Position numbers and translations under genes: made by a program. Source: Bdellovibrio sp. CG22_combo_CG10-13_8_21_14_all_39_27 (GTDB lineage Bacteria > Bdellovibrionota > Bacteriovoracia > Bacteriovoracales > Bacteriovoracaceae). Taken from it: a stretch of DNA of 44,001 nt. Location: the NCBI GenBank assembly GCA_002786715.1, contig PCTW01000016.1, positions 155,371 to 199,371 of the forward strand, written 5' to 3'. This document shows, piece after piece, positions 1-44,001 of the stretch. Every line of letters begins with the position of its first letter. The first letter of the stretch is position 1. Under the pieces are notes generated by a model, which saw only the letters and a list, made by a program, of their open reading frames with translations, ran no database searches and was not told where the DNA came from.

Positions 1-1
1 A

Positions 2-592
2 AGTAAAGAAGACTTTCATGCTGAATGTATCACGCGTATTCAGCGTCTCTATACCTCGGATGTACTGCGAGTAGATCGTTCCACTATGGCCCATGCGATT
101 GAGGCCAGAGTTCCTTTTCTGGATAAGGCCTTTTTAAAGAAAGCTATGGAAATGGAGCCCACTTTAAAACTAGTTAGCAAAGAGCGTTTAGAAAAATATG
201 TTCTTCGCAAGGCCTTTGATACGCCTGAGCAACCTTATCTTCCTGACTCTATTCTATGGAGACAAAAAGAACAGTTCTCTGATGGCGTAGGTTACTCGTG
301 GATCGATACTTTAAAGCTTTATGCTGAGACCATAATAAGCGACACTGACTTTGCTCAAGCCGATGTTTTATATCCTCACAATACGCCGACTACGAAAGAA
401 GCATTTCTCTATCGTCAGATTTACAGCAAGATGTTTAAGCATCCGGACGCCCCTCGCTTGGTTGCGAAGTGGATTCCAAAATGGCAGGCGAATACTGACC
501 CGTCTGGTCGAGCGAATAAAGATCACGTTGATGCCTACCAAGCGGCCACCCCTGATCTTGAAATGCTAAAAACATTGTCAAAAGCAATTTAA
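2..592 (+). CDS. asnB: asparagine synthetase B-type, C-terminal part (truncated by window edge)
   Basis: The reading frame is open from base 2, upstream of the first ATG at 86, so this is the 3' end of a longer gene. The protein carries the block LRVDRSTMAHAIEARVPFLD, a hallmark of the C-terminal synthetase domain of glutamine-hydrolysing asparagine synthases. Family members amidate aspartate to asparagine using ATP and glutamine-derived ammonia in the cytoplasm. The N-terminal glutaminase domain (Cys2) and the ATP PP-loop would lie outside the window and cannot be checked. The C-terminus after this block looks normal for the AsnB type. The gene could equally be a family member acting in surface polysaccharide or secondary metabolism. 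It ends about 60 bases before the next gene, with no clear terminator. Confidence 0.88.
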   Translation, partial: SKEDFHAECITRIQRLYTSDVLRVDRSTMAHAIEARVPFLDKAFLKKAMEMEPTLKLVSKERLEKYVLRKAFDTPEQPYLPDSILWRQKEQFSDGVGYSWIDTLKLYAETIISDTDFAQADVLYPHNTPTTKEAFLYRQIYSKMFKHPDAPRLVAKWIPKWQANTDPSGRANKDHVDAYQAATPDLEMLKTLSKAI

Positions 593-653
593 ATCATGTT
601 TTTTGAAGTCTAAATTGTTATTCTAGCATTCGATCAGCAATTGAGAGAATGCT

Positions 654-2618
654 ATGAATACAATGAATTCCATTATCGACGACGTTTTGATTAAAACTGA
701 GCGAAAGGTTGTCCTTGCTCTACCTTTGGCGCTAGGAAAAGCTTTGCATTTTGCCAACGCTCTTTATCAAAGAGCATGTGAAGATCAAAGCATCGATCTC
801 ACTATTGTTTCAGCACTGACTCTCTCCCGTCCTATCGGTAAAAGCTTAATTGAAAAAAGATTTTTTGATCCTTTTAATGAACGCCATTTTGGCAATTTTC
901 CCGATCCTTTTTATGAGCGAGATCGTCTCAAAGGATGTCTTCCGAATAACATCAGAGTGTGTGAGTTTTATTATCCGCCAGGGAAATATTTAGGAAATGA
1001 GCACGCTCAACGCAATTATATCTCAAGTAACTATACCCATGCTGCTCGCGATATCGTTGACCGTGGAGTTAATGTGATTGCACAAATTATTGCCCCGGGA
1101 GAAGGGGAACAGGATGGTTTTATGAGCTTGTCTTGTAATTCTGACTTGACTCTCGATGTGGTGAAAGGCGCTCGCCAAAAAGGTCGTGAAATTATCGTCA
1201 TAGGACAAGTCAATCGTGAATTGCCTTTTATGTTTGGCGACGCACGCGTGAAAAAAGATTTTTTTGATTACATCTTAGATGCTCCAGAATACGAGCATCG
1301 CCTTTTTGCTCCTCCAAAGCTTTCAATCTCAGAACAAGATTACATGATCGCTCTCTATGTCTCGACTTTAATTAAAGACGGGGGAGAGTTGCAAATAGGC
1401 ATTGGCTCATTGGGAGATGCTATTGTATCAATTCTGCTCACTCGTCATCAAAACAATGCTGACTATCTTGAAATACTCAAAGACTTTCAAGTGTTTGAGA
1501 AATATCGAGAATTGATCTCTGAATGGGGCGATACTGCCATTTTTAAAGAGGGACTTTTTGGAGCGAGTGAGATGATGGTTGATGGCTTTATTCAATTGAT
1601 TGAAGCTGGAATCGTTAAGCGCGAAGTTTTTGATAATCCTATTTTTCAAAAACTTTTAAACGATCATAAATCACAATTATCTCAAGATTATCTTGCGAAC
1701 CATCAATCAGAATCTGGAGTTACACAAGGGGCTTTGGTTCATGCTGCCTTTTTTCTGGGGGCCCATTCTTTTTATCAAAAATTACGCGAAATGCCTGAAG
1801 AGCAACGAAAGAAAATTCGCATGCGTTCCGTTCTTCGAGTTAATGAGCTCTTTGGCCATGAGGAAATTGATCGCCTTCATCGTCAGCATGGACGTTTTAT
1901 CAACACTTGTATGATGACGACTCTGACTGGTGGTTCTTGTTCTGATATTCTTGAAGATGGACAAGTTATTAGTGGTGTAGGCGGGCAGTATAACTTCGTC
2001 GCACAAGCTCACGCTCTTCATGATGCTCGAAGTATTCTTATGATGAGGGCCACTGGATCTCACCGCGGGCCTGATAGTTCAAATATTCTATCTGACTACG
2101 GACATATTACTATTCCAAAGCATTTGCGCGACATTGTTGTTACGGAATATGGCATTGCAAATCTGCGTGGTAAAACCGACGAAGAAATAGTTATTGAGCT
2201 CATACAGATTACTGATAGTCGCTTTCAACAAGAGTTGATTGACTGGGCAAAAAAGCATCAAAAGTTATCCAAGAATTTTGAACTCGATGAGCGTTACCGT
2301 CATAACACCGTCGCTAATTTAAAGCTCAAAATCTCTAAATTTAAAAAGCTCGGATTGTTTCAGCCATTTCCTTTAGGCTGTGACTTTACTCCGGTAGAAC
2401 TGAAAATTGGTAAGGCCTTGAAGTATATTAAAAGGGCCAAAAATCATGGAGCACCCATTTTGGTTTTATTGTTAAAGGCGATTTTTTTGACAAGCAATAA
2501 GATGAGAATGACATACCGAACAGAACTTGAGCGAATGAATTTTGTCAGGATTAGTTCATTTGAAGAATGGTTAATGAGTCGATTATTGGTTCAAGCACTA
2601 GAGGCTTCGCAGAATTAG
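654..2618 (+). CDS. acetyl-CoA hydrolase/transferase family protein (long form)
   Basis: This 654-residue cytoplasmic protein belongs to the acetyl-CoA hydrolase / 4-hydroxybutyrate CoA-transferase superfamily. The best evidence is the C-terminal half: GGSCSDILEDGQVISGVGGQ near residues 424-443, and VVTEYGIANLRGK near residues 494-506, the region that supplies the catalytic glutamate in class I CoA-transferases. The family usually runs about 430-550 residues; this one has extra N-terminal sequence and a C-terminal tail, as in the long proteobacterial subgroup. Family reactions move CoA between short acyl groups or hydrolyse acetyl-CoA; the substrate cannot be read from sequence. The ATG at 654 is preceded by a weak GAGAG. 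An extended -10-like TGTTATTCT lies at about 615-623. Neighbours give no pathway link. Confidence 0.82.
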   Translation: MNTMNSIIDDVLIKTERKVVLALPLALGKALHFANALYQRACEDQSIDLTIVSALTLSRPIGKSLIEKRFFDPFNERHFGNFPDPFYERDRLKGCLPNNIRVCEFYYPPGKYLGNEHAQRNYISSNYTHAARDIVDRGVNVIAQIIAPGEGEQDGFMSLSCNSDLTLDVVKGARQKGREIIVIGQVNRELPFMFGDARVKKDFFDYILDAPEYEHRLFAPPKLSISEQDYMIALYVSTLIKDGGELQIGIGSLGDAIVSILLTRHQNNADYLEILKDFQVFEKYRELISEWGDTAIFKEGLFGASEMMVDGFIQLIEAGIVKREVFDNPIFQKLLNDHKSQLSQDYLANHQSESGVTQGALVHAAFFLGAHSFYQKLREMPEEQRKKIRMRSVLRVNELFGHEEIDRLHRQHGRFINTCMMTTLTGGSCSDILEDGQVISGVGGQYNFVAQAHALHDARSILMMRATGSHRGPDSSNILSDYGHITIPKHLRDIVVTEYGIANLRGKTDEEIVIELIQITDSRFQQELIDWAKKHQKLSKNFELDERYRHNTVANLKLKISKFKKLGLFQPFPLGCDFTPVELKIGKALKYIKRAKNHGAPILVLLLKAIFLTSNKMRMTYRTELERMNFVRISSFEEWLMSRLLVQALEASQN

Positions 2619-2626
2619 ATTTTTAC

Positions 2627-2641
2627 TGTTAAAATAGTTTT
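2627..2641 (+). promoter_or_regulatory. putative extended -10 promoter of a leaderless lipase mRNA
   Basis: TGT followed by TAAAAT (2630-2635), then exactly 6 nt to the ATG. No Shine-Dalgarno-like sequence and no good -35 box are visible. Transcription would start at or next to the ATG. Confidence 0.5.
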
Positions 2642-3532
2642 ATGATTATCTCTCTATTCTTTTCATTGCTTGCTCAAGTGATGGCCTCTACGCCGATCTC
2701 TGACGCTTGGGTTTCATTGGCCCTAGAAGCTGCTCATAATGCTGTTGATATGCCCGAGAGTTCAGATGAAATTAAAGAGCTTCCCGGCTATCGTTTTGAA
2801 AAGCGCTACGTTGATTCTTATACTGGTTTCCAAGCTTTTCACTACAAATGTGTCGAGGTATGTGAGTTTCAAGAACTCTACACAATCTCTGGTACTCAAA
2901 GCACTACTGGTGTTTTTGATTGGCGTGATTGGGCAACTAATATGAGCTTTGGTCTCTTTCAGTATGACACCAATGCGGCCCAAGAATTTAAACTCGATTT
3001 TTTTCGTTCAAGCCAAGTGGCTTCAGTTCTTCTCACCGGCCATTCCTTAGGCGGAATGCTTGCTCAGGCCATGTTGTATGAACTTATATTAACTAAAACT
3101 ACAGAGATTCCTGTCGTCTCAATCTTTTTTGCAGCTCCCGGAGCTTTTCAGTTAATAGAAAGAATTCATCAGCGTGATTATCCAGATTACACTTTTAATC
3201 CAATCGATGTTCTCACTTTGCCGACAATGAATTTAGCTTTTAAAAAAGATGCTGTGCCTAGAATTGGAACGCAGGTGGGAGAAACTTGGCTCTTTCCTGA
3301 TAGATATACCAAAGCAGTTAAGAACCACCATTGGATGCATTATATTCCGTGGGTTGGATCAGTGATTAAGGCCCATCTCTATCCCGCTTTTAAGGCAGCA
3401 ATAGCAGATCAAGGACTTTTAAAACTTAGTCCTTATTCCAACAGACCAATCGTTCCACCGTCTCGTCTTCGCCGAATTGGTGAAAAATGGGGCTCTTGGT
3501 GGTTGCGCATGATTTCTCGTTCGAGAGATTAA
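2642..3532 (+). CDS. secreted class 3 lipase-like alpha/beta hydrolase
   Basis: A 296-residue exported hydrolase. Residues 1-15 form a short hydrophobic signal peptide (cleavage likely after VMA). The nucleophile elbow is GHSLGGML with Ser135, the classic lipase class 3 sequence. Likely partners are Asp189 (in NPIDVL) and a His near residue 230 in the NHHWMH segment, the usual Ser-Asp-His arrangement. Paired cysteines at about 70 and 74 suggest a periplasmic or extracellular location. Family members hydrolyse triacylglycerols or other esters. No Shine-Dalgarno sequence precedes the ATG; instead an extended -10-like element ends 6 nt before it. The stop abuts, on the opposite strand, the stop of the M14-like gene, so the two genes converge without spacing. 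Confidence 0.85.
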   Translation: MIISLFFSLLAQVMASTPISDAWVSLALEAAHNAVDMPESSDEIKELPGYRFEKRYVDSYTGFQAFHYKCVEVCEFQELYTISGTQSTTGVFDWRDWATNMSFGLFQYDTNAAQEFKLDFFRSSQVASVLLTGHSLGGMLAQAMLYELILTKTTEIPVVSIFFAAPGAFQLIERIHQRDYPDYTFNPIDVLTLPTMNLAFKKDAVPRIGTQVGETWLFPDRYTKAVKNHHWMHYIPWVGSVIKAHLYPAFKAAIADQGLLKLSPYSNRPIVPPSRLRRIGEKWGSWWLRMISRSRD

Positions 3533-4234
3533 TCAACTTTCCAGTTGAATGGCGTTAATCAATAAGAAGGCACAGGCCAATTGAGTGGCCATCAAATTTT
3601 TATGGTGTGATTCTTCTTTACGAGGAACTTCACAGATAAAAACAAGTCCCTTTTTTGCAAATTGAGCAAAAGTTGATTTGTGAATATCATTTATAGCGAA
3701 CATATCTAGAAAACCTTGACCCATTTTAGCGTCGGCGATATCAGGAGAAATATCCAGACCGTAATGTTTAATGATGGTCGAAATTTCTTGGCAGATATGA
3801 TCAGGAAGTTCGTGGCTGACTGGGAAATAGCATGGCAAGACTTCTTCACAGTGAAATTCATCATGCATTGGAAAAGTGAAAACTGGATTTAAGAGATCAT
3901 TGAGATTAAGAAGAGCTGAAGTTTCTGGTCGCGGTTGTTCAATCATCCAATCAACTTCTTGATGCTGTTCTTTTTGTACCAGTTCAAGCGTTAGTCCGTC
4001 ATTGGGTTGGTCATCTATATTTAGGCAAGGGATAAAGTTCCACCGTACATTCATTTGGTGAATCAAATGATGGGGGTCTTTAAGTGCTCGCAAGAGACCG
4101 AGTAATCCTGATGCTCCAACGGCCTCACCTGGATCGGGCAATCCATAAAGAAGGACCTGTGGGGCATTCGCTTGCCCGTAGCTATAGAGTTTTATGGGAT
4201 GGCCTTTTGCCGATTTTCCAATGGTATTTATCAT
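3533..4234 (-). CDS. M14-like (zinc carboxypeptidase/deacylase fold) protein, probably longer at the N-terminus
   Basis: The region with an ordinary start encodes 233 residues. GKSAKGHPIKLYSYG followed by LYGLPDPGE resembles the start of M14 peptidases and AstE/AspA deacylases, where HxxE binds zinc. Here Asp replaces the His (DPGE). MHDEFH may hold the third ligand, and ICEVPR near the end matches the catalytic-Glu strand. The same frame stays open upstream to a stop at 4352-4354 and encodes 37 plausible residues (including EKIYPPAELFKIFDHEAQ) right behind an AGGAGG-type ribosome site overlapping the end of the dikinase gene. No ATG, GTG or TTG is present there, so a rare ATA/ATT start or a sequence error is possible. 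It is the last gene of the leftward lipid-cluster operon. Substrate unknown; an amide or ester deacylase is plausible. Confidence 0.7.
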   Translation of the reverse strand: MINTIGKSAKGHPIKLYSYGQANAPQVLLYGLPDPGEAVGASGLLGLLRALKDPHHLIHQMNVRWNFIPCLNIDDQPNDGLTLELVQKEQHQEVDWMIEQPRPETSALLNLNDLLNPVFTFPMHDEFHCEEVLPCYFPVSHELPDHICQEISTIIKHYGLDISPDIADAKMGQGFLDMFAINDIHKSTFAQFAKKGLVFICEVPRKEESHHKNLMATQLACAFLLINAIQLES

Positions 4235-4338
4235 GCAAACATCTTGTGCTTCATGGTCGAATATTTTAAATAATTCAGCTGGAGGATAAATTTTCTCAGC
4301 AAGATTTGCACATGAATTAGCTAAATCAATAAATGTTT

Positions 4339-7035
4339 TTATGACTCCTCCTCAAGAATTTCAATGAGCCCTGTTTCACCATTCATTCTAATTTTCATTC
4401 CAGTTTTCAATTTTTTAATCAGTCCTTTAACACTAACGATTGCAGGTAAACCCATTTCTCTGGCAACAATGGCCGAATGAGAGAGTAGACCGCCTCTTTC
4501 AACAATTAATGCGCTAGCACTAGGATAGAGTGGAATCCAACCTGGGTCAGTTCTGTACGTCACCAAGATTTCACCATTGAGCTCCATATTGTCCTTTGGA
4601 TCAAGGATCACTTTCACTACACCTTCAACGATACCTGGACAGCAAGGAATTCCCTTAAGCTGATTGGGCCCAAGGCTGCTCTCATCAATCTCCACCTTTT
4701 CTTCTATCGGAAAATGACGGTTCTGCCAGTAGACCAAGCCACGAGTATGAAAGCGGGGGGCAGGTTCTTCGCCTTGGGCATAAATTGCGTACTCTTCTTT
4801 TCGAAGCTGAACGACTTTTTGAAGATTTTGGATTGAATTTGTACCTTCGAGCGAGCCTTTGAGTTCATCTAGGGATAAATAAAAAATATCTTCTGGAACC
4901 ATAATTATTTTTCTTTGAGCAAAATCTCGTCCCATTCCAAAAAACATGCTGCGTACGATTCCATAAATACGTGTCCGACAGAATCGGGTATTCTCACGAT
5001 TGCGAACGGCCTTTCTTGCGTGGAAGAGTGACCAGTTGTAAAACCATTTTTTGGGGCCAGAAAGATTTTGCTTGAGTAGGTTCTCGGCGTTGTCACGAAT
5101 CTGACGTTCTCTTTCTTCATAAGTATGAAGATTCGTTTGTCCACTATTGATAAGATTTTTTAAGAAAACAAAGAGCAGCGATGGATCTTGATGCAAGTCT
5201 TTTTGTTCAAGCTTCATTTCACTCATGCAGCGAAAACCAAAGCGATCGATATAGCTTAAAACCATGCCATAGAATTCTTTATAAGATGAATGGGTAAGTG
5301 CTTCAAGGCAATGATCGCTTGAAGTTTTAAGGATGAGTTCTTTGAGTTCAGGGTGCTGGGTAACGTATCCGGCCATTTGTATGAGAACTTTTGTTGGCTC
5401 AGCGCTTTCAAGGTTGCCATTGCCGGCCATAAGATCGTTTTGAAAACTGCCACCGAGGTGACCTAGCCATTTTTCAGTTATTTTTTTAAACATTCCAAAA
5501 TGGACCATGCATAGAAAGTCGTTAATGATGGGAGCATGCCATCGCCAAAGAAGTTTCCTTTCGAGTTCCAAGTAGTCTTCATAAATAAGATCGGATGGCA
5601 TTTGAGAATAATCTTTTTTTCGAAATTGATTATAAACAGAATGGAAATAGGTCAGAAAATCATCAACTACTTTTTGAATATTAAGGTGATAATAGAAAAA
5701 TTTAATACCTGTGCGAAATTTTCGCCACTTGCCTGAATTTGAATCTTGAAAGGCCGGAGGGCGAACTCTCTCTGCTATTTCGTCCTGAAGGCTCTCATTA
5801 GTTCCCATCATGGTTTCCATGAATTTCCGATTATATTTATAACCAGGTAGGATATTCGTTAACTTGTACCAATTAAGCAGATTGTAATAAACCCTTCCAT
5901 AAAAAAGGCCTAACATATTTTTTAAAAAGTAATCCATTTCACGAATATGTTTATTGGGAACCTGAAGTATCTCACAAAACTGAACATAGACCTGATGGTA
6001 AACATAATGGGCAAAGCCAAAAGTTAAAGGCATCGTTATGCCACCGTAACTTTCGACGATATTTGAGTTATCCCAAATAAAAAGTTGTCCCTCTTTGTTG
6101 ATGACTTGAGAGGTCACGGGACGTGATTGAAGAATATAGACTTTACCCTGATGAATGGCCCATTCAACATCTTGGGGAAAACGATAAGAATCTTCAATCA
6201 CTTTTCCTAAGCGTAAAATCATGGATAATTCACCATCACTTAAGCTTGATTGATTAATCATTGATTCAGATACGGGCATTTCTTTGGTTGTTTCATTTTC
6301 AAAATCTTGAAGGAACTGGCTTTTTTTCTCGACAATTTCTCGTTGAAGAACCATTCCATTTTCTTTGCTTAAAATAAAGGTATCAGCATCAAGAGCACCA
6401 CTTACTAAACCTTCACCAACTCCAAAGACCGAATTGATGGTCATTTGGTTGGGGTCTTCCGTAATAGGGTTGCAGGTAAAAAGAACACCTGATTTTTCAG
6501 CAGGGATCATTTCTTGGAGGATAACGGCCACTTTAATATTTTGAGTTGGAAGTCCATTCTGTTGGCGATAGATGAGAGATCGTTCTGAGTACAGCGAGGC
6601 CCAGCATTCTTTTACTGCCTCAAGCATTTTATCCACGCTCTTGATATATAAGAATGAACTCAATTGTCCCGCAAAGGAATGGGCAGCGGAATCTTCATCA
6701 AGCGCTGAAGACCGAACGGCGATTAGGGGACTATGGAGTTGGTTCCAAGCCTCGACGATGAATTCTCTCACATCCGATTGAAAAGGAGATGAAGTAATGA
6801 GGTGATGAATATCGGTTGCCTTCTGTTCTGCTCCCGTATGGACGTCATCGATAATAAATTGAATTTTATCTTTTATTTTCGCGGATTCGAGAAAACGAAC
6901 AAATACACTTGGCCCAATGATATTCCATTTGGGTACTGGTAGATTATTTTGAGTTAAGAGATAAAGATTAAGTCCTTTGCCACCAGCTTCAAGTTGAGCA
7001 AAGTGACGTGTACTCTCTTTTGTTACTAACAACAT
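4339..7035 (-). CDS. ATP-dependent dikinase with rifampin-phosphotransferase-like architecture (PEP synthase superfamily)
   Basis: An 898-residue cytoplasmic enzyme. Residues 1 to about 330 are the pyruvate-phosphate-dikinase-type ATP-binding domain (EAGGKGLNL at 16-24, AVRSSALDEDS, SGVLFTCNPIT). A long, mostly helical middle part of about 450 residues follows. The swivelling phosphohistidine domain lies at the extreme C-terminus (CCPGIVEGVV, then GGLLSHSAIVAREMGLPAIV with the phospho-acceptor His853). True PEP synthase has the His domain in the middle and a PEP-binding barrel at the C-terminus; that barrel is missing here. The order matches rifampin phosphotransferase, in which the middle part binds the acceptor. 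I infer that it phosphorylates a pathway intermediate using ATP (giving AMP and phosphate), not pyruvate. Its ATG lies 3 bases beyond the UbiA-like stop codon. Confidence 0.85.
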   Translation of the reverse strand: MLLVTKESTRHFAQLEAGGKGLNLYLLTQNNLPVPKWNIIGPSVFVRFLESAKIKDKIQFIIDDVHTGAEQKATDIHHLITSSPFQSDVREFIVEAWNQLHSPLIAVRSSALDEDSAAHSFAGQLSSFLYIKSVDKMLEAVKECWASLYSERSLIYRQQNGLPTQNIKVAVILQEMIPAEKSGVLFTCNPITEDPNQMTINSVFGVGEGLVSGALDADTFILSKENGMVLQREIVEKKSQFLQDFENETTKEMPVSESMINQSSLSDGELSMILRLGKVIEDSYRFPQDVEWAIHQGKVYILQSRPVTSQVINKEGQLFIWDNSNIVESYGGITMPLTFGFAHYVYHQVYVQFCEILQVPNKHIREMDYFLKNMLGLFYGRVYYNLLNWYKLTNILPGYKYNRKFMETMMGTNESLQDEIAERVRPPAFQDSNSGKWRKFRTGIKFFYYHLNIQKVVDDFLTYFHSVYNQFRKKDYSQMPSDLIYEDYLELERKLLWRWHAPIINDFLCMVHFGMFKKITEKWLGHLGGSFQNDLMAGNGNLESAEPTKVLIQMAGYVTQHPELKELILKTSSDHCLEALTHSSYKEFYGMVLSYIDRFGFRCMSEMKLEQKDLHQDPSLLFVFLKNLINSGQTNLHTYEERERQIRDNAENLLKQNLSGPKKWFYNWSLFHARKAVRNRENTRFCRTRIYGIVRSMFFGMGRDFAQRKIIMVPEDIFYLSLDELKGSLEGTNSIQNLQKVVQLRKEEYAIYAQGEEPAPRFHTRGLVYWQNRHFPIEEKVEIDESSLGPNQLKGIPCCPGIVEGVVKVILDPKDNMELNGEILVTYRTDPGWIPLYPSASALIVERGGLLSHSAIVAREMGLPAIVSVKGLIKKLKTGMKIRMNGETGLIEILEEES

Positions 7036-7038
7036 AAA

Positions 7039-7983
7039 TTAATTCCATTGCCTTTCTATATAGTTGAAAAGTATTCCGCCATAAACGATAACGATATAAA
7101 GTGAAGAATACATTCTTATGAGTTTTCCTGAACGAGGTTTTGTGTCGAAAAAAAAGATCAAGCCTATAGCTAAAAGAAGTAAAAGATTAATTCCCAAAAA
7201 TGTTTGCATAAGGAAGAAATTTATCGTGCTGATGTAGAGGCAAGCTAGTGATAACAAAATAGCGTGACCAAAGACTAAGGCGAGAGCACCACCTTTACCC
7301 CAGATACTCGAATAAGTATCAACACCAGGTCTCTCTTCAATTGGTTGATAGACCTTTCTACCAAGTTCAAAAATATTGAATAATAACCAGCTCATTAAGG
7401 CAAAATAGTAGAAATCTGCATCAAGGTTCCAGAAATAAAATCTGCCCATGGCCGAAAAAATGGCAAGGCTTAAAAGAAAAGTCACAACCGTGTGAGATGT
7501 TGCATAGGTTGTTAAATGTGGGCGGATCAATTCACCAATAAAAAATTCTTTATACATAAGTAGTGAATAGCCAATAGCAATGAGAATTCCTACCAGACCT
7601 GGAAGTCCACAACTGGCAAAAAAGATAATTTCCAATATGATACAGTTCTCAATTGCACGCTTGAGATCAAAATGTTGAATAAGTCCCCTCGGAAGTGGAC
7701 GATTTGGATTTTTTGCGAGATCGACTTCGTAATCCTTAATTTCATCATAACAACGAAGCTTAAAAAAGAAACACGTCGTTCCGAGAGTAACCCAAAGAAT
7801 TTGGATAGGCTCAAGAATTATGGTACGAGAGGATTGGGCAACAAAAAAATGGGCCGCCACAAACATGACAATCATGATGAGATGACTTAAGGGTTCAAAG
7901 CGTTCATGAAAAAAGTCCATCCAGCGCTGGATTTGTTCTTTTCTTAAATCCTTGTAATTATCCATTCCTAGTGGTTGATTCAA
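7039..7983 (-). CDS. UbiA-superfamily membrane prenyltransferase
   Basis: A 314-residue integral membrane protein with about 7-9 hydrophobic segments. The first Asp-rich motif is CYDEIKDYEVD (Asp80, Asp84, Asp88) followed by NPNRPLPRG, and a second Asp motif is GVDTYSSIWG. Both are the Mg-diphosphate sites of UbiA enzymes, which transfer a polyprenyl chain to an aromatic or other acceptor in the membrane. The spacing in the first motif (D-x3-D-x3-D) differs from the common NDxxDxxxD, so the acceptor may be unusual. The start is a TTG 5 nt behind AAGGAG and overlaps the stop codon of the AMP-ligase gene, implying translational coupling. The operon context places it in the same lipid pathway as the ligase and dikinase. 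Confidence 0.85.
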   Translation of the reverse strand: MNQPLGMDNYKDLRKEQIQRWMDFFHERFEPLSHLIMIVMFVAAHFFVAQSSRTIILEPIQILWVTLGTTCFFFKLRCYDEIKDYEVDLAKNPNRPLPRGLIQHFDLKRAIENCIILEIIFFASCGLPGLVGILIAIGYSLLMYKEFFIGELIRPHLTTYATSHTVVTFLLSLAIFSAMGRFYFWNLDADFYYFALMSWLLFNIFELGRKVYQPIEERPGVDTYSSIWGKGGALALVFGHAILLSLACLYISTINFFLMQTFLGINLLLLLAIGLIFFFDTKPRSGKLIRMYSSLYIVIVYGGILFNYIERQWN

Positions 7984-10376
7984 TTTTTCTCCTTGACCAA
8001 TTGATCGCGTAAAACATTGTATTCAACTTTGCTATGATGTCGGGGATCCATGGGGATTTCGTTGTGAAAGATAATTTTATCGGCAACGATATTATTCTTT
8101 TGCAGGATGCGCTTTATTTCTTTTGAGTAGAGCTGTTTTTGCTCATCACTGGGTTCCTCTTTGCAATTATAAACCGCCCAGGTGCTTTCTCCCAATTTTG
8201 GATCAGGCATGCCTAGAAAAGCACAGTGGTGGATAAAAGGGAGTTTTGCCATGATGACTTCTGCGCGAACTGGAAAAAGATATGTACCATCTCTATTGAT
8301 GGCATTGTGAACTCGTCCGACAAGCCAAAGATTTCCTTCTTCATCGATTCTTCCGAGATCTCCAGTTCGATGCCAGACGACACCGTTTTCATCACGAATC
8401 TTTGCTCTGAAAAAGGCTTCTTTATTATTATAATATCCTTGGCAAACATGCTCGCCGGCCACAATGATTTCACCGACTGAACCCTCTGGAACCAAAAGGT
8501 CTGTCCAATCTTCTTCTGAATTGATCAGGATATTATCTTTATTAATTTTTAGGTAACGAACACTTAGACCTTCATCAAATTTTCCTACGTTCACACCTTC
8601 ATCTACCCATTCAGGATCTTGCTGATTGCGCTCTTTAAGCATTTCTTTTGCTTCAATATGAGTCATCGGTTCTACTTCTGTTGAGCCGTAGAGAACGAGG
8701 ATTTCTGCTTTGGGTGCAACTTTTTTCATTTGGGCAACATCGTCATTTGAGACGGGAGCTCCACCAGTGATTATTCTTCGTAGATCATTCAAAACGATAT
8801 CTTCTTGGAGGCAGTAACGATAAAGGCTTCTGAGGAGGGAAGGGGAAAGGGTAGTGCATGTTGTTTTAGTTTGCTTTATTTGAGCGATTAAAATGAGTGC
8901 ATCTTTGTCATTAGGAGTTCCAACATCAATCGCCGGTATAACTGTTGTGACACCAGCCGCAAGGTTATTGAGCGAAAAAATGGGAAAGACGGGAAGATCA
9001 ACATCACCTTGATCATAGGGAAGGTGACGATTGAGAGCGTAATGTTGTGCCGCCAAGAATCGATGACCTCGGTCAGCTCCTTTTGGTGTCCCGGAAGAAC
9101 CGGTCGTAAAGGTGATAAGCGCTGTATGATTGCGATCGACAGCAGTGACAGGTGCCGATGCGGGGGTCTTCATGAGATTTTCAAGTGTCGCTGAATAGCT
9201 TTGTTCGTGTGGACCAACTACAATTTTAAGGGGAATTGTCGCTATTGAATTTTCTTGGCCTAAATAAAGAAAGGCCTTCTCAAGAGAGATCATGATCTTG
9301 GCCTCAACCGCATGAGCAGCCTTTCCCATTTGATCTCTTCTGGCCCAAGAATCTAAAAACACTGCTATGGCTCCAATTTTTTGAAGAGCAAACATCGCTG
9401 CGTATAATTGAAGCGACATAGGGATAAAAACAATGGCCCGATCTCCTTTTTGTATTCCTAATTTTACAAAACCTGCAGCAATACGATCAACGAGACCATC
9501 GAGTTCTTTCACTGTTACTGAATCATGAGGAAGTGGATCTTTAAGGTCAAAGCTCCATTGGGCCAAGTTCTGGGGAGAGACCCAGGTAAGTATGGGACGA
9601 TTCGGAATATTTTCTAAATGTTTTTCTAAGAAGGAATAAACATTATTTTTAACATGGGATTCAGGATAATAACCCAGAGGATATTCAGATTCTGGGTTCT
9701 GATTAATAATTGTTCTGAGAATATTTGCTAATTCAAGTGAATGAGTCCACGGTATCGCGTGACCTGCATCGCGAATAATTTGATCATCAAATTGAATATA
9801 TTTCTTCAATTGCGAGATTTGTTGATCCCCTTCAGAAGTTTGGTCACGATCTCCACGTATAACAATAATTCGAATCTTCTTTTCCTTAATCTTAGAAAGA
9901 GCTTGCTCAAAAGCAGTTTTATTATAATTTTTTTCAAAGAGTGCTGACTTGATGACTTGAGGTTTAACCAATTCTCTTTTTATACTTGCGTAATGGCTTG
10001 GTATTTCCAAAGGGTAAGACGATTCTTCAAGCATTTTATCAATCGCTTTAGGGGCCATTTTGCTTAAGATCATATCTCCAATAAGGGGTGAGCCCAGGAC
10101 TATTTTTGCCAGTGGAGAAATAGCTTTTTTGGGAAAGAGGTAGGGCGCTATCAGGATAACAGCGTTGGTTTCACTTTCTGCCGCATCCATTAAAGCTGCC
10201 ATACAACCAAAAGAGTAGCCCATTATAATTTGAAAATTTTTCTTCTGATGAGTTTTGCTTTTTCGATAACGATCAACGGTCAACCAATTTAACTCTGGCA
10301 ATTGCTTAATCAAAAGATCAAAATCGTGTATTGTTCCAGGAGAGCCATGGTGGGCAAGTATGGTCGTGGTCTTCAT
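7980..10376 (-). CDS. fused serine alpha/beta-hydrolase and OleC-like AMP-dependent acyl ligase
   Basis: A 798-residue two-domain enzyme. Residues 1-225 form a small alpha/beta-hydrolase with GYSFG (Ser55), an acid in RGDRD (176 or 178) and DAGH (His206). Residues about 245-798 form an ANL adenylating domain: TFTTGSSGTPKG near 422-433, YGSTEVEP at 563-570, HRTGDLG at 669-675, and C-terminal DPRHHSK with the catalytic lysine near 787. The ligase resembles OleC (beta-lactone synthetase of olefin synthesis) and fatty-acyl-AMP ligases. OleBC fusions are known, but OleB has an Asp nucleophile, whereas this hydrolase has Ser and so is more like a thioesterase or acyltransferase. No OleA thiolase is nearby. 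Its ATG overlaps the formyltransferase stop (ATGA). Confidence 0.87.
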   Translation of the reverse strand: MKTTTILAHHGSPGTIHDFDLLIKQLPELNWLTVDRYRKSKTHQKKNFQIIMGYSFGCMAALMDAAESETNAVILIAPYLFPKKAISPLAKIVLGSPLIGDMILSKMAPKAIDKMLEESSYPLEIPSHYASIKRELVKPQVIKSALFEKNYNKTAFEQALSKIKEKKIRIIVIRGDRDQTSEGDQQISQLKKYIQFDDQIIRDAGHAIPWTHSLELANILRTIINQNPESEYPLGYYPESHVKNNVYSFLEKHLENIPNRPILTWVSPQNLAQWSFDLKDPLPHDSVTVKELDGLVDRIAAGFVKLGIQKGDRAIVFIPMSLQLYAAMFALQKIGAIAVFLDSWARRDQMGKAAHAVEAKIMISLEKAFLYLGQENSIATIPLKIVVGPHEQSYSATLENLMKTPASAPVTAVDRNHTALITFTTGSSGTPKGADRGHRFLAAQHYALNRHLPYDQGDVDLPVFPIFSLNNLAAGVTTVIPAIDVGTPNDKDALILIAQIKQTKTTCTTLSPSLLRSLYRYCLQEDIVLNDLRRIITGGAPVSNDDVAQMKKVAPKAEILVLYGSTEVEPMTHIEAKEMLKERNQQDPEWVDEGVNVGKFDEGLSVRYLKINKDNILINSEEDWTDLLVPEGSVGEIIVAGEHVCQGYYNNKEAFFRAKIRDENGVVWHRTGDLGRIDEEGNLWLVGRVHNAINRDGTYLFPVRAEVIMAKLPFIHHCAFLGMPDPKLGESTWAVYNCKEEPSDEQKQLYSKEIKRILQKNNIVADKIIFHNEIPMDPRHHSKVEYNVLRDQLVKEKN

Positions 10377-11119
10377 AAAATAAAACCCTGATTTAAAAAT
10401 TTTTTAATTTGTGAGCGCGTTGGATTTTTTGTATAGAGAGGTTTTGCGCAATGATTCGATTGACCTTCGGGAAGTTGTCCATGTTTTTTAATTTCTGCAA
10501 TCAATTGACTTAACACTTCACCTTCTTTTTTTGCTGCCATATCAAGATACAAAGGATAATCCTTCATATCGCGAGAAACACTCACTCTCTTGTAAACTAC
10601 ACCTGCATCAATTTTACTCGTCATATGATGAATGGAAAAGCCTGCATCACGTTGCTCAGTTAGGGCATAAAGGTCACATAGCGTACCTCTGTACTCTGGT
10701 AAAAGACCGTGGTGAATATTGAGGCAACCCCATTTTGGTGCTTTTAGAATTTCATTTTTATAAATGCAACGAGTGCGAGCATTAATGACGAGGTCTATCT
10801 GTTGATCTTTGATAAATTGAATGGCCTCTGGATCATTCATGCTTTCAAAAGACTTAACCCAACGGCCATTTTTGAGAAAGAGTTTTTCATTTTGGGCCTT
10901 TGGAATACTTAGTAAATTTTGAACGAGATGCTTAGTGATCATTTTGGCGCCAATTAAGCTTAAGCCTAGTAGGGATTTCAATATCTGAAAGTTGACATTT
11001 TTGAGTAAAATGAGTCCAACGACATCATGATCAGAGTCATGTTCAAGCAGAGTTCTGTAAAAAGAACGATAATTATCTGGAACGTAAGTCAGTTGACTAC
11101 TAACAATAACCACTTTCAT
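10373..11119 (-). CDS. formyltransferase-family protein
   Basis: A 248-residue cytoplasmic protein of the purN/fmt-type formyltransferase fold. The catalytic set is present: Asn134 and His136 in LNIHHGLLPEYRG, and Asp171 in SKIDAGVVY. Family members transfer a formyl group from 10-formyl-tetrahydrofolate to an amine, for example on GAR, Met-tRNA or amino sugars. Residues 40-100 lack the usual purN features, and the protein has no C-terminal tRNA-binding domain, so it is neither PurN nor Fmt. First gene of the leftward cluster operon, overlapping the ligase by ATGA, it probably formylates an amino intermediate of that pathway. No Shine-Dalgarno sequence precedes the ATG. GATAAT lies 7 nt upstream and a perfect TATAAT at 11150-11155, so the transcript start is unclear. 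Confidence 0.83.
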   Translation of the reverse strand: MKVVIVSSQLTYVPDNYRSFYRTLLEHDSDHDVVGLILLKNVNFQILKSLLGLSLIGAKMITKHLVQNLLSIPKAQNEKLFLKNGRWVKSFESMNDPEAIQFIKDQQIDLVINARTRCIYKNEILKAPKWGCLNIHHGLLPEYRGTLCDLYALTEQRDAGFSIHHMTSKIDAGVVYKRVSVSRDMKDYPLYLDMAAKKEGEVLSQLIAEIKKHGQLPEGQSNHCAKPLYTKNPTRSQIKKFLNQGFIL

Positions 11120-11306
11120 GCTTTTTATTATCTCGTTAAAGGCTGGATAATTATAGGGATTTTAAGTGGTTAAAGGACCTTTTTTTGGATTTTTTTGTTG
11201 AAAAACTGGTCACTCTGCAAAATCTACAGACTTGGGCCACAAATCCCAGCGTCTTCTGACCAAAACGGTATAATAATGACAACTTATCACTTTAGAAAGG
11301 AACTCA
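11120..11306. promoter_or_regulatory. divergent promoter region of the lipid cluster
   Basis: This 187-base gap separates the two divergent operons. On the minus strand there are two -10-like boxes, TATAAT at 11155-11150 and GATAAT at 11132-11127. On the plus strand there is a perfect TATAAT at 11269-11274, followed by a short leader with AAAGGAA before the lipid-kinase ATG. Good -35 boxes are not evident on either side, which may mean activator dependence. No clear operator palindrome is visible. Confidence 0.55.
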
Positions 11307-12275
11307 ATGGAAACCATCAGCGTTTACATGAACCACAGAGCTAGTAATACTGGACTCAACTATTGGAAGAATCGAATTGGTTCTTCACTTTTTCGAAGTG
11401 AGATAAATTTTAGAAATCCTACCAGTCTAGAGGATTTAAAAATTCAGTTAGAGAAAGATATCGCCAATAAAGTCGACACCATTGTTTCCGTTGGTGGTGA
11501 TGGTACCGTTAACACTCTTATTCAACATTTGGCCCATACAGATATTGGCCTTTTGGTTATACCTGGTGGTACCGCAAATGATTTAGCGAACGAATTGGGT
11601 TTAGAGAAAAATTCAAGAAAGGTCATTCAATACGTAAGACAGAAAAATGTTAAAAGCATTGATTTAATCAAGGTTAATGACAGACTTTTCGCCACTAATG
11701 GTGGATTTGGTTTAGGTGGAGATGTTGCTAAGAAAATTAACGAGATGAGAAAGAAGTATCCTCGCTTTAAGGATCTGATGAAAATTACGGGCAAGAAGAT
11801 CTATTCTCTCTTCGTTGCTCAAGAAATGTTATCACTTAAGAGCAAAATGTATCATCTCAATATCAATTCAAAAGAATTGAGCGGTCAATATCGTTGTCAC
11901 GCACTATTGATTAATAACCAACCCGTAATTGCGGGTACTTTTCACGTTGCTCCTCAAACGCGAAACGCTGATGGCAAATTTAATGTAACAATATTGACTC
12001 ATACCAATCGTTTTGACTTAGTTCGCACTTTGATTCAAGTTTCTCAAGGGATTGCGATCGAGGGCGACCCTCACTTTATTAGTTTTGAAACTGACTCACT
12101 AGAAGTTGAAAACCTTGAGCCGCAGCGTAAGATCTCATTCTTTGGAGATGGAGAAGTCTTCCAAGAGAATGAACAAAAATGGAAAATCTCTGTTGTTCCA
12201 CAGTCTCTCAAAGTATATTCTAAGGATACTGCGGTCGATATGGTCGATCTGGTTAATGAGGTTTCCTTGTCATGA
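11307..12275 (+). CDS. diacylglycerol-kinase-type lipid kinase
   Basis: A 322-residue protein of the DagK/YegS/sphingosine-kinase family. The nucleotide-binding GGDGT is at residues 63-67 and GGTAND at 87-92, both intact, followed by the family's beta-sandwich C-terminal domain (NGGFGLGGDV, then RNADGKFNV). These enzymes phosphorylate a lipid hydroxyl, such as diacylglycerol or a long-chain base, at the inner membrane face. The ATG at 11307 has a good AAAGGAA site. Its stop overlaps the next gene's start as ATGA, so it heads the rightward four-gene operon of the lipid cluster. The substrate could be a cluster-specific lipid or ordinary diacylglycerol; sequence alone does not decide. Confidence 0.9.
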   Translation: METISVYMNHRASNTGLNYWKNRIGSSLFRSEINFRNPTSLEDLKIQLEKDIANKVDTIVSVGGDGTVNTLIQHLAHTDIGLLVIPGGTANDLANELGLEKNSRKVIQYVRQKNVKSIDLIKVNDRLFATNGGFGLGGDVAKKINEMRKKYPRFKDLMKITGKKIYSLFVAQEMLSLKSKMYHLNINSKELSGQYRCHALLINNQPVIAGTFHVAPQTRNADGKFNVTILTHTNRFDLVRTLIQVSQGIAIEGDPHFISFETDSLEVENLEPQRKISFFGDGEVFQENEQKWKISVVPQSLKVYSKDTAVDMVDLVNEVSLS

Positions 12276-13330
12276 AAATTTTAGTGACTGGCTGTACTGG
12301 TTTTTTAGGGCCAGAATTGCTAGAACATTTCAAACTTCAAACGCATCATCATTTCTATCTTGTTACTCGCCAGCCGGAAAAGAATTATATTTCTCTCGCG
12401 ATTAAAGATTTTCCTCATATTGAATTGGTATCTGGCGATATCACTAGACCCGATGTTCTTATTGATTCCGAGCTTATGAATAAGCTCATTGATGAAGTCG
12501 AGATAATTCTTCATGCAGCAGCTTATTATGATCTTGCTGGTTCATACTCCTCTTGTTTTATGTACAACGTGGTTGGAACACAGAACATGATATTTCTCGC
12601 TAAGCGAATGAAGAAATTAAAGTACTTTCATTATGTCAGTACTGTTGCAGTGGCAGGGGACTATTCTGAAACGATGCCAGAGAAATTTCTTGAACTTGGT
12701 CAAAAATACAGCAACCATTACGCAAAAACTAAGGCCGATGCTGAAAAAATGGTGAGAGAGGCGATTGCCTATTTGCCACAAATTCGCATTTATCGTCTCG
12801 GTATCTTAATTGGTAATTCTGTTGATGGGGAAATGGCCAAGTTGGATGGACCTTATTATTTTACTCATGCTATTTCTCAACTGCTGCAAGATATGCCTTT
12901 GATCAAGAGATTACCTGTTTTAATAATGCCTTTTCATGCCAATTCGTTATTGCCAATCATTCCTGTCGACTATGCTGCTAAATTCATTACTCACGCAATG
13001 GAGCACCCAAGTGAAGATGAAAAGTGTGTCACTTATCATGTTATCAGTGATCAATGCCCTAATTTAGAAGGCTTGCTTCAGGACATTTTGCAGGCCTTTG
13101 GTCTAAAAATGAAAGTCATTGGTTTCCCAAGACATCAGATGATAGGACCAGTCTTTAAAGCGATGAAGTTACCACCTGAATTAATTGATTACATGTATGC
13201 GACTACGACTTATGATATACGTAATAGAAATCAGGATTATTCGGATATTCCTCTCGGTCGTTATCACGACTACAAAGAAGCCTTTATTAAAGGGGCCTTA
13301 GAAAGAGAGAAATCGCTAGAGGCTAAATGA
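12272..13330 (+). CDS. extended SDR family NAD(P)-dependent oxidoreductase (thioester-reductase / 3-beta-HSD like)
   Basis: A 352-residue cytoplasmic enzyme. The Rossmann motif VTGCTGFLG is at residues 5-13, typical of extended SDRs and NAD-binding-4 thioester reductases. HYVSTVAV supplies the catalytic Ser/Thr strand and HYAKTK supplies Tyr and Lys (YxxxK). The C-terminal third varies, as is normal for substrate-binding parts. Likely reactions are reduction of a thioester or keto-lipid or oxidation of a sterol-like alcohol. OleD of olefin synthesis is also an extended SDR, so that role was considered, but no OleA is present. ATGA overlaps at both ends couple it to the lipid kinase and the AAR-like protein. 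Confidence 0.85.
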   Translation: MKILVTGCTGFLGPELLEHFKLQTHHHFYLVTRQPEKNYISLAIKDFPHIELVSGDITRPDVLIDSELMNKLIDEVEIILHAAAYYDLAGSYSSCFMYNVVGTQNMIFLAKRMKKLKYFHYVSTVAVAGDYSETMPEKFLELGQKYSNHYAKTKADAEKMVREAIAYLPQIRIYRLGILIGNSVDGEMAKLDGPYYFTHAISQLLQDMPLIKRLPVLIMPFHANSLLPIIPVDYAAKFITHAMEHPSEDEKCVTYHVISDQCPNLEGLLQDILQAFGLKMKVIGFPRHQMIGPVFKAMKLPPELIDYMYATTTYDIRNRNQDYSDIPLGRYHDYKEAFIKGALEREKSLEAK

Positions 13331-15384
13331 AACACATCCTCTCTATCGTCTATTCACAAGACCAAGTTCATTTTGATGACATCATTTTTTTTAATGGTGA
13401 GAATATTCGTCTTACACAATATGGTGTGAATTTTAATCAAGATGCAGCGCTTGGGCTTATTGATCGCTACGATGGTGAAGTTGATGTGATTGCTTTTTCA
13501 GGCTTACCGCCGGCAATTCGCTATAAAGGCGGACTTTTTATTCATCCGACTGTCGAAAAACTAAAAGGGCGAGCGAAGCATTCCATGATTGTCGATGGGC
13601 AAACTTTAAAGAATGTTTACATTCCTTGGACGCTTCGTCGTTTTCACCAAGAAGTGCCTCATTTTTTCTCACGCAAAAAAGTATCTTTCTATTCTGGAGC
13701 TTTGAACAAACCTCTTCTTGAAGTCTTGAGCGAGTTTGATGTTAAATTTTGCTTAAGTGATCCTTATTTTTTTGCAAAATTACCTTTCAATTTAAAAAGT
13801 GCTGAACAATTGGATTATTTCATCAAGTTTTCTGCTCCCTTTTTTAAAAATGTCGATCTTAAAAAAACCTATCTTTCAGATTTTGATAATAGGCGAGTAC
13901 CATTGCCACGAAATTTAGCAGAATTCTTTGAGGGCGACATCTTTGTCTCTAATGAAACGACACTTCGCTTATTAGACCTTGAGCACTTGCAAGGTAAATC
14001 ACTTCTCCTTGATTTTTGCAGTCCTGATCTTATGGCAAGACTCAAAAAAGTACAGGTACGCGATGTTCTCGTGTGTATGCCGCAACTAATTGACCACCCT
14101 GGAATTAATTTTGGTGTACTCGAAGCTGTGTTACAGCTTTTTAGAAAAGATCAACAACGCCTTACTGAAAATGATGTGATCAAATGGATTGATGATTTTG
14201 ATATTAAAACGCAATTTAATCGCATTGAGGCCAATCCTGGATCTATGCAATCTAAATTTGCCTTCATTGTACATCCTCTTGGGGCCAGTCATATTTTCAA
14301 GCATCCCATGCTTAAATTTCTAAAACCCTTTTCAAAACCGATTGAGCCATTGGCCGAAGATTTAGTTTCACGAACGCCTGGTTTTTTCTATGGAACCATT
14401 AAAGGCATACGATCTGAAAAGAATGGTAAGGAAGTTGAAGGGCTTATTTACACTGTTACTGAAACTCCACGAAAATTGTTAGAAAAAAATCCAGCAACTA
14501 TTTACAATAAGCTCATTGGCCTATGTCGTAAGGCCTCTGATGCCGGAGCAGGCATTATTGGTCTTGGGGCCTATACTAAAATCGTTGGTGATGCCGGCAT
14601 TACGGTTGCTAATCAATCACCGATTCCTGTAACAACTGGAAATTCACTCTCGGCTTGCGCTACATTGTGGGCGGCCAAGTTTGCTTTAGATAAAATAGGT
14701 TTTGTTAAACGTGACGAAAATAAAATGTATAAAGGGAAATGCATGGTTATTGGAGCCACGGGGTCTATCGGTGCTGTGAGCGCTAAGGTCTTGGCCCAGC
14801 AATGGGATCATCTCGTTTTGGTAGCTCCACGAGCTTACAAACTTCTTGAACTTCGAGAAGAAATTCGTGCGCTTGCTCCACACTGTATTGTCGATGTTGC
14901 GACGACTCCTGAAGGTCATGCTATTGATTGTGATTTGATTATTACAACGACATCCTCACGTGGCGAAAAGATTCTTGATATCATGAGCGTTCGTCCAGGT
15001 TGTGTTATTTGCGATGTTTCCCGCCCTTTTGATATAAAGGAAGAAGACGCCATTAAGCGTCCAGACGTCATGGTTATTGCGAGTGGAGAAGTTCAATTGC
15101 CAGGTCATGTTCAAATGAATGTTGATTTAGGACTTGAAGGTAAGATTGTCTATGCTTGCTTGGCCGAGACTGCACTACTTGCGATGGAAGGGCGTCTCGA
15201 ATGCTTTACACTTGGTCGAAATATCTCATTTGAAAAAGTGCTAGAAATTGATCGTATGGCCCGTGAGCATGGTGTTAGACTTTCCTGTATAATGGGTCAT
15301 AATGGATTTATAACAGATGAAGAGTTTGAGCTCTGCAAGGAACATGCAGTGAAATCGCTTAAGACGTGGAATCCTGGAGATTAG
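13327..15384 (+). CDS. large protein with C-terminal acyl-ACP reductase (AAR)-like domain
   Basis: A 685-residue protein. From about residue 305 to the end it matches the plan of cyanobacterial long-chain acyl-ACP reductase: a TTGNSLSA block, the NADPH motif GATGSIG at 476-482, and YACLAETALLAMEG, where Cys611 lines up with the cysteine that carries the acyl group in AAR, followed by LGRNISFEKVLEI and REHG. AAR reduces acyl-ACP/CoA to fatty aldehyde. Residues 1 to about 300 are unlike anything I recognise; they look soluble and folded, without signal peptide or membrane segments. Cyanobacterial AAR is about 340 residues, so this is a fusion. No aldehyde-deformylating oxygenase lies nearby, so the aldehyde probably feeds another product. 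Coupled to the SDR by ATGA and 3 bases from the BtaA-like gene. Confidence 0.8.
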   Translation: MKHILSIVYSQDQVHFDDIIFFNGENIRLTQYGVNFNQDAALGLIDRYDGEVDVIAFSGLPPAIRYKGGLFIHPTVEKLKGRAKHSMIVDGQTLKNVYIPWTLRRFHQEVPHFFSRKKVSFYSGALNKPLLEVLSEFDVKFCLSDPYFFAKLPFNLKSAEQLDYFIKFSAPFFKNVDLKKTYLSDFDNRRVPLPRNLAEFFEGDIFVSNETTLRLLDLEHLQGKSLLLDFCSPDLMARLKKVQVRDVLVCMPQLIDHPGINFGVLEAVLQLFRKDQQRLTENDVIKWIDDFDIKTQFNRIEANPGSMQSKFAFIVHPLGASHIFKHPMLKFLKPFSKPIEPLAEDLVSRTPGFFYGTIKGIRSEKNGKEVEGLIYTVTETPRKLLEKNPATIYNKLIGLCRKASDAGAGIIGLGAYTKIVGDAGITVANQSPIPVTTGNSLSACATLWAAKFALDKIGFVKRDENKMYKGKCMVIGATGSIGAVSAKVLAQQWDHLVLVAPRAYKLLELREEIRALAPHCIVDVATTPEGHAIDCDLIITTTSSRGEKILDIMSVRPGCVICDVSRPFDIKEEDAIKRPDVMVIASGEVQLPGHVQMNVDLGLEGKIVYACLAETALLAMEGRLECFTLGRNISFEKVLEIDRMAREHGVRLSCIMGHNGFITDEEFELCKEHAVKSLKTWNPGD

Positions 15385-15387
15385 TCC

Positions 15388-16488
15388 ATGACAAAAAAGT
15401 ATTTCCAAGCACTCAATTATACTTTAGGAAATGAAGATACTCGCTTCGAAGTGGAGCTTCTCAAACGTGTAAATAAGAAGCATCTTTTATCTATTGCAGG
15501 ATGTGGCTCGCGAGTTCTTCCACTCCTTGCAACTTATCCAAAAACTGTCACGATACTAGATATTTCAGAACCTCAATTATTGTTGACTCGATTGAGACTT
15601 GAAACAATTCGCCAATTTGAACATGAAGATTTCTTATGTTTTTGGGGATTTCCTCCTTATGCAGCCTATGATTTTGCTGAGAAAAGAAAGAAACTATTTT
15701 TCGAAATGGATCTTGACCGTGAGATACGCGATTTCTTTTTTCAAATATTAAGTGAAGTTCATTGGGAGAGTTTACTTTATCTAGGAGGCTGGGAGAGGAC
15801 TTTTGTTGCTTTGAGTAAAGTGGTCCAAGCTCTCTTGGGAAGTCACGGACAGAAGCTTTTCTCGTTCACACAAATTCACGAACAACGACAATATGTCGAG
15901 AATCACTTTCCTCATCATCGCTGGAAGGCCATTATCTTTGGTCTTGGCAATCGCGCCGTCTTTAATGCACTTCTTTATAAGGGCGACTTTATCAAAAAGA
16001 ACGTGAGTGAATCCCATTTTGAATATTATTTTCAGGGACTCGAACGACTAATGACAACTCAGCTGGCCCGTGAAAGCTTTTTTCTTAATCTTTGCTTTTT
16101 TGGGAAGATCATTCACCCCGATGGAAATACAATTGAAGCTGAAAAAGAAAATTTTAATCTCTGTAAAGAGGCTTTGCTCGAATCGCCTCAAATATCTTTT
16201 TTGCAACACGATCTTCATAGTGCAATTAATACTCTAGGTGATGAGCAGATTGATTTTGCGTCTTTGTCAGATGTTCCTTCCTATTTTTCTGGAGATGAAG
16301 AGCGAAATTTTTTGCAGCATTTAAGACCGAAAATGATGAATGATGGGATAGTGGTTTTGCGCTATTATCTACGTGAAGCCATTGCCGACGAAAGTGGTTT
16401 TGTTGATATCACTCCACAGTTCTCAGATCTAATTGCTCAAGAAAGAGTGCAGATGTACCGAATCAAAGTCCTTCAAAAGCAAAATTAA
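15388..16488 (+). CDS. DUF3419 / BtaA-like 3-amino-3-carboxypropyl transferase
   Basis: A 366-residue protein with a SAM-binding Rossmann start (LLSIAGCGSRVLPLL at 33-47, then VTILDISEPQL at 54-64) and later FGLGNRAVFNALL. This is the layout of the DUF3419 family, whose characterised member BtaA moves the 3-amino-3-carboxypropyl group of SAM onto diacylglycerol to form the homoserine head of betaine lipids. A second SAM-type segment (ISFLQHDLHSAINTL, then FASLSDVPSYF) also fits the family. BtaB, the N-methyltransferase that completes betaine lipid, is not adjacent, so the head group may stay unmethylated or receive another modification. Last gene of the rightward cluster operon, starting 3 bases after the AAR-like stop. 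The exact acceptor is inference. Confidence 0.75.
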   Translation: MTKKYFQALNYTLGNEDTRFEVELLKRVNKKHLLSIAGCGSRVLPLLATYPKTVTILDISEPQLLLTRLRLETIRQFEHEDFLCFWGFPPYAAYDFAEKRKKLFFEMDLDREIRDFFFQILSEVHWESLLYLGGWERTFVALSKVVQALLGSHGQKLFSFTQIHEQRQYVENHFPHHRWKAIIFGLGNRAVFNALLYKGDFIKKNVSESHFEYYFQGLERLMTTQLARESFFLNLCFFGKIIHPDGNTIEAEKENFNLCKEALLESPQISFLQHDLHSAINTLGDEQIDFASLSDVPSYFSGDEERNFLQHLRPKMMNDGIVVLRYYLREAIADESGFVDITPQFSDLIAQERVQMYRIKVLQKQN

Positions 16489-16512
16489 CCCATGTCCTTT
16501 TGTTGATTGCTT

Positions 16513-16527
16513 TGGCATAATATTCTC
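16513..16527 (+). promoter_or_regulatory. putative extended -10 promoter of a leaderless HD-GYP regulator mRNA
   Basis: TGG followed by CATAAT (16516-16521), then exactly 6 nt to the ATG at 16528, with no Shine-Dalgarno sequence. This supports 16528 as the start in preference to the in-frame TTG at 16507, which lies upstream of the -10 box. Confidence 0.5.
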
Positions 16528-17883
16528 ATGCTTAGAATCCTACTCGTTGACGATAATGAAGACCTTCTTGAGGTTTTAACTGTGCTTCTTTCACTAGAAG
16601 CAAAGTTTGATATTGTTGCCTGTTCAAATGTCAGTGAGGCCATGAATCACTTGAAAGAGCGTAGTGATATCGATGCTATTATTTCAGATTATAATCTTCA
16701 AGATGGTAACGGAGCTGAGCTCTATGCTTACAATCAAACTCAAAATAAATTACCCTTCGCCCTTTTTTCTGCCTACTTGGCCGAGGATTGTGAAGGGCTC
16801 GATACTTTAACCTCTGACAACCCACTTAATCGTTTTATTCGTAAAAGTGTTGAAGAGAAAAAATTATTCGAATTTATTCTAGACATAGAACGTTCTAAAA
16901 TTTCCAATGCCAAAAATGATGATTCTTCAGATCAAAAATATCATCGCTTACCGGTTTCTTTCTTAAAGAAGTTTGAATTTAAAAGCATTGATTACTTTGT
17001 AAAACTTAAAGAAGATCATTTCGTGAAGATCTCGAACGCTGGCGAGGGAATTTCTTCTCAGTTAGATTCTTACGAGAGTAAAAATGTTCATTTTCTTTTT
17101 GTTAAAATTGAAGATCTTGGAGCATTGTTTTCTGAAGTTGGAAGAATATTACAACTTTCTAAAAATGAAAGCGCAACGCTTGAAGAAGAAGTTGTTACAA
17201 TTTCAAATATTCATTTTGAAATCTCTCTTGTGGCACTAAAGCATCTTGGCTTAAGAAGAGAGCACATTGAATTTATTAATAAATCCCTTGCAACTTCTAT
17301 TGAAAAATTAAGTAAGAATACTGAGTTTAAGGGAATTCTGGAGAGATTAAATCAAAATGAGAGTTTGTTTAAAAACCATTCTTTACTCACTCTTTATTTA
17401 GCAACCCCGATGATCTATGCCTTAGGTTGGAATTCACCATCCACAATTGAGAGACTTGTTCATGCCGCTCTTTTTCACGATATGGGTTTAGCTCATCCTC
17501 ATCTTTGTGAATTTGAGAATCAAGAATTCACAAATGGATTGCTTAGTACCGAAGACGAGAAAGAACTTAAATCTCATCCTGTTATTGCGGCCGAGTTATT
17601 AAAGAAATTTGACTTTATTCATCTCGAAACGATAAAAATTGTACAAGAACATCATGAGAAGCCTGATGGTAAGGGTTATCCTTCTGGGCTTAGTGCTCAG
17701 CATGTCTCAGCTTTGGGTGCAGCTTTTATCATTGCTCATGATTTTGCTCATTCACTTTTAAAATCAAGATATGATTTGAAAGCTTTTAAATTTTATCTAG
17801 CTGAGAAAAAAGGTTTTTATCAAATAGGACAATACAAACGTTGCATTGAAGCCTTTTTGCAAATTTCCAGTCAGATTAAATAA
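16528..17883 (+). CDS. response regulator with HD-GYP c-di-GMP phosphodiesterase domain
   Basis: From the ATG at 16528 the protein has 451 residues. Residues 1-125 form a receiver domain (ILLVDDNED with the acidic pair at 8-9, phospho-acceptor Asp54 in SDYNL, Lys106 in the switch region). Residues 140-280 are a linker domain that I do not recognise. Residues 280-451 form an HD-GYP domain with LFHDMG (His317, Asp318), HHE at 375-377 and DGKGYP at 380-385, all intact. HD-GYP proteins hydrolyse c-di-GMP to GMP; phosphorylation of the receiver should control this. No histidine kinase is adjacent. It lies 39 bases behind the lipid cluster on the same strand, but its own putative promoter suggests separate control. 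Confidence 0.9.
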   Translation: MLRILLVDDNEDLLEVLTVLLSLEAKFDIVACSNVSEAMNHLKERSDIDAIISDYNLQDGNGAELYAYNQTQNKLPFALFSAYLAEDCEGLDTLTSDNPLNRFIRKSVEEKKLFEFILDIERSKISNAKNDDSSDQKYHRLPVSFLKKFEFKSIDYFVKLKEDHFVKISNAGEGISSQLDSYESKNVHFLFVKIEDLGALFSEVGRILQLSKNESATLEEEVVTISNIHFEISLVALKHLGLRREHIEFINKSLATSIEKLSKNTEFKGILERLNQNESLFKNHSLLTLYLATPMIYALGWNSPSTIERLVHAALFHDMGLAHPHLCEFENQEFTNGLLSTEDEKELKSHPVIAAELLKKFDFIHLETIKIVQEHHEKPDGKGYPSGLSAQHVSALGAAFIIAHDFAHSLLKSRYDLKAFKFYLAEKKGFYQIGQYKRCIEAFLQISSQIK

Positions 17884-18097
17884 TATTCAATTTTTTAAGA
17901 ACAGTTGAGAACATATCTCGTGCTGAATTAGGTGATGGTTTGGCCGCATTTTCTACCAATATATCTTGAATTCTTTCATTCTCTTTGATGACTTTATTAG
18001 CTTGATACGAAGTCGTTCCAACGACTTTATTCATGCGACGATTGCTTTCAAGAGTTTGGTCTGGAAAAGAAGGCTTATAGTTTTGATCTATTTTCAT
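17876..18097 (-). CDS. small hypothetical protein
   Basis: A 73-residue, hydrophilic, basic protein (MKIDQNYKPSF start, KKLNII end). No known family, signal peptide or membrane segment. It overlaps the end of the HD-GYP gene by 8 bases in the convergent direction and lies upstream of the intergenic terminator that ends the nrdBA unit, so it needs its own promoter, which I cannot identify. The composition is ordinary for the region and the frame is not antisense to a longer gene over most of its length, which is why I keep it. No clear Shine-Dalgarno sequence precedes the ATG. Confidence 0.45.
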   Translation of the reverse strand: MKIDQNYKPSFPDQTLESNRRMNKVVGTTSYQANKVIKENERIQDILVENAAKPSPNSARDMFSTVLKKLNII

Positions 18098-18136
18098 AGA
18101 AAACTGGTCGGTTAATTAAAGAAAAATCTTGAGTAT

Positions 18137-18167
18137 TTAAAAAAAGGGTCTGTAAAAACAGACCCTT
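18137..18167 (-). terminator. intrinsic terminator after nrdA
   Basis: A perfect 10-bp stem (AAGGGTCTGT at 18144-18153 with ACAGACCCTT at 18158-18167) with a 4-nt loop. On the minus strand the stem is followed by a run of T, which ends the nrdB-nrdA transcript 27 bases past the stop codon. Confidence 0.88.
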
Positions 18168-18193
18168 AGGTGGAGGACTCTTTATGCTGTCAA

Positions 18194-20557
18194 TCAGCCG
18201 CTACACATTTCACAGCCCTCTGGATTGTCCAGTGAGCACAGCATAGCTTCGCGATTCTCTTCAGCTGATTTCGATTCATTGATAGAATTTTGATCAACAG
18301 TAAATTTAACAGCATTAACCGCCGATCTTGTTCTTAAATAGTAAAGACCCGTTTTAAGTCCTGCTTTCCAAGCATAAAAGTGCATTGACGAAAGCTTTCC
18401 AAAATTGGCCGCTTCCATATGAATATTCATACTCATGCCTTGATCAATGAATGGTGACCTAATGGCCGCATGATCAATGATCGATCTTTGCTTGATTTCC
18501 CAAACCGTTTTATAGAGTTCTTTGATTTCTTCAGGAATGCGATTGATTGAAGCGACAGAACCGTTATTTGAAATGATTTCTTGTCTCATGCGATCGTCCC
18601 AAATTCCTAGTTCAATTAAATCATTTACAAGGTATTTATTAACAACAGCAAACTCGCCAGATAGGACACGTCTGACATAAATGTTTGAAGTAATAGGTTC
18701 AAAGCATTCATTGTTTCCAAGAATTTGAGAAGTTGAAGCCGTCGGCATAGGAGCAACGAGAAGTGAATTGCGAACTCCGTGTTTAGCGATTTTTGCACGT
18801 AGAGCATCCCAATCCCAGAGCTTACTAACTGGCTTTGCACCCCAAAGATCAAAGCTTAACTTGCCCTGAGAGATAGGTGAACCTTGATAAGACTCATAAT
18901 GGCCATGTTTTTGAGCAAGCTCATTTGAGGCGCTGAGACCTGCAAAGTAAATTGTTTCAAATATTTCACGATCTAAATTGAGGGCTTCTTGAGATTCAAA
19001 AGGAAGTCTCATAAGGAAAAAAGTATCGGCCAAGCCTTGGATTCCAAGACCGATCGGACGATGGCGCATATTTGAATTGCGGGCTTCTGGTACTGGATAG
19101 TAATTGATATCGATGATTCTATTGAGATTCAAAGTCATGCGATAAACAACGTCATATAATTTTTTGAAATCATATGTTTTTGTCTTTAAATCAACAAAGC
19201 GATTGAGTGCTACGCTGGCCAAGTTACAAACGGCAACTTCATCAGGTGAAGTGTACTCCATGATTTCGGTACAAAGGTTTGAGCTCTTAATTGTTCCCAA
19301 ATTCTTTTGATTGCTCTTTTCGTTAATTGAATCCTTATAAAGCATGTAAGGAGAGCCTGATTCAATTTGAGTTTCGAGCACGTGGAACCAAAGGTCTTGA
19401 GCGCGTATAGTTTTCTTAGCGCGACCTTCAGCTTCATATTGGGTGTAGAGTCTTTCAAACTCAGCACCGTAACAATCAGCAAGTCCGGGAGCTTCGTGTG
19501 GACAAAAAAGTGACCAATGAGAATCGGCTTCAACACGCTTCATGAAAAGATCTGGAATCCAAAGAGCGTAGAAAAGATCGCGAGCGCGAGACTCATCCTT
19601 TCCCGTATTCTTTTTCATATCGAGGAAGTCGAAAACATCAGCATGCCATGGCTCAAGATAGATGGCGAAAGCACCTTTTCTCTTGCCGCCACCTTGATCA
19701 ACGTAGCGAGCTGTATCGTTAAAAACTTTAAGCATTGGCACGATACCGTTACTGGTGCCATTCGTCCCTTTGATGAAAGAGCCCTTGGCGCGAATGTTGT
19801 GAATTGAGAGTCCAATGCCGCCAGCACTTTGAGAAATAAGTGCTGTTTGAGTGAGGGTAGAGTAAATTCCTTCGATTGAATCATCTTTCATGGCCAATAA
19901 AAAACAGCTTGATAGTTGTGGCTTATTGGTACCAGAGTTGAAAAGAGTTGGAGATGCGTGAGTAAAGAGTTTTTTACTCATGAGATCGTAGGTTTCGATG
20001 GCAGCTTCGATATCGTTCATATGAATACCACAAGCCACTCTCATGAGCATTTGTCCTGGGCGTTCAACAATTTTTCCATCCATCTTTAAAAGGTATGAGC
20101 GCTCCAGCGTTTTAAAGCCAAAGTAATCGTAATCGAAATCGCGCTTATCAACGATTGCTTGATCTAATCTTTCAGCGTTTTCCATTACGAACTCATAAAG
20201 TTCTTTTGAAATGAGGGGAGAAGCTTCTCCAGTCATTTCATTTGAGAAATTGAACATCGCTTTAATGTTTTCTGAGAAACAGCCACGCGTTTCTTTATGC
20301 AGATTTGAAACGGCCAGTTTTCCCGCCAATTTCGAATAGTCAGGATGTTGAGTCGACAAATAGGCAGCCGTTTCAGCTGCTAGATTGTCGAGTTCTCTGG
20401 TTGTTATTCCATCATAAATACCTTCAATTACTTTTTTTGCAATAATTGTGGCATCGATCATTTCAGGAGTGAGGTCATTGGCCAAAAGCTCAATGCGCTC
20501 AGTGATCTTATCAAATTTTACTGGTTCTCTTTCGCCGCTTCTCGTGATGATGTACAT
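18194..20557 (-). CDS. nrdA: class I ribonucleoside-diphosphate reductase large subunit, eukaryote-like
   Basis: A 787-residue cytoplasmic enzyme that reduces ribonucleoside diphosphates to deoxyribonucleotides. An ATP-cone lies at residues 1-90. The catalytic set is complete: Cys218 (SSCFL), Asn427, Cys429 and Glu431 (NLCTE), Cys444 (CNLAS), the tyrosine pair 739-740 (LYYLR) on the radical path, and the C-terminal redox pair Cys782 and Cys785 (CEMC). The core residues fall at the same numbers as in mammalian R1, and many blocks ([21 protein letters not shown]) read like the eukaryotic enzyme, not like Escherichia coli NrdA. It lies downstream of nrdB with GGAG before its ATG and an intrinsic terminator after its stop. 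The ATP-cone implies overall activity control by ATP/dATP. Confidence 0.97.
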
Positions 20558-20559
20558 AA

Positions 20560-21528
20560 TTAAAACTCCGCATCTAATGTAAAGACGTTTTCCTTGCGAT
20601 CATTGAGGACACCTGATTTTTGGTACTCTGATACGCGTTTTTCAAAAAAGTTAGTTTTCCCCTCAAGTGAAATAAGCTCCATCCACTCAAATGGGTTTGT
20701 AGTGTTGTAAACCTTGTCACAACCTAAAAAGCTCAACCAATGATCGGCCACAAATTCGATGTACTGAGACATCATGGCTGCATTCATTCCGATAAGAGAT
20801 ACTGGGAGCGCATCGCTGATAAATTCTTTTTCAATAGAAACAGCTTCAGTGATGATCGCTGTAATCGTTTTCTTATCTGCTTTTTCATCTTCTGCAAGGA
20901 GTGAATGCATAAGGCAAGCAAACTCGCAGTGAAGACCTTCGTCGCGCGAAATAAATTCGTTTGATGTACATAGGCCTGGCATCATCCCGCGTTTTTTGAG
21001 CCAGTAAATGGCACAGAATGATCCAGAAAAGAAAATGCCTTCAATGGCAGCAAAGGCGACTAAACGCTCAGCAAATTTCTTTGATGATTTAATCCATCTC
21101 ATGGCCCAGTCTGCTTTCTTTGCGACTGGAGGAAGATTTTGAACAGCTTGAAAAAGCTTATCTCTTTCGCCTGGATCTTTAATATAAGTATCGATTAAAA
21201 GTGAATAAGTTTCAGAATGGATATTTTCCATGGCTATTTGAAAGCCGTAGAAGCAACGAGCTTCTGGCAATTGAACATCGTTATAGAATCGAAGTGCTAA
21301 ATTTTCATTAACGATGCCGTCAGAGGCAGCAAAAAATGCGAGAACGTGAGTAATGAAATGTTTTTCATTGGCGTTTAGTTTTTCCCAGTCGCTCATATCT
21401 TGGTAAAGATCAATTTCTTCAGCAGTCCAAAAGACGGCCATATGCTTTTTGTACATTTCCCAAACTTGCATGTTTTTTAGTGGGAATAAGACAAAACGAT
21501 CTTCGTTAGGGGTTAGAATAGAACTCAC
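20560..21528 (-). CDS. nrdB: class I ribonucleotide reductase small (radical) subunit, eukaryote-like
   Basis: A 322-residue diiron protein that forms the tyrosyl radical for NrdA. The block [13 protein letters not shown] and [16 protein letters not shown] hold the radical tyrosine (Tyr94) and metal ligands Glu101 and His104. [11 protein letters not shown] and RDEGLHCEF supply the later Glu/Glu/His ligands. The C-terminus FTLDAEF is almost the mammalian R2 tail that docks into R1, unlike Escherichia coli NrdB. The start is GTG 5 nt behind GCGGAGGA. It is the first gene of a two-gene unit with nrdA, separated by 2 bases beyond the stop, and follows a long leader with several stem-loops. I see no obvious NrdR or DnaA box. 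Confidence 0.97.
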
Positions 21529-21780
21529 AATTTCCTCCGCTCAAGTGTTGGACCGCTGGTTCGGTCTAGGTATCTTCGCGAGAGGTCGTGGAATAGGTGT
21601 CCGGTGACGTTTTTAGGTGTGATAAGTCGATCGACAATGCCTTCGCATTGCCTGTAAGCAATCAAAAATATGCACAAATTCCTAGCACTTAAAGGGTTTT
21701 TTGTGTGTGTGTGCCCTTTTAGTGTCGTCCCCAGGTGACCGTCTTCAATGAGGTCTCTCGTTATTTTTAATGGTAGAGAA
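21529..21780 (-). promoter_or_regulatory. long structured leader upstream of nrdBA
   Basis: This stretch has no gene but holds several stem-loops: GACCG/CGGTC at 21551-21566, CAATGC/GCATTG with a 4-nt loop at 21635-21650, next to the palindrome GTCGATCGAC at 21626-21635, and AAAGGG/CCCTTT around a loop containing six GT repeats at about 21691-21719. Together they look like an RNA leader of nrdB, but I cannot match a known riboswitch. From 21781 to 21913 I see only AT-rich sequence without clear signals. Confidence 0.4.
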
Positions 21781-21913
21781 AAGTTGAGGAAATTTCCATC
21801 ATAAAACTGATACTCGCATCGCGTCTTTCATCAAAAATTTTCTTACAATCGCAAAATGACATGATGAACATCGAAAATAAAAAAAATGAAGGGGTTGACT
21901 TCGAATTATTAAA

Positions 21914-21941
21914 TAAAAAAGGGCCGAGTAAAACTCGGCCC
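21914..21941 (-). terminator. intrinsic terminator of the three-repeat secreted protein gene
   Basis: Perfect 9-bp stem GGGCCGAGT (21921-21929) with ACTCGGCCC (21933-21941) and a 3-nt loop. On the minus strand it is followed by a T-rich run, about 30 bases past the stop codon. Confidence 0.92.
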
Positions 21942-21970
21942 GATACGTGATGAACTTTATTAGCTGGAAC

Positions 21971-23185
21971 TTATCTCTCTAAAAAAACTCTGATACTTGT
22001 AATCATTAGATCGCCTCTGATAGCAAGAGTAGATGAGTTGATATCCGCTCCTGCAAGTGAAAGAACAACAGTGCTTCTTCCGTCTTGTAATCTTTCAGTA
22101 TTGCTACAGCCAAGAGTTCCAAGGGCACGATCACACAATCTCATTTGTCCTCTCATTCCGCGATTTTCAACTTGTACTTCCATTCTCATCATACGGCCAA
22201 AAGCACGTGTTCCGATGAGTGAAGCAACTGAAACATCTTCGTCACCAAACACTCTGCGCATTGGACGAGCATCGAGAACTCTTGGCCCAGGGATGGGACC
22301 AGGTCCATTTCCGCGAACCAATTCAGCAGAAAGAGTAGTTACATAAACAGGCCCATCAAAGAGAACTTCGATTCTTGACGCCGGTCCTATTGCTCTTACG
22401 TCAAAGCGAACTTTTCTAGAAAAACGATCGATGTATTGTGCTTGGCCTGAAGGACGTCCGTTGATCAGAAGTTCTGCACGAACTAAACTTTGACCGTGAC
22501 GTGGTCCACGTCCGCCACCTAGAACTTCAGCATCGAGTTCGATTGTTCTAACTGCTTGGCCGCGTCTCATATCAAGTGACAATTCTCTCATGACATCAAG
22601 AGATCTAAATTGATCAAATGAAGTCATGATTCTTCTTTCTACTTGATCGATTCCGAAACCTCCGCCACCGCCGTGTTGGTCGCGATCGACGAGAACTGCT
22701 ACAACTCTGTCGATTGTGATATTGCCACGCAATTGAAGCTGGAGAGTTTTTAATTCCTGTCCGATAGTAGTGCCTGGTCGAACTTCGAAAACGGCACGAG
22801 TTCCAAAGGTATCTAAAATTTCAGTCTGACCTTCTTGTCTACCATTGATAAGTAAAGTTGCTTGACCATGACCAGCGGCACTTGTTCCGAAAACAACAAC
22901 ACGCTTGATGTCGTAGCCTCTATATTGACCATCTATATCTAAGATTCTTCTCAAAGGAAGAATATTTTCTCCTCTAAAAGTTTGATAGACATCCTCTTCT
23001 AAACGAATGCGTTCATCATCATTCCAATCACCACGCCGATCATCCCTCCGGTCATCCCGTCGATCAAAACGTGGATCGTTGTGTCGGTCGTTAAAATCAA
23101 ACTGAGCGTGAGCAGCATTGCCCAATAGTGAAAGTCCCAGTCCCAGTCCCAGTGCAAGTAAATAGTTCGCCTTTAACATTTTCAT
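21971..23185 (-). CDS. secreted protein with three internal repeats
   Basis: A 404-residue exported protein with a signal peptide (residues 1-27, cleavage after AHA) containing a Leu-Gly run. A charged Asp/Arg linker (about 34-60) includes RRDD repeats. The rest is three related units at about 61-170, 179-290 and 305-404, each with a short helical stretch followed by beta-rich sequence. Units 1 and 2 share LLINGR and DxF-x4-FxVR, and all three end in a strand of the form IDRVVAVLV / VTTLSAELV / ITSIRVFLE. The third unit has a Cys pair (351, 360). Family and function unknown; the layout suggests a periplasmic or surface binding protein. A good GAGGAGAG site precedes the ATG and a terminator follows. 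Confidence 0.82.
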   Translation of the reverse strand: MKMLKANYLLALGLGLGLSLLGNAAHAQFDFNDRHNDPRFDRRDDRRDDRRGDWNDDERIRLEEDVYQTFRGENILPLRRILDIDGQYRGYDIKRVVVFGTSAAGHGQATLLINGRQEGQTEILDTFGTRAVFEVRPGTTIGQELKTLQLQLRGNITIDRVVAVLVDRDQHGGGGGFGIDQVERRIMTSFDQFRSLDVMRELSLDMRRGQAVRTIELDAEVLGGGRGPRHGQSLVRAELLINGRPSGQAQYIDRFSRKVRFDVRAIGPASRIEVLFDGPVYVTTLSAELVRGNGPGPIPGPRVLDARPMRRVFGDEDVSVASLIGTRAFGRMMRMEVQVENRGMRGQMRLCDRALGTLGCSNTERLQDGRSTVVLSLAGADINSSTLAIRGDLMITSIRVFLER

Positions 23186-23388
23186 GTTTCTCTCCTCTCG
23201 TTGGCCTCTTCATCATGAACAGGGTCGTAATAAAAACACTAAAGCAATTGCTGTGCCGAAATTTTGGTGACCTTTTAGGACTGTTTTAGGCAACTTTACA
23301 AATATTTAGGGGCAAAATGACCCTGTTTTCAACGTGTTGCGATGCGTAAGCGGTGTCTTTTTTCCAATCTATTCAGCGTTTTGCCTCA

Positions 23389-23403
23389 TGTTATGATCTT
23401 TAT
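23389..23403 (+). promoter_or_regulatory. putative extended -10 promoter of a leaderless mRNA
   Basis: TGT followed by TATGAT (23392-23397), then exactly 6 nt to the ATG at 23404, with no Shine-Dalgarno sequence. It argues for the ATG at 23404, which also begins a signal peptide, over the longer frame from 23353. Confidence 0.5.
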
Positions 23404-24207
23404 ATGAGAACGCATCTTTTTATCCTTTTTATACTTCTACCTCACTCTCTAATGGCCAGTTGTTTAAGTGAAACGCCACCAGAGCTGCGAGCGCTTTTGA
23501 GTGATCTTTATAAAGATTTGCGTGCCAAGGGACTTGCCCCTACAGAGCTCAATCAAAAAATGAGTAAACTAACAGGAATGATTATTAAGGAATCGAGCGC
23601 TAACACTTGTTCGGTGAGTGATATGAATGGAAGTGGCTCTTCAACTTCTTATCATTCCTTTTTTAAACATAATCATTCAAAGGGAATTATGTCCCGTTCA
23701 CATAAAGTCGATCTCGCACTTTGTGGCGATTTATTTGCGATGAAAGGTGTGAATATTACTAAGCAAACTAATTATGGATTGGCCCAAATTTCGGCGGACC
23801 GTTGGGTGATGAATAAAAGAGGAGGAGAACTTCTCGTTAATTTCAAAAAAGAATTAACACGCCTGACAGACAAGCAATTAGTTGAGCGTTGTCATGCACG
23901 AACTCTTTTTAGTGATTCAATGGAATCTCTTAGCAATGAAGCAAGTGTCTGGAAGAAATGTAATCCGGGAATTGGACAGCAAACTGAAATTAAGTGCCTT
24001 GGAAAGTGGCTAACTCTTTGTCCTGCGCTTAACATTGAAGTCGCATTAGAGCAGCCTCTGAGTTATTTTGAAACGCGAAGTGCTTCATCCCTTTGTAGTG
24101 ATCTTTATAATAAGGCCGAAGTCGAGTATCTCAATCAAAACCTGAAAGATGCTACAAATAGCGATAAGCAATTAGCTCCACCAAAATTAAAATGTTGTGA
24201 CGATTAA
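23404..24207 (+). CDS. exported protein with possible lytic-transglycosylase-like (SLT) motifs
   Basis: From 23404 the protein has 267 residues. Residues 1-18 form a signal peptide (THLFILFILL core, cleavage near LMA). The segment MIIKESS puts Glu63 where SLT lytic transglycosylases carry the catalytic Glu before Ser, and TNYGLAQISADRW resembles their GLMQI block. The gap between the two is larger than usual and the remaining motifs are not clear, so the assignment is tentative. It has nine or more cysteines, probably forming disulfides, ending in CCDD. If the fold is right, it would cleave peptidoglycan in the periplasm. Converges with the recombinase gene, overlapping it by 4 bases. A longer version starting at 23353 is possible but less likely. 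Confidence 0.6.
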   Translation: MRTHLFILFILLPHSLMASCLSETPPELRALLSDLYKDLRAKGLAPTELNQKMSKLTGMIIKESSANTCSVSDMNGSGSSTSYHSFFKHNHSKGIMSRSHKVDLALCGDLFAMKGVNITKQTNYGLAQISADRWVMNKRGGELLVNFKKELTRLTDKQLVERCHARTLFSDSMESLSNEASVWKKCNPGIGQQTEIKCLGKWLTLCPALNIEVALEQPLSYFETRSASSLCSDLYNKAEVEYLNQNLKDATNSDKQLAPPKLKCCDD

Positions 24208-25163
24208 TAGCGAAGTTTAAGAACTGGCGAATCTTGAAGTTTCTTGCGACGCTTATCATACTCTTGAGTGGTTACTACTGAAGAGTGATTGACCTCGCGA
24301 GCGACCGCATAGATGTCGACTCCTGCATCGAGGAGTTCTGTGATAAAAGAAGCTCGTGCCGAGTGGGGGCAAATGCGAAAGTTTAATTGCATTTTCTTAG
24401 CATAATATTCGAGGATCTCATTAATAGTTCGAGGATTAAGCGGTTTGTTGAGAATTTTTTGACTAGGATTTTTAGTGGGTTGAAAAAGCCAATCTTGATT
24501 CTCATGGCCTCGCTCATTCTTCTTCATCCAATCTAAATAATCATCGATTGCTTTTACACATTGAGGATGAACTACTTTTTGGCCAATCTTTCCGCCCTTT
24601 CCTTTAAACTCTAAAACTTTAAGTTCATTGATATCGCGATAATCGCGGTAGCGAAGGTTTAAGACTTCAGATTTTCTAAGTCCCGTCGTAAAAAAGGTTG
24701 TGAGCAACGCTAAATGCATGAAGCGTGCTTCTGAAGTTGAATTGATAATGGTTGCAAAGAGGCTCGTGACCTGTTCTTTATTTAAAGCATTTGTCGGTGT
24801 GACGACATCTCGACGAGGACGTTTGACTGAAGTGACTGGGTTATAGAGCATGACATTGCGTTCAACTAGAAAATGAAAATAAGAGCTGAGCGAAGCTAGT
24901 TTGCGGGCCAATGTTTTGGGAGCGGCTGCTGCACCATCGCGACCACCAGATTCGGCAAGCCAATTGCGATACTTCACAATATCAATTCGCTCTACTTTGT
25001 CCCATTCTATTTTGCGGCCAAGGACATCGTGATAAAAAGTATGGAATGTTGCTAAGTCAATGGAGTAATTAAGTCGAGTATGCTCACTCGTAAAGTTACC
25101 GAGGTATTCCTCACGCATGAGAAAATCTATTGCCGCATGGCCAATTTTTGGGACTGCTGTCAT
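24204..25163 (-). CDS. tyrosine recombinase (XerC/D-type integrase)
   Basis: A 319-residue site-specific recombinase. Residues 1-110 form the SAM-like core-binding domain; the catalytic domain carries Arg163 (TGLRKSEV), a Lys in FKGKGGK (about 187-192), His267 and Arg270 (PHSAR), His293 (VNHSS) and the nucleophile Tyr302 (TQEYD), all present. Length fits chromosomal Xer proteins. It could be one of the XerC/XerD dimer-resolution pair or a stand-alone integrase; no phage genes, direct repeats or tRNA attachment site are visible nearby, which favours a housekeeping role. A perfect TATAAT lies 6 nt before the ATG without a Shine-Dalgarno sequence. Confidence 0.9.
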   Translation of the reverse strand: MTAVPKIGHAAIDFLMREEYLGNFTSEHTRLNYSIDLATFHTFYHDVLGRKIEWDKVERIDIVKYRNWLAESGGRDGAAAAPKTLARKLASLSSYFHFLVERNVMLYNPVTSVKRPRRDVVTPTNALNKEQVTSLFATIINSTSEARFMHLALLTTFFTTGLRKSEVLNLRYRDYRDINELKVLEFKGKGGKIGQKVVHPQCVKAIDDYLDWMKKNERGHENQDWLFQPTKNPSQKILNKPLNPRTINEILEYYAKKMQLNFRICPHSARASFITELLDAGVDIYAVAREVNHSSVVTTQEYDKRRKKLQDSPVLKLRY

Positions 25164-25175
25164 GATTAGATTATA
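25164..25175 (-). promoter_or_regulatory. putative -10 promoter of a leaderless recombinase mRNA
   Basis: On the minus strand TATAAT (25175-25170) lies exactly 6 nt before the recombinase ATG. No Shine-Dalgarno sequence and no strong -35 box. The divergent FecR-domain gene shares this short gap but has its own AGGAAT ribosome site. Confidence 0.55.
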
Positions 25176-25200
25176 AGTTGAACTAGAACAGGAATCTAAT

Positions 25201-25806
25201 ATGCGAACTTTCTTCCTCTCAGGCCTTATTTTGCTCTTTTCGTCTTCTGTATTTGCACAAGCAGTGACTTTTAAAGTCAGTGCGCTTCGAGGAAAAGTTC
25301 AATATCAGAACAGAAAATTAAAAAGCGGAGAGGTCGTCAACGATTCGGGCATTATTTCAACCAATAAGGCCTCTTTTGTAAAACTCACTTTTGGCAATGA
25401 CTCAGGAACATTAACTTTAGGGCCAAACTCAGAGTTGGATTTAAAGTCGGTTGATCTCAATAAAAAAGAAAGCTCACTTGCTGTGACACTTCGAAAAGGC
25501 GCAGTGAGATGGGTTGGGCAACACAAAGAATTGGGTCGTTTAAAAGGTATTCTCACGCCTCAAGCTTCGCTTGGAGTACGGGGAACAGACTTCGTTCTTA
25601 AGACTTCAGAGCTCTTTGATGAATCAGAGATTGTAGTTCTCGATGGCCTGGTTAATTTTGAAAATCTCGCCAATCCTAACGATCGTGCTCAAGTCAAAAA
25701 AGGACAATGGGGTGGCATCGGCGGACGATTTGGAGAGGTGAGTGGCAAAATCATCAATCTCCCCAAAAAAATCCTCGAACATTTCGATTCTTCTCTCAAA
25801 CTCTAA
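25201..25806 (+). CDS. exported FecR-domain protein
   Basis: A 201-residue protein with a signal peptide (residues 1-19, ending VFA). The rest matches the FecR domain: VSALRGKVQYQNRKLKSGE at the start, LTLGPNSEL in the middle and ASLGVRGTDF near residue 125, the family's signature. FecR domains occur in sigma-regulator proteins and in stand-alone periplasmic proteins. This one has no inner-membrane helix besides the signal peptide and no adjacent sigma factor or TonB receptor, so it is probably a periplasmic stand-alone version. An AGGAAT ribosome site precedes the ATG. Divergent from the recombinase gene. Confidence 0.85.
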   Translation: MRTFFLSGLILLFSSSVFAQAVTFKVSALRGKVQYQNRKLKSGEVVNDSGIISTNKASFVKLTFGNDSGTLTLGPNSELDLKSVDLNKKESSLAVTLRKGAVRWVGQHKELGRLKGILTPQASLGVRGTDFVLKTSELFDESEIVVLDGLVNFENLANPNDRAQVKKGQWGGIGGRFGEVSGKIINLPKKILEHFDSSLKL

Positions 25807-25918
25807 AAGTATCACGTAGCTAAGTTCACCTAAGTTTGGGTAAATTTAATTTAACTATCTCTAAAAATTATTGAAGTTTATGATAAAATAAAACCTAAAA
25901 TATTTATTTTGGAGTCTT

Positions 25919-27952
25919 ATGGATAGCGATCGATCTGAACAGATTATAAAGCCTCGTCGAAAGGTTATCATATCAAGTGACTCTGAAATTGATAAGAGCG
26001 CCACTGTTTTAAGGAGAGGCATGGCCATGTTTTTAGATGAGATGGTCTTTTTATCTGTACCCCTTGTTTTGATCTATTTGTACATTCCTAGTCTCTTTAA
26101 AAGTCTTGCACAGTTATTTTCTTTAATACCGAGTCAATATAAATTTTTTATTATCCCGACTATTTGGAGGCTCTTTTTTGCAATAATTTATTCGCCATTG
26201 ATTTATTTTAAGGGTTGTTCTCCTGGCAAAATGATTATGTCGATTGCGATAGTTAATAAAGACAATGAAAGAATGTCACTCCTCCAAATTTTCTGCAGAG
26301 AATTTATTAGTAAGTTGTTATCATTTCAATTTTTTGCAATTGGTTATCTCATAGGAGTTTTTAGAAAAGATAGAAGAGCTTTGCATGATTATTTGTCCAA
26401 TACTTTGGTCGTCAACAGTGATGGTTATGTAAGAGGTCAAAACGATGCCGTTTATCCTATTAAGAAAACGGTCGCTTCCATTTTTACACTTCTAATTATT
26501 TTCAAAGTTGAAAGTGATTTAAGAGCTAAGTTTAACAATAATGATATGGAGCTTTCGGTCCTTCGTAATCAAAGAGACCTATCCTTGATGCAAAAAAAGT
26601 TAGATGCGCAAGCAATGTTAGTAAATAAGGTAAAAACTAATGAGATTGAGCACCAAAATCAGATTAACTTGGGCATTGTCATTAAGGCTCAGCGAAAACT
26701 AGATAAATATAAAAGAGGAGAGACTGAAGACTTTCTTAGTGAAGAAGAGTTAAAAATCAAAGACGTTCAAAAAGAAGTTTTTGAAAAATATCCAGGTTTT
26801 ATATGGCTTATTCCGAGCACAGTTATTATTGAACCTGAATTGCTTAATGCTTTCTTTGAAAATCAATACGACGCTACTTTTTATTTACCTAAGCACATGA
26901 CCAGCAGTTCGTTAGTGAAGGAGCTGGGTGCTAAATATAAGGAGAGAGATAATTTAGAATTTGAAATTTTAAAGAATAAGAAACTTGATGAGTTAGCCTC
27001 AAATAGAGGCATGGGGTATCGAAATTCGAAATATCTTATTCATCCAAAATTCTTAGAAGATATTCGGATTGTAGATAGTTTTGGAAAAAGTTTATTTTCT
27101 ATGAAATGCAATGGTCTCCTTCATTCTATCTCTTGGGAACTAAGAGATGGTATGAGTGATGAAATTATTGAAAAATTCATGAAGTCCTTTATACAGTTCG
27201 CAAATGAAGCAAATGCTGATTGTTTGCCAAGAACAATTTTGAAAGACCCGGTTAAAATGTTAAGATTGGTGACGGAAAATCCACAAATCAACATGATGTC
27301 TTATTCAGTGCTTAATCAAAAATATCCAGATGTCTTTAATGCATTAGTTGAATATTATATTCAAAGATATTCTGATAATATGTTGATAAATAATCCACTT
27401 TTTAGAAGTGTAAAAGCTCAGGAGATTTTCTTTAAATCATATCCAGAAAATTTCAAGTTTTGGGATGGAACCAATGAGGCAGATGAAACTTTAACGTATG
27501 ATTTTTTAACAACTAGATATGATCCAGATTGGTATTTATCTGCAGTTTTTAAAAATTCTAAAGCGTACAAAAAAGCAAAAGAACGGTTGGCCAAAGTTGA
27601 TTTTAAGTCAAAAGATAAATTAACAGTGGATACTTCTCACGCAGTGAAATCATTTAATAAAATTCAATGTTGCGGGACATCTTTTGACACTGGTTTGAAT
27701 AGATTTGTATCTTTCACTCATCCCGATATTTTAAAGAGTGTTTCATTTATTTCTCAGATTAATCCAAGGTCTATTTCTTTTTATTTTAAACATCTGAATT
27801 CTGATTTCCAATATACAGATGAGATTAAAAGTTATCTTATTGAAAATGCCGGCAAAATTGTAATATTTAGAGACGACTTTCCCCATGAACTAAAAAATGA
27901 TCCTGAATTCATGAAGAAATTCGAAGCCGGAAGATTAATGAGAAGAAGATAA
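25919..27952 (+). CDS. RDD-family membrane protein with a long unknown C-terminal region
   Basis: A 677-residue protein. Residues about 28-165 form an RDD domain: RRGMAMFLDE at the start, three hydrophobic segments, SPGKMIMSIAIV, and RRALHDYLSNTLVV at the end, typical of this inner-membrane family. A fourth hydrophobic stretch near 180-195 is followed by a charged, probably coiled-coil part (about 200-285). Residues 285-677 are cytoplasmic-looking and unlike any family I know; they contain loosely repeated aromatic-rich stretches such as FEKYPGFIWL, LNQKYPDVFNAL and FKSYPENFKFWD. The gene is clearly more AT-rich than its neighbours, with many TTT, AAA and ATT codons, which may reflect transfer. 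TTGGAG precedes the ATG. Function unknown. Confidence 0.72.
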   Translation: MDSDRSEQIIKPRRKVIISSDSEIDKSATVLRRGMAMFLDEMVFLSVPLVLIYLYIPSLFKSLAQLFSLIPSQYKFFIIPTIWRLFFAIIYSPLIYFKGCSPGKMIMSIAIVNKDNERMSLLQIFCREFISKLLSFQFFAIGYLIGVFRKDRRALHDYLSNTLVVNSDGYVRGQNDAVYPIKKTVASIFTLLIIFKVESDLRAKFNNNDMELSVLRNQRDLSLMQKKLDAQAMLVNKVKTNEIEHQNQINLGIVIKAQRKLDKYKRGETEDFLSEEELKIKDVQKEVFEKYPGFIWLIPSTVIIEPELLNAFFENQYDATFYLPKHMTSSSLVKELGAKYKERDNLEFEILKNKKLDELASNRGMGYRNSKYLIHPKFLEDIRIVDSFGKSLFSMKCNGLLHSISWELRDGMSDEIIEKFMKSFIQFANEANADCLPRTILKDPVKMLRLVTENPQINMMSYSVLNQKYPDVFNALVEYYIQRYSDNMLINNPLFRSVKAQEIFFKSYPENFKFWDGTNEADETLTYDFLTTRYDPDWYLSAVFKNSKAYKKAKERLAKVDFKSKDKLTVDTSHAVKSFNKIQCCGTSFDTGLNRFVSFTHPDILKSVSFISQINPRSISFYFKHLNSDFQYTDEIKSYLIENAGKIVIFRDDFPHELKNDPEFMKKFEAGRLMRRR

Positions 27953-27962
27953 GCATTGCAAT

Positions 27963-29126
27963 CTAGAGTTTAAAAAACTTCTCGAGCGCGTAGAAGAACT
28001 CTCCTCCTTGAGCAATGCTCGCTGATGTATTGTGATTGACTATTAAAAGCTCTTGCGGAGCTTTGTAGCTGATGACAGCTTGTTCAAGGTTTTCACCATC
28101 AGTTAAGTCTTGAAAGCATAGGAATCGGGCGATTTCAGTGCCTGCATCGACCACTTGACCAGGAGTCATGCGATAGTCGACGAGTCCTCCGCGTGGTGAA
28201 GTATAGCATTTATAATCTTTTAAAAAGCCGGCATGACCCTGATGCTTTTTCTCATAAGAAAACTCATCGATGACTCCGCGATACTTGAGATAATTTAAAA
28301 TCCGAGCGGCATCATCAATGGCACGATCGAATTCAATCACTTCTTCACTGCCTAATTCAACTGTGAATGCTTCAAACTCGAGAGGTATTTCGCGATCTAT
28401 TTCTTTAAAAGCTTGGTGAAGCTTAACCCACGGAACAAAGGTTGCTTCATCCATGGCGCCTGCAAATTCAGGAGGTATGAGTAGAGTCACTTCGGCATCG
28501 AGATGAGCTGCTGAAGTTCGCATATAATCGGCAGCATAAAGATAGCGACAGGCCACAGGTCCGGTGTGAAGATCGAGAACAATGTCACTGGTAGAAGCAA
28601 TCTTTTGCAAAAGAAGATTCAGGTGTCCATTTTCATTTGGCCCTCTCTGATAAAGACTGGCTTCAAGATTTTTATAAGTTTCAAATAGCAATTTCTTAAA
28701 GGCCTTTTTAATATCGGCCCATTCTAGATCTTTATTATCTTGGGCGAATTTATTCAGATCGAGCTTTGATAAATCTTGGTTGATCTGACAAATGTCGTGA
28801 TAATTGCGATTCCAATTGTTGCCAGTGACCGGATTGAAGCGTCCATAGGTCCATGTACCAAGTTTTTGATTGAGAGCAGATGGATTCGCATTGGGAATAA
28901 AAGTGACACTGCCTTTAAAAGGATGATGAAGAAAGTATTTCATCAATTCATAAATGACCACACCCCCTTGGTGCTCGGCCCCATGAACAGAGGATTGAAT
29001 ATGAATATGGGGCCCAGGTTGATCGCCCACGATTCGAAAAAGATTAATATTGAGTTTATCACCGTTGGGTAGTTCTTTTACTGCATGAGTGATTCTTTCA
29101 AAAGTATTCAGTGTCTCTTCGCTCAT
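27963..29126 (-). CDS. AstE/AspA-like deacylase; candidate alternative succinyl-diaminopimelate desuccinylase
   Basis: A 387-residue member of the succinylglutamate desuccinylase / aspartoacylase branch of M14. Zinc ligands His48 and Glu51 (HGAE), His187 (LDLHTGP) and the catalytic Glu257 (TVELGS) are intact, as is the NRNYH block near 107 that binds the substrate carboxylate. Known members remove acyl groups such as succinate or acetate from amino acids. It is the last of six genes in the lysine operon, 19 bases after the lysA-like gene, under the lysine riboswitch. The pathway uses the succinylase branch (dapD present), yet the usual M20-type dapE is not in the operon; this enzyme could fill that step. 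That is inference; AstE function in arginine breakdown is less likely here. Confidence 0.85.
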   Translation of the reverse strand: MSEETLNTFERITHAVKELPNGDKLNINLFRIVGDQPGPHIHIQSSVHGAEHQGGVVIYELMKYFLHHPFKGSVTFIPNANPSALNQKLGTWTYGRFNPVTGNNWNRNYHDICQINQDLSKLDLNKFAQDNKDLEWADIKKAFKKLLFETYKNLEASLYQRGPNENGHLNLLLQKIASTSDIVLDLHTGPVACRYLYAADYMRTSAAHLDAEVTLLIPPEFAGAMDEATFVPWVKLHQAFKEIDREIPLEFEAFTVELGSEEVIEFDRAIDDAARILNYLKYRGVIDEFSYEKKHQGHAGFLKDYKCYTSPRGGLVDYRMTPGQVVDAGTEIARFLCFQDLTDGENLEQAVISYKAPQELLIVNHNTSASIAQGGEFFYALEKFFKL

Positions 29127-29145
29127 AAATAGGAAACTCCAAAAA

Positions 29146-30351
29146 TTAAACTAACCAATCAATGCTTGGGCGCGGCCAGCGCGGAATCATTAAATCATCA
29201 TTATAAAGAATAACCTCTGCAGGTAGACTGTGACAGAGGAAAAAAGGCATCGATTCAGTAAAACCATAGGCACCACATTGATGAAAAATCATCCAATCTC
29301 CTGGGGCGATGTCATTAGGCAATTGATAATCACCTAGCTTATCCAATGCCGTACACAAGGGGCCGTGTACTTGAAAAGTTGAGAGGGGGGCGCTGCTTTG
29401 GCGGTAGAGTTCACCAGGGAAGGGTTGTTTGGTGATCGCTGGTCGAACCATATGATTGATTCCGCCTTCGAGAACGAGTAGCTCTTTGCCGCGAACAGTT
29501 TTTCTATCAATCACGCGAGTTAAGTAATGGCCGTAGGGGCCAATTGCAAATCGGCCCAGCTCCATATAGATATTTTCCAATTGGAACTTTTTTTTCAATT
29601 GAAAAAGTTCTTTGGCAACATCATAAAAAGAAATAGGTTTTTGATTGGCCTCATAGGGAATTCCAAGTCCGCCGCCTAGATCTAAAAGCTTGAGTGGTAA
29701 TTGCATATCGTTTGCTAACTGAACGCAACGCGAGGCCATTTCGTTCCACAGGGATTTAAGCTGAGGGAGATCGAGAATATTTCCCCACTGAAAGACGTGA
29801 ATGCCCAAAATATCCAGATGCTCTAGCTCTTGCCAGTTAAAGTTGCGCCAAGTTGATTCATCTTCGCCAAAGGGCGTGATATCTTTACCACCAAGTACAC
29901 TTTCGCCTTCAGTCCATTCAAGCTGCACTCGAATCAGAGCTTTGATTTTTTTACCGGCCTCTTTAGCTGCTTGGTTTAACCATTTTGCTTGAGAAGTAGA
30001 CTCGAGAATAATCATGCCGACTTCATTGTCGATCATAGACTTTAAGTACTCTTTCGACTTGGCCGGACCTGTGGCGAGGATGTTTTCTGGTTTTACTCCA
30101 GAAGCCATGGCCTGATCGAGCTCTCCGAGACTGGCCACGTCGATTCCAAATCCGTGATTTCGAAAAACCTTTAAGACTGCTGACAAAGGATTGGCCTTGC
30201 AGGCATACCAAAGAGTGATGTCATCGGGCAGTATTTTTTGCCAATTGTTGAGCTGGTGCTTAAGAAGGTCGAGATCATAAAAATAAAAAGAATGATTAAC
30301 TTTCTTAATCGCTCGATCGATGAAGTCTCGTTTGAAAGAGGGATTTTCCAT
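29146..30351 (-). CDS. lysA: fold-type III PLP decarboxylase, diaminopimelate decarboxylase-like
   Basis: A 401-residue PLP enzyme of the alanine-racemase-like fold III. WYACKANP holds the PLP lysine, DVASLGELDQA and LDLGGGLGIPY bind phosphate, and HGPLCTALD supplies the active-site Cys from the other subunit of the dimer. LysA decarboxylates meso-diaminopimelate to lysine. The signatures GPLCTALD (not GPICESGD) and HQCGAYGFTES belong to the divergent subgroup that includes PvsE-type and exosortase-associated decarboxylases, and IHVFQWGNIL replaces the usual IHxHIGSQ-like segment. Operon context still points to lysine synthesis. Its ATG overlaps the dapD stop (TAATG). The substrate could be a modified diaminopimelate; I give the symbol by context. 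Confidence 0.75.
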   Translation of the reverse strand: MENPSFKRDFIDRAIKKVNHSFYFYDLDLLKHQLNNWQKILPDDITLWYACKANPLSAVLKVFRNHGFGIDVASLGELDQAMASGVKPENILATGPAKSKEYLKSMIDNEVGMIILESTSQAKWLNQAAKEAGKKIKALIRVQLEWTEGESVLGGKDITPFGEDESTWRNFNWQELEHLDILGIHVFQWGNILDLPQLKSLWNEMASRCVQLANDMQLPLKLLDLGGGLGIPYEANQKPISFYDVAKELFQLKKKFQLENIYMELGRFAIGPYGHYLTRVIDRKTVRGKELLVLEGGINHMVRPAITKQPFPGELYRQSSAPLSTFQVHGPLCTALDKLGDYQLPNDIAPGDWMIFHQCGAYGFTESMPFFLCHSLPAEVILYNDDLMIPRWPRPSIDWLV

Positions 30352-31091
30352 TAGCGCAAGTACTCTTCTAGCACCAATGAAGCATCAGATTTTTCATCGC
30401 GATATTTAATAATGATGGCACATCCTAATTGAAGTCCATTTTTATTGGCCCATTTTAGGTCGGGACTTATGGGGCGAGATCCGGGAACAACCACTGCACC
30501 TTCTGGAATTTCGCTGCCACGAGGAAGAACTTTTTCAGAGACGGCGTCATAGACTGGAACGGCCTTACTTAAAATAACACCGGGAGCGATGACAGCGCGG
30601 CGTCTGACCACAATGCCTTCGACAATAACAGAGCCGGCACCAACGAAGACATCGTCTTCAATAATGACTGGTGCGAGTCCAACGGGTTCGAGCACTCCAC
30701 CAATTTGAACACCGGCCGAAAGATGAACACGCTTACCAATTTGAGCGCAACTTCCAACGAGAGCATGGCTATCAATCATAGTTCCTTCATCAACGTAGGC
30801 GCCGATATTGATATAGGCGGGAGGCATGACGATCACGCCCTTAGCTACGAAACTGCCACGACGAATACTTGTTCCACCTGGAACCACACGAACTCCGCGA
30901 GAAACATCAAATTGTTGTGGCATCAGATTATGTTTATCTACAAAACCATTAAATTCTTTTAACTCTCCCGCTTTAAAAGCAGCAAGAATGGCCTGTTTGA
31001 CTTCAACATTGGCCTTCCAAACGCCATTTTCACAATGGGCCGAGCGAAGAGTTCCTTTCTCTAATTCATTTAAAACATTTTCCCAGTTCAT
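30351..31091 (-). CDS. dapD: 2,3,4,5-tetrahydropyridine-2,6-dicarboxylate N-succinyltransferase
   Basis: I place the start at the ATG at 31091 (246 residues) because AAAGGAA precedes it; the longer frame from 31124 would overlap dapA. The left-handed beta-helix is obvious: GGTSIRRGSFVAKGVIVMPP, YINIGAYVDEGTMIDSHALV, CAQIGKRVHLSAGVQIGG, LEPVGLAPVIIEDDVFVGAG. These are the signature hexapeptide repeats of DapD. It succinylates tetrahydrodipicolinate with succinyl-CoA, committing the cell to the succinylase branch of lysine and peptidoglycan precursor synthesis. The C-terminal extension ends near EEYLR. It lies 14 bases after dapA in the riboswitch-controlled operon. Confidence 0.95.
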   Translation of the reverse strand: MNWENVLNELEKGTLRSAHCENGVWKANVEVKQAILAAFKAGELKEFNGFVDKHNLMPQQFDVSRGVRVVPGGTSIRRGSFVAKGVIVMPPAYINIGAYVDEGTMIDSHALVGSCAQIGKRVHLSAGVQIGGVLEPVGLAPVIIEDDVFVGAGSVIVEGIVVRRRAVIAPGVILSKAVPVYDAVSEKVLPRGSEIPEGAVVVPGSRPISPDLKWANKNGLQLGCAIIIKYRDEKSDASLVLEEYLR

Positions 31092-31105
31092 AAAAATTCC
31101 TTTAA

Positions 31106-31990
31106 TTAATGACTTCTGTACCACTCTTGAATTCTCGCGTGGGCGCTCATCAAAGGAGACAGGTCGGTAAGTTCTTCGGCGATCAAAGGAAGTCGCAACG
31201 TTGGTGTTGTGATCATTCCGAGTTGGGCCATCAATAATTTTGCCGGTATTGGATTACTTGCTAAGAAAAGAGCATTTGAACATTCCGCCCAAAGTCTTTC
31301 TTCATCAAGGGTTAATGTTTTATCCAGTGATTTTTTGACAAAGAGTTTAGTCTCCTGAGGCCAAACGTTTGAAGCAACAGATACTAAGCCTTGTCCACCA
31401 AGACGGCAAAAGGCAGGAGTTAAGGCATCGTCACCGCTCATCATCATCGCCTTTGGAGCTTCAGCACGATACTTTGAAAACTCTGCTTCTGAGCCAGATG
31501 CCTCTTTAATCGCCCAAAAGTTCTTATGATTGGCAAGGTCGAGAACGGTATTGTGATCCATTGGCTTACCTGTTCTTGAGGGAACGTTGTAAAGCATACA
31601 GGGACGAGTTGAAGCATCGAGGAGATTTTTAAACCAAGCAGTTTGGCCAACTCTACCGGGTTTTGCATAGAGGGGAGTCACCAGAAGGTAAGCATGGGCA
31701 GGAAGGGTTTCGATATGGCGAACCCACTCAAGTGTTTCATTCATGTTAATGCCGCCAACTCCCACCATGAGAGGAATCTTTAATCCAAGCTTGAAGGCAA
31801 AGTCTAAGATTTGACGACGATCTGACTCATCGAGATTGAGTGCTTCACCCGTGCTTCCTAAGAGAACGACGCCATTTTCCGCTTTTTCTTGCATCCGCAG
31901 AAGCTTTTCGAAGTCCTGATAGTTGACGCTTCCGTCTCGGTTCATGGGAGTAATAATGGCAGTCCATAGTATAGTTTGATTAAGATTCAT
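31106..31990 (-). CDS. dapA: 4-hydroxy-tetrahydrodipicolinate synthase
   Basis: A 294-residue TIM-barrel aldolase that condenses pyruvate with aspartate semialdehyde. The Schiff-base lysine is Lys162 (AIKEAS), Tyr134 lies in LYNVPSRTG and the Thr of GSTGEA at 45-50 completes the proton relay. The length is normal. The start ATG overlaps the dapB stop as ATGA. The lysine feedback site cannot be judged reliably from sequence, but transcriptional control by the upstream riboswitch is evident. Confidence 0.95.
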   Translation of the reverse strand: MNLNQTILWTAIITPMNRDGSVNYQDFEKLLRMQEKAENGVVLLGSTGEALNLDESDRRQILDFAFKLGLKIPLMVGVGGINMNETLEWVRHIETLPAHAYLLVTPLYAKPGRVGQTAWFKNLLDASTRPCMLYNVPSRTGKPMDHNTVLDLANHKNFWAIKEASGSEAEFSKYRAEAPKAMMMSGDDALTPAFCRLGGQGLVSVASNVWPQETKLFVKKSLDKTLTLDEERLWAECSNALFLASNPIPAKLLMAQLGMITTPTLRLPLIAEELTDLSPLMSAHARIQEWYRSH

Positions 31991-32664
31991 AAAAGCTCCT
32001 TGGCGACCAATTGGTCGAATGGAATGAGACCGGTTGTTGTTGTTTTAAGTTGCGTGATCTTGTTGGCTGCCCAGATGGCCCCAGAGGCGAAAATTTTTCG
32101 ATCGAGGGCCTCGTGGGTTAAGGTGATTTTTTCAAAGGGAAGTTTGAGCTCGAGACTGTGGAGACCGATCACATCACCGGTTCTCTCAGAAGTTATGTTA
32201 ACTTCATTTTCTCCTAACCATTCTTTCCAGCTCAAAGCGGTTCCACTTGGAGCATCCACTTTTTTGATATGGTGAACTTCGTGAATAGCATAGCTTGAAT
32301 CAGTGAGCTTTGACGCTTTCTGAAGTTGCTCAAGACACAGTTTGACGACGTTCATTCCGAGCGCAAAATTTGAGCCCCAGACCCAAGTCAGTTTGCGTGC
32401 TTTCAATTCTTGATCCAGCTTTTCACGGCCTTCCCATCCGGTCGCGCCAGAGACGACGGCAATACCTGACTCGAGGAGTGTGGGAACCAAGTCAGTAAAA
32501 GCTCCCCCGGGGAGAAAACAAATGGCCACATCATGTTTCTTTAGGCGATCAACAGTGGCATGGTGAGTGCTATCAAAAACTTCAATTTTAAAAGCTTTAA
32601 GCAACTCTACGACGTGTTGCCCGGTCTTGCCCTTGCCTATGACTGCATAACTCAGTTCACTCAT
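31987..32664 (-). CDS. dapB: 4-hydroxy-tetrahydrodipicolinate reductase, short form
   Basis: A 225-residue enzyme that reduces the DapA product with NAD(P)H. The N-terminus carries a shortened nucleotide site (IGKGKTGQHV), and EVHHIKKVDAPSGTAL is the unmistakable DapB signature with the catalytic His and Lys. Most DapB proteins have about 240-270 residues; this one has a compact Rossmann domain, as in some other bacteria. It overlaps lysC by ATGA upstream and dapA by ATGA downstream, which implies translational coupling. Confidence 0.94.
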   Translation of the reverse strand: MSELSYAVIGKGKTGQHVVELLKAFKIEVFDSTHHATVDRLKKHDVAICFLPGGAFTDLVPTLLESGIAVVSGATGWEGREKLDQELKARKLTWVWGSNFALGMNVVKLCLEQLQKASKLTDSSYAIHEVHHIKKVDAPSGTALSWKEWLGENEVNITSERTGDVIGLHSLELKLPFEKITLTHEALDRKIFASGAIWAANKITQLKTTTTGLIPFDQLVAKELL

Positions 32665-34079
32665 ACGCGCGCCTCATAAGCTATGGGTGCGATCGTTATT
32701 GGATTCTCTATAAAAGTCTTGTGAAGTCTAGTGATTGATTCATTGGCCTCTTCTTCATTCACTAAGAAACAAAAGTTGTGCTTGCTAGCACCGAGGCAGA
32801 TCATGCGCACATTGATGTGTCGCTCTTCTGGACTTTCCGGGGCGAGTGATTCGAACACTAAACGTCCCAGACCTGGAGTATGATTGATATTGTTTCCAAT
32901 GAGACTCACGAGCGTTAAGTTCTCTTCAACTTTGAGATCGGCAAATTGTTTAAGTTCAGCAAAAAGGGCCTTGTTCAAAAGAGTTGAATCATCAACTGTT
33001 AATGCAACAGAAATTTCCGAAGTGGTGATGGAGTCGATACTGATCTTGTGATCGTTAAAGATTTTAAAAATGGTAAAGAGAAAGCCGTGCCCGTGGAGCA
33101 TTTTTGGAGTTGAAAGAGTTAAGAGCGATTGATCTTTTTTGACTGCCATCGCTCTTATCAAGGGAGCACTTTCAGTATGTGAACGAATCCAAGTTCCTTC
33201 TTTTTCTGGTTCATATGAACTACCAACAAAGACTTCGATTCCTTGTCTCATGGCCGGTGCCAGAGTGGTAGGGTGAAGAACTTTTGCTCCAAAAACGGCA
33301 AGCTCTGCAGCTTCTTTGAAAGTAATTTCACTTATAGGACGAGCTGCTGAGGTTATGCGAGGATCAGTTGTGGCGATACCTGCAACGTCTGTCCAGATCT
33401 CAACGACGTTCGCGCGCAAGCCTTCACCTAGAAGAGTTGCTGAATAGTCTGATCCACCTCGGCCCAGAGTCGTCGTTTCTCCAGCTTCTGTTGCGCCAAT
33501 AAAACCTTGTGTAACGAAAACGGCATTTCCGTATTTTGCGTCGAGAAGAAGTTTTTGACATTGACGATGAATGACATCGATTTGCGGATTAGCACGTCCA
33601 AACTGATCATCAGTGATCATGACTTTGCGAACGTCAAAACAAATCACGCGGCGATCTTGACCTTGGGCCGTGTGGCGCATGGCCTCGGCACAAAGCACGG
33701 AGCTTGTGCGTTCACCAATACTTAATAAACGATCATAGGCGCGCGGTGAACATTCACGCAAAAGAATCATTCCTTGGGCCATGGTGCGAGCTTCATTCAT
33801 AAGCGCATCGACTTCCATGAATACTTCTTCTGAAGCTTCAAGATCAAAAGCAATTTGGCGATGACGTTCATTCATTGTTTCAATGAGGTTTTCTACTTTT
33901 TTAGCTTCACCTTCGACAGCAAGTTTTGATATTTCAATTAATTGATTTGTTGTACCTGAAGTTGCAGAGACCACGACGACACTGGCCCCGCGATTGAGAG
34001 CAATTTGACTTGAGCGTTTCATGGCCACCGCATCGGCCATAGAAGTTCCACCAAATTTGGCGATAATGTTTTTAGACAT
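32661..34079 (-). CDS. lysC: aspartate kinase (LysC/AK III type)
   Basis: A 472-residue kinase that phosphorylates aspartate, the first step to lysine, threonine and methionine. KFGGTSMAD at 8-16 and VVVSATSGTTNQLI at 35-48 are kinase-domain signatures; LGRGGSDYSA near 208-217 binds aspartate. The C-terminal 170 residues form two ACT domains that usually bind lysine. The sequence reads like monofunctional AK III and lacks a homoserine dehydrogenase part. It is the first gene of the six-gene operon, has GGAGG before the ATG, and follows a lysine riboswitch, so both transcript and enzyme are likely to sense lysine. Confidence 0.95.
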   Translation of the reverse strand: MSKNIIAKFGGTSMADAVAMKRSSQIALNRGASVVVVSATSGTTNQLIEISKLAVEGEAKKVENLIETMNERHRQIAFDLEASEEVFMEVDALMNEARTMAQGMILLRECSPRAYDRLLSIGERTSSVLCAEAMRHTAQGQDRRVICFDVRKVMITDDQFGRANPQIDVIHRQCQKLLLDAKYGNAVFVTQGFIGATEAGETTTLGRGGSDYSATLLGEGLRANVVEIWTDVAGIATTDPRITSAARPISEITFKEAAELAVFGAKVLHPTTLAPAMRQGIEVFVGSSYEPEKEGTWIRSHTESAPLIRAMAVKKDQSLLTLSTPKMLHGHGFLFTIFKIFNDHKISIDSITTSEISVALTVDDSTLLNKALFAELKQFADLKVEENLTLVSLIGNNINHTPGLGRLVFESLAPESPEERHINVRMICLGASKHNFCFLVNEEEANESITRLHKTFIENPITIAPIAYEARV

Positions 34080-34141
34080 AAGTCCTCCATAAACACAAAA
34101 GTGCTAATAAAAAATTAAGTAAATTGTGGAAGAGAAAGCAT

Positions 34142-34350
34142 GCCAAGACAAGATTTTTGATCTTTTTATTCTTGGTGGAAGCTCTCCGCAAAACGAGTTT
34201 GCGACAGTTGCGACGTTTGACCATCAACAACCAGCTTTAGTGCCTCCGAAAGCAATAAAACTTCGGCGATATACACTCAAATCCAATCTCTCAATGGGTT
34301 TCGGACCCTCAAGATTGACAAGCGCAAACGCACCTCTTCACCACGGATCA
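34142..34350 (-). promoter_or_regulatory. lysine riboswitch (L-box) upstream of lysC
   Basis: Read on the minus strand, this stretch has the L-box signature in order: AGAGGTGCG (34337-34329), GAGGGTCCGAAACCC (34310-34296), CGCCGAAG (34268-34261), CGGAGGC near 34245, and a closing strand CTTCCACC (34181-34174) that can pair with GTGGTGAAG at the 5' end. Just downstream, CCAAGA and TCTTGG (34175-34143) with an inner AAGAT/ATCTT stem form an alternative hairpin that shares bases with the 3' side of the closing helix, the likely switch. It lies about 60 bases before the lysC ribosome site. Lysine binding should lower expression of the operon. Confidence 0.92.
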
Positions 34351-34379
34351 AGCATAACAAGGCCGTCAGTCATTGCCAA
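34351..34379 (-). promoter_or_regulatory. sigma-70-type promoter of the lysine operon
   Basis: On the minus strand TTGGCA (34379-34374), a 17-base spacer and TATGCT (34356-34351), with TGT just before the -10. The predicted transcript start near 34344 falls at the first bases of the riboswitch aptamer. Confidence 0.72.
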
Positions 34380-34427
34380 ACTCTTTTTATTAAAGGCATC
34401 ATCATCAAAATGATGTTTGGCCGGAGG
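34375..34427 (+). promoter_or_regulatory. hairpin directly before the asd ribosome site
   Basis: GCCAAAC (34375-34381) pairs with GTTTGGC (34415-34421), with an inner CATCA/TGATG stem-loop at 34403-34415. The structure ends one base before GGAGG (34423-34427) of asd. Its left arm overlaps the -35 box of the divergent lysine promoter. Between 34080 and 34432 there is otherwise only the riboswitch and its promoter. Confidence 0.4.
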
Positions 34428-34432
34428 ACAAT

Positions 34433-35548
34433 ATGGCGACTTTGAGATTAGGAATCGTTGGTTATCGTGGAATGGTGGGTTCTGTTTTGATTGAACGGAT
34501 GCTGGCCGAAAAAGATTTTCAACACTTCAACACTTCTCTTTTTTCAACCTCTCAAGCTGGATCCGAGGCACCATCTTATTCTTCAGAATCTAAAGTCTTT
34601 GATGCCAATAATCTGATGGAATTGGCAAAAATGGACGTCATTCTGACTTGCCAGGGAGGCGATTATACCAAGGCCATCTATGCTCCTTTAAGGAAATTGG
34701 GCTGGAGTGGTTATTGGATCGACGCTGCTTCTGCTCTTAGAATGGATGATGAGGCAGTTCTTGTTTTAGATCCGGTCAATCTCAACGTCATTAAATCTGC
34801 TTTAAGAGAAGGAAAAAAAACCTACGTTGGTGCTAATTGCACGGTCAGTTTAATGCTTCTGGCACTTGATGGTCTCTTTAAACGGCAAGCTATTGAGTGG
34901 GTGAGTAGTATGACCTATCAAGCAGCTTCAGGGGCCGGGGCCAAGAATATGCGTGAACTGCTCTCTCAGATGCAGAATATAGGCGATAGACTGCGTCCGG
35001 AAATTGATAATGTAGCGGGCGATATTTTGGCGCTGGAAAAAAACGCCACTCAATTAATCAGCTCAAATTCTTTTCCAACTGAAAATTTTGGGCATCCTTT
35101 AGCTCTTAATTTACTCCCATGGATTGATGTGGCCTTATCCTCGGGTCAATCTAAAGAGGAATGGAAGGCCCAAGTTGAGGCGAATAAAATCATGGCCACT
35201 CAGAAAACAATTCCCGTCGACGGAACCTGTGTTCGCGTCAGCGCGCTTCGCTGCCATAGTCAGGGGCTTACGGTTAAGCTCAATCAAAAGATTCCCTTAA
35301 ATGAAGTTGAGGGGTTGCTTAAGGATTCGCACCAGTGGCTCAAATTTGTCGATAATAATAAAGAGGCCACTCTTAAAGAGCTGTGCCCAAAAGCGATTTC
35401 TGGAACCCTTGATATCGGGATTGGTCGAGTTCGAAAGATGACATTAGGTGAAGATTATTTGAATGTTTTTACAGTTGGTGATCAACTTCTTTGGGGTGCC
35501 GCTGAACCTCTTCGTAGGATGCTTCATTTAATAAATGAGAATAAATAG
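34433..35548 (+). CDS. asd: aspartate-semialdehyde dehydrogenase (Gram-negative type)
   Basis: A 371-residue enzyme that reduces aspartyl phosphate to aspartate semialdehyde, the step between LysC and DapA. The NADP motif GYRGMVGS is at 10-17, the catalytic Cys136 lies in GANCTVSLML, and QAASGAGAKNMREL follows. It is the Escherichia coli-like subgroup by FSTSQAG and TCQGGDYT. A GGAGG site precedes the ATG. It is divergent from lysC, so the two genes that share the pathway flank the riboswitch region, but the riboswitch itself controls only the leftward operon. Confidence 0.96.
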   Translation: MATLRLGIVGYRGMVGSVLIERMLAEKDFQHFNTSLFSTSQAGSEAPSYSSESKVFDANNLMELAKMDVILTCQGGDYTKAIYAPLRKLGWSGYWIDAASALRMDDEAVLVLDPVNLNVIKSALREGKKTYVGANCTVSLMLLALDGLFKRQAIEWVSSMTYQAASGAGAKNMRELLSQMQNIGDRLRPEIDNVAGDILALEKNATQLISSNSFPTENFGHPLALNLLPWIDVALSSGQSKEEWKAQVEANKIMATQKTIPVDGTCVRVSALRCHSQGLTVKLNQKIPLNEVEGLLKDSHQWLKFVDNNKEATLKELCPKAISGTLDIGIGRVRKMTLGEDYLNVFTVGDQLLWGAAEPLRRMLHLINENK

Positions 35549-35586
35549 TGCGTAGATTCCTGGAGTTTCTTTTCTCATAACTGATT

Positions 35587-35613
35587 AAAAAAAAGGGGAG
35601 TCAGCAACTCCCC
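35587..35613 (-). terminator. intrinsic terminator after the small secreted protein gene
   Basis: Stem GGGGAGT (35595-35601) with ACTCCCC (35607-35613) and a 5-nt loop. On the minus strand it is followed by a run of eight T, 27 bases past the stop codon. Confidence 0.88.
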
Positions 35614-35639
35614 CCATTTCTATCAATATTTTTAAACTA

Positions 35640-35924
35640 TTAAAGATTAGATGCGAGATCAAGATAATCGACATTATCTTCCGAATTCATCAATGCCTGA
35701 TATTCTTGTCCATAAACACTGTCACCATCGACTGTGGCAGGAATTCTGCGAGAGATTTCTTCTCGATAAGCACGAGCCCGTTCAACCGCGGCCATGGTAT
35801 CGTCTTCTAGCACAGACATTTTAGCTTCATCAGAAACGGATCCATAATTTTCGTCTGCATGGGCAAATGTAAAGAGGGAAGTTGCCAAAATAAAAAGCAC
35901 GGCAAAATAAGAAGATAAATTCAT
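35640..35924 (-). CDS. small exported protein of unknown function
   Basis: I place the start at the ATG at 35924 because AGGAGGTTCAG lies just before it; the resulting 94-residue protein has a clear signal peptide (SSYFAVLFILATSLF core, cleavage after AHA). The mature part of about 70 residues is acidic and hydrophilic, with no cysteine and no recognised motif (it starts DENYGSV and ends LASNL). It is a stand-alone unit with its own terminator, which supports it as a real gene. Periplasmic or secreted location is inferred. Function unknown. Confidence 0.75.
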   Translation of the reverse strand: MNLSSYFAVLFILATSLFTFAHADENYGSVSDEAKMSVLEDDTMAAVERARAYREEISRRIPATVDGDSVYGQEYQALMNSEDNVDYLDLASNL

Positions 35925-36092
35925 CTGAACCTCCTGTTCAATCATAATCATCACCAATCCGTGGGACAATTAGCTATTGCTATTATCACCCTTGAACTGC
36001 GTTATACTCAAGGGCCATATGCAAAAATTTCCTGACAGCTAGGAAACTTAGCGATTTCATTATGATAAATATAACGATATGATACCGAGCGT

Positions 36093-36779
36093 ATGAATCA
36101 ACTATTCGATTGGACCCAATATCCTCGACTTTATTGCTTTCCAGATAAGTGCAATTGCGAGCCGATGCGTGCTGGAGTCTTAATTATTCAGCCAACTGCA
36201 GTTCTTTCGAGCGTTCCTTTTATATTGATTGGTCTTTGGGCATGGATGAAATCTAAAGATTTCGAGTTTAAACTTTTGGCCGCTTGTTACATCATTTTAG
36301 GATTTTCAAGCATCTTCTTGCATAGTTCATACATCTTAGTTTCTCGTTACTTTGATTTTGGGTCTATTTTCGCCATTATGTCCTGGACCTTGGTCTATCT
36401 TTATCATAGTCGAACAAATCATTTTAAATTTTTCTTATGGTTTCTTGGTGTGACTTTTTTTATGACTTCCATGCTTAAGATTTTTCCTAAACAGGCGATT
36501 GAAGCTTTTGTTGTCTGGGCAATCGTAACCATTATTTTCTCTTTTGCAAGAGTGCAATCTTTTTTGCTCAATCATCAACAAAAGAAAGATCTCTATTTGT
36601 CGATTTTCTTTCTTTTCATTGGCTCAGTTTCTTTTAAACTCGATGAACTCCGCTACTTTTGTTTTCCGGAATGGAATCTCTACGGTCACAGCGTTTGGCA
36701 TTTATTAGTTGGTGTTTCGTTGATCTTTCATTTTCGCTTTTTTCAGCAGATACATCAGCATCGCAAATCAGTGCAATAA
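36093..36779 (+). CDS. CREST-superfamily (alkaline ceramidase-like) membrane hydrolase
   Basis: A 228-residue protein with about seven hydrophobic segments. The family motifs are all present: Cys22-Glu23 before the first segment, Ser72/73 and His77 in FSSIFLHSS, Asp88 in RYFDFGS, and the HxxxH pair His199 and His203 in YGHSVWHLL near the end. In alkaline ceramidases these residues bind zinc and catalyse amide hydrolysis. The bacterial members have various or unknown substrates; ceramide, or another amide- or ester-linked lipid, is plausible. No Shine-Dalgarno sequence is evident; TATGAT lies 9 nt before the ATG. The 3' end overlaps the convergent metzincin gene by 12 bases. Confidence 0.75.
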   Translation: MNQLFDWTQYPRLYCFPDKCNCEPMRAGVLIIQPTAVLSSVPFILIGLWAWMKSKDFEFKLLAACYIILGFSSIFLHSSYILVSRYFDFGSIFAIMSWTLVYLYHSRTNHFKFFLWFLGVTFFMTSMLKIFPKQAIEAFVVWAIVTIIFSFARVQSFLLNHQQKKDLYLSIFFLFIGSVSFKLDELRYFCFPEWNLYGHSVWHLLVGVSLIFHFRFFQQIHQHRKSVQ

Positions 36780-37796
36780 CGGATGTCTTCTCATGACTTC
36801 AAATTGGCCAGGAGTGAATTCAATATCGCCAAAACGATCACTGGTCTTATGCATGACATTTAACTCCTCATTGCTCATATCTGTATCATCAATAGGGTCG
36901 CGCAGTTTCCCGAAAGGGTAGTAGTCATCTTCAAGATGAAAGAGTCCAAAGAAATGCCCCATCTCGTGGGCCACAACTTTTGAGAACTTTTTTAAATCGA
37001 CTTGTTCTTTGTCATGATAGCGAATAGCGAGTGCACAATGTTTATCAATTTTTTGGGGAATAAAGCCGGGCAAACAGCCAGCGAAACCTTGAAAGTCTTT
37101 AACAGATTCTCCATGATGGGCGATAAGAGAAATTGAAGGATTAGCTCTTCTTCCCATTTGCAACTGGTCGACAACAGTATCAAGACTTTCAGTGATGGCT
37201 TTTTGTGAAAAAGTTTTTTCAATCAAATTAAAGCTCACATTAATCAAACCCTTACGATAAACCGCTTTGACATCTTCAAGAATGGACGCGAGTTGATGGC
37301 GCTTGGTAAATATGGGGTCATAGAAAAGATCAAAATTCATCGAAAGAACTTTCTCATTCGAATGTGATGCTTTTGATAAAACATGAACATCTACGATTTT
37401 CATTTCATTAGATTTACTGGTAGTCCCTAAACGATATTTCCAAAGACCAGTTTCAATATGGTTTTCACGGGTTGAGTTCGATACTAAAACGGCCCCTAAA
37501 CCTGCAGAAGAATAGTTGCTGCGAATAAGACTTCTAAAGGCACTATCCACCTCAATTGGAACTCTTGATTCTGAAGGTGCTCCTATATTTGATTTTATCC
37601 ATGATTTGCCCTGGGGATCTATCAAATCAGCAATAATAACTTTCTCAGAACCTTGATATTCAATATTAAGAATAAAACTTGCGACATCTTTTGAAAGCGA
37701 GACTTCTTTCCAGTCGGAAAGACGCCCACTAAAAGTCACTTCCGTGGCCCAAAGCAGGGGAGTAAAGCATAGATAAAGGAGAGCGAGCATTTTCAT
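36768..37796 (-). CDS. secreted metzincin metalloprotease
   Basis: A 342-residue exported protein. Residues 1-17 form a signal peptide (MLALLYLCFTPLLW core). Residues 18-170 are beta-rich and of unknown family. The C-terminal domain has the full zinc motif HEMGHFFGLFH (His277, His281, His287; catalytic Glu278) and a Met-turn at Met314 (LNVMH), which places it in the metzincins. These are extracellular or periplasmic endopeptidases; the exact subfamily is unclear. No cysteine-switch propeptide is obvious. TAGAAT lies exactly 6 nt before the ATG without a Shine-Dalgarno sequence. Confidence 0.88.
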   Translation of the reverse strand: MKMLALLYLCFTPLLWATEVTFSGRLSDWKEVSLSKDVASFILNIEYQGSEKVIIADLIDPQGKSWIKSNIGAPSESRVPIEVDSAFRSLIRSNYSSAGLGAVLVSNSTRENHIETGLWKYRLGTTSKSNEMKIVDVHVLSKASHSNEKVLSMNFDLFYDPIFTKRHQLASILEDVKAVYRKGLINVSFNLIEKTFSQKAITESLDTVVDQLQMGRRANPSISLIAHHGESVKDFQGFAGCLPGFIPQKIDKHCALAIRYHDKEQVDLKKFSKVVAHEMGHFFGLFHLEDDYYPFGKLRDPIDDTDMSNEELNVMHKTSDRFGDIEFTPGQFEVMRRHPLLH

Positions 37797-37808
37797 TCTT
37801 AGATTCTA
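37797..37808 (-). promoter_or_regulatory. putative -10 promoter of a leaderless metzincin mRNA
   Basis: On the minus strand TAGAAT (37808-37803) lies exactly 6 nt before the ATG; no Shine-Dalgarno sequence and no strong -35 box. Confidence 0.42.
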
Positions 37809-37965
37809 GGGGAGATCTCTCCATAAATCCTCGAAGTTATAATGATTACCAGATTGTCTATTTCTTAAACACCAGTATTGAAAGATCTTCAAGGATCTCC
37901 AAAACAATGAAATCTTCATCTAAAATTCATTTATACAATTTTTAACCTCTAATCATGGGAACACT

Positions 37966-38553
37966 ATGAAAATGAAAATCGCGCTATCTCTCTTAGTCTT
38001 ATCATCAACTGTCTATGGCAAAACTTATATTACGGAAAGGCCAAAGAACATCAAGCAAATGGTTGGAGTTGAGAATCTTCTCGAACTTACTGAAGAACTC
38101 GATGGAAGAATCGCAGATGTTAACAACTCGTCTATGATGATTAAAACGTTGAGCGTTTCAAGTAAAACTGATTTTTGCATGAAAGTAGGAGCATTGAGTG
38201 CCACAATGAAATCATACAACAAAGCTTTCCATCATTTCATCCCTGAATCTGCACCTTATTTTATGAATAAATCACAATCTGATCTGCATCAAGCGGCCAA
38301 TGAAATTGACTATAAAATAGCAAATGAAATGAGAAGTCTTGAGAGCTACTGTTCAGGACAATACGGACTTAGCGCTGATGAGCGCACAGAGATCATTAAC
38401 AGAATAAGAGATGCTTATAGCGATAACTCCTTAAATGTGAATATCGCAGCAGAAAATAATGAAATTCTCGCTCCAATGAAGACTGATGACTTGATTCAAC
38501 ACCAAAATGAAAAAGTAAAAAAAGAAAAAATTAAAAAGTGCATGCTTTTCTAA
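37966..38553 (+). CDS. exported protein of unknown function
   Basis: A 195-residue protein with a signal peptide (residues 1-18, cleavage after VYG). The mature part is mostly helical by composition, with two cysteines (at about 69 and 124) likely to pair and a lysine-rich tail ending KKCMLF. I recognise no family. The weak GGGAA before the ATG may serve as ribosome site. It stands alone between divergent and co-directional neighbours, so no operon partner helps. Confidence 0.72.
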   Translation: MKMKIALSLLVLSSTVYGKTYITERPKNIKQMVGVENLLELTEELDGRIADVNNSSMMIKTLSVSSKTDFCMKVGALSATMKSYNKAFHHFIPESAPYFMNKSQSDLHQAANEIDYKIANEMRSLESYCSGQYGLSADERTEIINRIRDAYSDNSLNVNIAAENNEILAPMKTDDLIQHQNEKVKKEKIKKCMLF

Positions 38554-38606
38554 TGTTGTGCTTTAAAAGCCTAGTCAAAGCCGAGTAGAGAAATCCATAG
38601 ACCCTA

Positions 38607-38634
38607 ACCCCCTATAACTATCATTATAGGGGGT
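38607..38634. repeat. perfect 11-bp inverted repeat without T-run
   Basis: ACCCCCTATAA and TTATAGGGGGT flank a 6-nt loop. It lies between two co-directional genes. Neither strand shows a following T-run, so it is not a typical intrinsic terminator; it may be an operator, an RNA-stabilising element or a terminator of another kind. Confidence 0.6.
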
Positions 38635-38709
38635 AGTGACAAAAGAGGGTTTAAGCCTTTAAAATCATTCTAGACACTTAATTCTAACCTTAACTATGGA
38701 CGGTTAACG

Positions 38710-39096
38710 ATGAAAGAAAATCTCGGATTACTGCTATTACGACTCGTTTCTGGGCTTACTATGCTCATGTCCCACGGCTGGCCAAAGCTGATGGATTTTA
38801 CCGTAAAGAAAGATGTTTTTCCTGATCCTTTGGGCATTAGTTCACCTGTATCATTGGCGCTTGCGGTTTTTGCTGAAGTCGTTTGTTCCTTGCTGCTTGC
38901 GGCCGGATTCTTCACCCGCTGGGTGGCAATTCCACTAGTCATCACTATGGCCGTGGCATTCTTTATCGTGCATTCGGCAGATCCCTTTGGTAACAAAGAA
39001 TTGGCCTGGGTTTATATCGCGATGTTTGGAACATTGGCCCTAACTGGTCCTGGCGGTTGGTCGGTAGATGCTCTTTTGAGACGCAAAAAAGACTAA
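38710..39096 (+). CDS. DoxX-family membrane protein
   Basis: A 128-residue protein with four hydrophobic segments. LLLLRLVSGLTMLMSHGWPKL at the N-terminus, followed by EVVCSLLLAAGFFTR, and later the VHSADPF and GGWSVDALL segments, fit the DoxX/DoxD-like family. Members are small inner-membrane proteins; some act with quinones or sulfur compounds, but most have no known role. No partner gene is adjacent. Start at 38710 chosen because it begins just before the first membrane segment; the ribosome site is weak. Confidence 0.82.
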   Translation: MKENLGLLLLRLVSGLTMLMSHGWPKLMDFTVKKDVFPDPLGISSPVSLALAVFAEVVCSLLLAAGFFTRWVAIPLVITMAVAFFIVHSADPFGNKELAWVYIAMFGTLALTGPGGWSVDALLRRKKD

Positions 39097-39113
39097 AAAA
39101 GTGCCCATTTTTT

Positions 39114-39177
39114 GAGGTCTTTTGGACACCCAGGAGACCTCGAATTTTCAAGCTTTTAGGGCCATTTTCAGCCCTAA
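39114..39177 (+). other. two adjacent stem-loops after the DoxX-family gene
   Basis: First stem: GAGGTCT (39114-39120) with AGACCTC (39135-39141). Second: TTAGGGC (39156-39162) with GCCCTAA (39171-39177). The first is followed by short T-runs, so it could act as a terminator for the DoxX-family gene; the second lies close to the next promoter. Confidence 0.4.
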
Positions 39178-39212
39178 CCTACAATACTTAATAATCCTAC
39201 TCAACTATCCGA

Positions 39213-39224
39213 TAAGATAGAATG
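39213..39224 (+). promoter_or_regulatory. putative -10 promoter of a leaderless mRNA
   Basis: TAAGAT (39213-39218) lies exactly 6 nt before the second of two adjacent ATG codons (39225). No Shine-Dalgarno sequence. The rule seen at other genes in the window would make 39225 the start. Confidence 0.4.
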
Positions 39225-41045
39225 ATGAAGCCCTTGATGATTGTCTCTTTATTTCTTGTGAGTTTATCTGCCTACAGCGCAGGCGAAAATTCTAATATTC
39301 AGGCCAATAGCGGAGCTCCGGCCAAGCCAAAGTTTGAGGCCAAGTACGGAGCGATTCAAGGTAATGAGCAAGCGGATCGATTGCTCAAAATTCCACAAGT
39401 CAAAGCTATATACGAAAAATGTGTGGCCGATAATCAACCAGTCGAAACATGTTTATGGAACGGCGTGAGCGCTGATAGTTCAACTAAAAAACTTGTTGAA
39501 GATGAACTAGATAAAATGAATAGCAGAGATGGTGTCCCAAATTCGGATAAGGCCCAGTACGAAGCAAGAAACCTGACAAATATTAGAACAAACAGCGTGG
39601 CCAACGATCCGTCAAAGCGATTGGCGGCGAGTGATGACTCCCCTCAAAAGAAGCTAGAGGCTTATCTTTTTAAAAAATTTACAGAAGCCATGTATGGTAA
39701 AGATAAAAATGACAAAAAATTTATGATGGACCACAATGTTTTCTATTCTCTCTATCAATCGCAATTGGGGAAAAATTTAATCAGCGCCATTTCTTCTTAC
39801 GCCATGGATAGTGAAAATGTGTCAGGTGTTTGTTTAGTAGGAACCGACAGCGATTTACCAAATATTAGAAAGACTAATTTAGAAAAATTAAGTCAGCAAA
39901 CAACAGTCACGGGAAAAAATCCTGACGGGACAGATAAAGCCCCTGAAGAAAGCAGTGCTGCCTATGGACACTGGGGTCGATGCTCTACTCAAATTGAAGC
40001 ACTATGTACCGGAAGCACGCTCTACAGCAGCTTGCCAAACCCAAACAACGACGATCCTCATCCTATGCAAGCCAGAATTGACGAATCAAAAAAACGCTCA
40101 TGCGCTGTTTATCGCTATATCAAAGATACACGTCAAGCGCTTAAAGAAATGGAGCAATTGAGTAAGAAAATGGAAGAGAAAGCTCAAGCTGGGTTCAATA
40201 CCAATCCAACTGAACAAGCGATATACCAACGTGAAAAAATCGACGAAATGATGGCAATCTCATCTCAAGAACTGGTCCAAGATTCAGGAATGCAAGAGGC
40301 ATTAACTAAAAGACAAGAAGAGCTTAAAAAGTGTGAAACGGAATACGATGCAAATAAAGAAATTTGCGACAAGTACTTATCAGGAAAAAAAGAAGATACG
40401 GATAAACTCAAAGCTGAATTTGCACTGAGATCAATGGTTCAAAACGATAAAATGGAAAAAGACTTTGATGCGACAAATAAAGACAGTGATGACAATCTTA
40501 GAAAATATCTTCAAGAAGAAGGTCGAACAAAAGAACAGATTGATCAAATTATGGCGCAAACAGAAGATAAATTAATAAAATTAAAAGGTGAAATAAAAGC
40601 GAAGTTTAAAAGTGAGAGAGATCAACTCATTAATGGATTAAAAGAAAAACTAAGCAAGACAAGTATTGAGAATAAACCTGAGGATACTCAAGCCCATTTT
40701 GCGGAGATTAAGAAAGAATTTGATGCAAGACCGGATTATCTTAAACAGTTGGTTTTCTTTAACAATATTGTTACCGGTTTTATTGAAGTTGGTGGCAGCA
40801 ATGGCAAGAGTTTTAAAAACACGGCCGCTCTTGAACATGAATTAAAGAAGAGCGCTTTTGCGACTGAAAATAGAACTCCGGCCAGTGGCGCAAGTGCGCC
40901 CGCCAGCTCTCTATCAAACATTAATGTCAGCATCGATGACATCAAAAAGATCAAGCCGAAAGAAGGTAACAGCAAAGGTGAAAGCGTCAATTTGGATGTT
41001 AAGCAAATTAACGACAATTTTATCAAAGTCGAAGTTAAGCCTTAG
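39222..41045 (+). CDS. large exported protein with coiled-coil region, unknown function
   Basis: A 607-residue protein (606 if the second ATG is used) with a signal peptide ending near AYS-AGE. Residues about 20-150 are low in hydrophobics. The middle has several cysteines (about 67, 77, 205, 254, 263, 294) likely to pair. Residues about 305-500 are rich in Glu, Lys and Gln with heptad-like spacing, suggesting a long coiled coil. A Ser/Ala/Pro-rich stretch near 555-570 (PASGASAPASS) looks like a linker to a short C-terminal part. I know no family. Likely a periplasmic or surface protein. It stands alone in its transcription unit. Confidence 0.75.
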   Translation: MMKPLMIVSLFLVSLSAYSAGENSNIQANSGAPAKPKFEAKYGAIQGNEQADRLLKIPQVKAIYEKCVADNQPVETCLWNGVSADSSTKKLVEDELDKMNSRDGVPNSDKAQYEARNLTNIRTNSVANDPSKRLAASDDSPQKKLEAYLFKKFTEAMYGKDKNDKKFMMDHNVFYSLYQSQLGKNLISAISSYAMDSENVSGVCLVGTDSDLPNIRKTNLEKLSQQTTVTGKNPDGTDKAPEESSAAYGHWGRCSTQIEALCTGSTLYSSLPNPNNDDPHPMQARIDESKKRSCAVYRYIKDTRQALKEMEQLSKKMEEKAQAGFNTNPTEQAIYQREKIDEMMAISSQELVQDSGMQEALTKRQEELKKCETEYDANKEICDKYLSGKKEDTDKLKAEFALRSMVQNDKMEKDFDATNKDSDDNLRKYLQEEGRTKEQIDQIMAQTEDKLIKLKGEIKAKFKSERDQLINGLKEKLSKTSIENKPEDTQAHFAEIKKEFDARPDYLKQLVFFNNIVTGFIEVGGSNGKSFKNTAALEHELKKSAFATENRTPASGASAPASSLSNINVSIDDIKKIKPKEGNSKGESVNLDVKQINDNFIKVEVKP

Positions 41046-41132
41046 TTAAAAATGCCCCGTCTGGTCTAGTCAAAAGTCCCCACAAGCTTCATAATAGAGC
41101 TCACTTTTAAACTTCAGCAAAGGAATGTCTGA

Positions 41133-42902
41133 GTGAACTACTACAGTGATGAAAAAGAATGGAAATGGATGTTCAATAACGCCATCGATTGGGATCAAAT
41201 CCTGCCCCTATACTACCCTAGTTATCCCACAGAAGATGGGCTCAATAATAAAGAAGAAGTCATCAGCTTTTTAGAAGAGTTGATGGCCAATACCGGCGAA
41301 TGGTGTGGAACAGCTGTTGCTGATCGTGCAGCCTTACTTGATAAAGTGGGTGCCGGAGAAGTGAAAGATGGTCGCACTTATTTAAGTGAGCCGATGCAAC
41401 AGTTAGTGAAAGAAGCAACTGAACTTTCTGTTTTTGGACTCCCCCTTCCAAGAAAATATGGCGGACTTGAAACTCCCGTCTCTATTTATTTTCTCTTTCT
41501 CAACCAACTCTCCCGAGGCTGCATGTCTTCGACAACGTTGATTGCCTTTTTTACTTCAATTGCAGAAATGATCAATCGCTATTGTGATCATGAAACAGGC
41601 GAGAGATTAATTCCAAAAATTATTGCAGGTGAAATCTCTGGATCAATGAATCTCACTGAACCTGGATGTGGCTCTGACCTTTCAATGATCAGAACTTCTG
41701 CTACTCCTCAAGAAGATGGCTCTTACCTTTTAAATGGTTCAAAGATCTTTATTACCAATGGCGGAGGTGGTATCGGATTTATTTTGGCCAAAGTGAAAGG
41801 CGCTCCTGATGATCTCTCAGGAATTTCCATGTTCTTTGCAGAACAAGATATAACCCTTCCTAATGGAGAGAAGAAACTCAATTGGAAAGTGATGAAAAAT
41901 GAACACAAGATGGGAATGCATGGTTCATTTACCACTGAGATTTTGTATGAAAACACTAAGGCCTATTTAGTTGGTAAAGAAGGAGAAGGCTTTAAGTACA
42001 TGTTGCACTTGATGAACGAGGCCCGCATTTGTGTTGGTATTCAAGCGCTCGGTGGAATTGAAAGCTGTCTTTACCACGCTAAAAAATATGCAGAAGAACG
42101 CGTTCAATTTGGTCTCAAACTTACTGATCTTCCACTCTATAAGCGCAATCTCGAAGATTATGAAACAGAAAGAGATGCCCTTAGAGCTTTATTGGTTGAT
42201 ACCATGTCTCACTTTGATATTTATCTCAAACTCGAATCAAAAGAATGGCACACTAAAGATTTGAGTAAAGAAGAGAAAGCTCAGCTCAAAGAGGCTTCAC
42301 TCTGGACTCGTAAACGCACACCACTCGTTAAGTATTACGCTTGTGAAACTTACACTCACCTTTCACAGCGAGCGATTCAGATGCTTGGTGGCTATGGCTA
42401 TATGGAAGAATATCCGCTTGAGCGCATCCACCGAGATAGCTTTGGGCCACTACTTTACGAAGGAACCAGCCAAATTCAGGCCCTCATGGCCTTAAAAGAT
42501 ATTATTAAGTACGCCATCAGCAACCCAAAAGGATTCTTTACTAGTATTTTTTATAAACATCCTTCGACTTCATTTTTAAATGGAGAAAAGGAGTGGAGCC
42601 GCAAGTATAAGAGTGCCCATTATACTTTTAAGAAGAAGATGTTGGGACTACTGTTTGGAACTTTAAAACCTGAAGCTTCAAAAATGTTGGATTTCAAGAA
42701 TTGGCAAAATCCAGACAATGTTAATTCATTGATGGAGCATGCTGAAACACTCTGTCAGGCATTATGTTATATGGAAACATTACGAGTTCTGTGTGCGCAT
42801 GCTGATAAAGATGCCGCAAGAGCTGACTTGTTTCATCGCTACCATAGGCTGATCACTCCGCGTATGGAAGCCATCTATACTGATTGGAGCTTAAGAGTTT
42901 AA
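41133..42902 (+). CDS. acyl-CoA dehydrogenase
   Basis: A 589-residue flavoprotein of the long acyl-CoA dehydrogenase subgroup. LTEPGCGSDLSMIRTSA and GSKIFITNGG are the FAD and substrate signatures in the middle domain; MNEARICVGIQALG starts the C-terminal helical domain, and LYEGTSQIQ holds the catalytic Glu at the position used by the DmdC/FadE-like subgroup. It oxidises an acyl-CoA to the 2-enoyl form and passes electrons to ETF. The extended C-terminus of about 130 residues is usual for this subgroup. The start is GTG behind AAAGGAA. Converges with the methyltransferase gene, overlapping it by 4 bases. Chain-length preference cannot be read. Confidence 0.93.
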   Translation: MNYYSDEKEWKWMFNNAIDWDQILPLYYPSYPTEDGLNNKEEVISFLEELMANTGEWCGTAVADRAALLDKVGAGEVKDGRTYLSEPMQQLVKEATELSVFGLPLPRKYGGLETPVSIYFLFLNQLSRGCMSSTTLIAFFTSIAEMINRYCDHETGERLIPKIIAGEISGSMNLTEPGCGSDLSMIRTSATPQEDGSYLLNGSKIFITNGGGGIGFILAKVKGAPDDLSGISMFFAEQDITLPNGEKKLNWKVMKNEHKMGMHGSFTTEILYENTKAYLVGKEGEGFKYMLHLMNEARICVGIQALGGIESCLYHAKKYAEERVQFGLKLTDLPLYKRNLEDYETERDALRALLVDTMSHFDIYLKLESKEWHTKDLSKEEKAQLKEASLWTRKRTPLVKYYACETYTHLSQRAIQMLGGYGYMEEYPLERIHRDSFGPLLYEGTSQIQALMALKDIIKYAISNPKGFFTSIFYKHPSTSFLNGEKEWSRKYKSAHYTFKKKMLGLLFGTLKPEASKMLDFKNWQNPDNVNSLMEHAETLCQALCYMETLRVLCAHADKDAARADLFHRYHRLITPRMEAIYTDWSLRV

Positions 42903-43720
42903 AAAGCCTTGGCCCTAGCTTGAATGAAGGAATAGTAAAAAACAGCGTTCGGATCATTGCGGACAGTTTTAAGCTCTTCCTTCGCCTTGCTTACTGTTTC
43001 TTCATCGACATATTTATCTTTAATGAGCTGCTCACTGGCCGAAAGTAAGAGTTCAGTCCAGAATTCGATAAATTCCTTGCGCTTTCCAGGTCGACGATTA
43101 TCGAGATGCCAGGTCTTAGATTCAACTTTGATATCGCGATAACCCTGTTGCAAGAGAATATTTCCAAGCTTGGCACCGATAAATGGATCGCCCTTCATAT
43201 CGTATTGATAATCATTGAAGGCCATCCAATATTTCCAAACATGAGGAGAGTAAGGCTCGAGAAAAAAACTAGAATTTAAAACTTCTGTTATATAAACGAC
43301 GCTACCAGGGCGTAAGACGCGTCGAACTTCGCTCATGACTTTTCCTGGATCAGGTACATGTTCCAAAATCCAACATAAAAAGGCTCCATCAAAAGTTTCC
43401 GACTCAAACTCAATATTAGTGGCGTCCATCTCATGCAATTGATATCGACCTTTTGCATAGGCACAAGATTCTAAAGATTTCTTGGCCGCTTCCAATTGAT
43501 TAGGAGAGCGGTCGATACAAGTAATATCAAGCTTAGGAAAACGTCTCAGTAGAATTTCGGTCTGAGCACCAACACCAGAACCCACCTCTAATAATTTTTT
43601 TACATAAGAGAGATTGATATCTTTATAAACGGTATGCTCAGTGAACTCAGCTTGCTTGCGCAATCTCTTTTGCTCGATAGAATCAAAACCATGAAGATAG
43701 GGAAACTCTATTTTTGACAT
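42899..43720 (-). CDS. SAM-dependent class I methyltransferase
   Basis: A 273-residue cytoplasmic protein. Motif I LLEVGSGVGAQTEIL near residues 41-55, the acidic end of strand 2 (ITCIDRSP), and FDGAFLCWILEHVPDP near 110-125 fit the Methyltransf_11/25 fold. The C-terminal part (residues 150-273) should bind the substrate and is not diagnostic. Small-molecule or lipid methylation is likely; the start of the C-terminal part resembles methyltransferases of ubiquinone or sterol type only weakly. An AGGAG site precedes the ATG. Confidence 0.85.
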   Translation of the reverse strand: MSKIEFPYLHGFDSIEQKRLRKQAEFTEHTVYKDINLSYVKKLLEVGSGVGAQTEILLRRFPKLDITCIDRSPNQLEAAKKSLESCAYAKGRYQLHEMDATNIEFESETFDGAFLCWILEHVPDPGKVMSEVRRVLRPGSVVYITEVLNSSFFLEPYSPHVWKYWMAFNDYQYDMKGDPFIGAKLGNILLQQGYRDIKVESKTWHLDNRRPGKRKEFIEFWTELLLSASEQLIKDKYVDEETVSKAKEELKTVRNDPNAVFYYSFIQARAKAF

Positions 43721-43816
43721 AAAAAACTCCTCTTAAACTACCTTCATCCTACCATGATCGATTACTCATCATCGTTAAAAAACTCCTCTAAGTAGTCAAT
43801 ATTTCGTAAAATAAAA

Positions 43817-43856
43817 GACATGTCCAAAATCAATTTAGGGGTTGAGCAGACATGTC
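43817..43856. repeat. two copies of AGACATGTC, 32 bp apart
   Basis: The palindrome GACATGTC occurs at 43817-43824 and 43849-43856, with one extra shared base on the left. The spacing is about three helical turns, so a dimeric regulator could bind both on one face. The site lies in the 252-base gap between the methyltransferase and the next exported-protein gene and may act on either. A short stem CTCGC/GCGAG follows at 43935-43951. Confidence 0.45.
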
Positions 43857-43972
43857 ATTAATAAAAGAAAGGGAGCATGATGTTTTTTGAATAAATGAAA
43901 AGACGCGATTAAAACGCCTTCATTGAAACAATCACTCGCATCAAACGCGAGACAAATACTTTGGAGGATACC

Positions 43973-44001
43973 ATGAAATTGATCGCACTACTTGCTACTT
44001 T
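43973..44001 (+). CDS. start of an exported protein gene (cut by window edge)
   Basis: An ATG 6 nt behind TTGGAGG begins MKLIALLAT, the start of a typical signal peptide, and the frame is open to the end of the window. Only nine full codons are visible, so the family cannot be told. Confidence 0.6.

Follow-up and report, generated by a model that had tools for sequence, protein, structure and literature searches.

Eight genes of the window (g2 to g9; positions 4339–16488) are linked in related genomes far beyond chance, and we tentatively read them, at slightly less than an even chance, as encoding the synthesis of an unusual aminolipid of the envelope, or of a lipid-like amphiphile, with outer-membrane export in at least some lineages. 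The window is the whole stretch of 44,001 nucleotides that was analyzed; it belongs to a draft genome of 4.08 Mb whose nearest named relatives are Halobacteriovorax/Bacteriovoracaceae. We infer all substrates, the order of the steps and the product class, for which a modified lipid is the likeliest.

The ORF list placed the eight genes in two divergent, tightly packed runs, g5-g4-g3-g2 on the minus strand and g6-g7-g8-g9 on the plus strand. Exact 4-base ATGA overlaps were found at four gene pairs (g3/g4, g4/g5, g6/g7 and g7/g8), in agreement with the tight packing described in the sequence-only reading, and two pairs (g2/g3 and g8/g9) were spaced by 3 bases. Both promoters are presumed to lie inside the 187-base divergent gap; a promoter scan yielded no match in this gap and no excess over shuffled sequences. 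Family assignments rest on sequence searches of Pfam, NCBIfam and the PDB (Table 1), and the expected catalytic residues were kept in alignments of every gene from g2 to g9. The sequence-only reading had proposed nine genes in this divergent arrangement, each with a family. Eight of them stood, with their ORFs, coordinates, families and two runs; the ninth, an "M14-like" protein (g1, 3533–4234), was rejected as a member of the unit, since it showed no Pfam match at E 0.1, no PDB match at E 5 and no homologue in 38 other genomes, many of them cluster carriers, and was separated from g2 by 104 bases. Just 3' of g9, a response regulator with an HD domain is encoded at 16507–17883; proteins weakly similar to it were near the cluster in 3 of the best 80 of 251 loci, and one was also beside a stand-alone copy of the g8 N-terminal domain (L046).

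Table 1. Features of the eight-gene unit (window positions) and stand-alone copies of the g8 N-terminal domain (locus positions)
Feature	Position	Strand	Basis
g2, PEP-synthase-like dikinase (ATP-grasp, middle region, phospho-histidine domain; rifampin-phosphotransferase architecture)	4339–7035	-	PF01326, PF00391, NF004881
g3, divergent UbiA-family membrane transferase, TTG start	7039–7983	-	PRK13592, motifs, PF01040 of relatives
g4, fusion of N-terminal serine alpha/beta hydrolase (residues ~1–230) and ANL adenylate-forming ligase (~280–790)	7980–10376	-	PF00501, motifs
g5, N-formyltransferase	10373–11119	-	PF00551, PDB matches, intact triad
Divergent intergenic region, 187 bases between the g5 and g6 start codons	11120–11306	.	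ORF positions
g6, YegS/DAGK-type lipid kinase	11307–12275	+	PF00781, PF19279, GGDGT
g7, extended SDR of the NAD_binding_4 (fatty acyl/thioester reductase) kind	12272–13330	+	PF07993, PRK07201
g8, whole, AAR fusion	13327–15384	+	ORF list, Pfam/NCBIfam, structure matches
g8 N-terminal domain, residues 1–305, degenerate acyl-ACP-reductase fold	13327–14241	+	AlphaFold model, PDB fold matches
g8 C-terminal domain, residues 306–685, acyl thioester reductase of AAR/PigE type	14242–15384	+	fold, Cys611
g9, DUF3419/BtaA-like putative SAM 3-amino-3-carboxypropyl transferase	15388–16488	+	PF11899, GxGxR
Stand-alone N-domain copies	L048:10980–11918; L046:10592–11545; L047:10887–11843		

When 84,980 species genomes were scanned with the g8 alignment, 251 relatives were obtained, and the best 80 loci, many of them cut by contig ends, were read. 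Among these best 80 of 251, g6 was found in 66, g7 in 67, g9 in 53, the ligase in 45, g3 in 41 and g2 in 39; g6-g7-g8 were adjacent in about 67, and g2, g3 and the ligase occurred jointly in 35. Full-length g8 was present in 16 of 59 related genomes, most of which had the complete set of eight, arranged divergently as in the window, at 30–66% identity. It was accompanied by g2 in 15 of the 16 (Fisher P = 6e-8) and by g9 in all 16 (P = 4e-11), both P values ignoring shared ancestry. The cluster was found in Bacteriovoracaceae, Oligoflexia- and Silvanigrellales-type genomes, which are predatory Bdellovibrionota. Gene order varied (divergent, co-directional or split) while the set was retained in many genera: L104 and L105 carried a single co-directional run 6-7-8-9-5-4-3-2; in L080, L083 and L088, a ligase-UbiA fusion and g2 came after 6-7-8; and g9 was reversed in L076 and L081. 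Retention of the set through such rearrangement indicates selection on the set. Thus the genes were linked rather than scattered in related genomes, which favors a functional unit, the order itself being variable. The two runs, g6-g9 and g5-g4-g3-g2, could instead be independent operons that merely stand side by side, as would fit the genomes or stretches in which a half occurs singly (L069, L070, L106 and L107; L151 and L152) and genome G002, in which the halves are more than 1 Mb apart. Both halves are kept in G002, however, so that co-occurrence outlasts the loss of linkage, several lineages hold both halves in differing orders, and g9 accompanies either half; we consider two unrelated operons quite improbable. 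In Marinobacter, g8 occurred alone. In Haliea (L119, 1150–5367), the gene after a g8 homologue encodes a full-length PRK07201-like fatty acyl reductase of 686 aa, identified by eye.

Two types of cluster were distinguished in the best 80 of 251 loci. A formyltransferase was encoded in 27 loci and a GNAT acetyltransferase in 17, and none of these 44 had both; such mutual exclusion is expected if the two enzymes are alternative caps for one amine. The exchange of formyltransferase for GNAT went along with exchange of the ligase and UbiA, and the joint change of all three suggests that they share an amine-bearing intermediate as substrate. The hydrolase part of g4 was present only with the formyltransferase (18 of 18 complete loci, none with GNAT). 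With regard to the type of N-acyltransferase, a P450 was found only with GNAT (9 vs. 0). A beta-lactamase-fold gene or a P450 was found in type II clusters, and the ligase was fused to UbiA in ten loci. The cultured Bacteriovorax sp. BSW11_IV (L075) carries a type I cluster in full. Three loci (L060, L063 and L066) combined a g2 of the window type (59–62% identity) with a ligase and UbiA of the other type (25–32%) and a GNAT. In genome G004, where no g9 was found, GNAT, P450, dikinase and UbiA genes accompany one for a TamH-like transaminase-AAR protein; with the transaminase in place of g9, a source of amine is present either way.

The UbiA-dikinase pair was the most persistent unit, being adjacent even where most other genes were missing (L155, L156, L157, L159 and L162). 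The dikinase g2 matched PF01326 (270 bits) and PF00391 (77.5 bits), and His853 in LLSHSA, GGK18-20 and VRSS107-110 were conserved. An identity as PEP synthase was rejected because the PEP/pyruvate-binding barrel domain was not reported by Pfam at E 0.1, although g2 passed NF004881 (1072.8 vs. a cut-off of 883). A rifampin resistance enzyme (344 vs. 999) and a prodigiosin ligase (PigC, 362.6 vs. 1300) were likewise rejected, and the RedH score (366.1) was below its cut-off of 1350. Like rifampin phosphotransferase, PigC and RedH, g2 has ATP-grasp and phospho-histidine domains without the pyruvate-binding barrel, and its domain architecture agrees with that of rifampin phosphotransferase; unlike them, it scores well below all three cut-offs and is nearly always beside a UbiA-like gene. 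That partner, g3, had no Pfam match itself, whereas its relatives matched PF01040 at 30.9 and 43.9 bits; it matched NCBIfam PRK13592 at 41.6 bits, with weak likeness to GGGP geranylgeranyltransferase. The first Asp-rich UbiA motif (DExKDxxxD, 80–88) and RPLxRG (95–100) were conserved. In the UbiA superfamily, the second motif is also Asp-rich; g3 lacks it and has ExxRK (206–210) in that position, as placed by eye.

The pair has further neighbors in relatives. In L162 (genome G019, 8039–12250), UbiA, a CarS-like homologue of CDP-archaeol synthase (40.6 bits vs. a cut-off of 148; Pfam 21.9 vs. 22) and the dikinase are consecutive, and in L151 (G012), an HMG-CoA-reductase/kinase fusion stands beside GNAT-UbiA. 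In L152 (G011, 3356–16100), UbiA and a GNAT-like gene adjoin phosphonate genes (PEP mutase, TPP decarboxylase and Fe-ADH), and the same stretch has a ketosynthase and a PlsC-like ORF (by eye), then DUF3419 and the dikinase, making it a possible phosphonolipid cluster. ICMT-like methyltransferases are near the pair in L155. The CarS-like, phosphonate and PlsC-like genes beside the pair support the modified-lipid reading. The archaeal DGGGP synthase is a UbiA-type enzyme that attaches prenyl chains, and the cluster might similarly make an isoprenoid membrane lipid: the substrate of UbiA would then be a true prenyl chain, and a second chain or a phosphate would come from the reductases and kinase. 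The CarS-like and HMG-CoA-reductase neighbors, the conserved first motif and RPLxRG and the likeness of g3 to GGGP geranylgeranyltransferase are in keeping with this, but the two neighbors each occurred in a single case, the conserved core lacks a prenyl synthase, and the window cluster differs from an archaeal-type DGGGP synthase with CarS in having no CarS, in its second motif (ExxRK) and in pairing UbiA with a dikinase. We regard an isoprenoid product as improbable. A plasmid of the alphaproteobacterium Roseinatronobacter sp. S2 (L134) resembles the window in carrying UbiA-dikinase-DUF3419-GNAT-AMP-ligase in one run and differs in lacking AAR, SDR and the DAGK-type kinase and in having an extra membrane protein. 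Identification of this membrane protein as a phytol/dolichol kinase was rejected, as the resemblance was by eye only and HMM support was absent.

The C-terminal half of g8 aligned with cyanobacterial AAR (6jzy) at Z 35.7 and 2.8 A over 327 residues (VIA-align), and its catalytic residue, Cys611, was invariant in alignments; both the fold and the catalytic Cys are those of an AAR. The score for long-chain acyl-ACP reductase TIGR04058 was below the cut-off (50.2 vs. 449.7), and the nearest relative in both PDB and NCBIfam was PigE (8.4e-26). The PigE match covered the reductase part only, and no aminotransferase was matched in g8 by Pfam or NCBIfam; a transaminase-reductase fusion of the PigE/TamH kind was seen only in the L160 relative. 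Fold searches with full-length g8 matched the C-terminal half only, and the N-terminal domain was folded separately. Its AlphaFold model (pLDDT 91) had AAR and carmabin TAD as the best PDB fold matches (Z 10.7–11.7; next unrelated fold 9.3). The domain lacks the GATGSIG loop, and in 50 sequences Cys was not among the most frequent residues at the inferred catalytic position. The predicted structure alone supports a tandem of two AAR folds in g8 (sequence profile comparison of the halves not significant; probability 1.1%, E 0.049), and the first of the two domains is probably inactive. Hence, the "AAR-like reductase fusion" noted earlier held for the C-terminal half, and its partner is now read as an AAR fold that lacks the catalytic Cys. 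Compared with cyanobacterial AAR and PigE/TamH, g8 shares the fold and catalytic Cys of its C-terminal half and differs by the degenerate domain in front and by the lack of a transaminase. Stand-alone copies of the N-terminal domain (312–318 aa) were present in three genomes, including the source genome, with inconsistent neighbors.

PigE and TamH likewise belong to clusters that involve a fatty chain (PMC8341465, PMC9594044), and PigE reduces a 3-acetyloctanoyl thioester (PMC8341465). Production of a 2-enal by g8, which had been premised on PigE acting on a 2-octenoyl thioester, was dropped because of the latter result. The main rival to the envelope lipid is a secreted or surface amphiphile like tambjamine or prodiginine, in which the g8 aldehyde would be joined to an amine partner by a PigC-like condensation through g2, with ATP activating a carbonyl, and decorated by N-formylation or N-acetylation and a P450. 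The closeness of g8 to PigE, the scores of g2 to the PigC and RedH models, the TamH-like fusion with a dikinase in G004 (TamH: PMC9594044) and a P450 in 12 of the best 80 of 251 loci are all in line with such a product. The same g2 scores lie far under the PigC and RedH cut-offs, however, the core lacks bipyrrole and aminotransferase genes, and the LolA/ABC and CarS-like partners are more suggestive of envelope lipids. On balance, a tambjamine- or prodiginine-like product appears unlikely, though it comes ahead of the isoprenoid lipid and the two independent operons.

The ligase part of g4 matched PF00501 at 150 bits with its motifs conserved (TGsSGxPKG, YGstE, GD672 and GR687), and the hydrolase part had a Ser55-Asp178-His206 triad and a GYSxG motif, conserved in 26 sequences. 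OleBC fusions exist in other bacteria, and activity has been reported for an OleA from the relative Halobacteriovorax marinus (PMC7064751). An Ole-type pathway for an olefin or another hydrocarbon, with g4 as an OleBC fusion, would be consistent with these fusions, with the OleC-like score of the ligase (246 bits) and with the weak OleD likeness of g7 (51–53 bits). In the window cluster, however, the ligase was below the OleC cut-offs (246.4 vs. 900 and 233.5 vs. 850), and no OleA thiolase was found among the cluster ORFs or conserved neighbors. The nucleophile of OleB is Asp, and g4 has Ser instead. Moreover, a separate, complete oleA-oleB-oleC-oleD-like run was found on contig C7 of the same genome (L165:3607–8090), with ORFs of 346, 299, 546 and 324 aa named by eye except for OleC, and with an HDWGG Asp nucleophile in the second; ORFs for a ketosynthase, an ACP and an FAD-dependent oxidoreductase, also named by eye, stand before the run. 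Because of the Ser nucleophile, the missing OleA and the separate ole set, the olefin pathway was rejected as mostly refuted and highly improbable. The resemblance to OleABCD is confined to the fusion of an OleC-like ligase with an alpha/beta hydrolase, plus an SDR: the "OleC-like ligase/hydrolase fusion" of the sequence-only reading stood as a fusion, not as an olefin enzyme.

The remaining families were clear. The g5 protein matched PF00551 (47.2 bits vs. a cut-off of 26.1) and, in the PDB, ArnA, Fmt and sugar N-formyltransferases, with the formyltransferase triad N134/H136/D171 conserved. The g6 protein matched PF00781 (64.4 vs. 23.6) and PF19279 (51 bits), and the lipid kinase motif GGDGT (63–67) was conserved in 66 sequences. 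In g7 (PF07993, 131 bits; PRK07201, 184 bits; thioester reductase domain, 111 bits), Y150xxxK154 and GxxGxxG were conserved. The g9 protein matched PF11899 (107 bits vs. 28.2), and the SAM motif GxGxR (38–42), as in DUF3419/BtaA proteins, was conserved in 52 sequences; aminocarboxypropyl transfer is presumed from this similarity. The likeness to the BtaA/BtaB betaine lipid pathway is in this DUF3419 protein and its presumed reaction, whereas no BtaB N-methyltransferase was found in the cluster or among conserved neighbors, and an N-formyl- or acetyltransferase is in its place. Among plasmids, g9 had its nearest relative (37%) in Deefgea piscis (L135:13580–18100), beside an iron-containing redox enzyme and SpeD.

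In the proposed pathway, g8 would reduce an acyl-ACP or acyl-CoA thioester to a fatty aldehyde via Cys611 and NAD(P)H, g7 would turn the aldehyde into a fatty alcohol, and g6 would phosphorylate a lipid hydroxyl. The 3-amino-3-carboxypropyl group of SAM might be moved by g9 onto a lipid hydroxyl (or amine), and the resulting amine would be formylated by g5 or, in the other cluster type, acylated by the GNAT acyltransferase. A carboxylate would be adenylated by g4, g3 would perform a membrane-embedded transfer of prenyl or alkyl type, and g2 could relay an ATP phosphate through His853 to a hydroxyl or carbonyl. The putative product would have an N-capped homoserine-type head and a reduced fatty chain. 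A more specific claim, that this is a new lipid class in which the chain reduced by the tandem AAR is handled like a prenyl group by UbiA and the dikinase and the homoserine-type head is N-formylated or N-acetylated, is doubtful, and we rate it no higher than the isoprenoid lipid; we know of no precedent for UbiA chemistry on a saturated alkyl chain.

LolCDE/LolA-like, MacB/FtsX-type ABC and outer-membrane genes adjoin some clusters, and these neighbors favor an envelope product. With the CarS-like, phosphonate and PlsC-like neighbors, they make a lipid with a fatty aldehyde-derived part and an amino-acid-like head, as suggested in the sequence-only reading, the likeliest class, the product itself being putative. 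Against the envelope lipid, the export genes adjoin only a minority of loci (ABC permease beside 14 and LolA-like beside 10 of the best 80 of 251), and the conserved core lacks a BtaB-type N-methyltransferase and a glycerol-lipid acyltransferase. The P450 or beta-lactamase-fold gene of type II clusters fits a secreted metabolite equally, and dikinases of the g2 type also serve non-lipid products, as in PigC, RedH and rifampin phosphotransferase.

Searches of open-access full texts, a corpus with most subscription journals outside it, for the gene combination, DUF3419 in natural products and Bdellovibrionota lipids returned nothing describing the cluster, in accordance with the sequence-only reading, whose author knew of no described pathway with this set. 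Each enzyme belongs to a known family; as far as the open-access literature shows, there is no description of the set and its two types, of the coupling between UbiA and the dikinase, or of the tandem AAR. An envelope lipid, if that is the product, would represent a new lipid class, would mark these predators chemically and could bear on envelope survival in or on prey. The UbiA-dikinase pairing and the inactive-looking AAR domain before an active one offer testable enzymology.

Elsewhere in the window, an AstE/AspA-type (succinylglutamate desuccinylase-like) protein is encoded at 27963–29126 beside lysine-pathway genes, and a small membrane protein at 36093–36779 showed weak similarity to ceramidase (24.8 bits vs. 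a cut-off of 32.5).

Follow-up and report, generated by a model that had tools for sequence, protein, structure and literature searches.

A lysine-riboswitch operon in a Bdellovibrio genome without recognisable dapE encodes a candidate N-succinyl-diaminopimelate decarboxylase and a candidate desuccinylase

The window analysed here, a stretch of 44,001 nucleotides from Bdellovibrio sp. CG22_combo_CG10-13_8_21_14_all_39_27 (contig PCTW01000016.1), harbors six open reading frames on the minus strand, lysC-dapB-dapA-dapD-LysA2-AstE-like, with a lysine riboswitch in front. We propose that LysA2 is a candidate N-succinyl-LL-diaminopimelate (DAP) decarboxylase and the AstE-like protein a candidate N2-succinyl-lysine desuccinylase, possibly acting on N-succinyl-DAP too. 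Judged from sequence, we give an even chance to a lysine route in which LysA2 decarboxylates N-succinyl-LL-DAP first and the AstE-like enzyme desuccinylates last. The wider scheme, in which this route proceeds without free DAP and an MpaA-like M14 amidase replaces DapE for peptidoglycan synthesis, is held somewhat less than evenly probable. The operon comprises:

27963..29126, minus strand: AstE/AspA-like zinc amidohydrolase, 387 aa, last operon gene; PF24827
29146..30351, minus strand: LysA2, PLP decarboxylase of the alanine-racemase fold, not a canonical LysA; TIGR01048 198 bits, cut-off 297.9
30351..31124, minus strand: dapD, tetrahydrodipicolinate N-succinyltransferase; NF008808 291 bits (cut-off 204), TIGR00965 192 bits, below its cut-off of 375
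31106..31990, minus strand: dapA; TIGR00674 257.9 bits (cut-off 206)
31987..32664, minus strand: dapB, short form, 225 aa; PF05173 above cut-off, TIGR00036 103.9 bits, below its cut-off of 122
32661..34079, minus strand: lysC, aspartokinase; NF006570 556.8 bits (cut-off 455)
34171..34346, minus strand: lysine riboswitch aptamer; RF00168 57.9 bits (gathering score 30), full length

The initial annotation had reported a dapD gene and a lysine riboswitch controlling the AstE-like gene, and both are borne out by these matches. Scans for promoters and terminators gave chance-level results only. Counting the window and 13 further loci, 14 operons contain LysA2 and the AstE-like gene, and 11 of them have the riboswitch in front; among nine dap operons in genomes with neither gene, one (L120) does. 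At locus L114 it fronts a separate lysC, and no lysine riboswitch was detected at L037, L118, L124 and L125. Scored over 27 genomes, it was found in 11 of 15 carrying the pair versus 1 of 12 others (Fisher p = 0.0014, kinship ignored). Apparently, lysine control follows the LysA2/AstE-like pair and not dapD.

The genome carrying the window (G000; 4.08 Mb, 97 contigs, 99.78% complete) was searched for DapE, DapF and DapL. No recognisable DapE was found genome-wide, the best match to TIGR01246 (65 bits) falling far below its cut-off of 361.8; the earlier statement that no M20 dapE is present in the operon thus extends to the genome. At this completeness, loss of dapE to an assembly gap is unlikely, though possible. 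PF01546 gave four matches, three of which are M28 peptidases and were rejected as DapE. The only true M20 protein, on contig C33, was also rejected, since its best match is glutamate carboxypeptidase (192 bits) and DapE-named models score at most 80 bits. Its gene is overlapped by a GNAT gene resembling N-acyl amino acid synthases (L001:578-2688, on G000:C33), and the two are possibly a make-and-break pair for N-acyl amino acids. A search for dapF, suggested by the initial annotation, found the gene on a different contig (176 bits, cut-off 115). DapL (TIGR03542) exceeded its cut-off in none of 59 genomes, and a single-protein scan of genome contigs gave no match. The genome thus shares LysC, DapA, DapB, DapD, DapF and a canonical LysA with the known succinylase branch DapD-DapC-DapE-DapF-LysA, but it is without an M20 DapE, and its lysine operon adds LysA2 and the AstE-like gene.

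From the gene set we infer which substrates LysA2 and the AstE-like enzyme use, which of them acts first, and what the MpaA-like amidase does, as follows. Within the succinylase pathway, the operon would form a branch dedicated to lysine. DapD would succinylate tetrahydrodipicolinate, and an aminotransferase encoded elsewhere would convert the product to N-succinyl-LL-DAP. LysA2 would then decarboxylate its free amino-acid end, giving N2-succinyl-L-lysine, which the AstE-like enzyme would hydrolyse to L-lysine and succinate. Since the succinyl group would be kept until the last step, lysine formation could dispense with both free DAP and DapF. For peptidoglycan, DAP would be derived from the same DapD product by a different desuccinylase, most likely the MpaA-like protein, followed by DapF. 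If this is true, lysine supply is separated from cell-wall DAP supply, and the lysine branch is under riboswitch control.

The initial annotation had taken the gene upstream of the AstE-like gene for an ordinary lysA, a view that has to be abandoned. LysA2 scores 198.4 bits with TIGR01048, below the cut-off of 297.9, and a true LysA (378.9 bits) is encoded elsewhere in the genome, between cysS and uvrB on contig C16. In DAP decarboxylase, an acidic residue beside the catalytic cysteine binds the side-chain amine, and an arginine of the specificity helix binds a carboxylate of meso-DAP; FigC, which acts on the N-acylated amino acid N-citrylornithine, has lost the acidic residue (available part of PMC7857480). 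The residue following the catalytic cysteine of LysA2 is threonine (C333-T334), with no acidic residue there, in all 19 aligned copies, and C-T was also present at all 68 loci carrying LysA2 among the best 80 of 405 AstE relatives (67 by pattern, L335 read singly). K52 and R303 are invariant in the 19 copies; R303 aligns with the arginine of the canonical R-P motif and appears to occupy the position of the specificity-helix arginine. Loss of the acidic residue combined with a retained arginine is what one would expect of an enzyme whose substrate is a DAP with an acylated distal amine and a free distal carboxylate. Among 20 decarboxylases read at other loci, 17 are canonical or kinase-fused LysA, all with C-E; the remaining three (L140, L147, L150) are of other types, L147 also having C-E. 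A tree of 41 rows places LysA2 and the gammaproteobacterial copies on one side of a branch with 100/99 support, where the LysA2-like protein of G019 branches deeply. A fold search returned BtrK first and DAP decarboxylases next. FigC, SbnH and BtrK share the fold of LysA2; FigC, like LysA2, is without the acidic residue, and BtrK reads GPLCT, i.e., C-T as in LysA2, but their substrates are citryl- or carrier-bound, unlike succinyl-DAP (PMC7857480, in the part available). LysA2 additionally has a near-invariant glutamate, E366 (in GAYGFTE), which has no counterpart in canonical LysA; it is invariant in the 19-copy alignment and replaced by asparagine at locus L312, and it could be a ligand for a free amine.

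The assignment of the last gene to the AstE/AspA family with intact zinc ligands was confirmed: it matches PF24827 (AstE_AspA_cat) with 47.3 bits (cut-off 25), and H48, E51 and H187, together with E257, do not vary across the 19 aligned sequences. That this family removes succinyl-like groups was also correctly stated. A profile search gave no M20 match. The AlphaFold2 model is confident (pLDDT 90.6), and the closest folds are 3fmc/3lwu and CphZ. Shewanella 3fmc (Sama_0604) and 3lwu show about 36% identity (TM 0.91), and their PDB titles give no function. CphZ (8ein/8eip), a cyanophycin dipeptide hydrolase (PDB titles; PMC10206079), shares the fold over nearly the whole length at about 23% identity. 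It cleaves beta-Asp-Arg/Lys, whereas the AstE-like gene accompanies dapD and LysA2, and the likeness is one of fold alone. N2-succinyl-lysine is beta-Asp-Lys minus the free amino group, a resemblance which favours lysine release by the AstE-like enzyme, with succinyl-DAP still a possible substrate.

The distribution of the genes was analyzed in 59 genomes, i.e., the present one and 58 relatives. AstE-like proteins matched in 24 at E ≤ 0.001, and 22 were kept after removal of G047 and G058 (E about 1e-3). dapD matched in 38 at E ≤ 1e-20, with 31 close and seven divergent copies (about 40-45% identity). The 31 close-dapD genomes comprise 19 with both AstE-like and LysA2, nine with neither, two with AstE-like alone (G023, G025) and one with LysA2-like alone (G019). 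The co-occurrence is significant among these 31 (Fisher p = 2.5e-5, kinship not corrected); a kinship-aware pair test offered only three supported independent pairs, the dapD tree being poorly resolved. The LysA2 match of G008 is a 237-aa frame, and G031, where the AstE-like gene is a fragment at the edge of a contig and no dapD was detected, lies outside the 31. At 20 fetched AstE loci, LysA2 is directly upstream in 13 and 2.8-4.4 kb away in two; at one (L037, from G023) dapD directly precedes the AstE-like gene, and at four the stretch contains none of the other operon genes, although one of these genomes, G020, has the pair at another contig end. At L118:9553-12002 (G019), a LysA2-like gene follows dapD and a partial second copy lies downstream, with no AstE-like gene; no convincing AstE remnant was found downstream of this LysA2-like gene.

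Furthermore, GTDB genomes were scanned with the AstE alignment, and 405 relatives were confirmed. The best 80 of these belong to Bdellovibrionota, some of them records already in the 59-genome set and hence not independent, and to Gammaproteobacteria (Pseudoalteromonas, Colwellia, Thalassotalea, Photobacterium, Shewanella and others). LysA2 is in the locus for 68 of these best 80, in 65 directly upstream of the AstE-like gene, and absent from the stretch in 12, at L306 because the contig starts there. The set riboswitch-dapA-dapD-LysA2-AstE thus recurs, whole or in part, in Gammaproteobacteria including Pseudoalteromonas, and a lysine riboswitch was detected in front of six of seven gammaproteobacterial loci tested. 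Within the best 80, five gammaproteobacterial loci read dapA-AstE and one Shewanella locus lysC-AstE with LysA2 not nearby, and the clade of G023 (L283, L286) has dapD-AstE without LysA2 in the operon. In an AstE tree of 45 rows, LysA2-free loci are scattered in several places among LysA2-bearing ones, which suggests repeated loss or relocation. A gammaproteobacterial metagenome-assembled genome (L312:110-10095) carries dapA-dapD-LysA2-argF'-argG-argB-argC-argH-AstE, in which dapA-dapD-LysA2 is fused to an arginine cluster of the N-acetylornithine-carbamoyltransferase type. One deacylase may serve both pathways there; the AstE-like gene ends the cluster as if its product stripped acyl groups from finished amino acids.

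A different enzyme must act as DapE in some relatives. No M20 dimerisation domain was found in 9 of 38 genomes searched, and G006 (93% complete) and G034 (99%) possess a close dapD as well as DapF but neither AstE-like nor M20, so that something else must fill this role there. For genomes lacking AstE-like, the neighbours of dapD (among them semialdehyde dehydrogenase, integrase and NUDIX genes) were considered as a hidden DapE and rejected. The search for AstE_AspA members brought up an M14 protein of about 228 aa, which scores 97.5 bits with the MpaA model NF007897, below its cut-off of 157. The copy of the present genome lies outside the window:

G000:C92:40669-41352: MpaA-like M14 amidase

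In seven of seven genomes with divergent dapD, the MpaA-like gene is directly upstream of it on the same strand; five pairs were read as open reading frames (L128-L132) and two by match coordinates:

G042:C1:146141-147517: MpaA-like/dapD pair
G044:C89:21331-22736: MpaA-like/dapD pair

In the fetched loci of close-dapD genomes, MpaA-like was not adjacent to dapD. At E ≤ 1e-30, 34 of 38 dapD genomes have it, as against 11 of the 21 in which dapD was not detected (p = 0.003, with no correction for kinship); G001 (75% complete), G003, G013 (66%) and G023 carry dapD but gave no match to it. MpaA cuts the gamma-D-glutamyl amide on DAP, a bond chemically close to a succinyl amide on DAP. The MpaA-like protein is named here as the best candidate for a general DapE replacement.

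The initial annotation had proposed that the AstE-like enzyme itself replaces DapE. In this main rival explanation, N-succinyl-LL-DAP would be cleaved to LL-DAP, DapF would give meso-DAP, and LysA2 and/or the second LysA would decarboxylate DAP. The absence of dapE and the position of the AstE-like gene in the operon agree with it, as do five genomes with dapD and AstE-like and without an M20 dimer domain (G005, G007, G008, G013 and G030; 92, 99, 85, 66 and 67% complete), and for G023 (99% complete), which has dapD-AstE and canonical LysA but lacks LysA2 genome-wide and any close MpaA-like, it is the simplest reading. On the other hand, AstE-like tracks LysA2 rather than dapD and is absent from 10 of 31 dapD genomes; two of these, G006 and G034, lack M20 as well yet have DapF, hence it does not serve the group at large as DapE. 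Moreover, the riboswitch is mostly missing from dap operons where neither gene is present, and in Gammaproteobacteria carrying the set, which presumably have a standard dapE, the set would duplicate this enzyme. We thus consider the proposal rather unlikely and probably not quite right, the finding behind it being real.

A promiscuous AstE-like enzyme, cleaving N-succinyl-DAP for peptidoglycan and N2-succinyl-lysine for lysine, would explain loci both with and without LysA2, and both compounds are N2-succinyl L-amino acids. It would leave the DAP supply of genomes without AstE-like and M20 unexplained, for which an MpaA-like or other enzyme would still be needed, and we regard it as improbable. 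A role in the AST arginine pathway or in cyanophycin dipeptide breakdown, to which the family relatives AstE and CphZ point, is very improbable, as none of the NCBIfam AstE models gave a match at E ≤ 0.001 (only TIGR02994, DoeB, with 18.7 against 402.7 bits) and in two bacterial phyla the gene shares operons under a lysine riboswitch with dap genes.

For the decarboxylate-first route we counted the sub-cut-off LysA2 beside a true LysA, the C-T motif, the kept R303, the co-occurrence, the riboswitch, the gammaproteobacterial recurrence, G006/G034 and L312, all of which would fit it. Counted against it were the G023 clade, the LysA2-free gammaproteobacterial and Shewanella loci, E366, MpaA-like in dapD-free genomes, and pair genomes without a canonical second LysA. 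A second LysA-like match was obtained in 16 of 19 pair genomes, only part of which were read; G003, G010 and G027 gave none, and the one in G033 belongs to another type than canonical LysA. Hence, LysA2 may be the sole lysine-forming decarboxylase in these four.

A decarboxylate-first route was not described in the literature searched, most of it outside subscription journals; no match paired N-succinyl-lysine with diaminopimelate or linked MpaA with dapE and murein tripeptide, and "succinyllysine" was absent from the papers checked. The available text of PMC12925634 holds nothing on these genes. The four lysine variants tabulated in the accessible part of PMC9026213 differ in meso-DAP formation and all end with LysA; compared to these, N2-succinyl-lysine would provide a new ending. 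As far as its available text shows, a 2017 study (PMC5584792) listed dapA-dapD-lysA-hypothetical1-hypothetical2 in Pseudoalteromonas and lysC-dapB-dapA-dapD-lysA in Bacteriovorax under a lysine riboswitch, lysA being taken as such in both; the proposed route would explain the former operon with its hypothetical genes. The sections of PMC7311316 (GapMind) at hand treat DapE as an open gap in Pedobacter, and DapE together with DapC as missing in Echinicola; an M14 replacement would bear on such bacteria, in which a DapD-type pathway is present but DapE has no candidate. They also describe a succinylated arginine pathway of Bacteroides, in which the succinyl group is retained through the intermediates and taken off late, as proposed here; unlike the present route, it leads to arginine and its candidate desuccinylase is DapE-like. 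In the metal-reducing deltaproteobacteria covered by the available part of PMC545781, orthologues of dapC, dapD or dapE were not found. DapE is studied as a drug target, according to the portions of the literature available, hence knowing its replacements matters.

Additionally, DapF was not found in G016 and G023 despite completeness of at least 99%, canonical LysA being present in both. Fused aspartokinase-LysA genes were observed at L135:1734-4382 (G025) and L151:1880-4288 (G008), and in these two genomes the AstE-like gene is located away from the dap operon.
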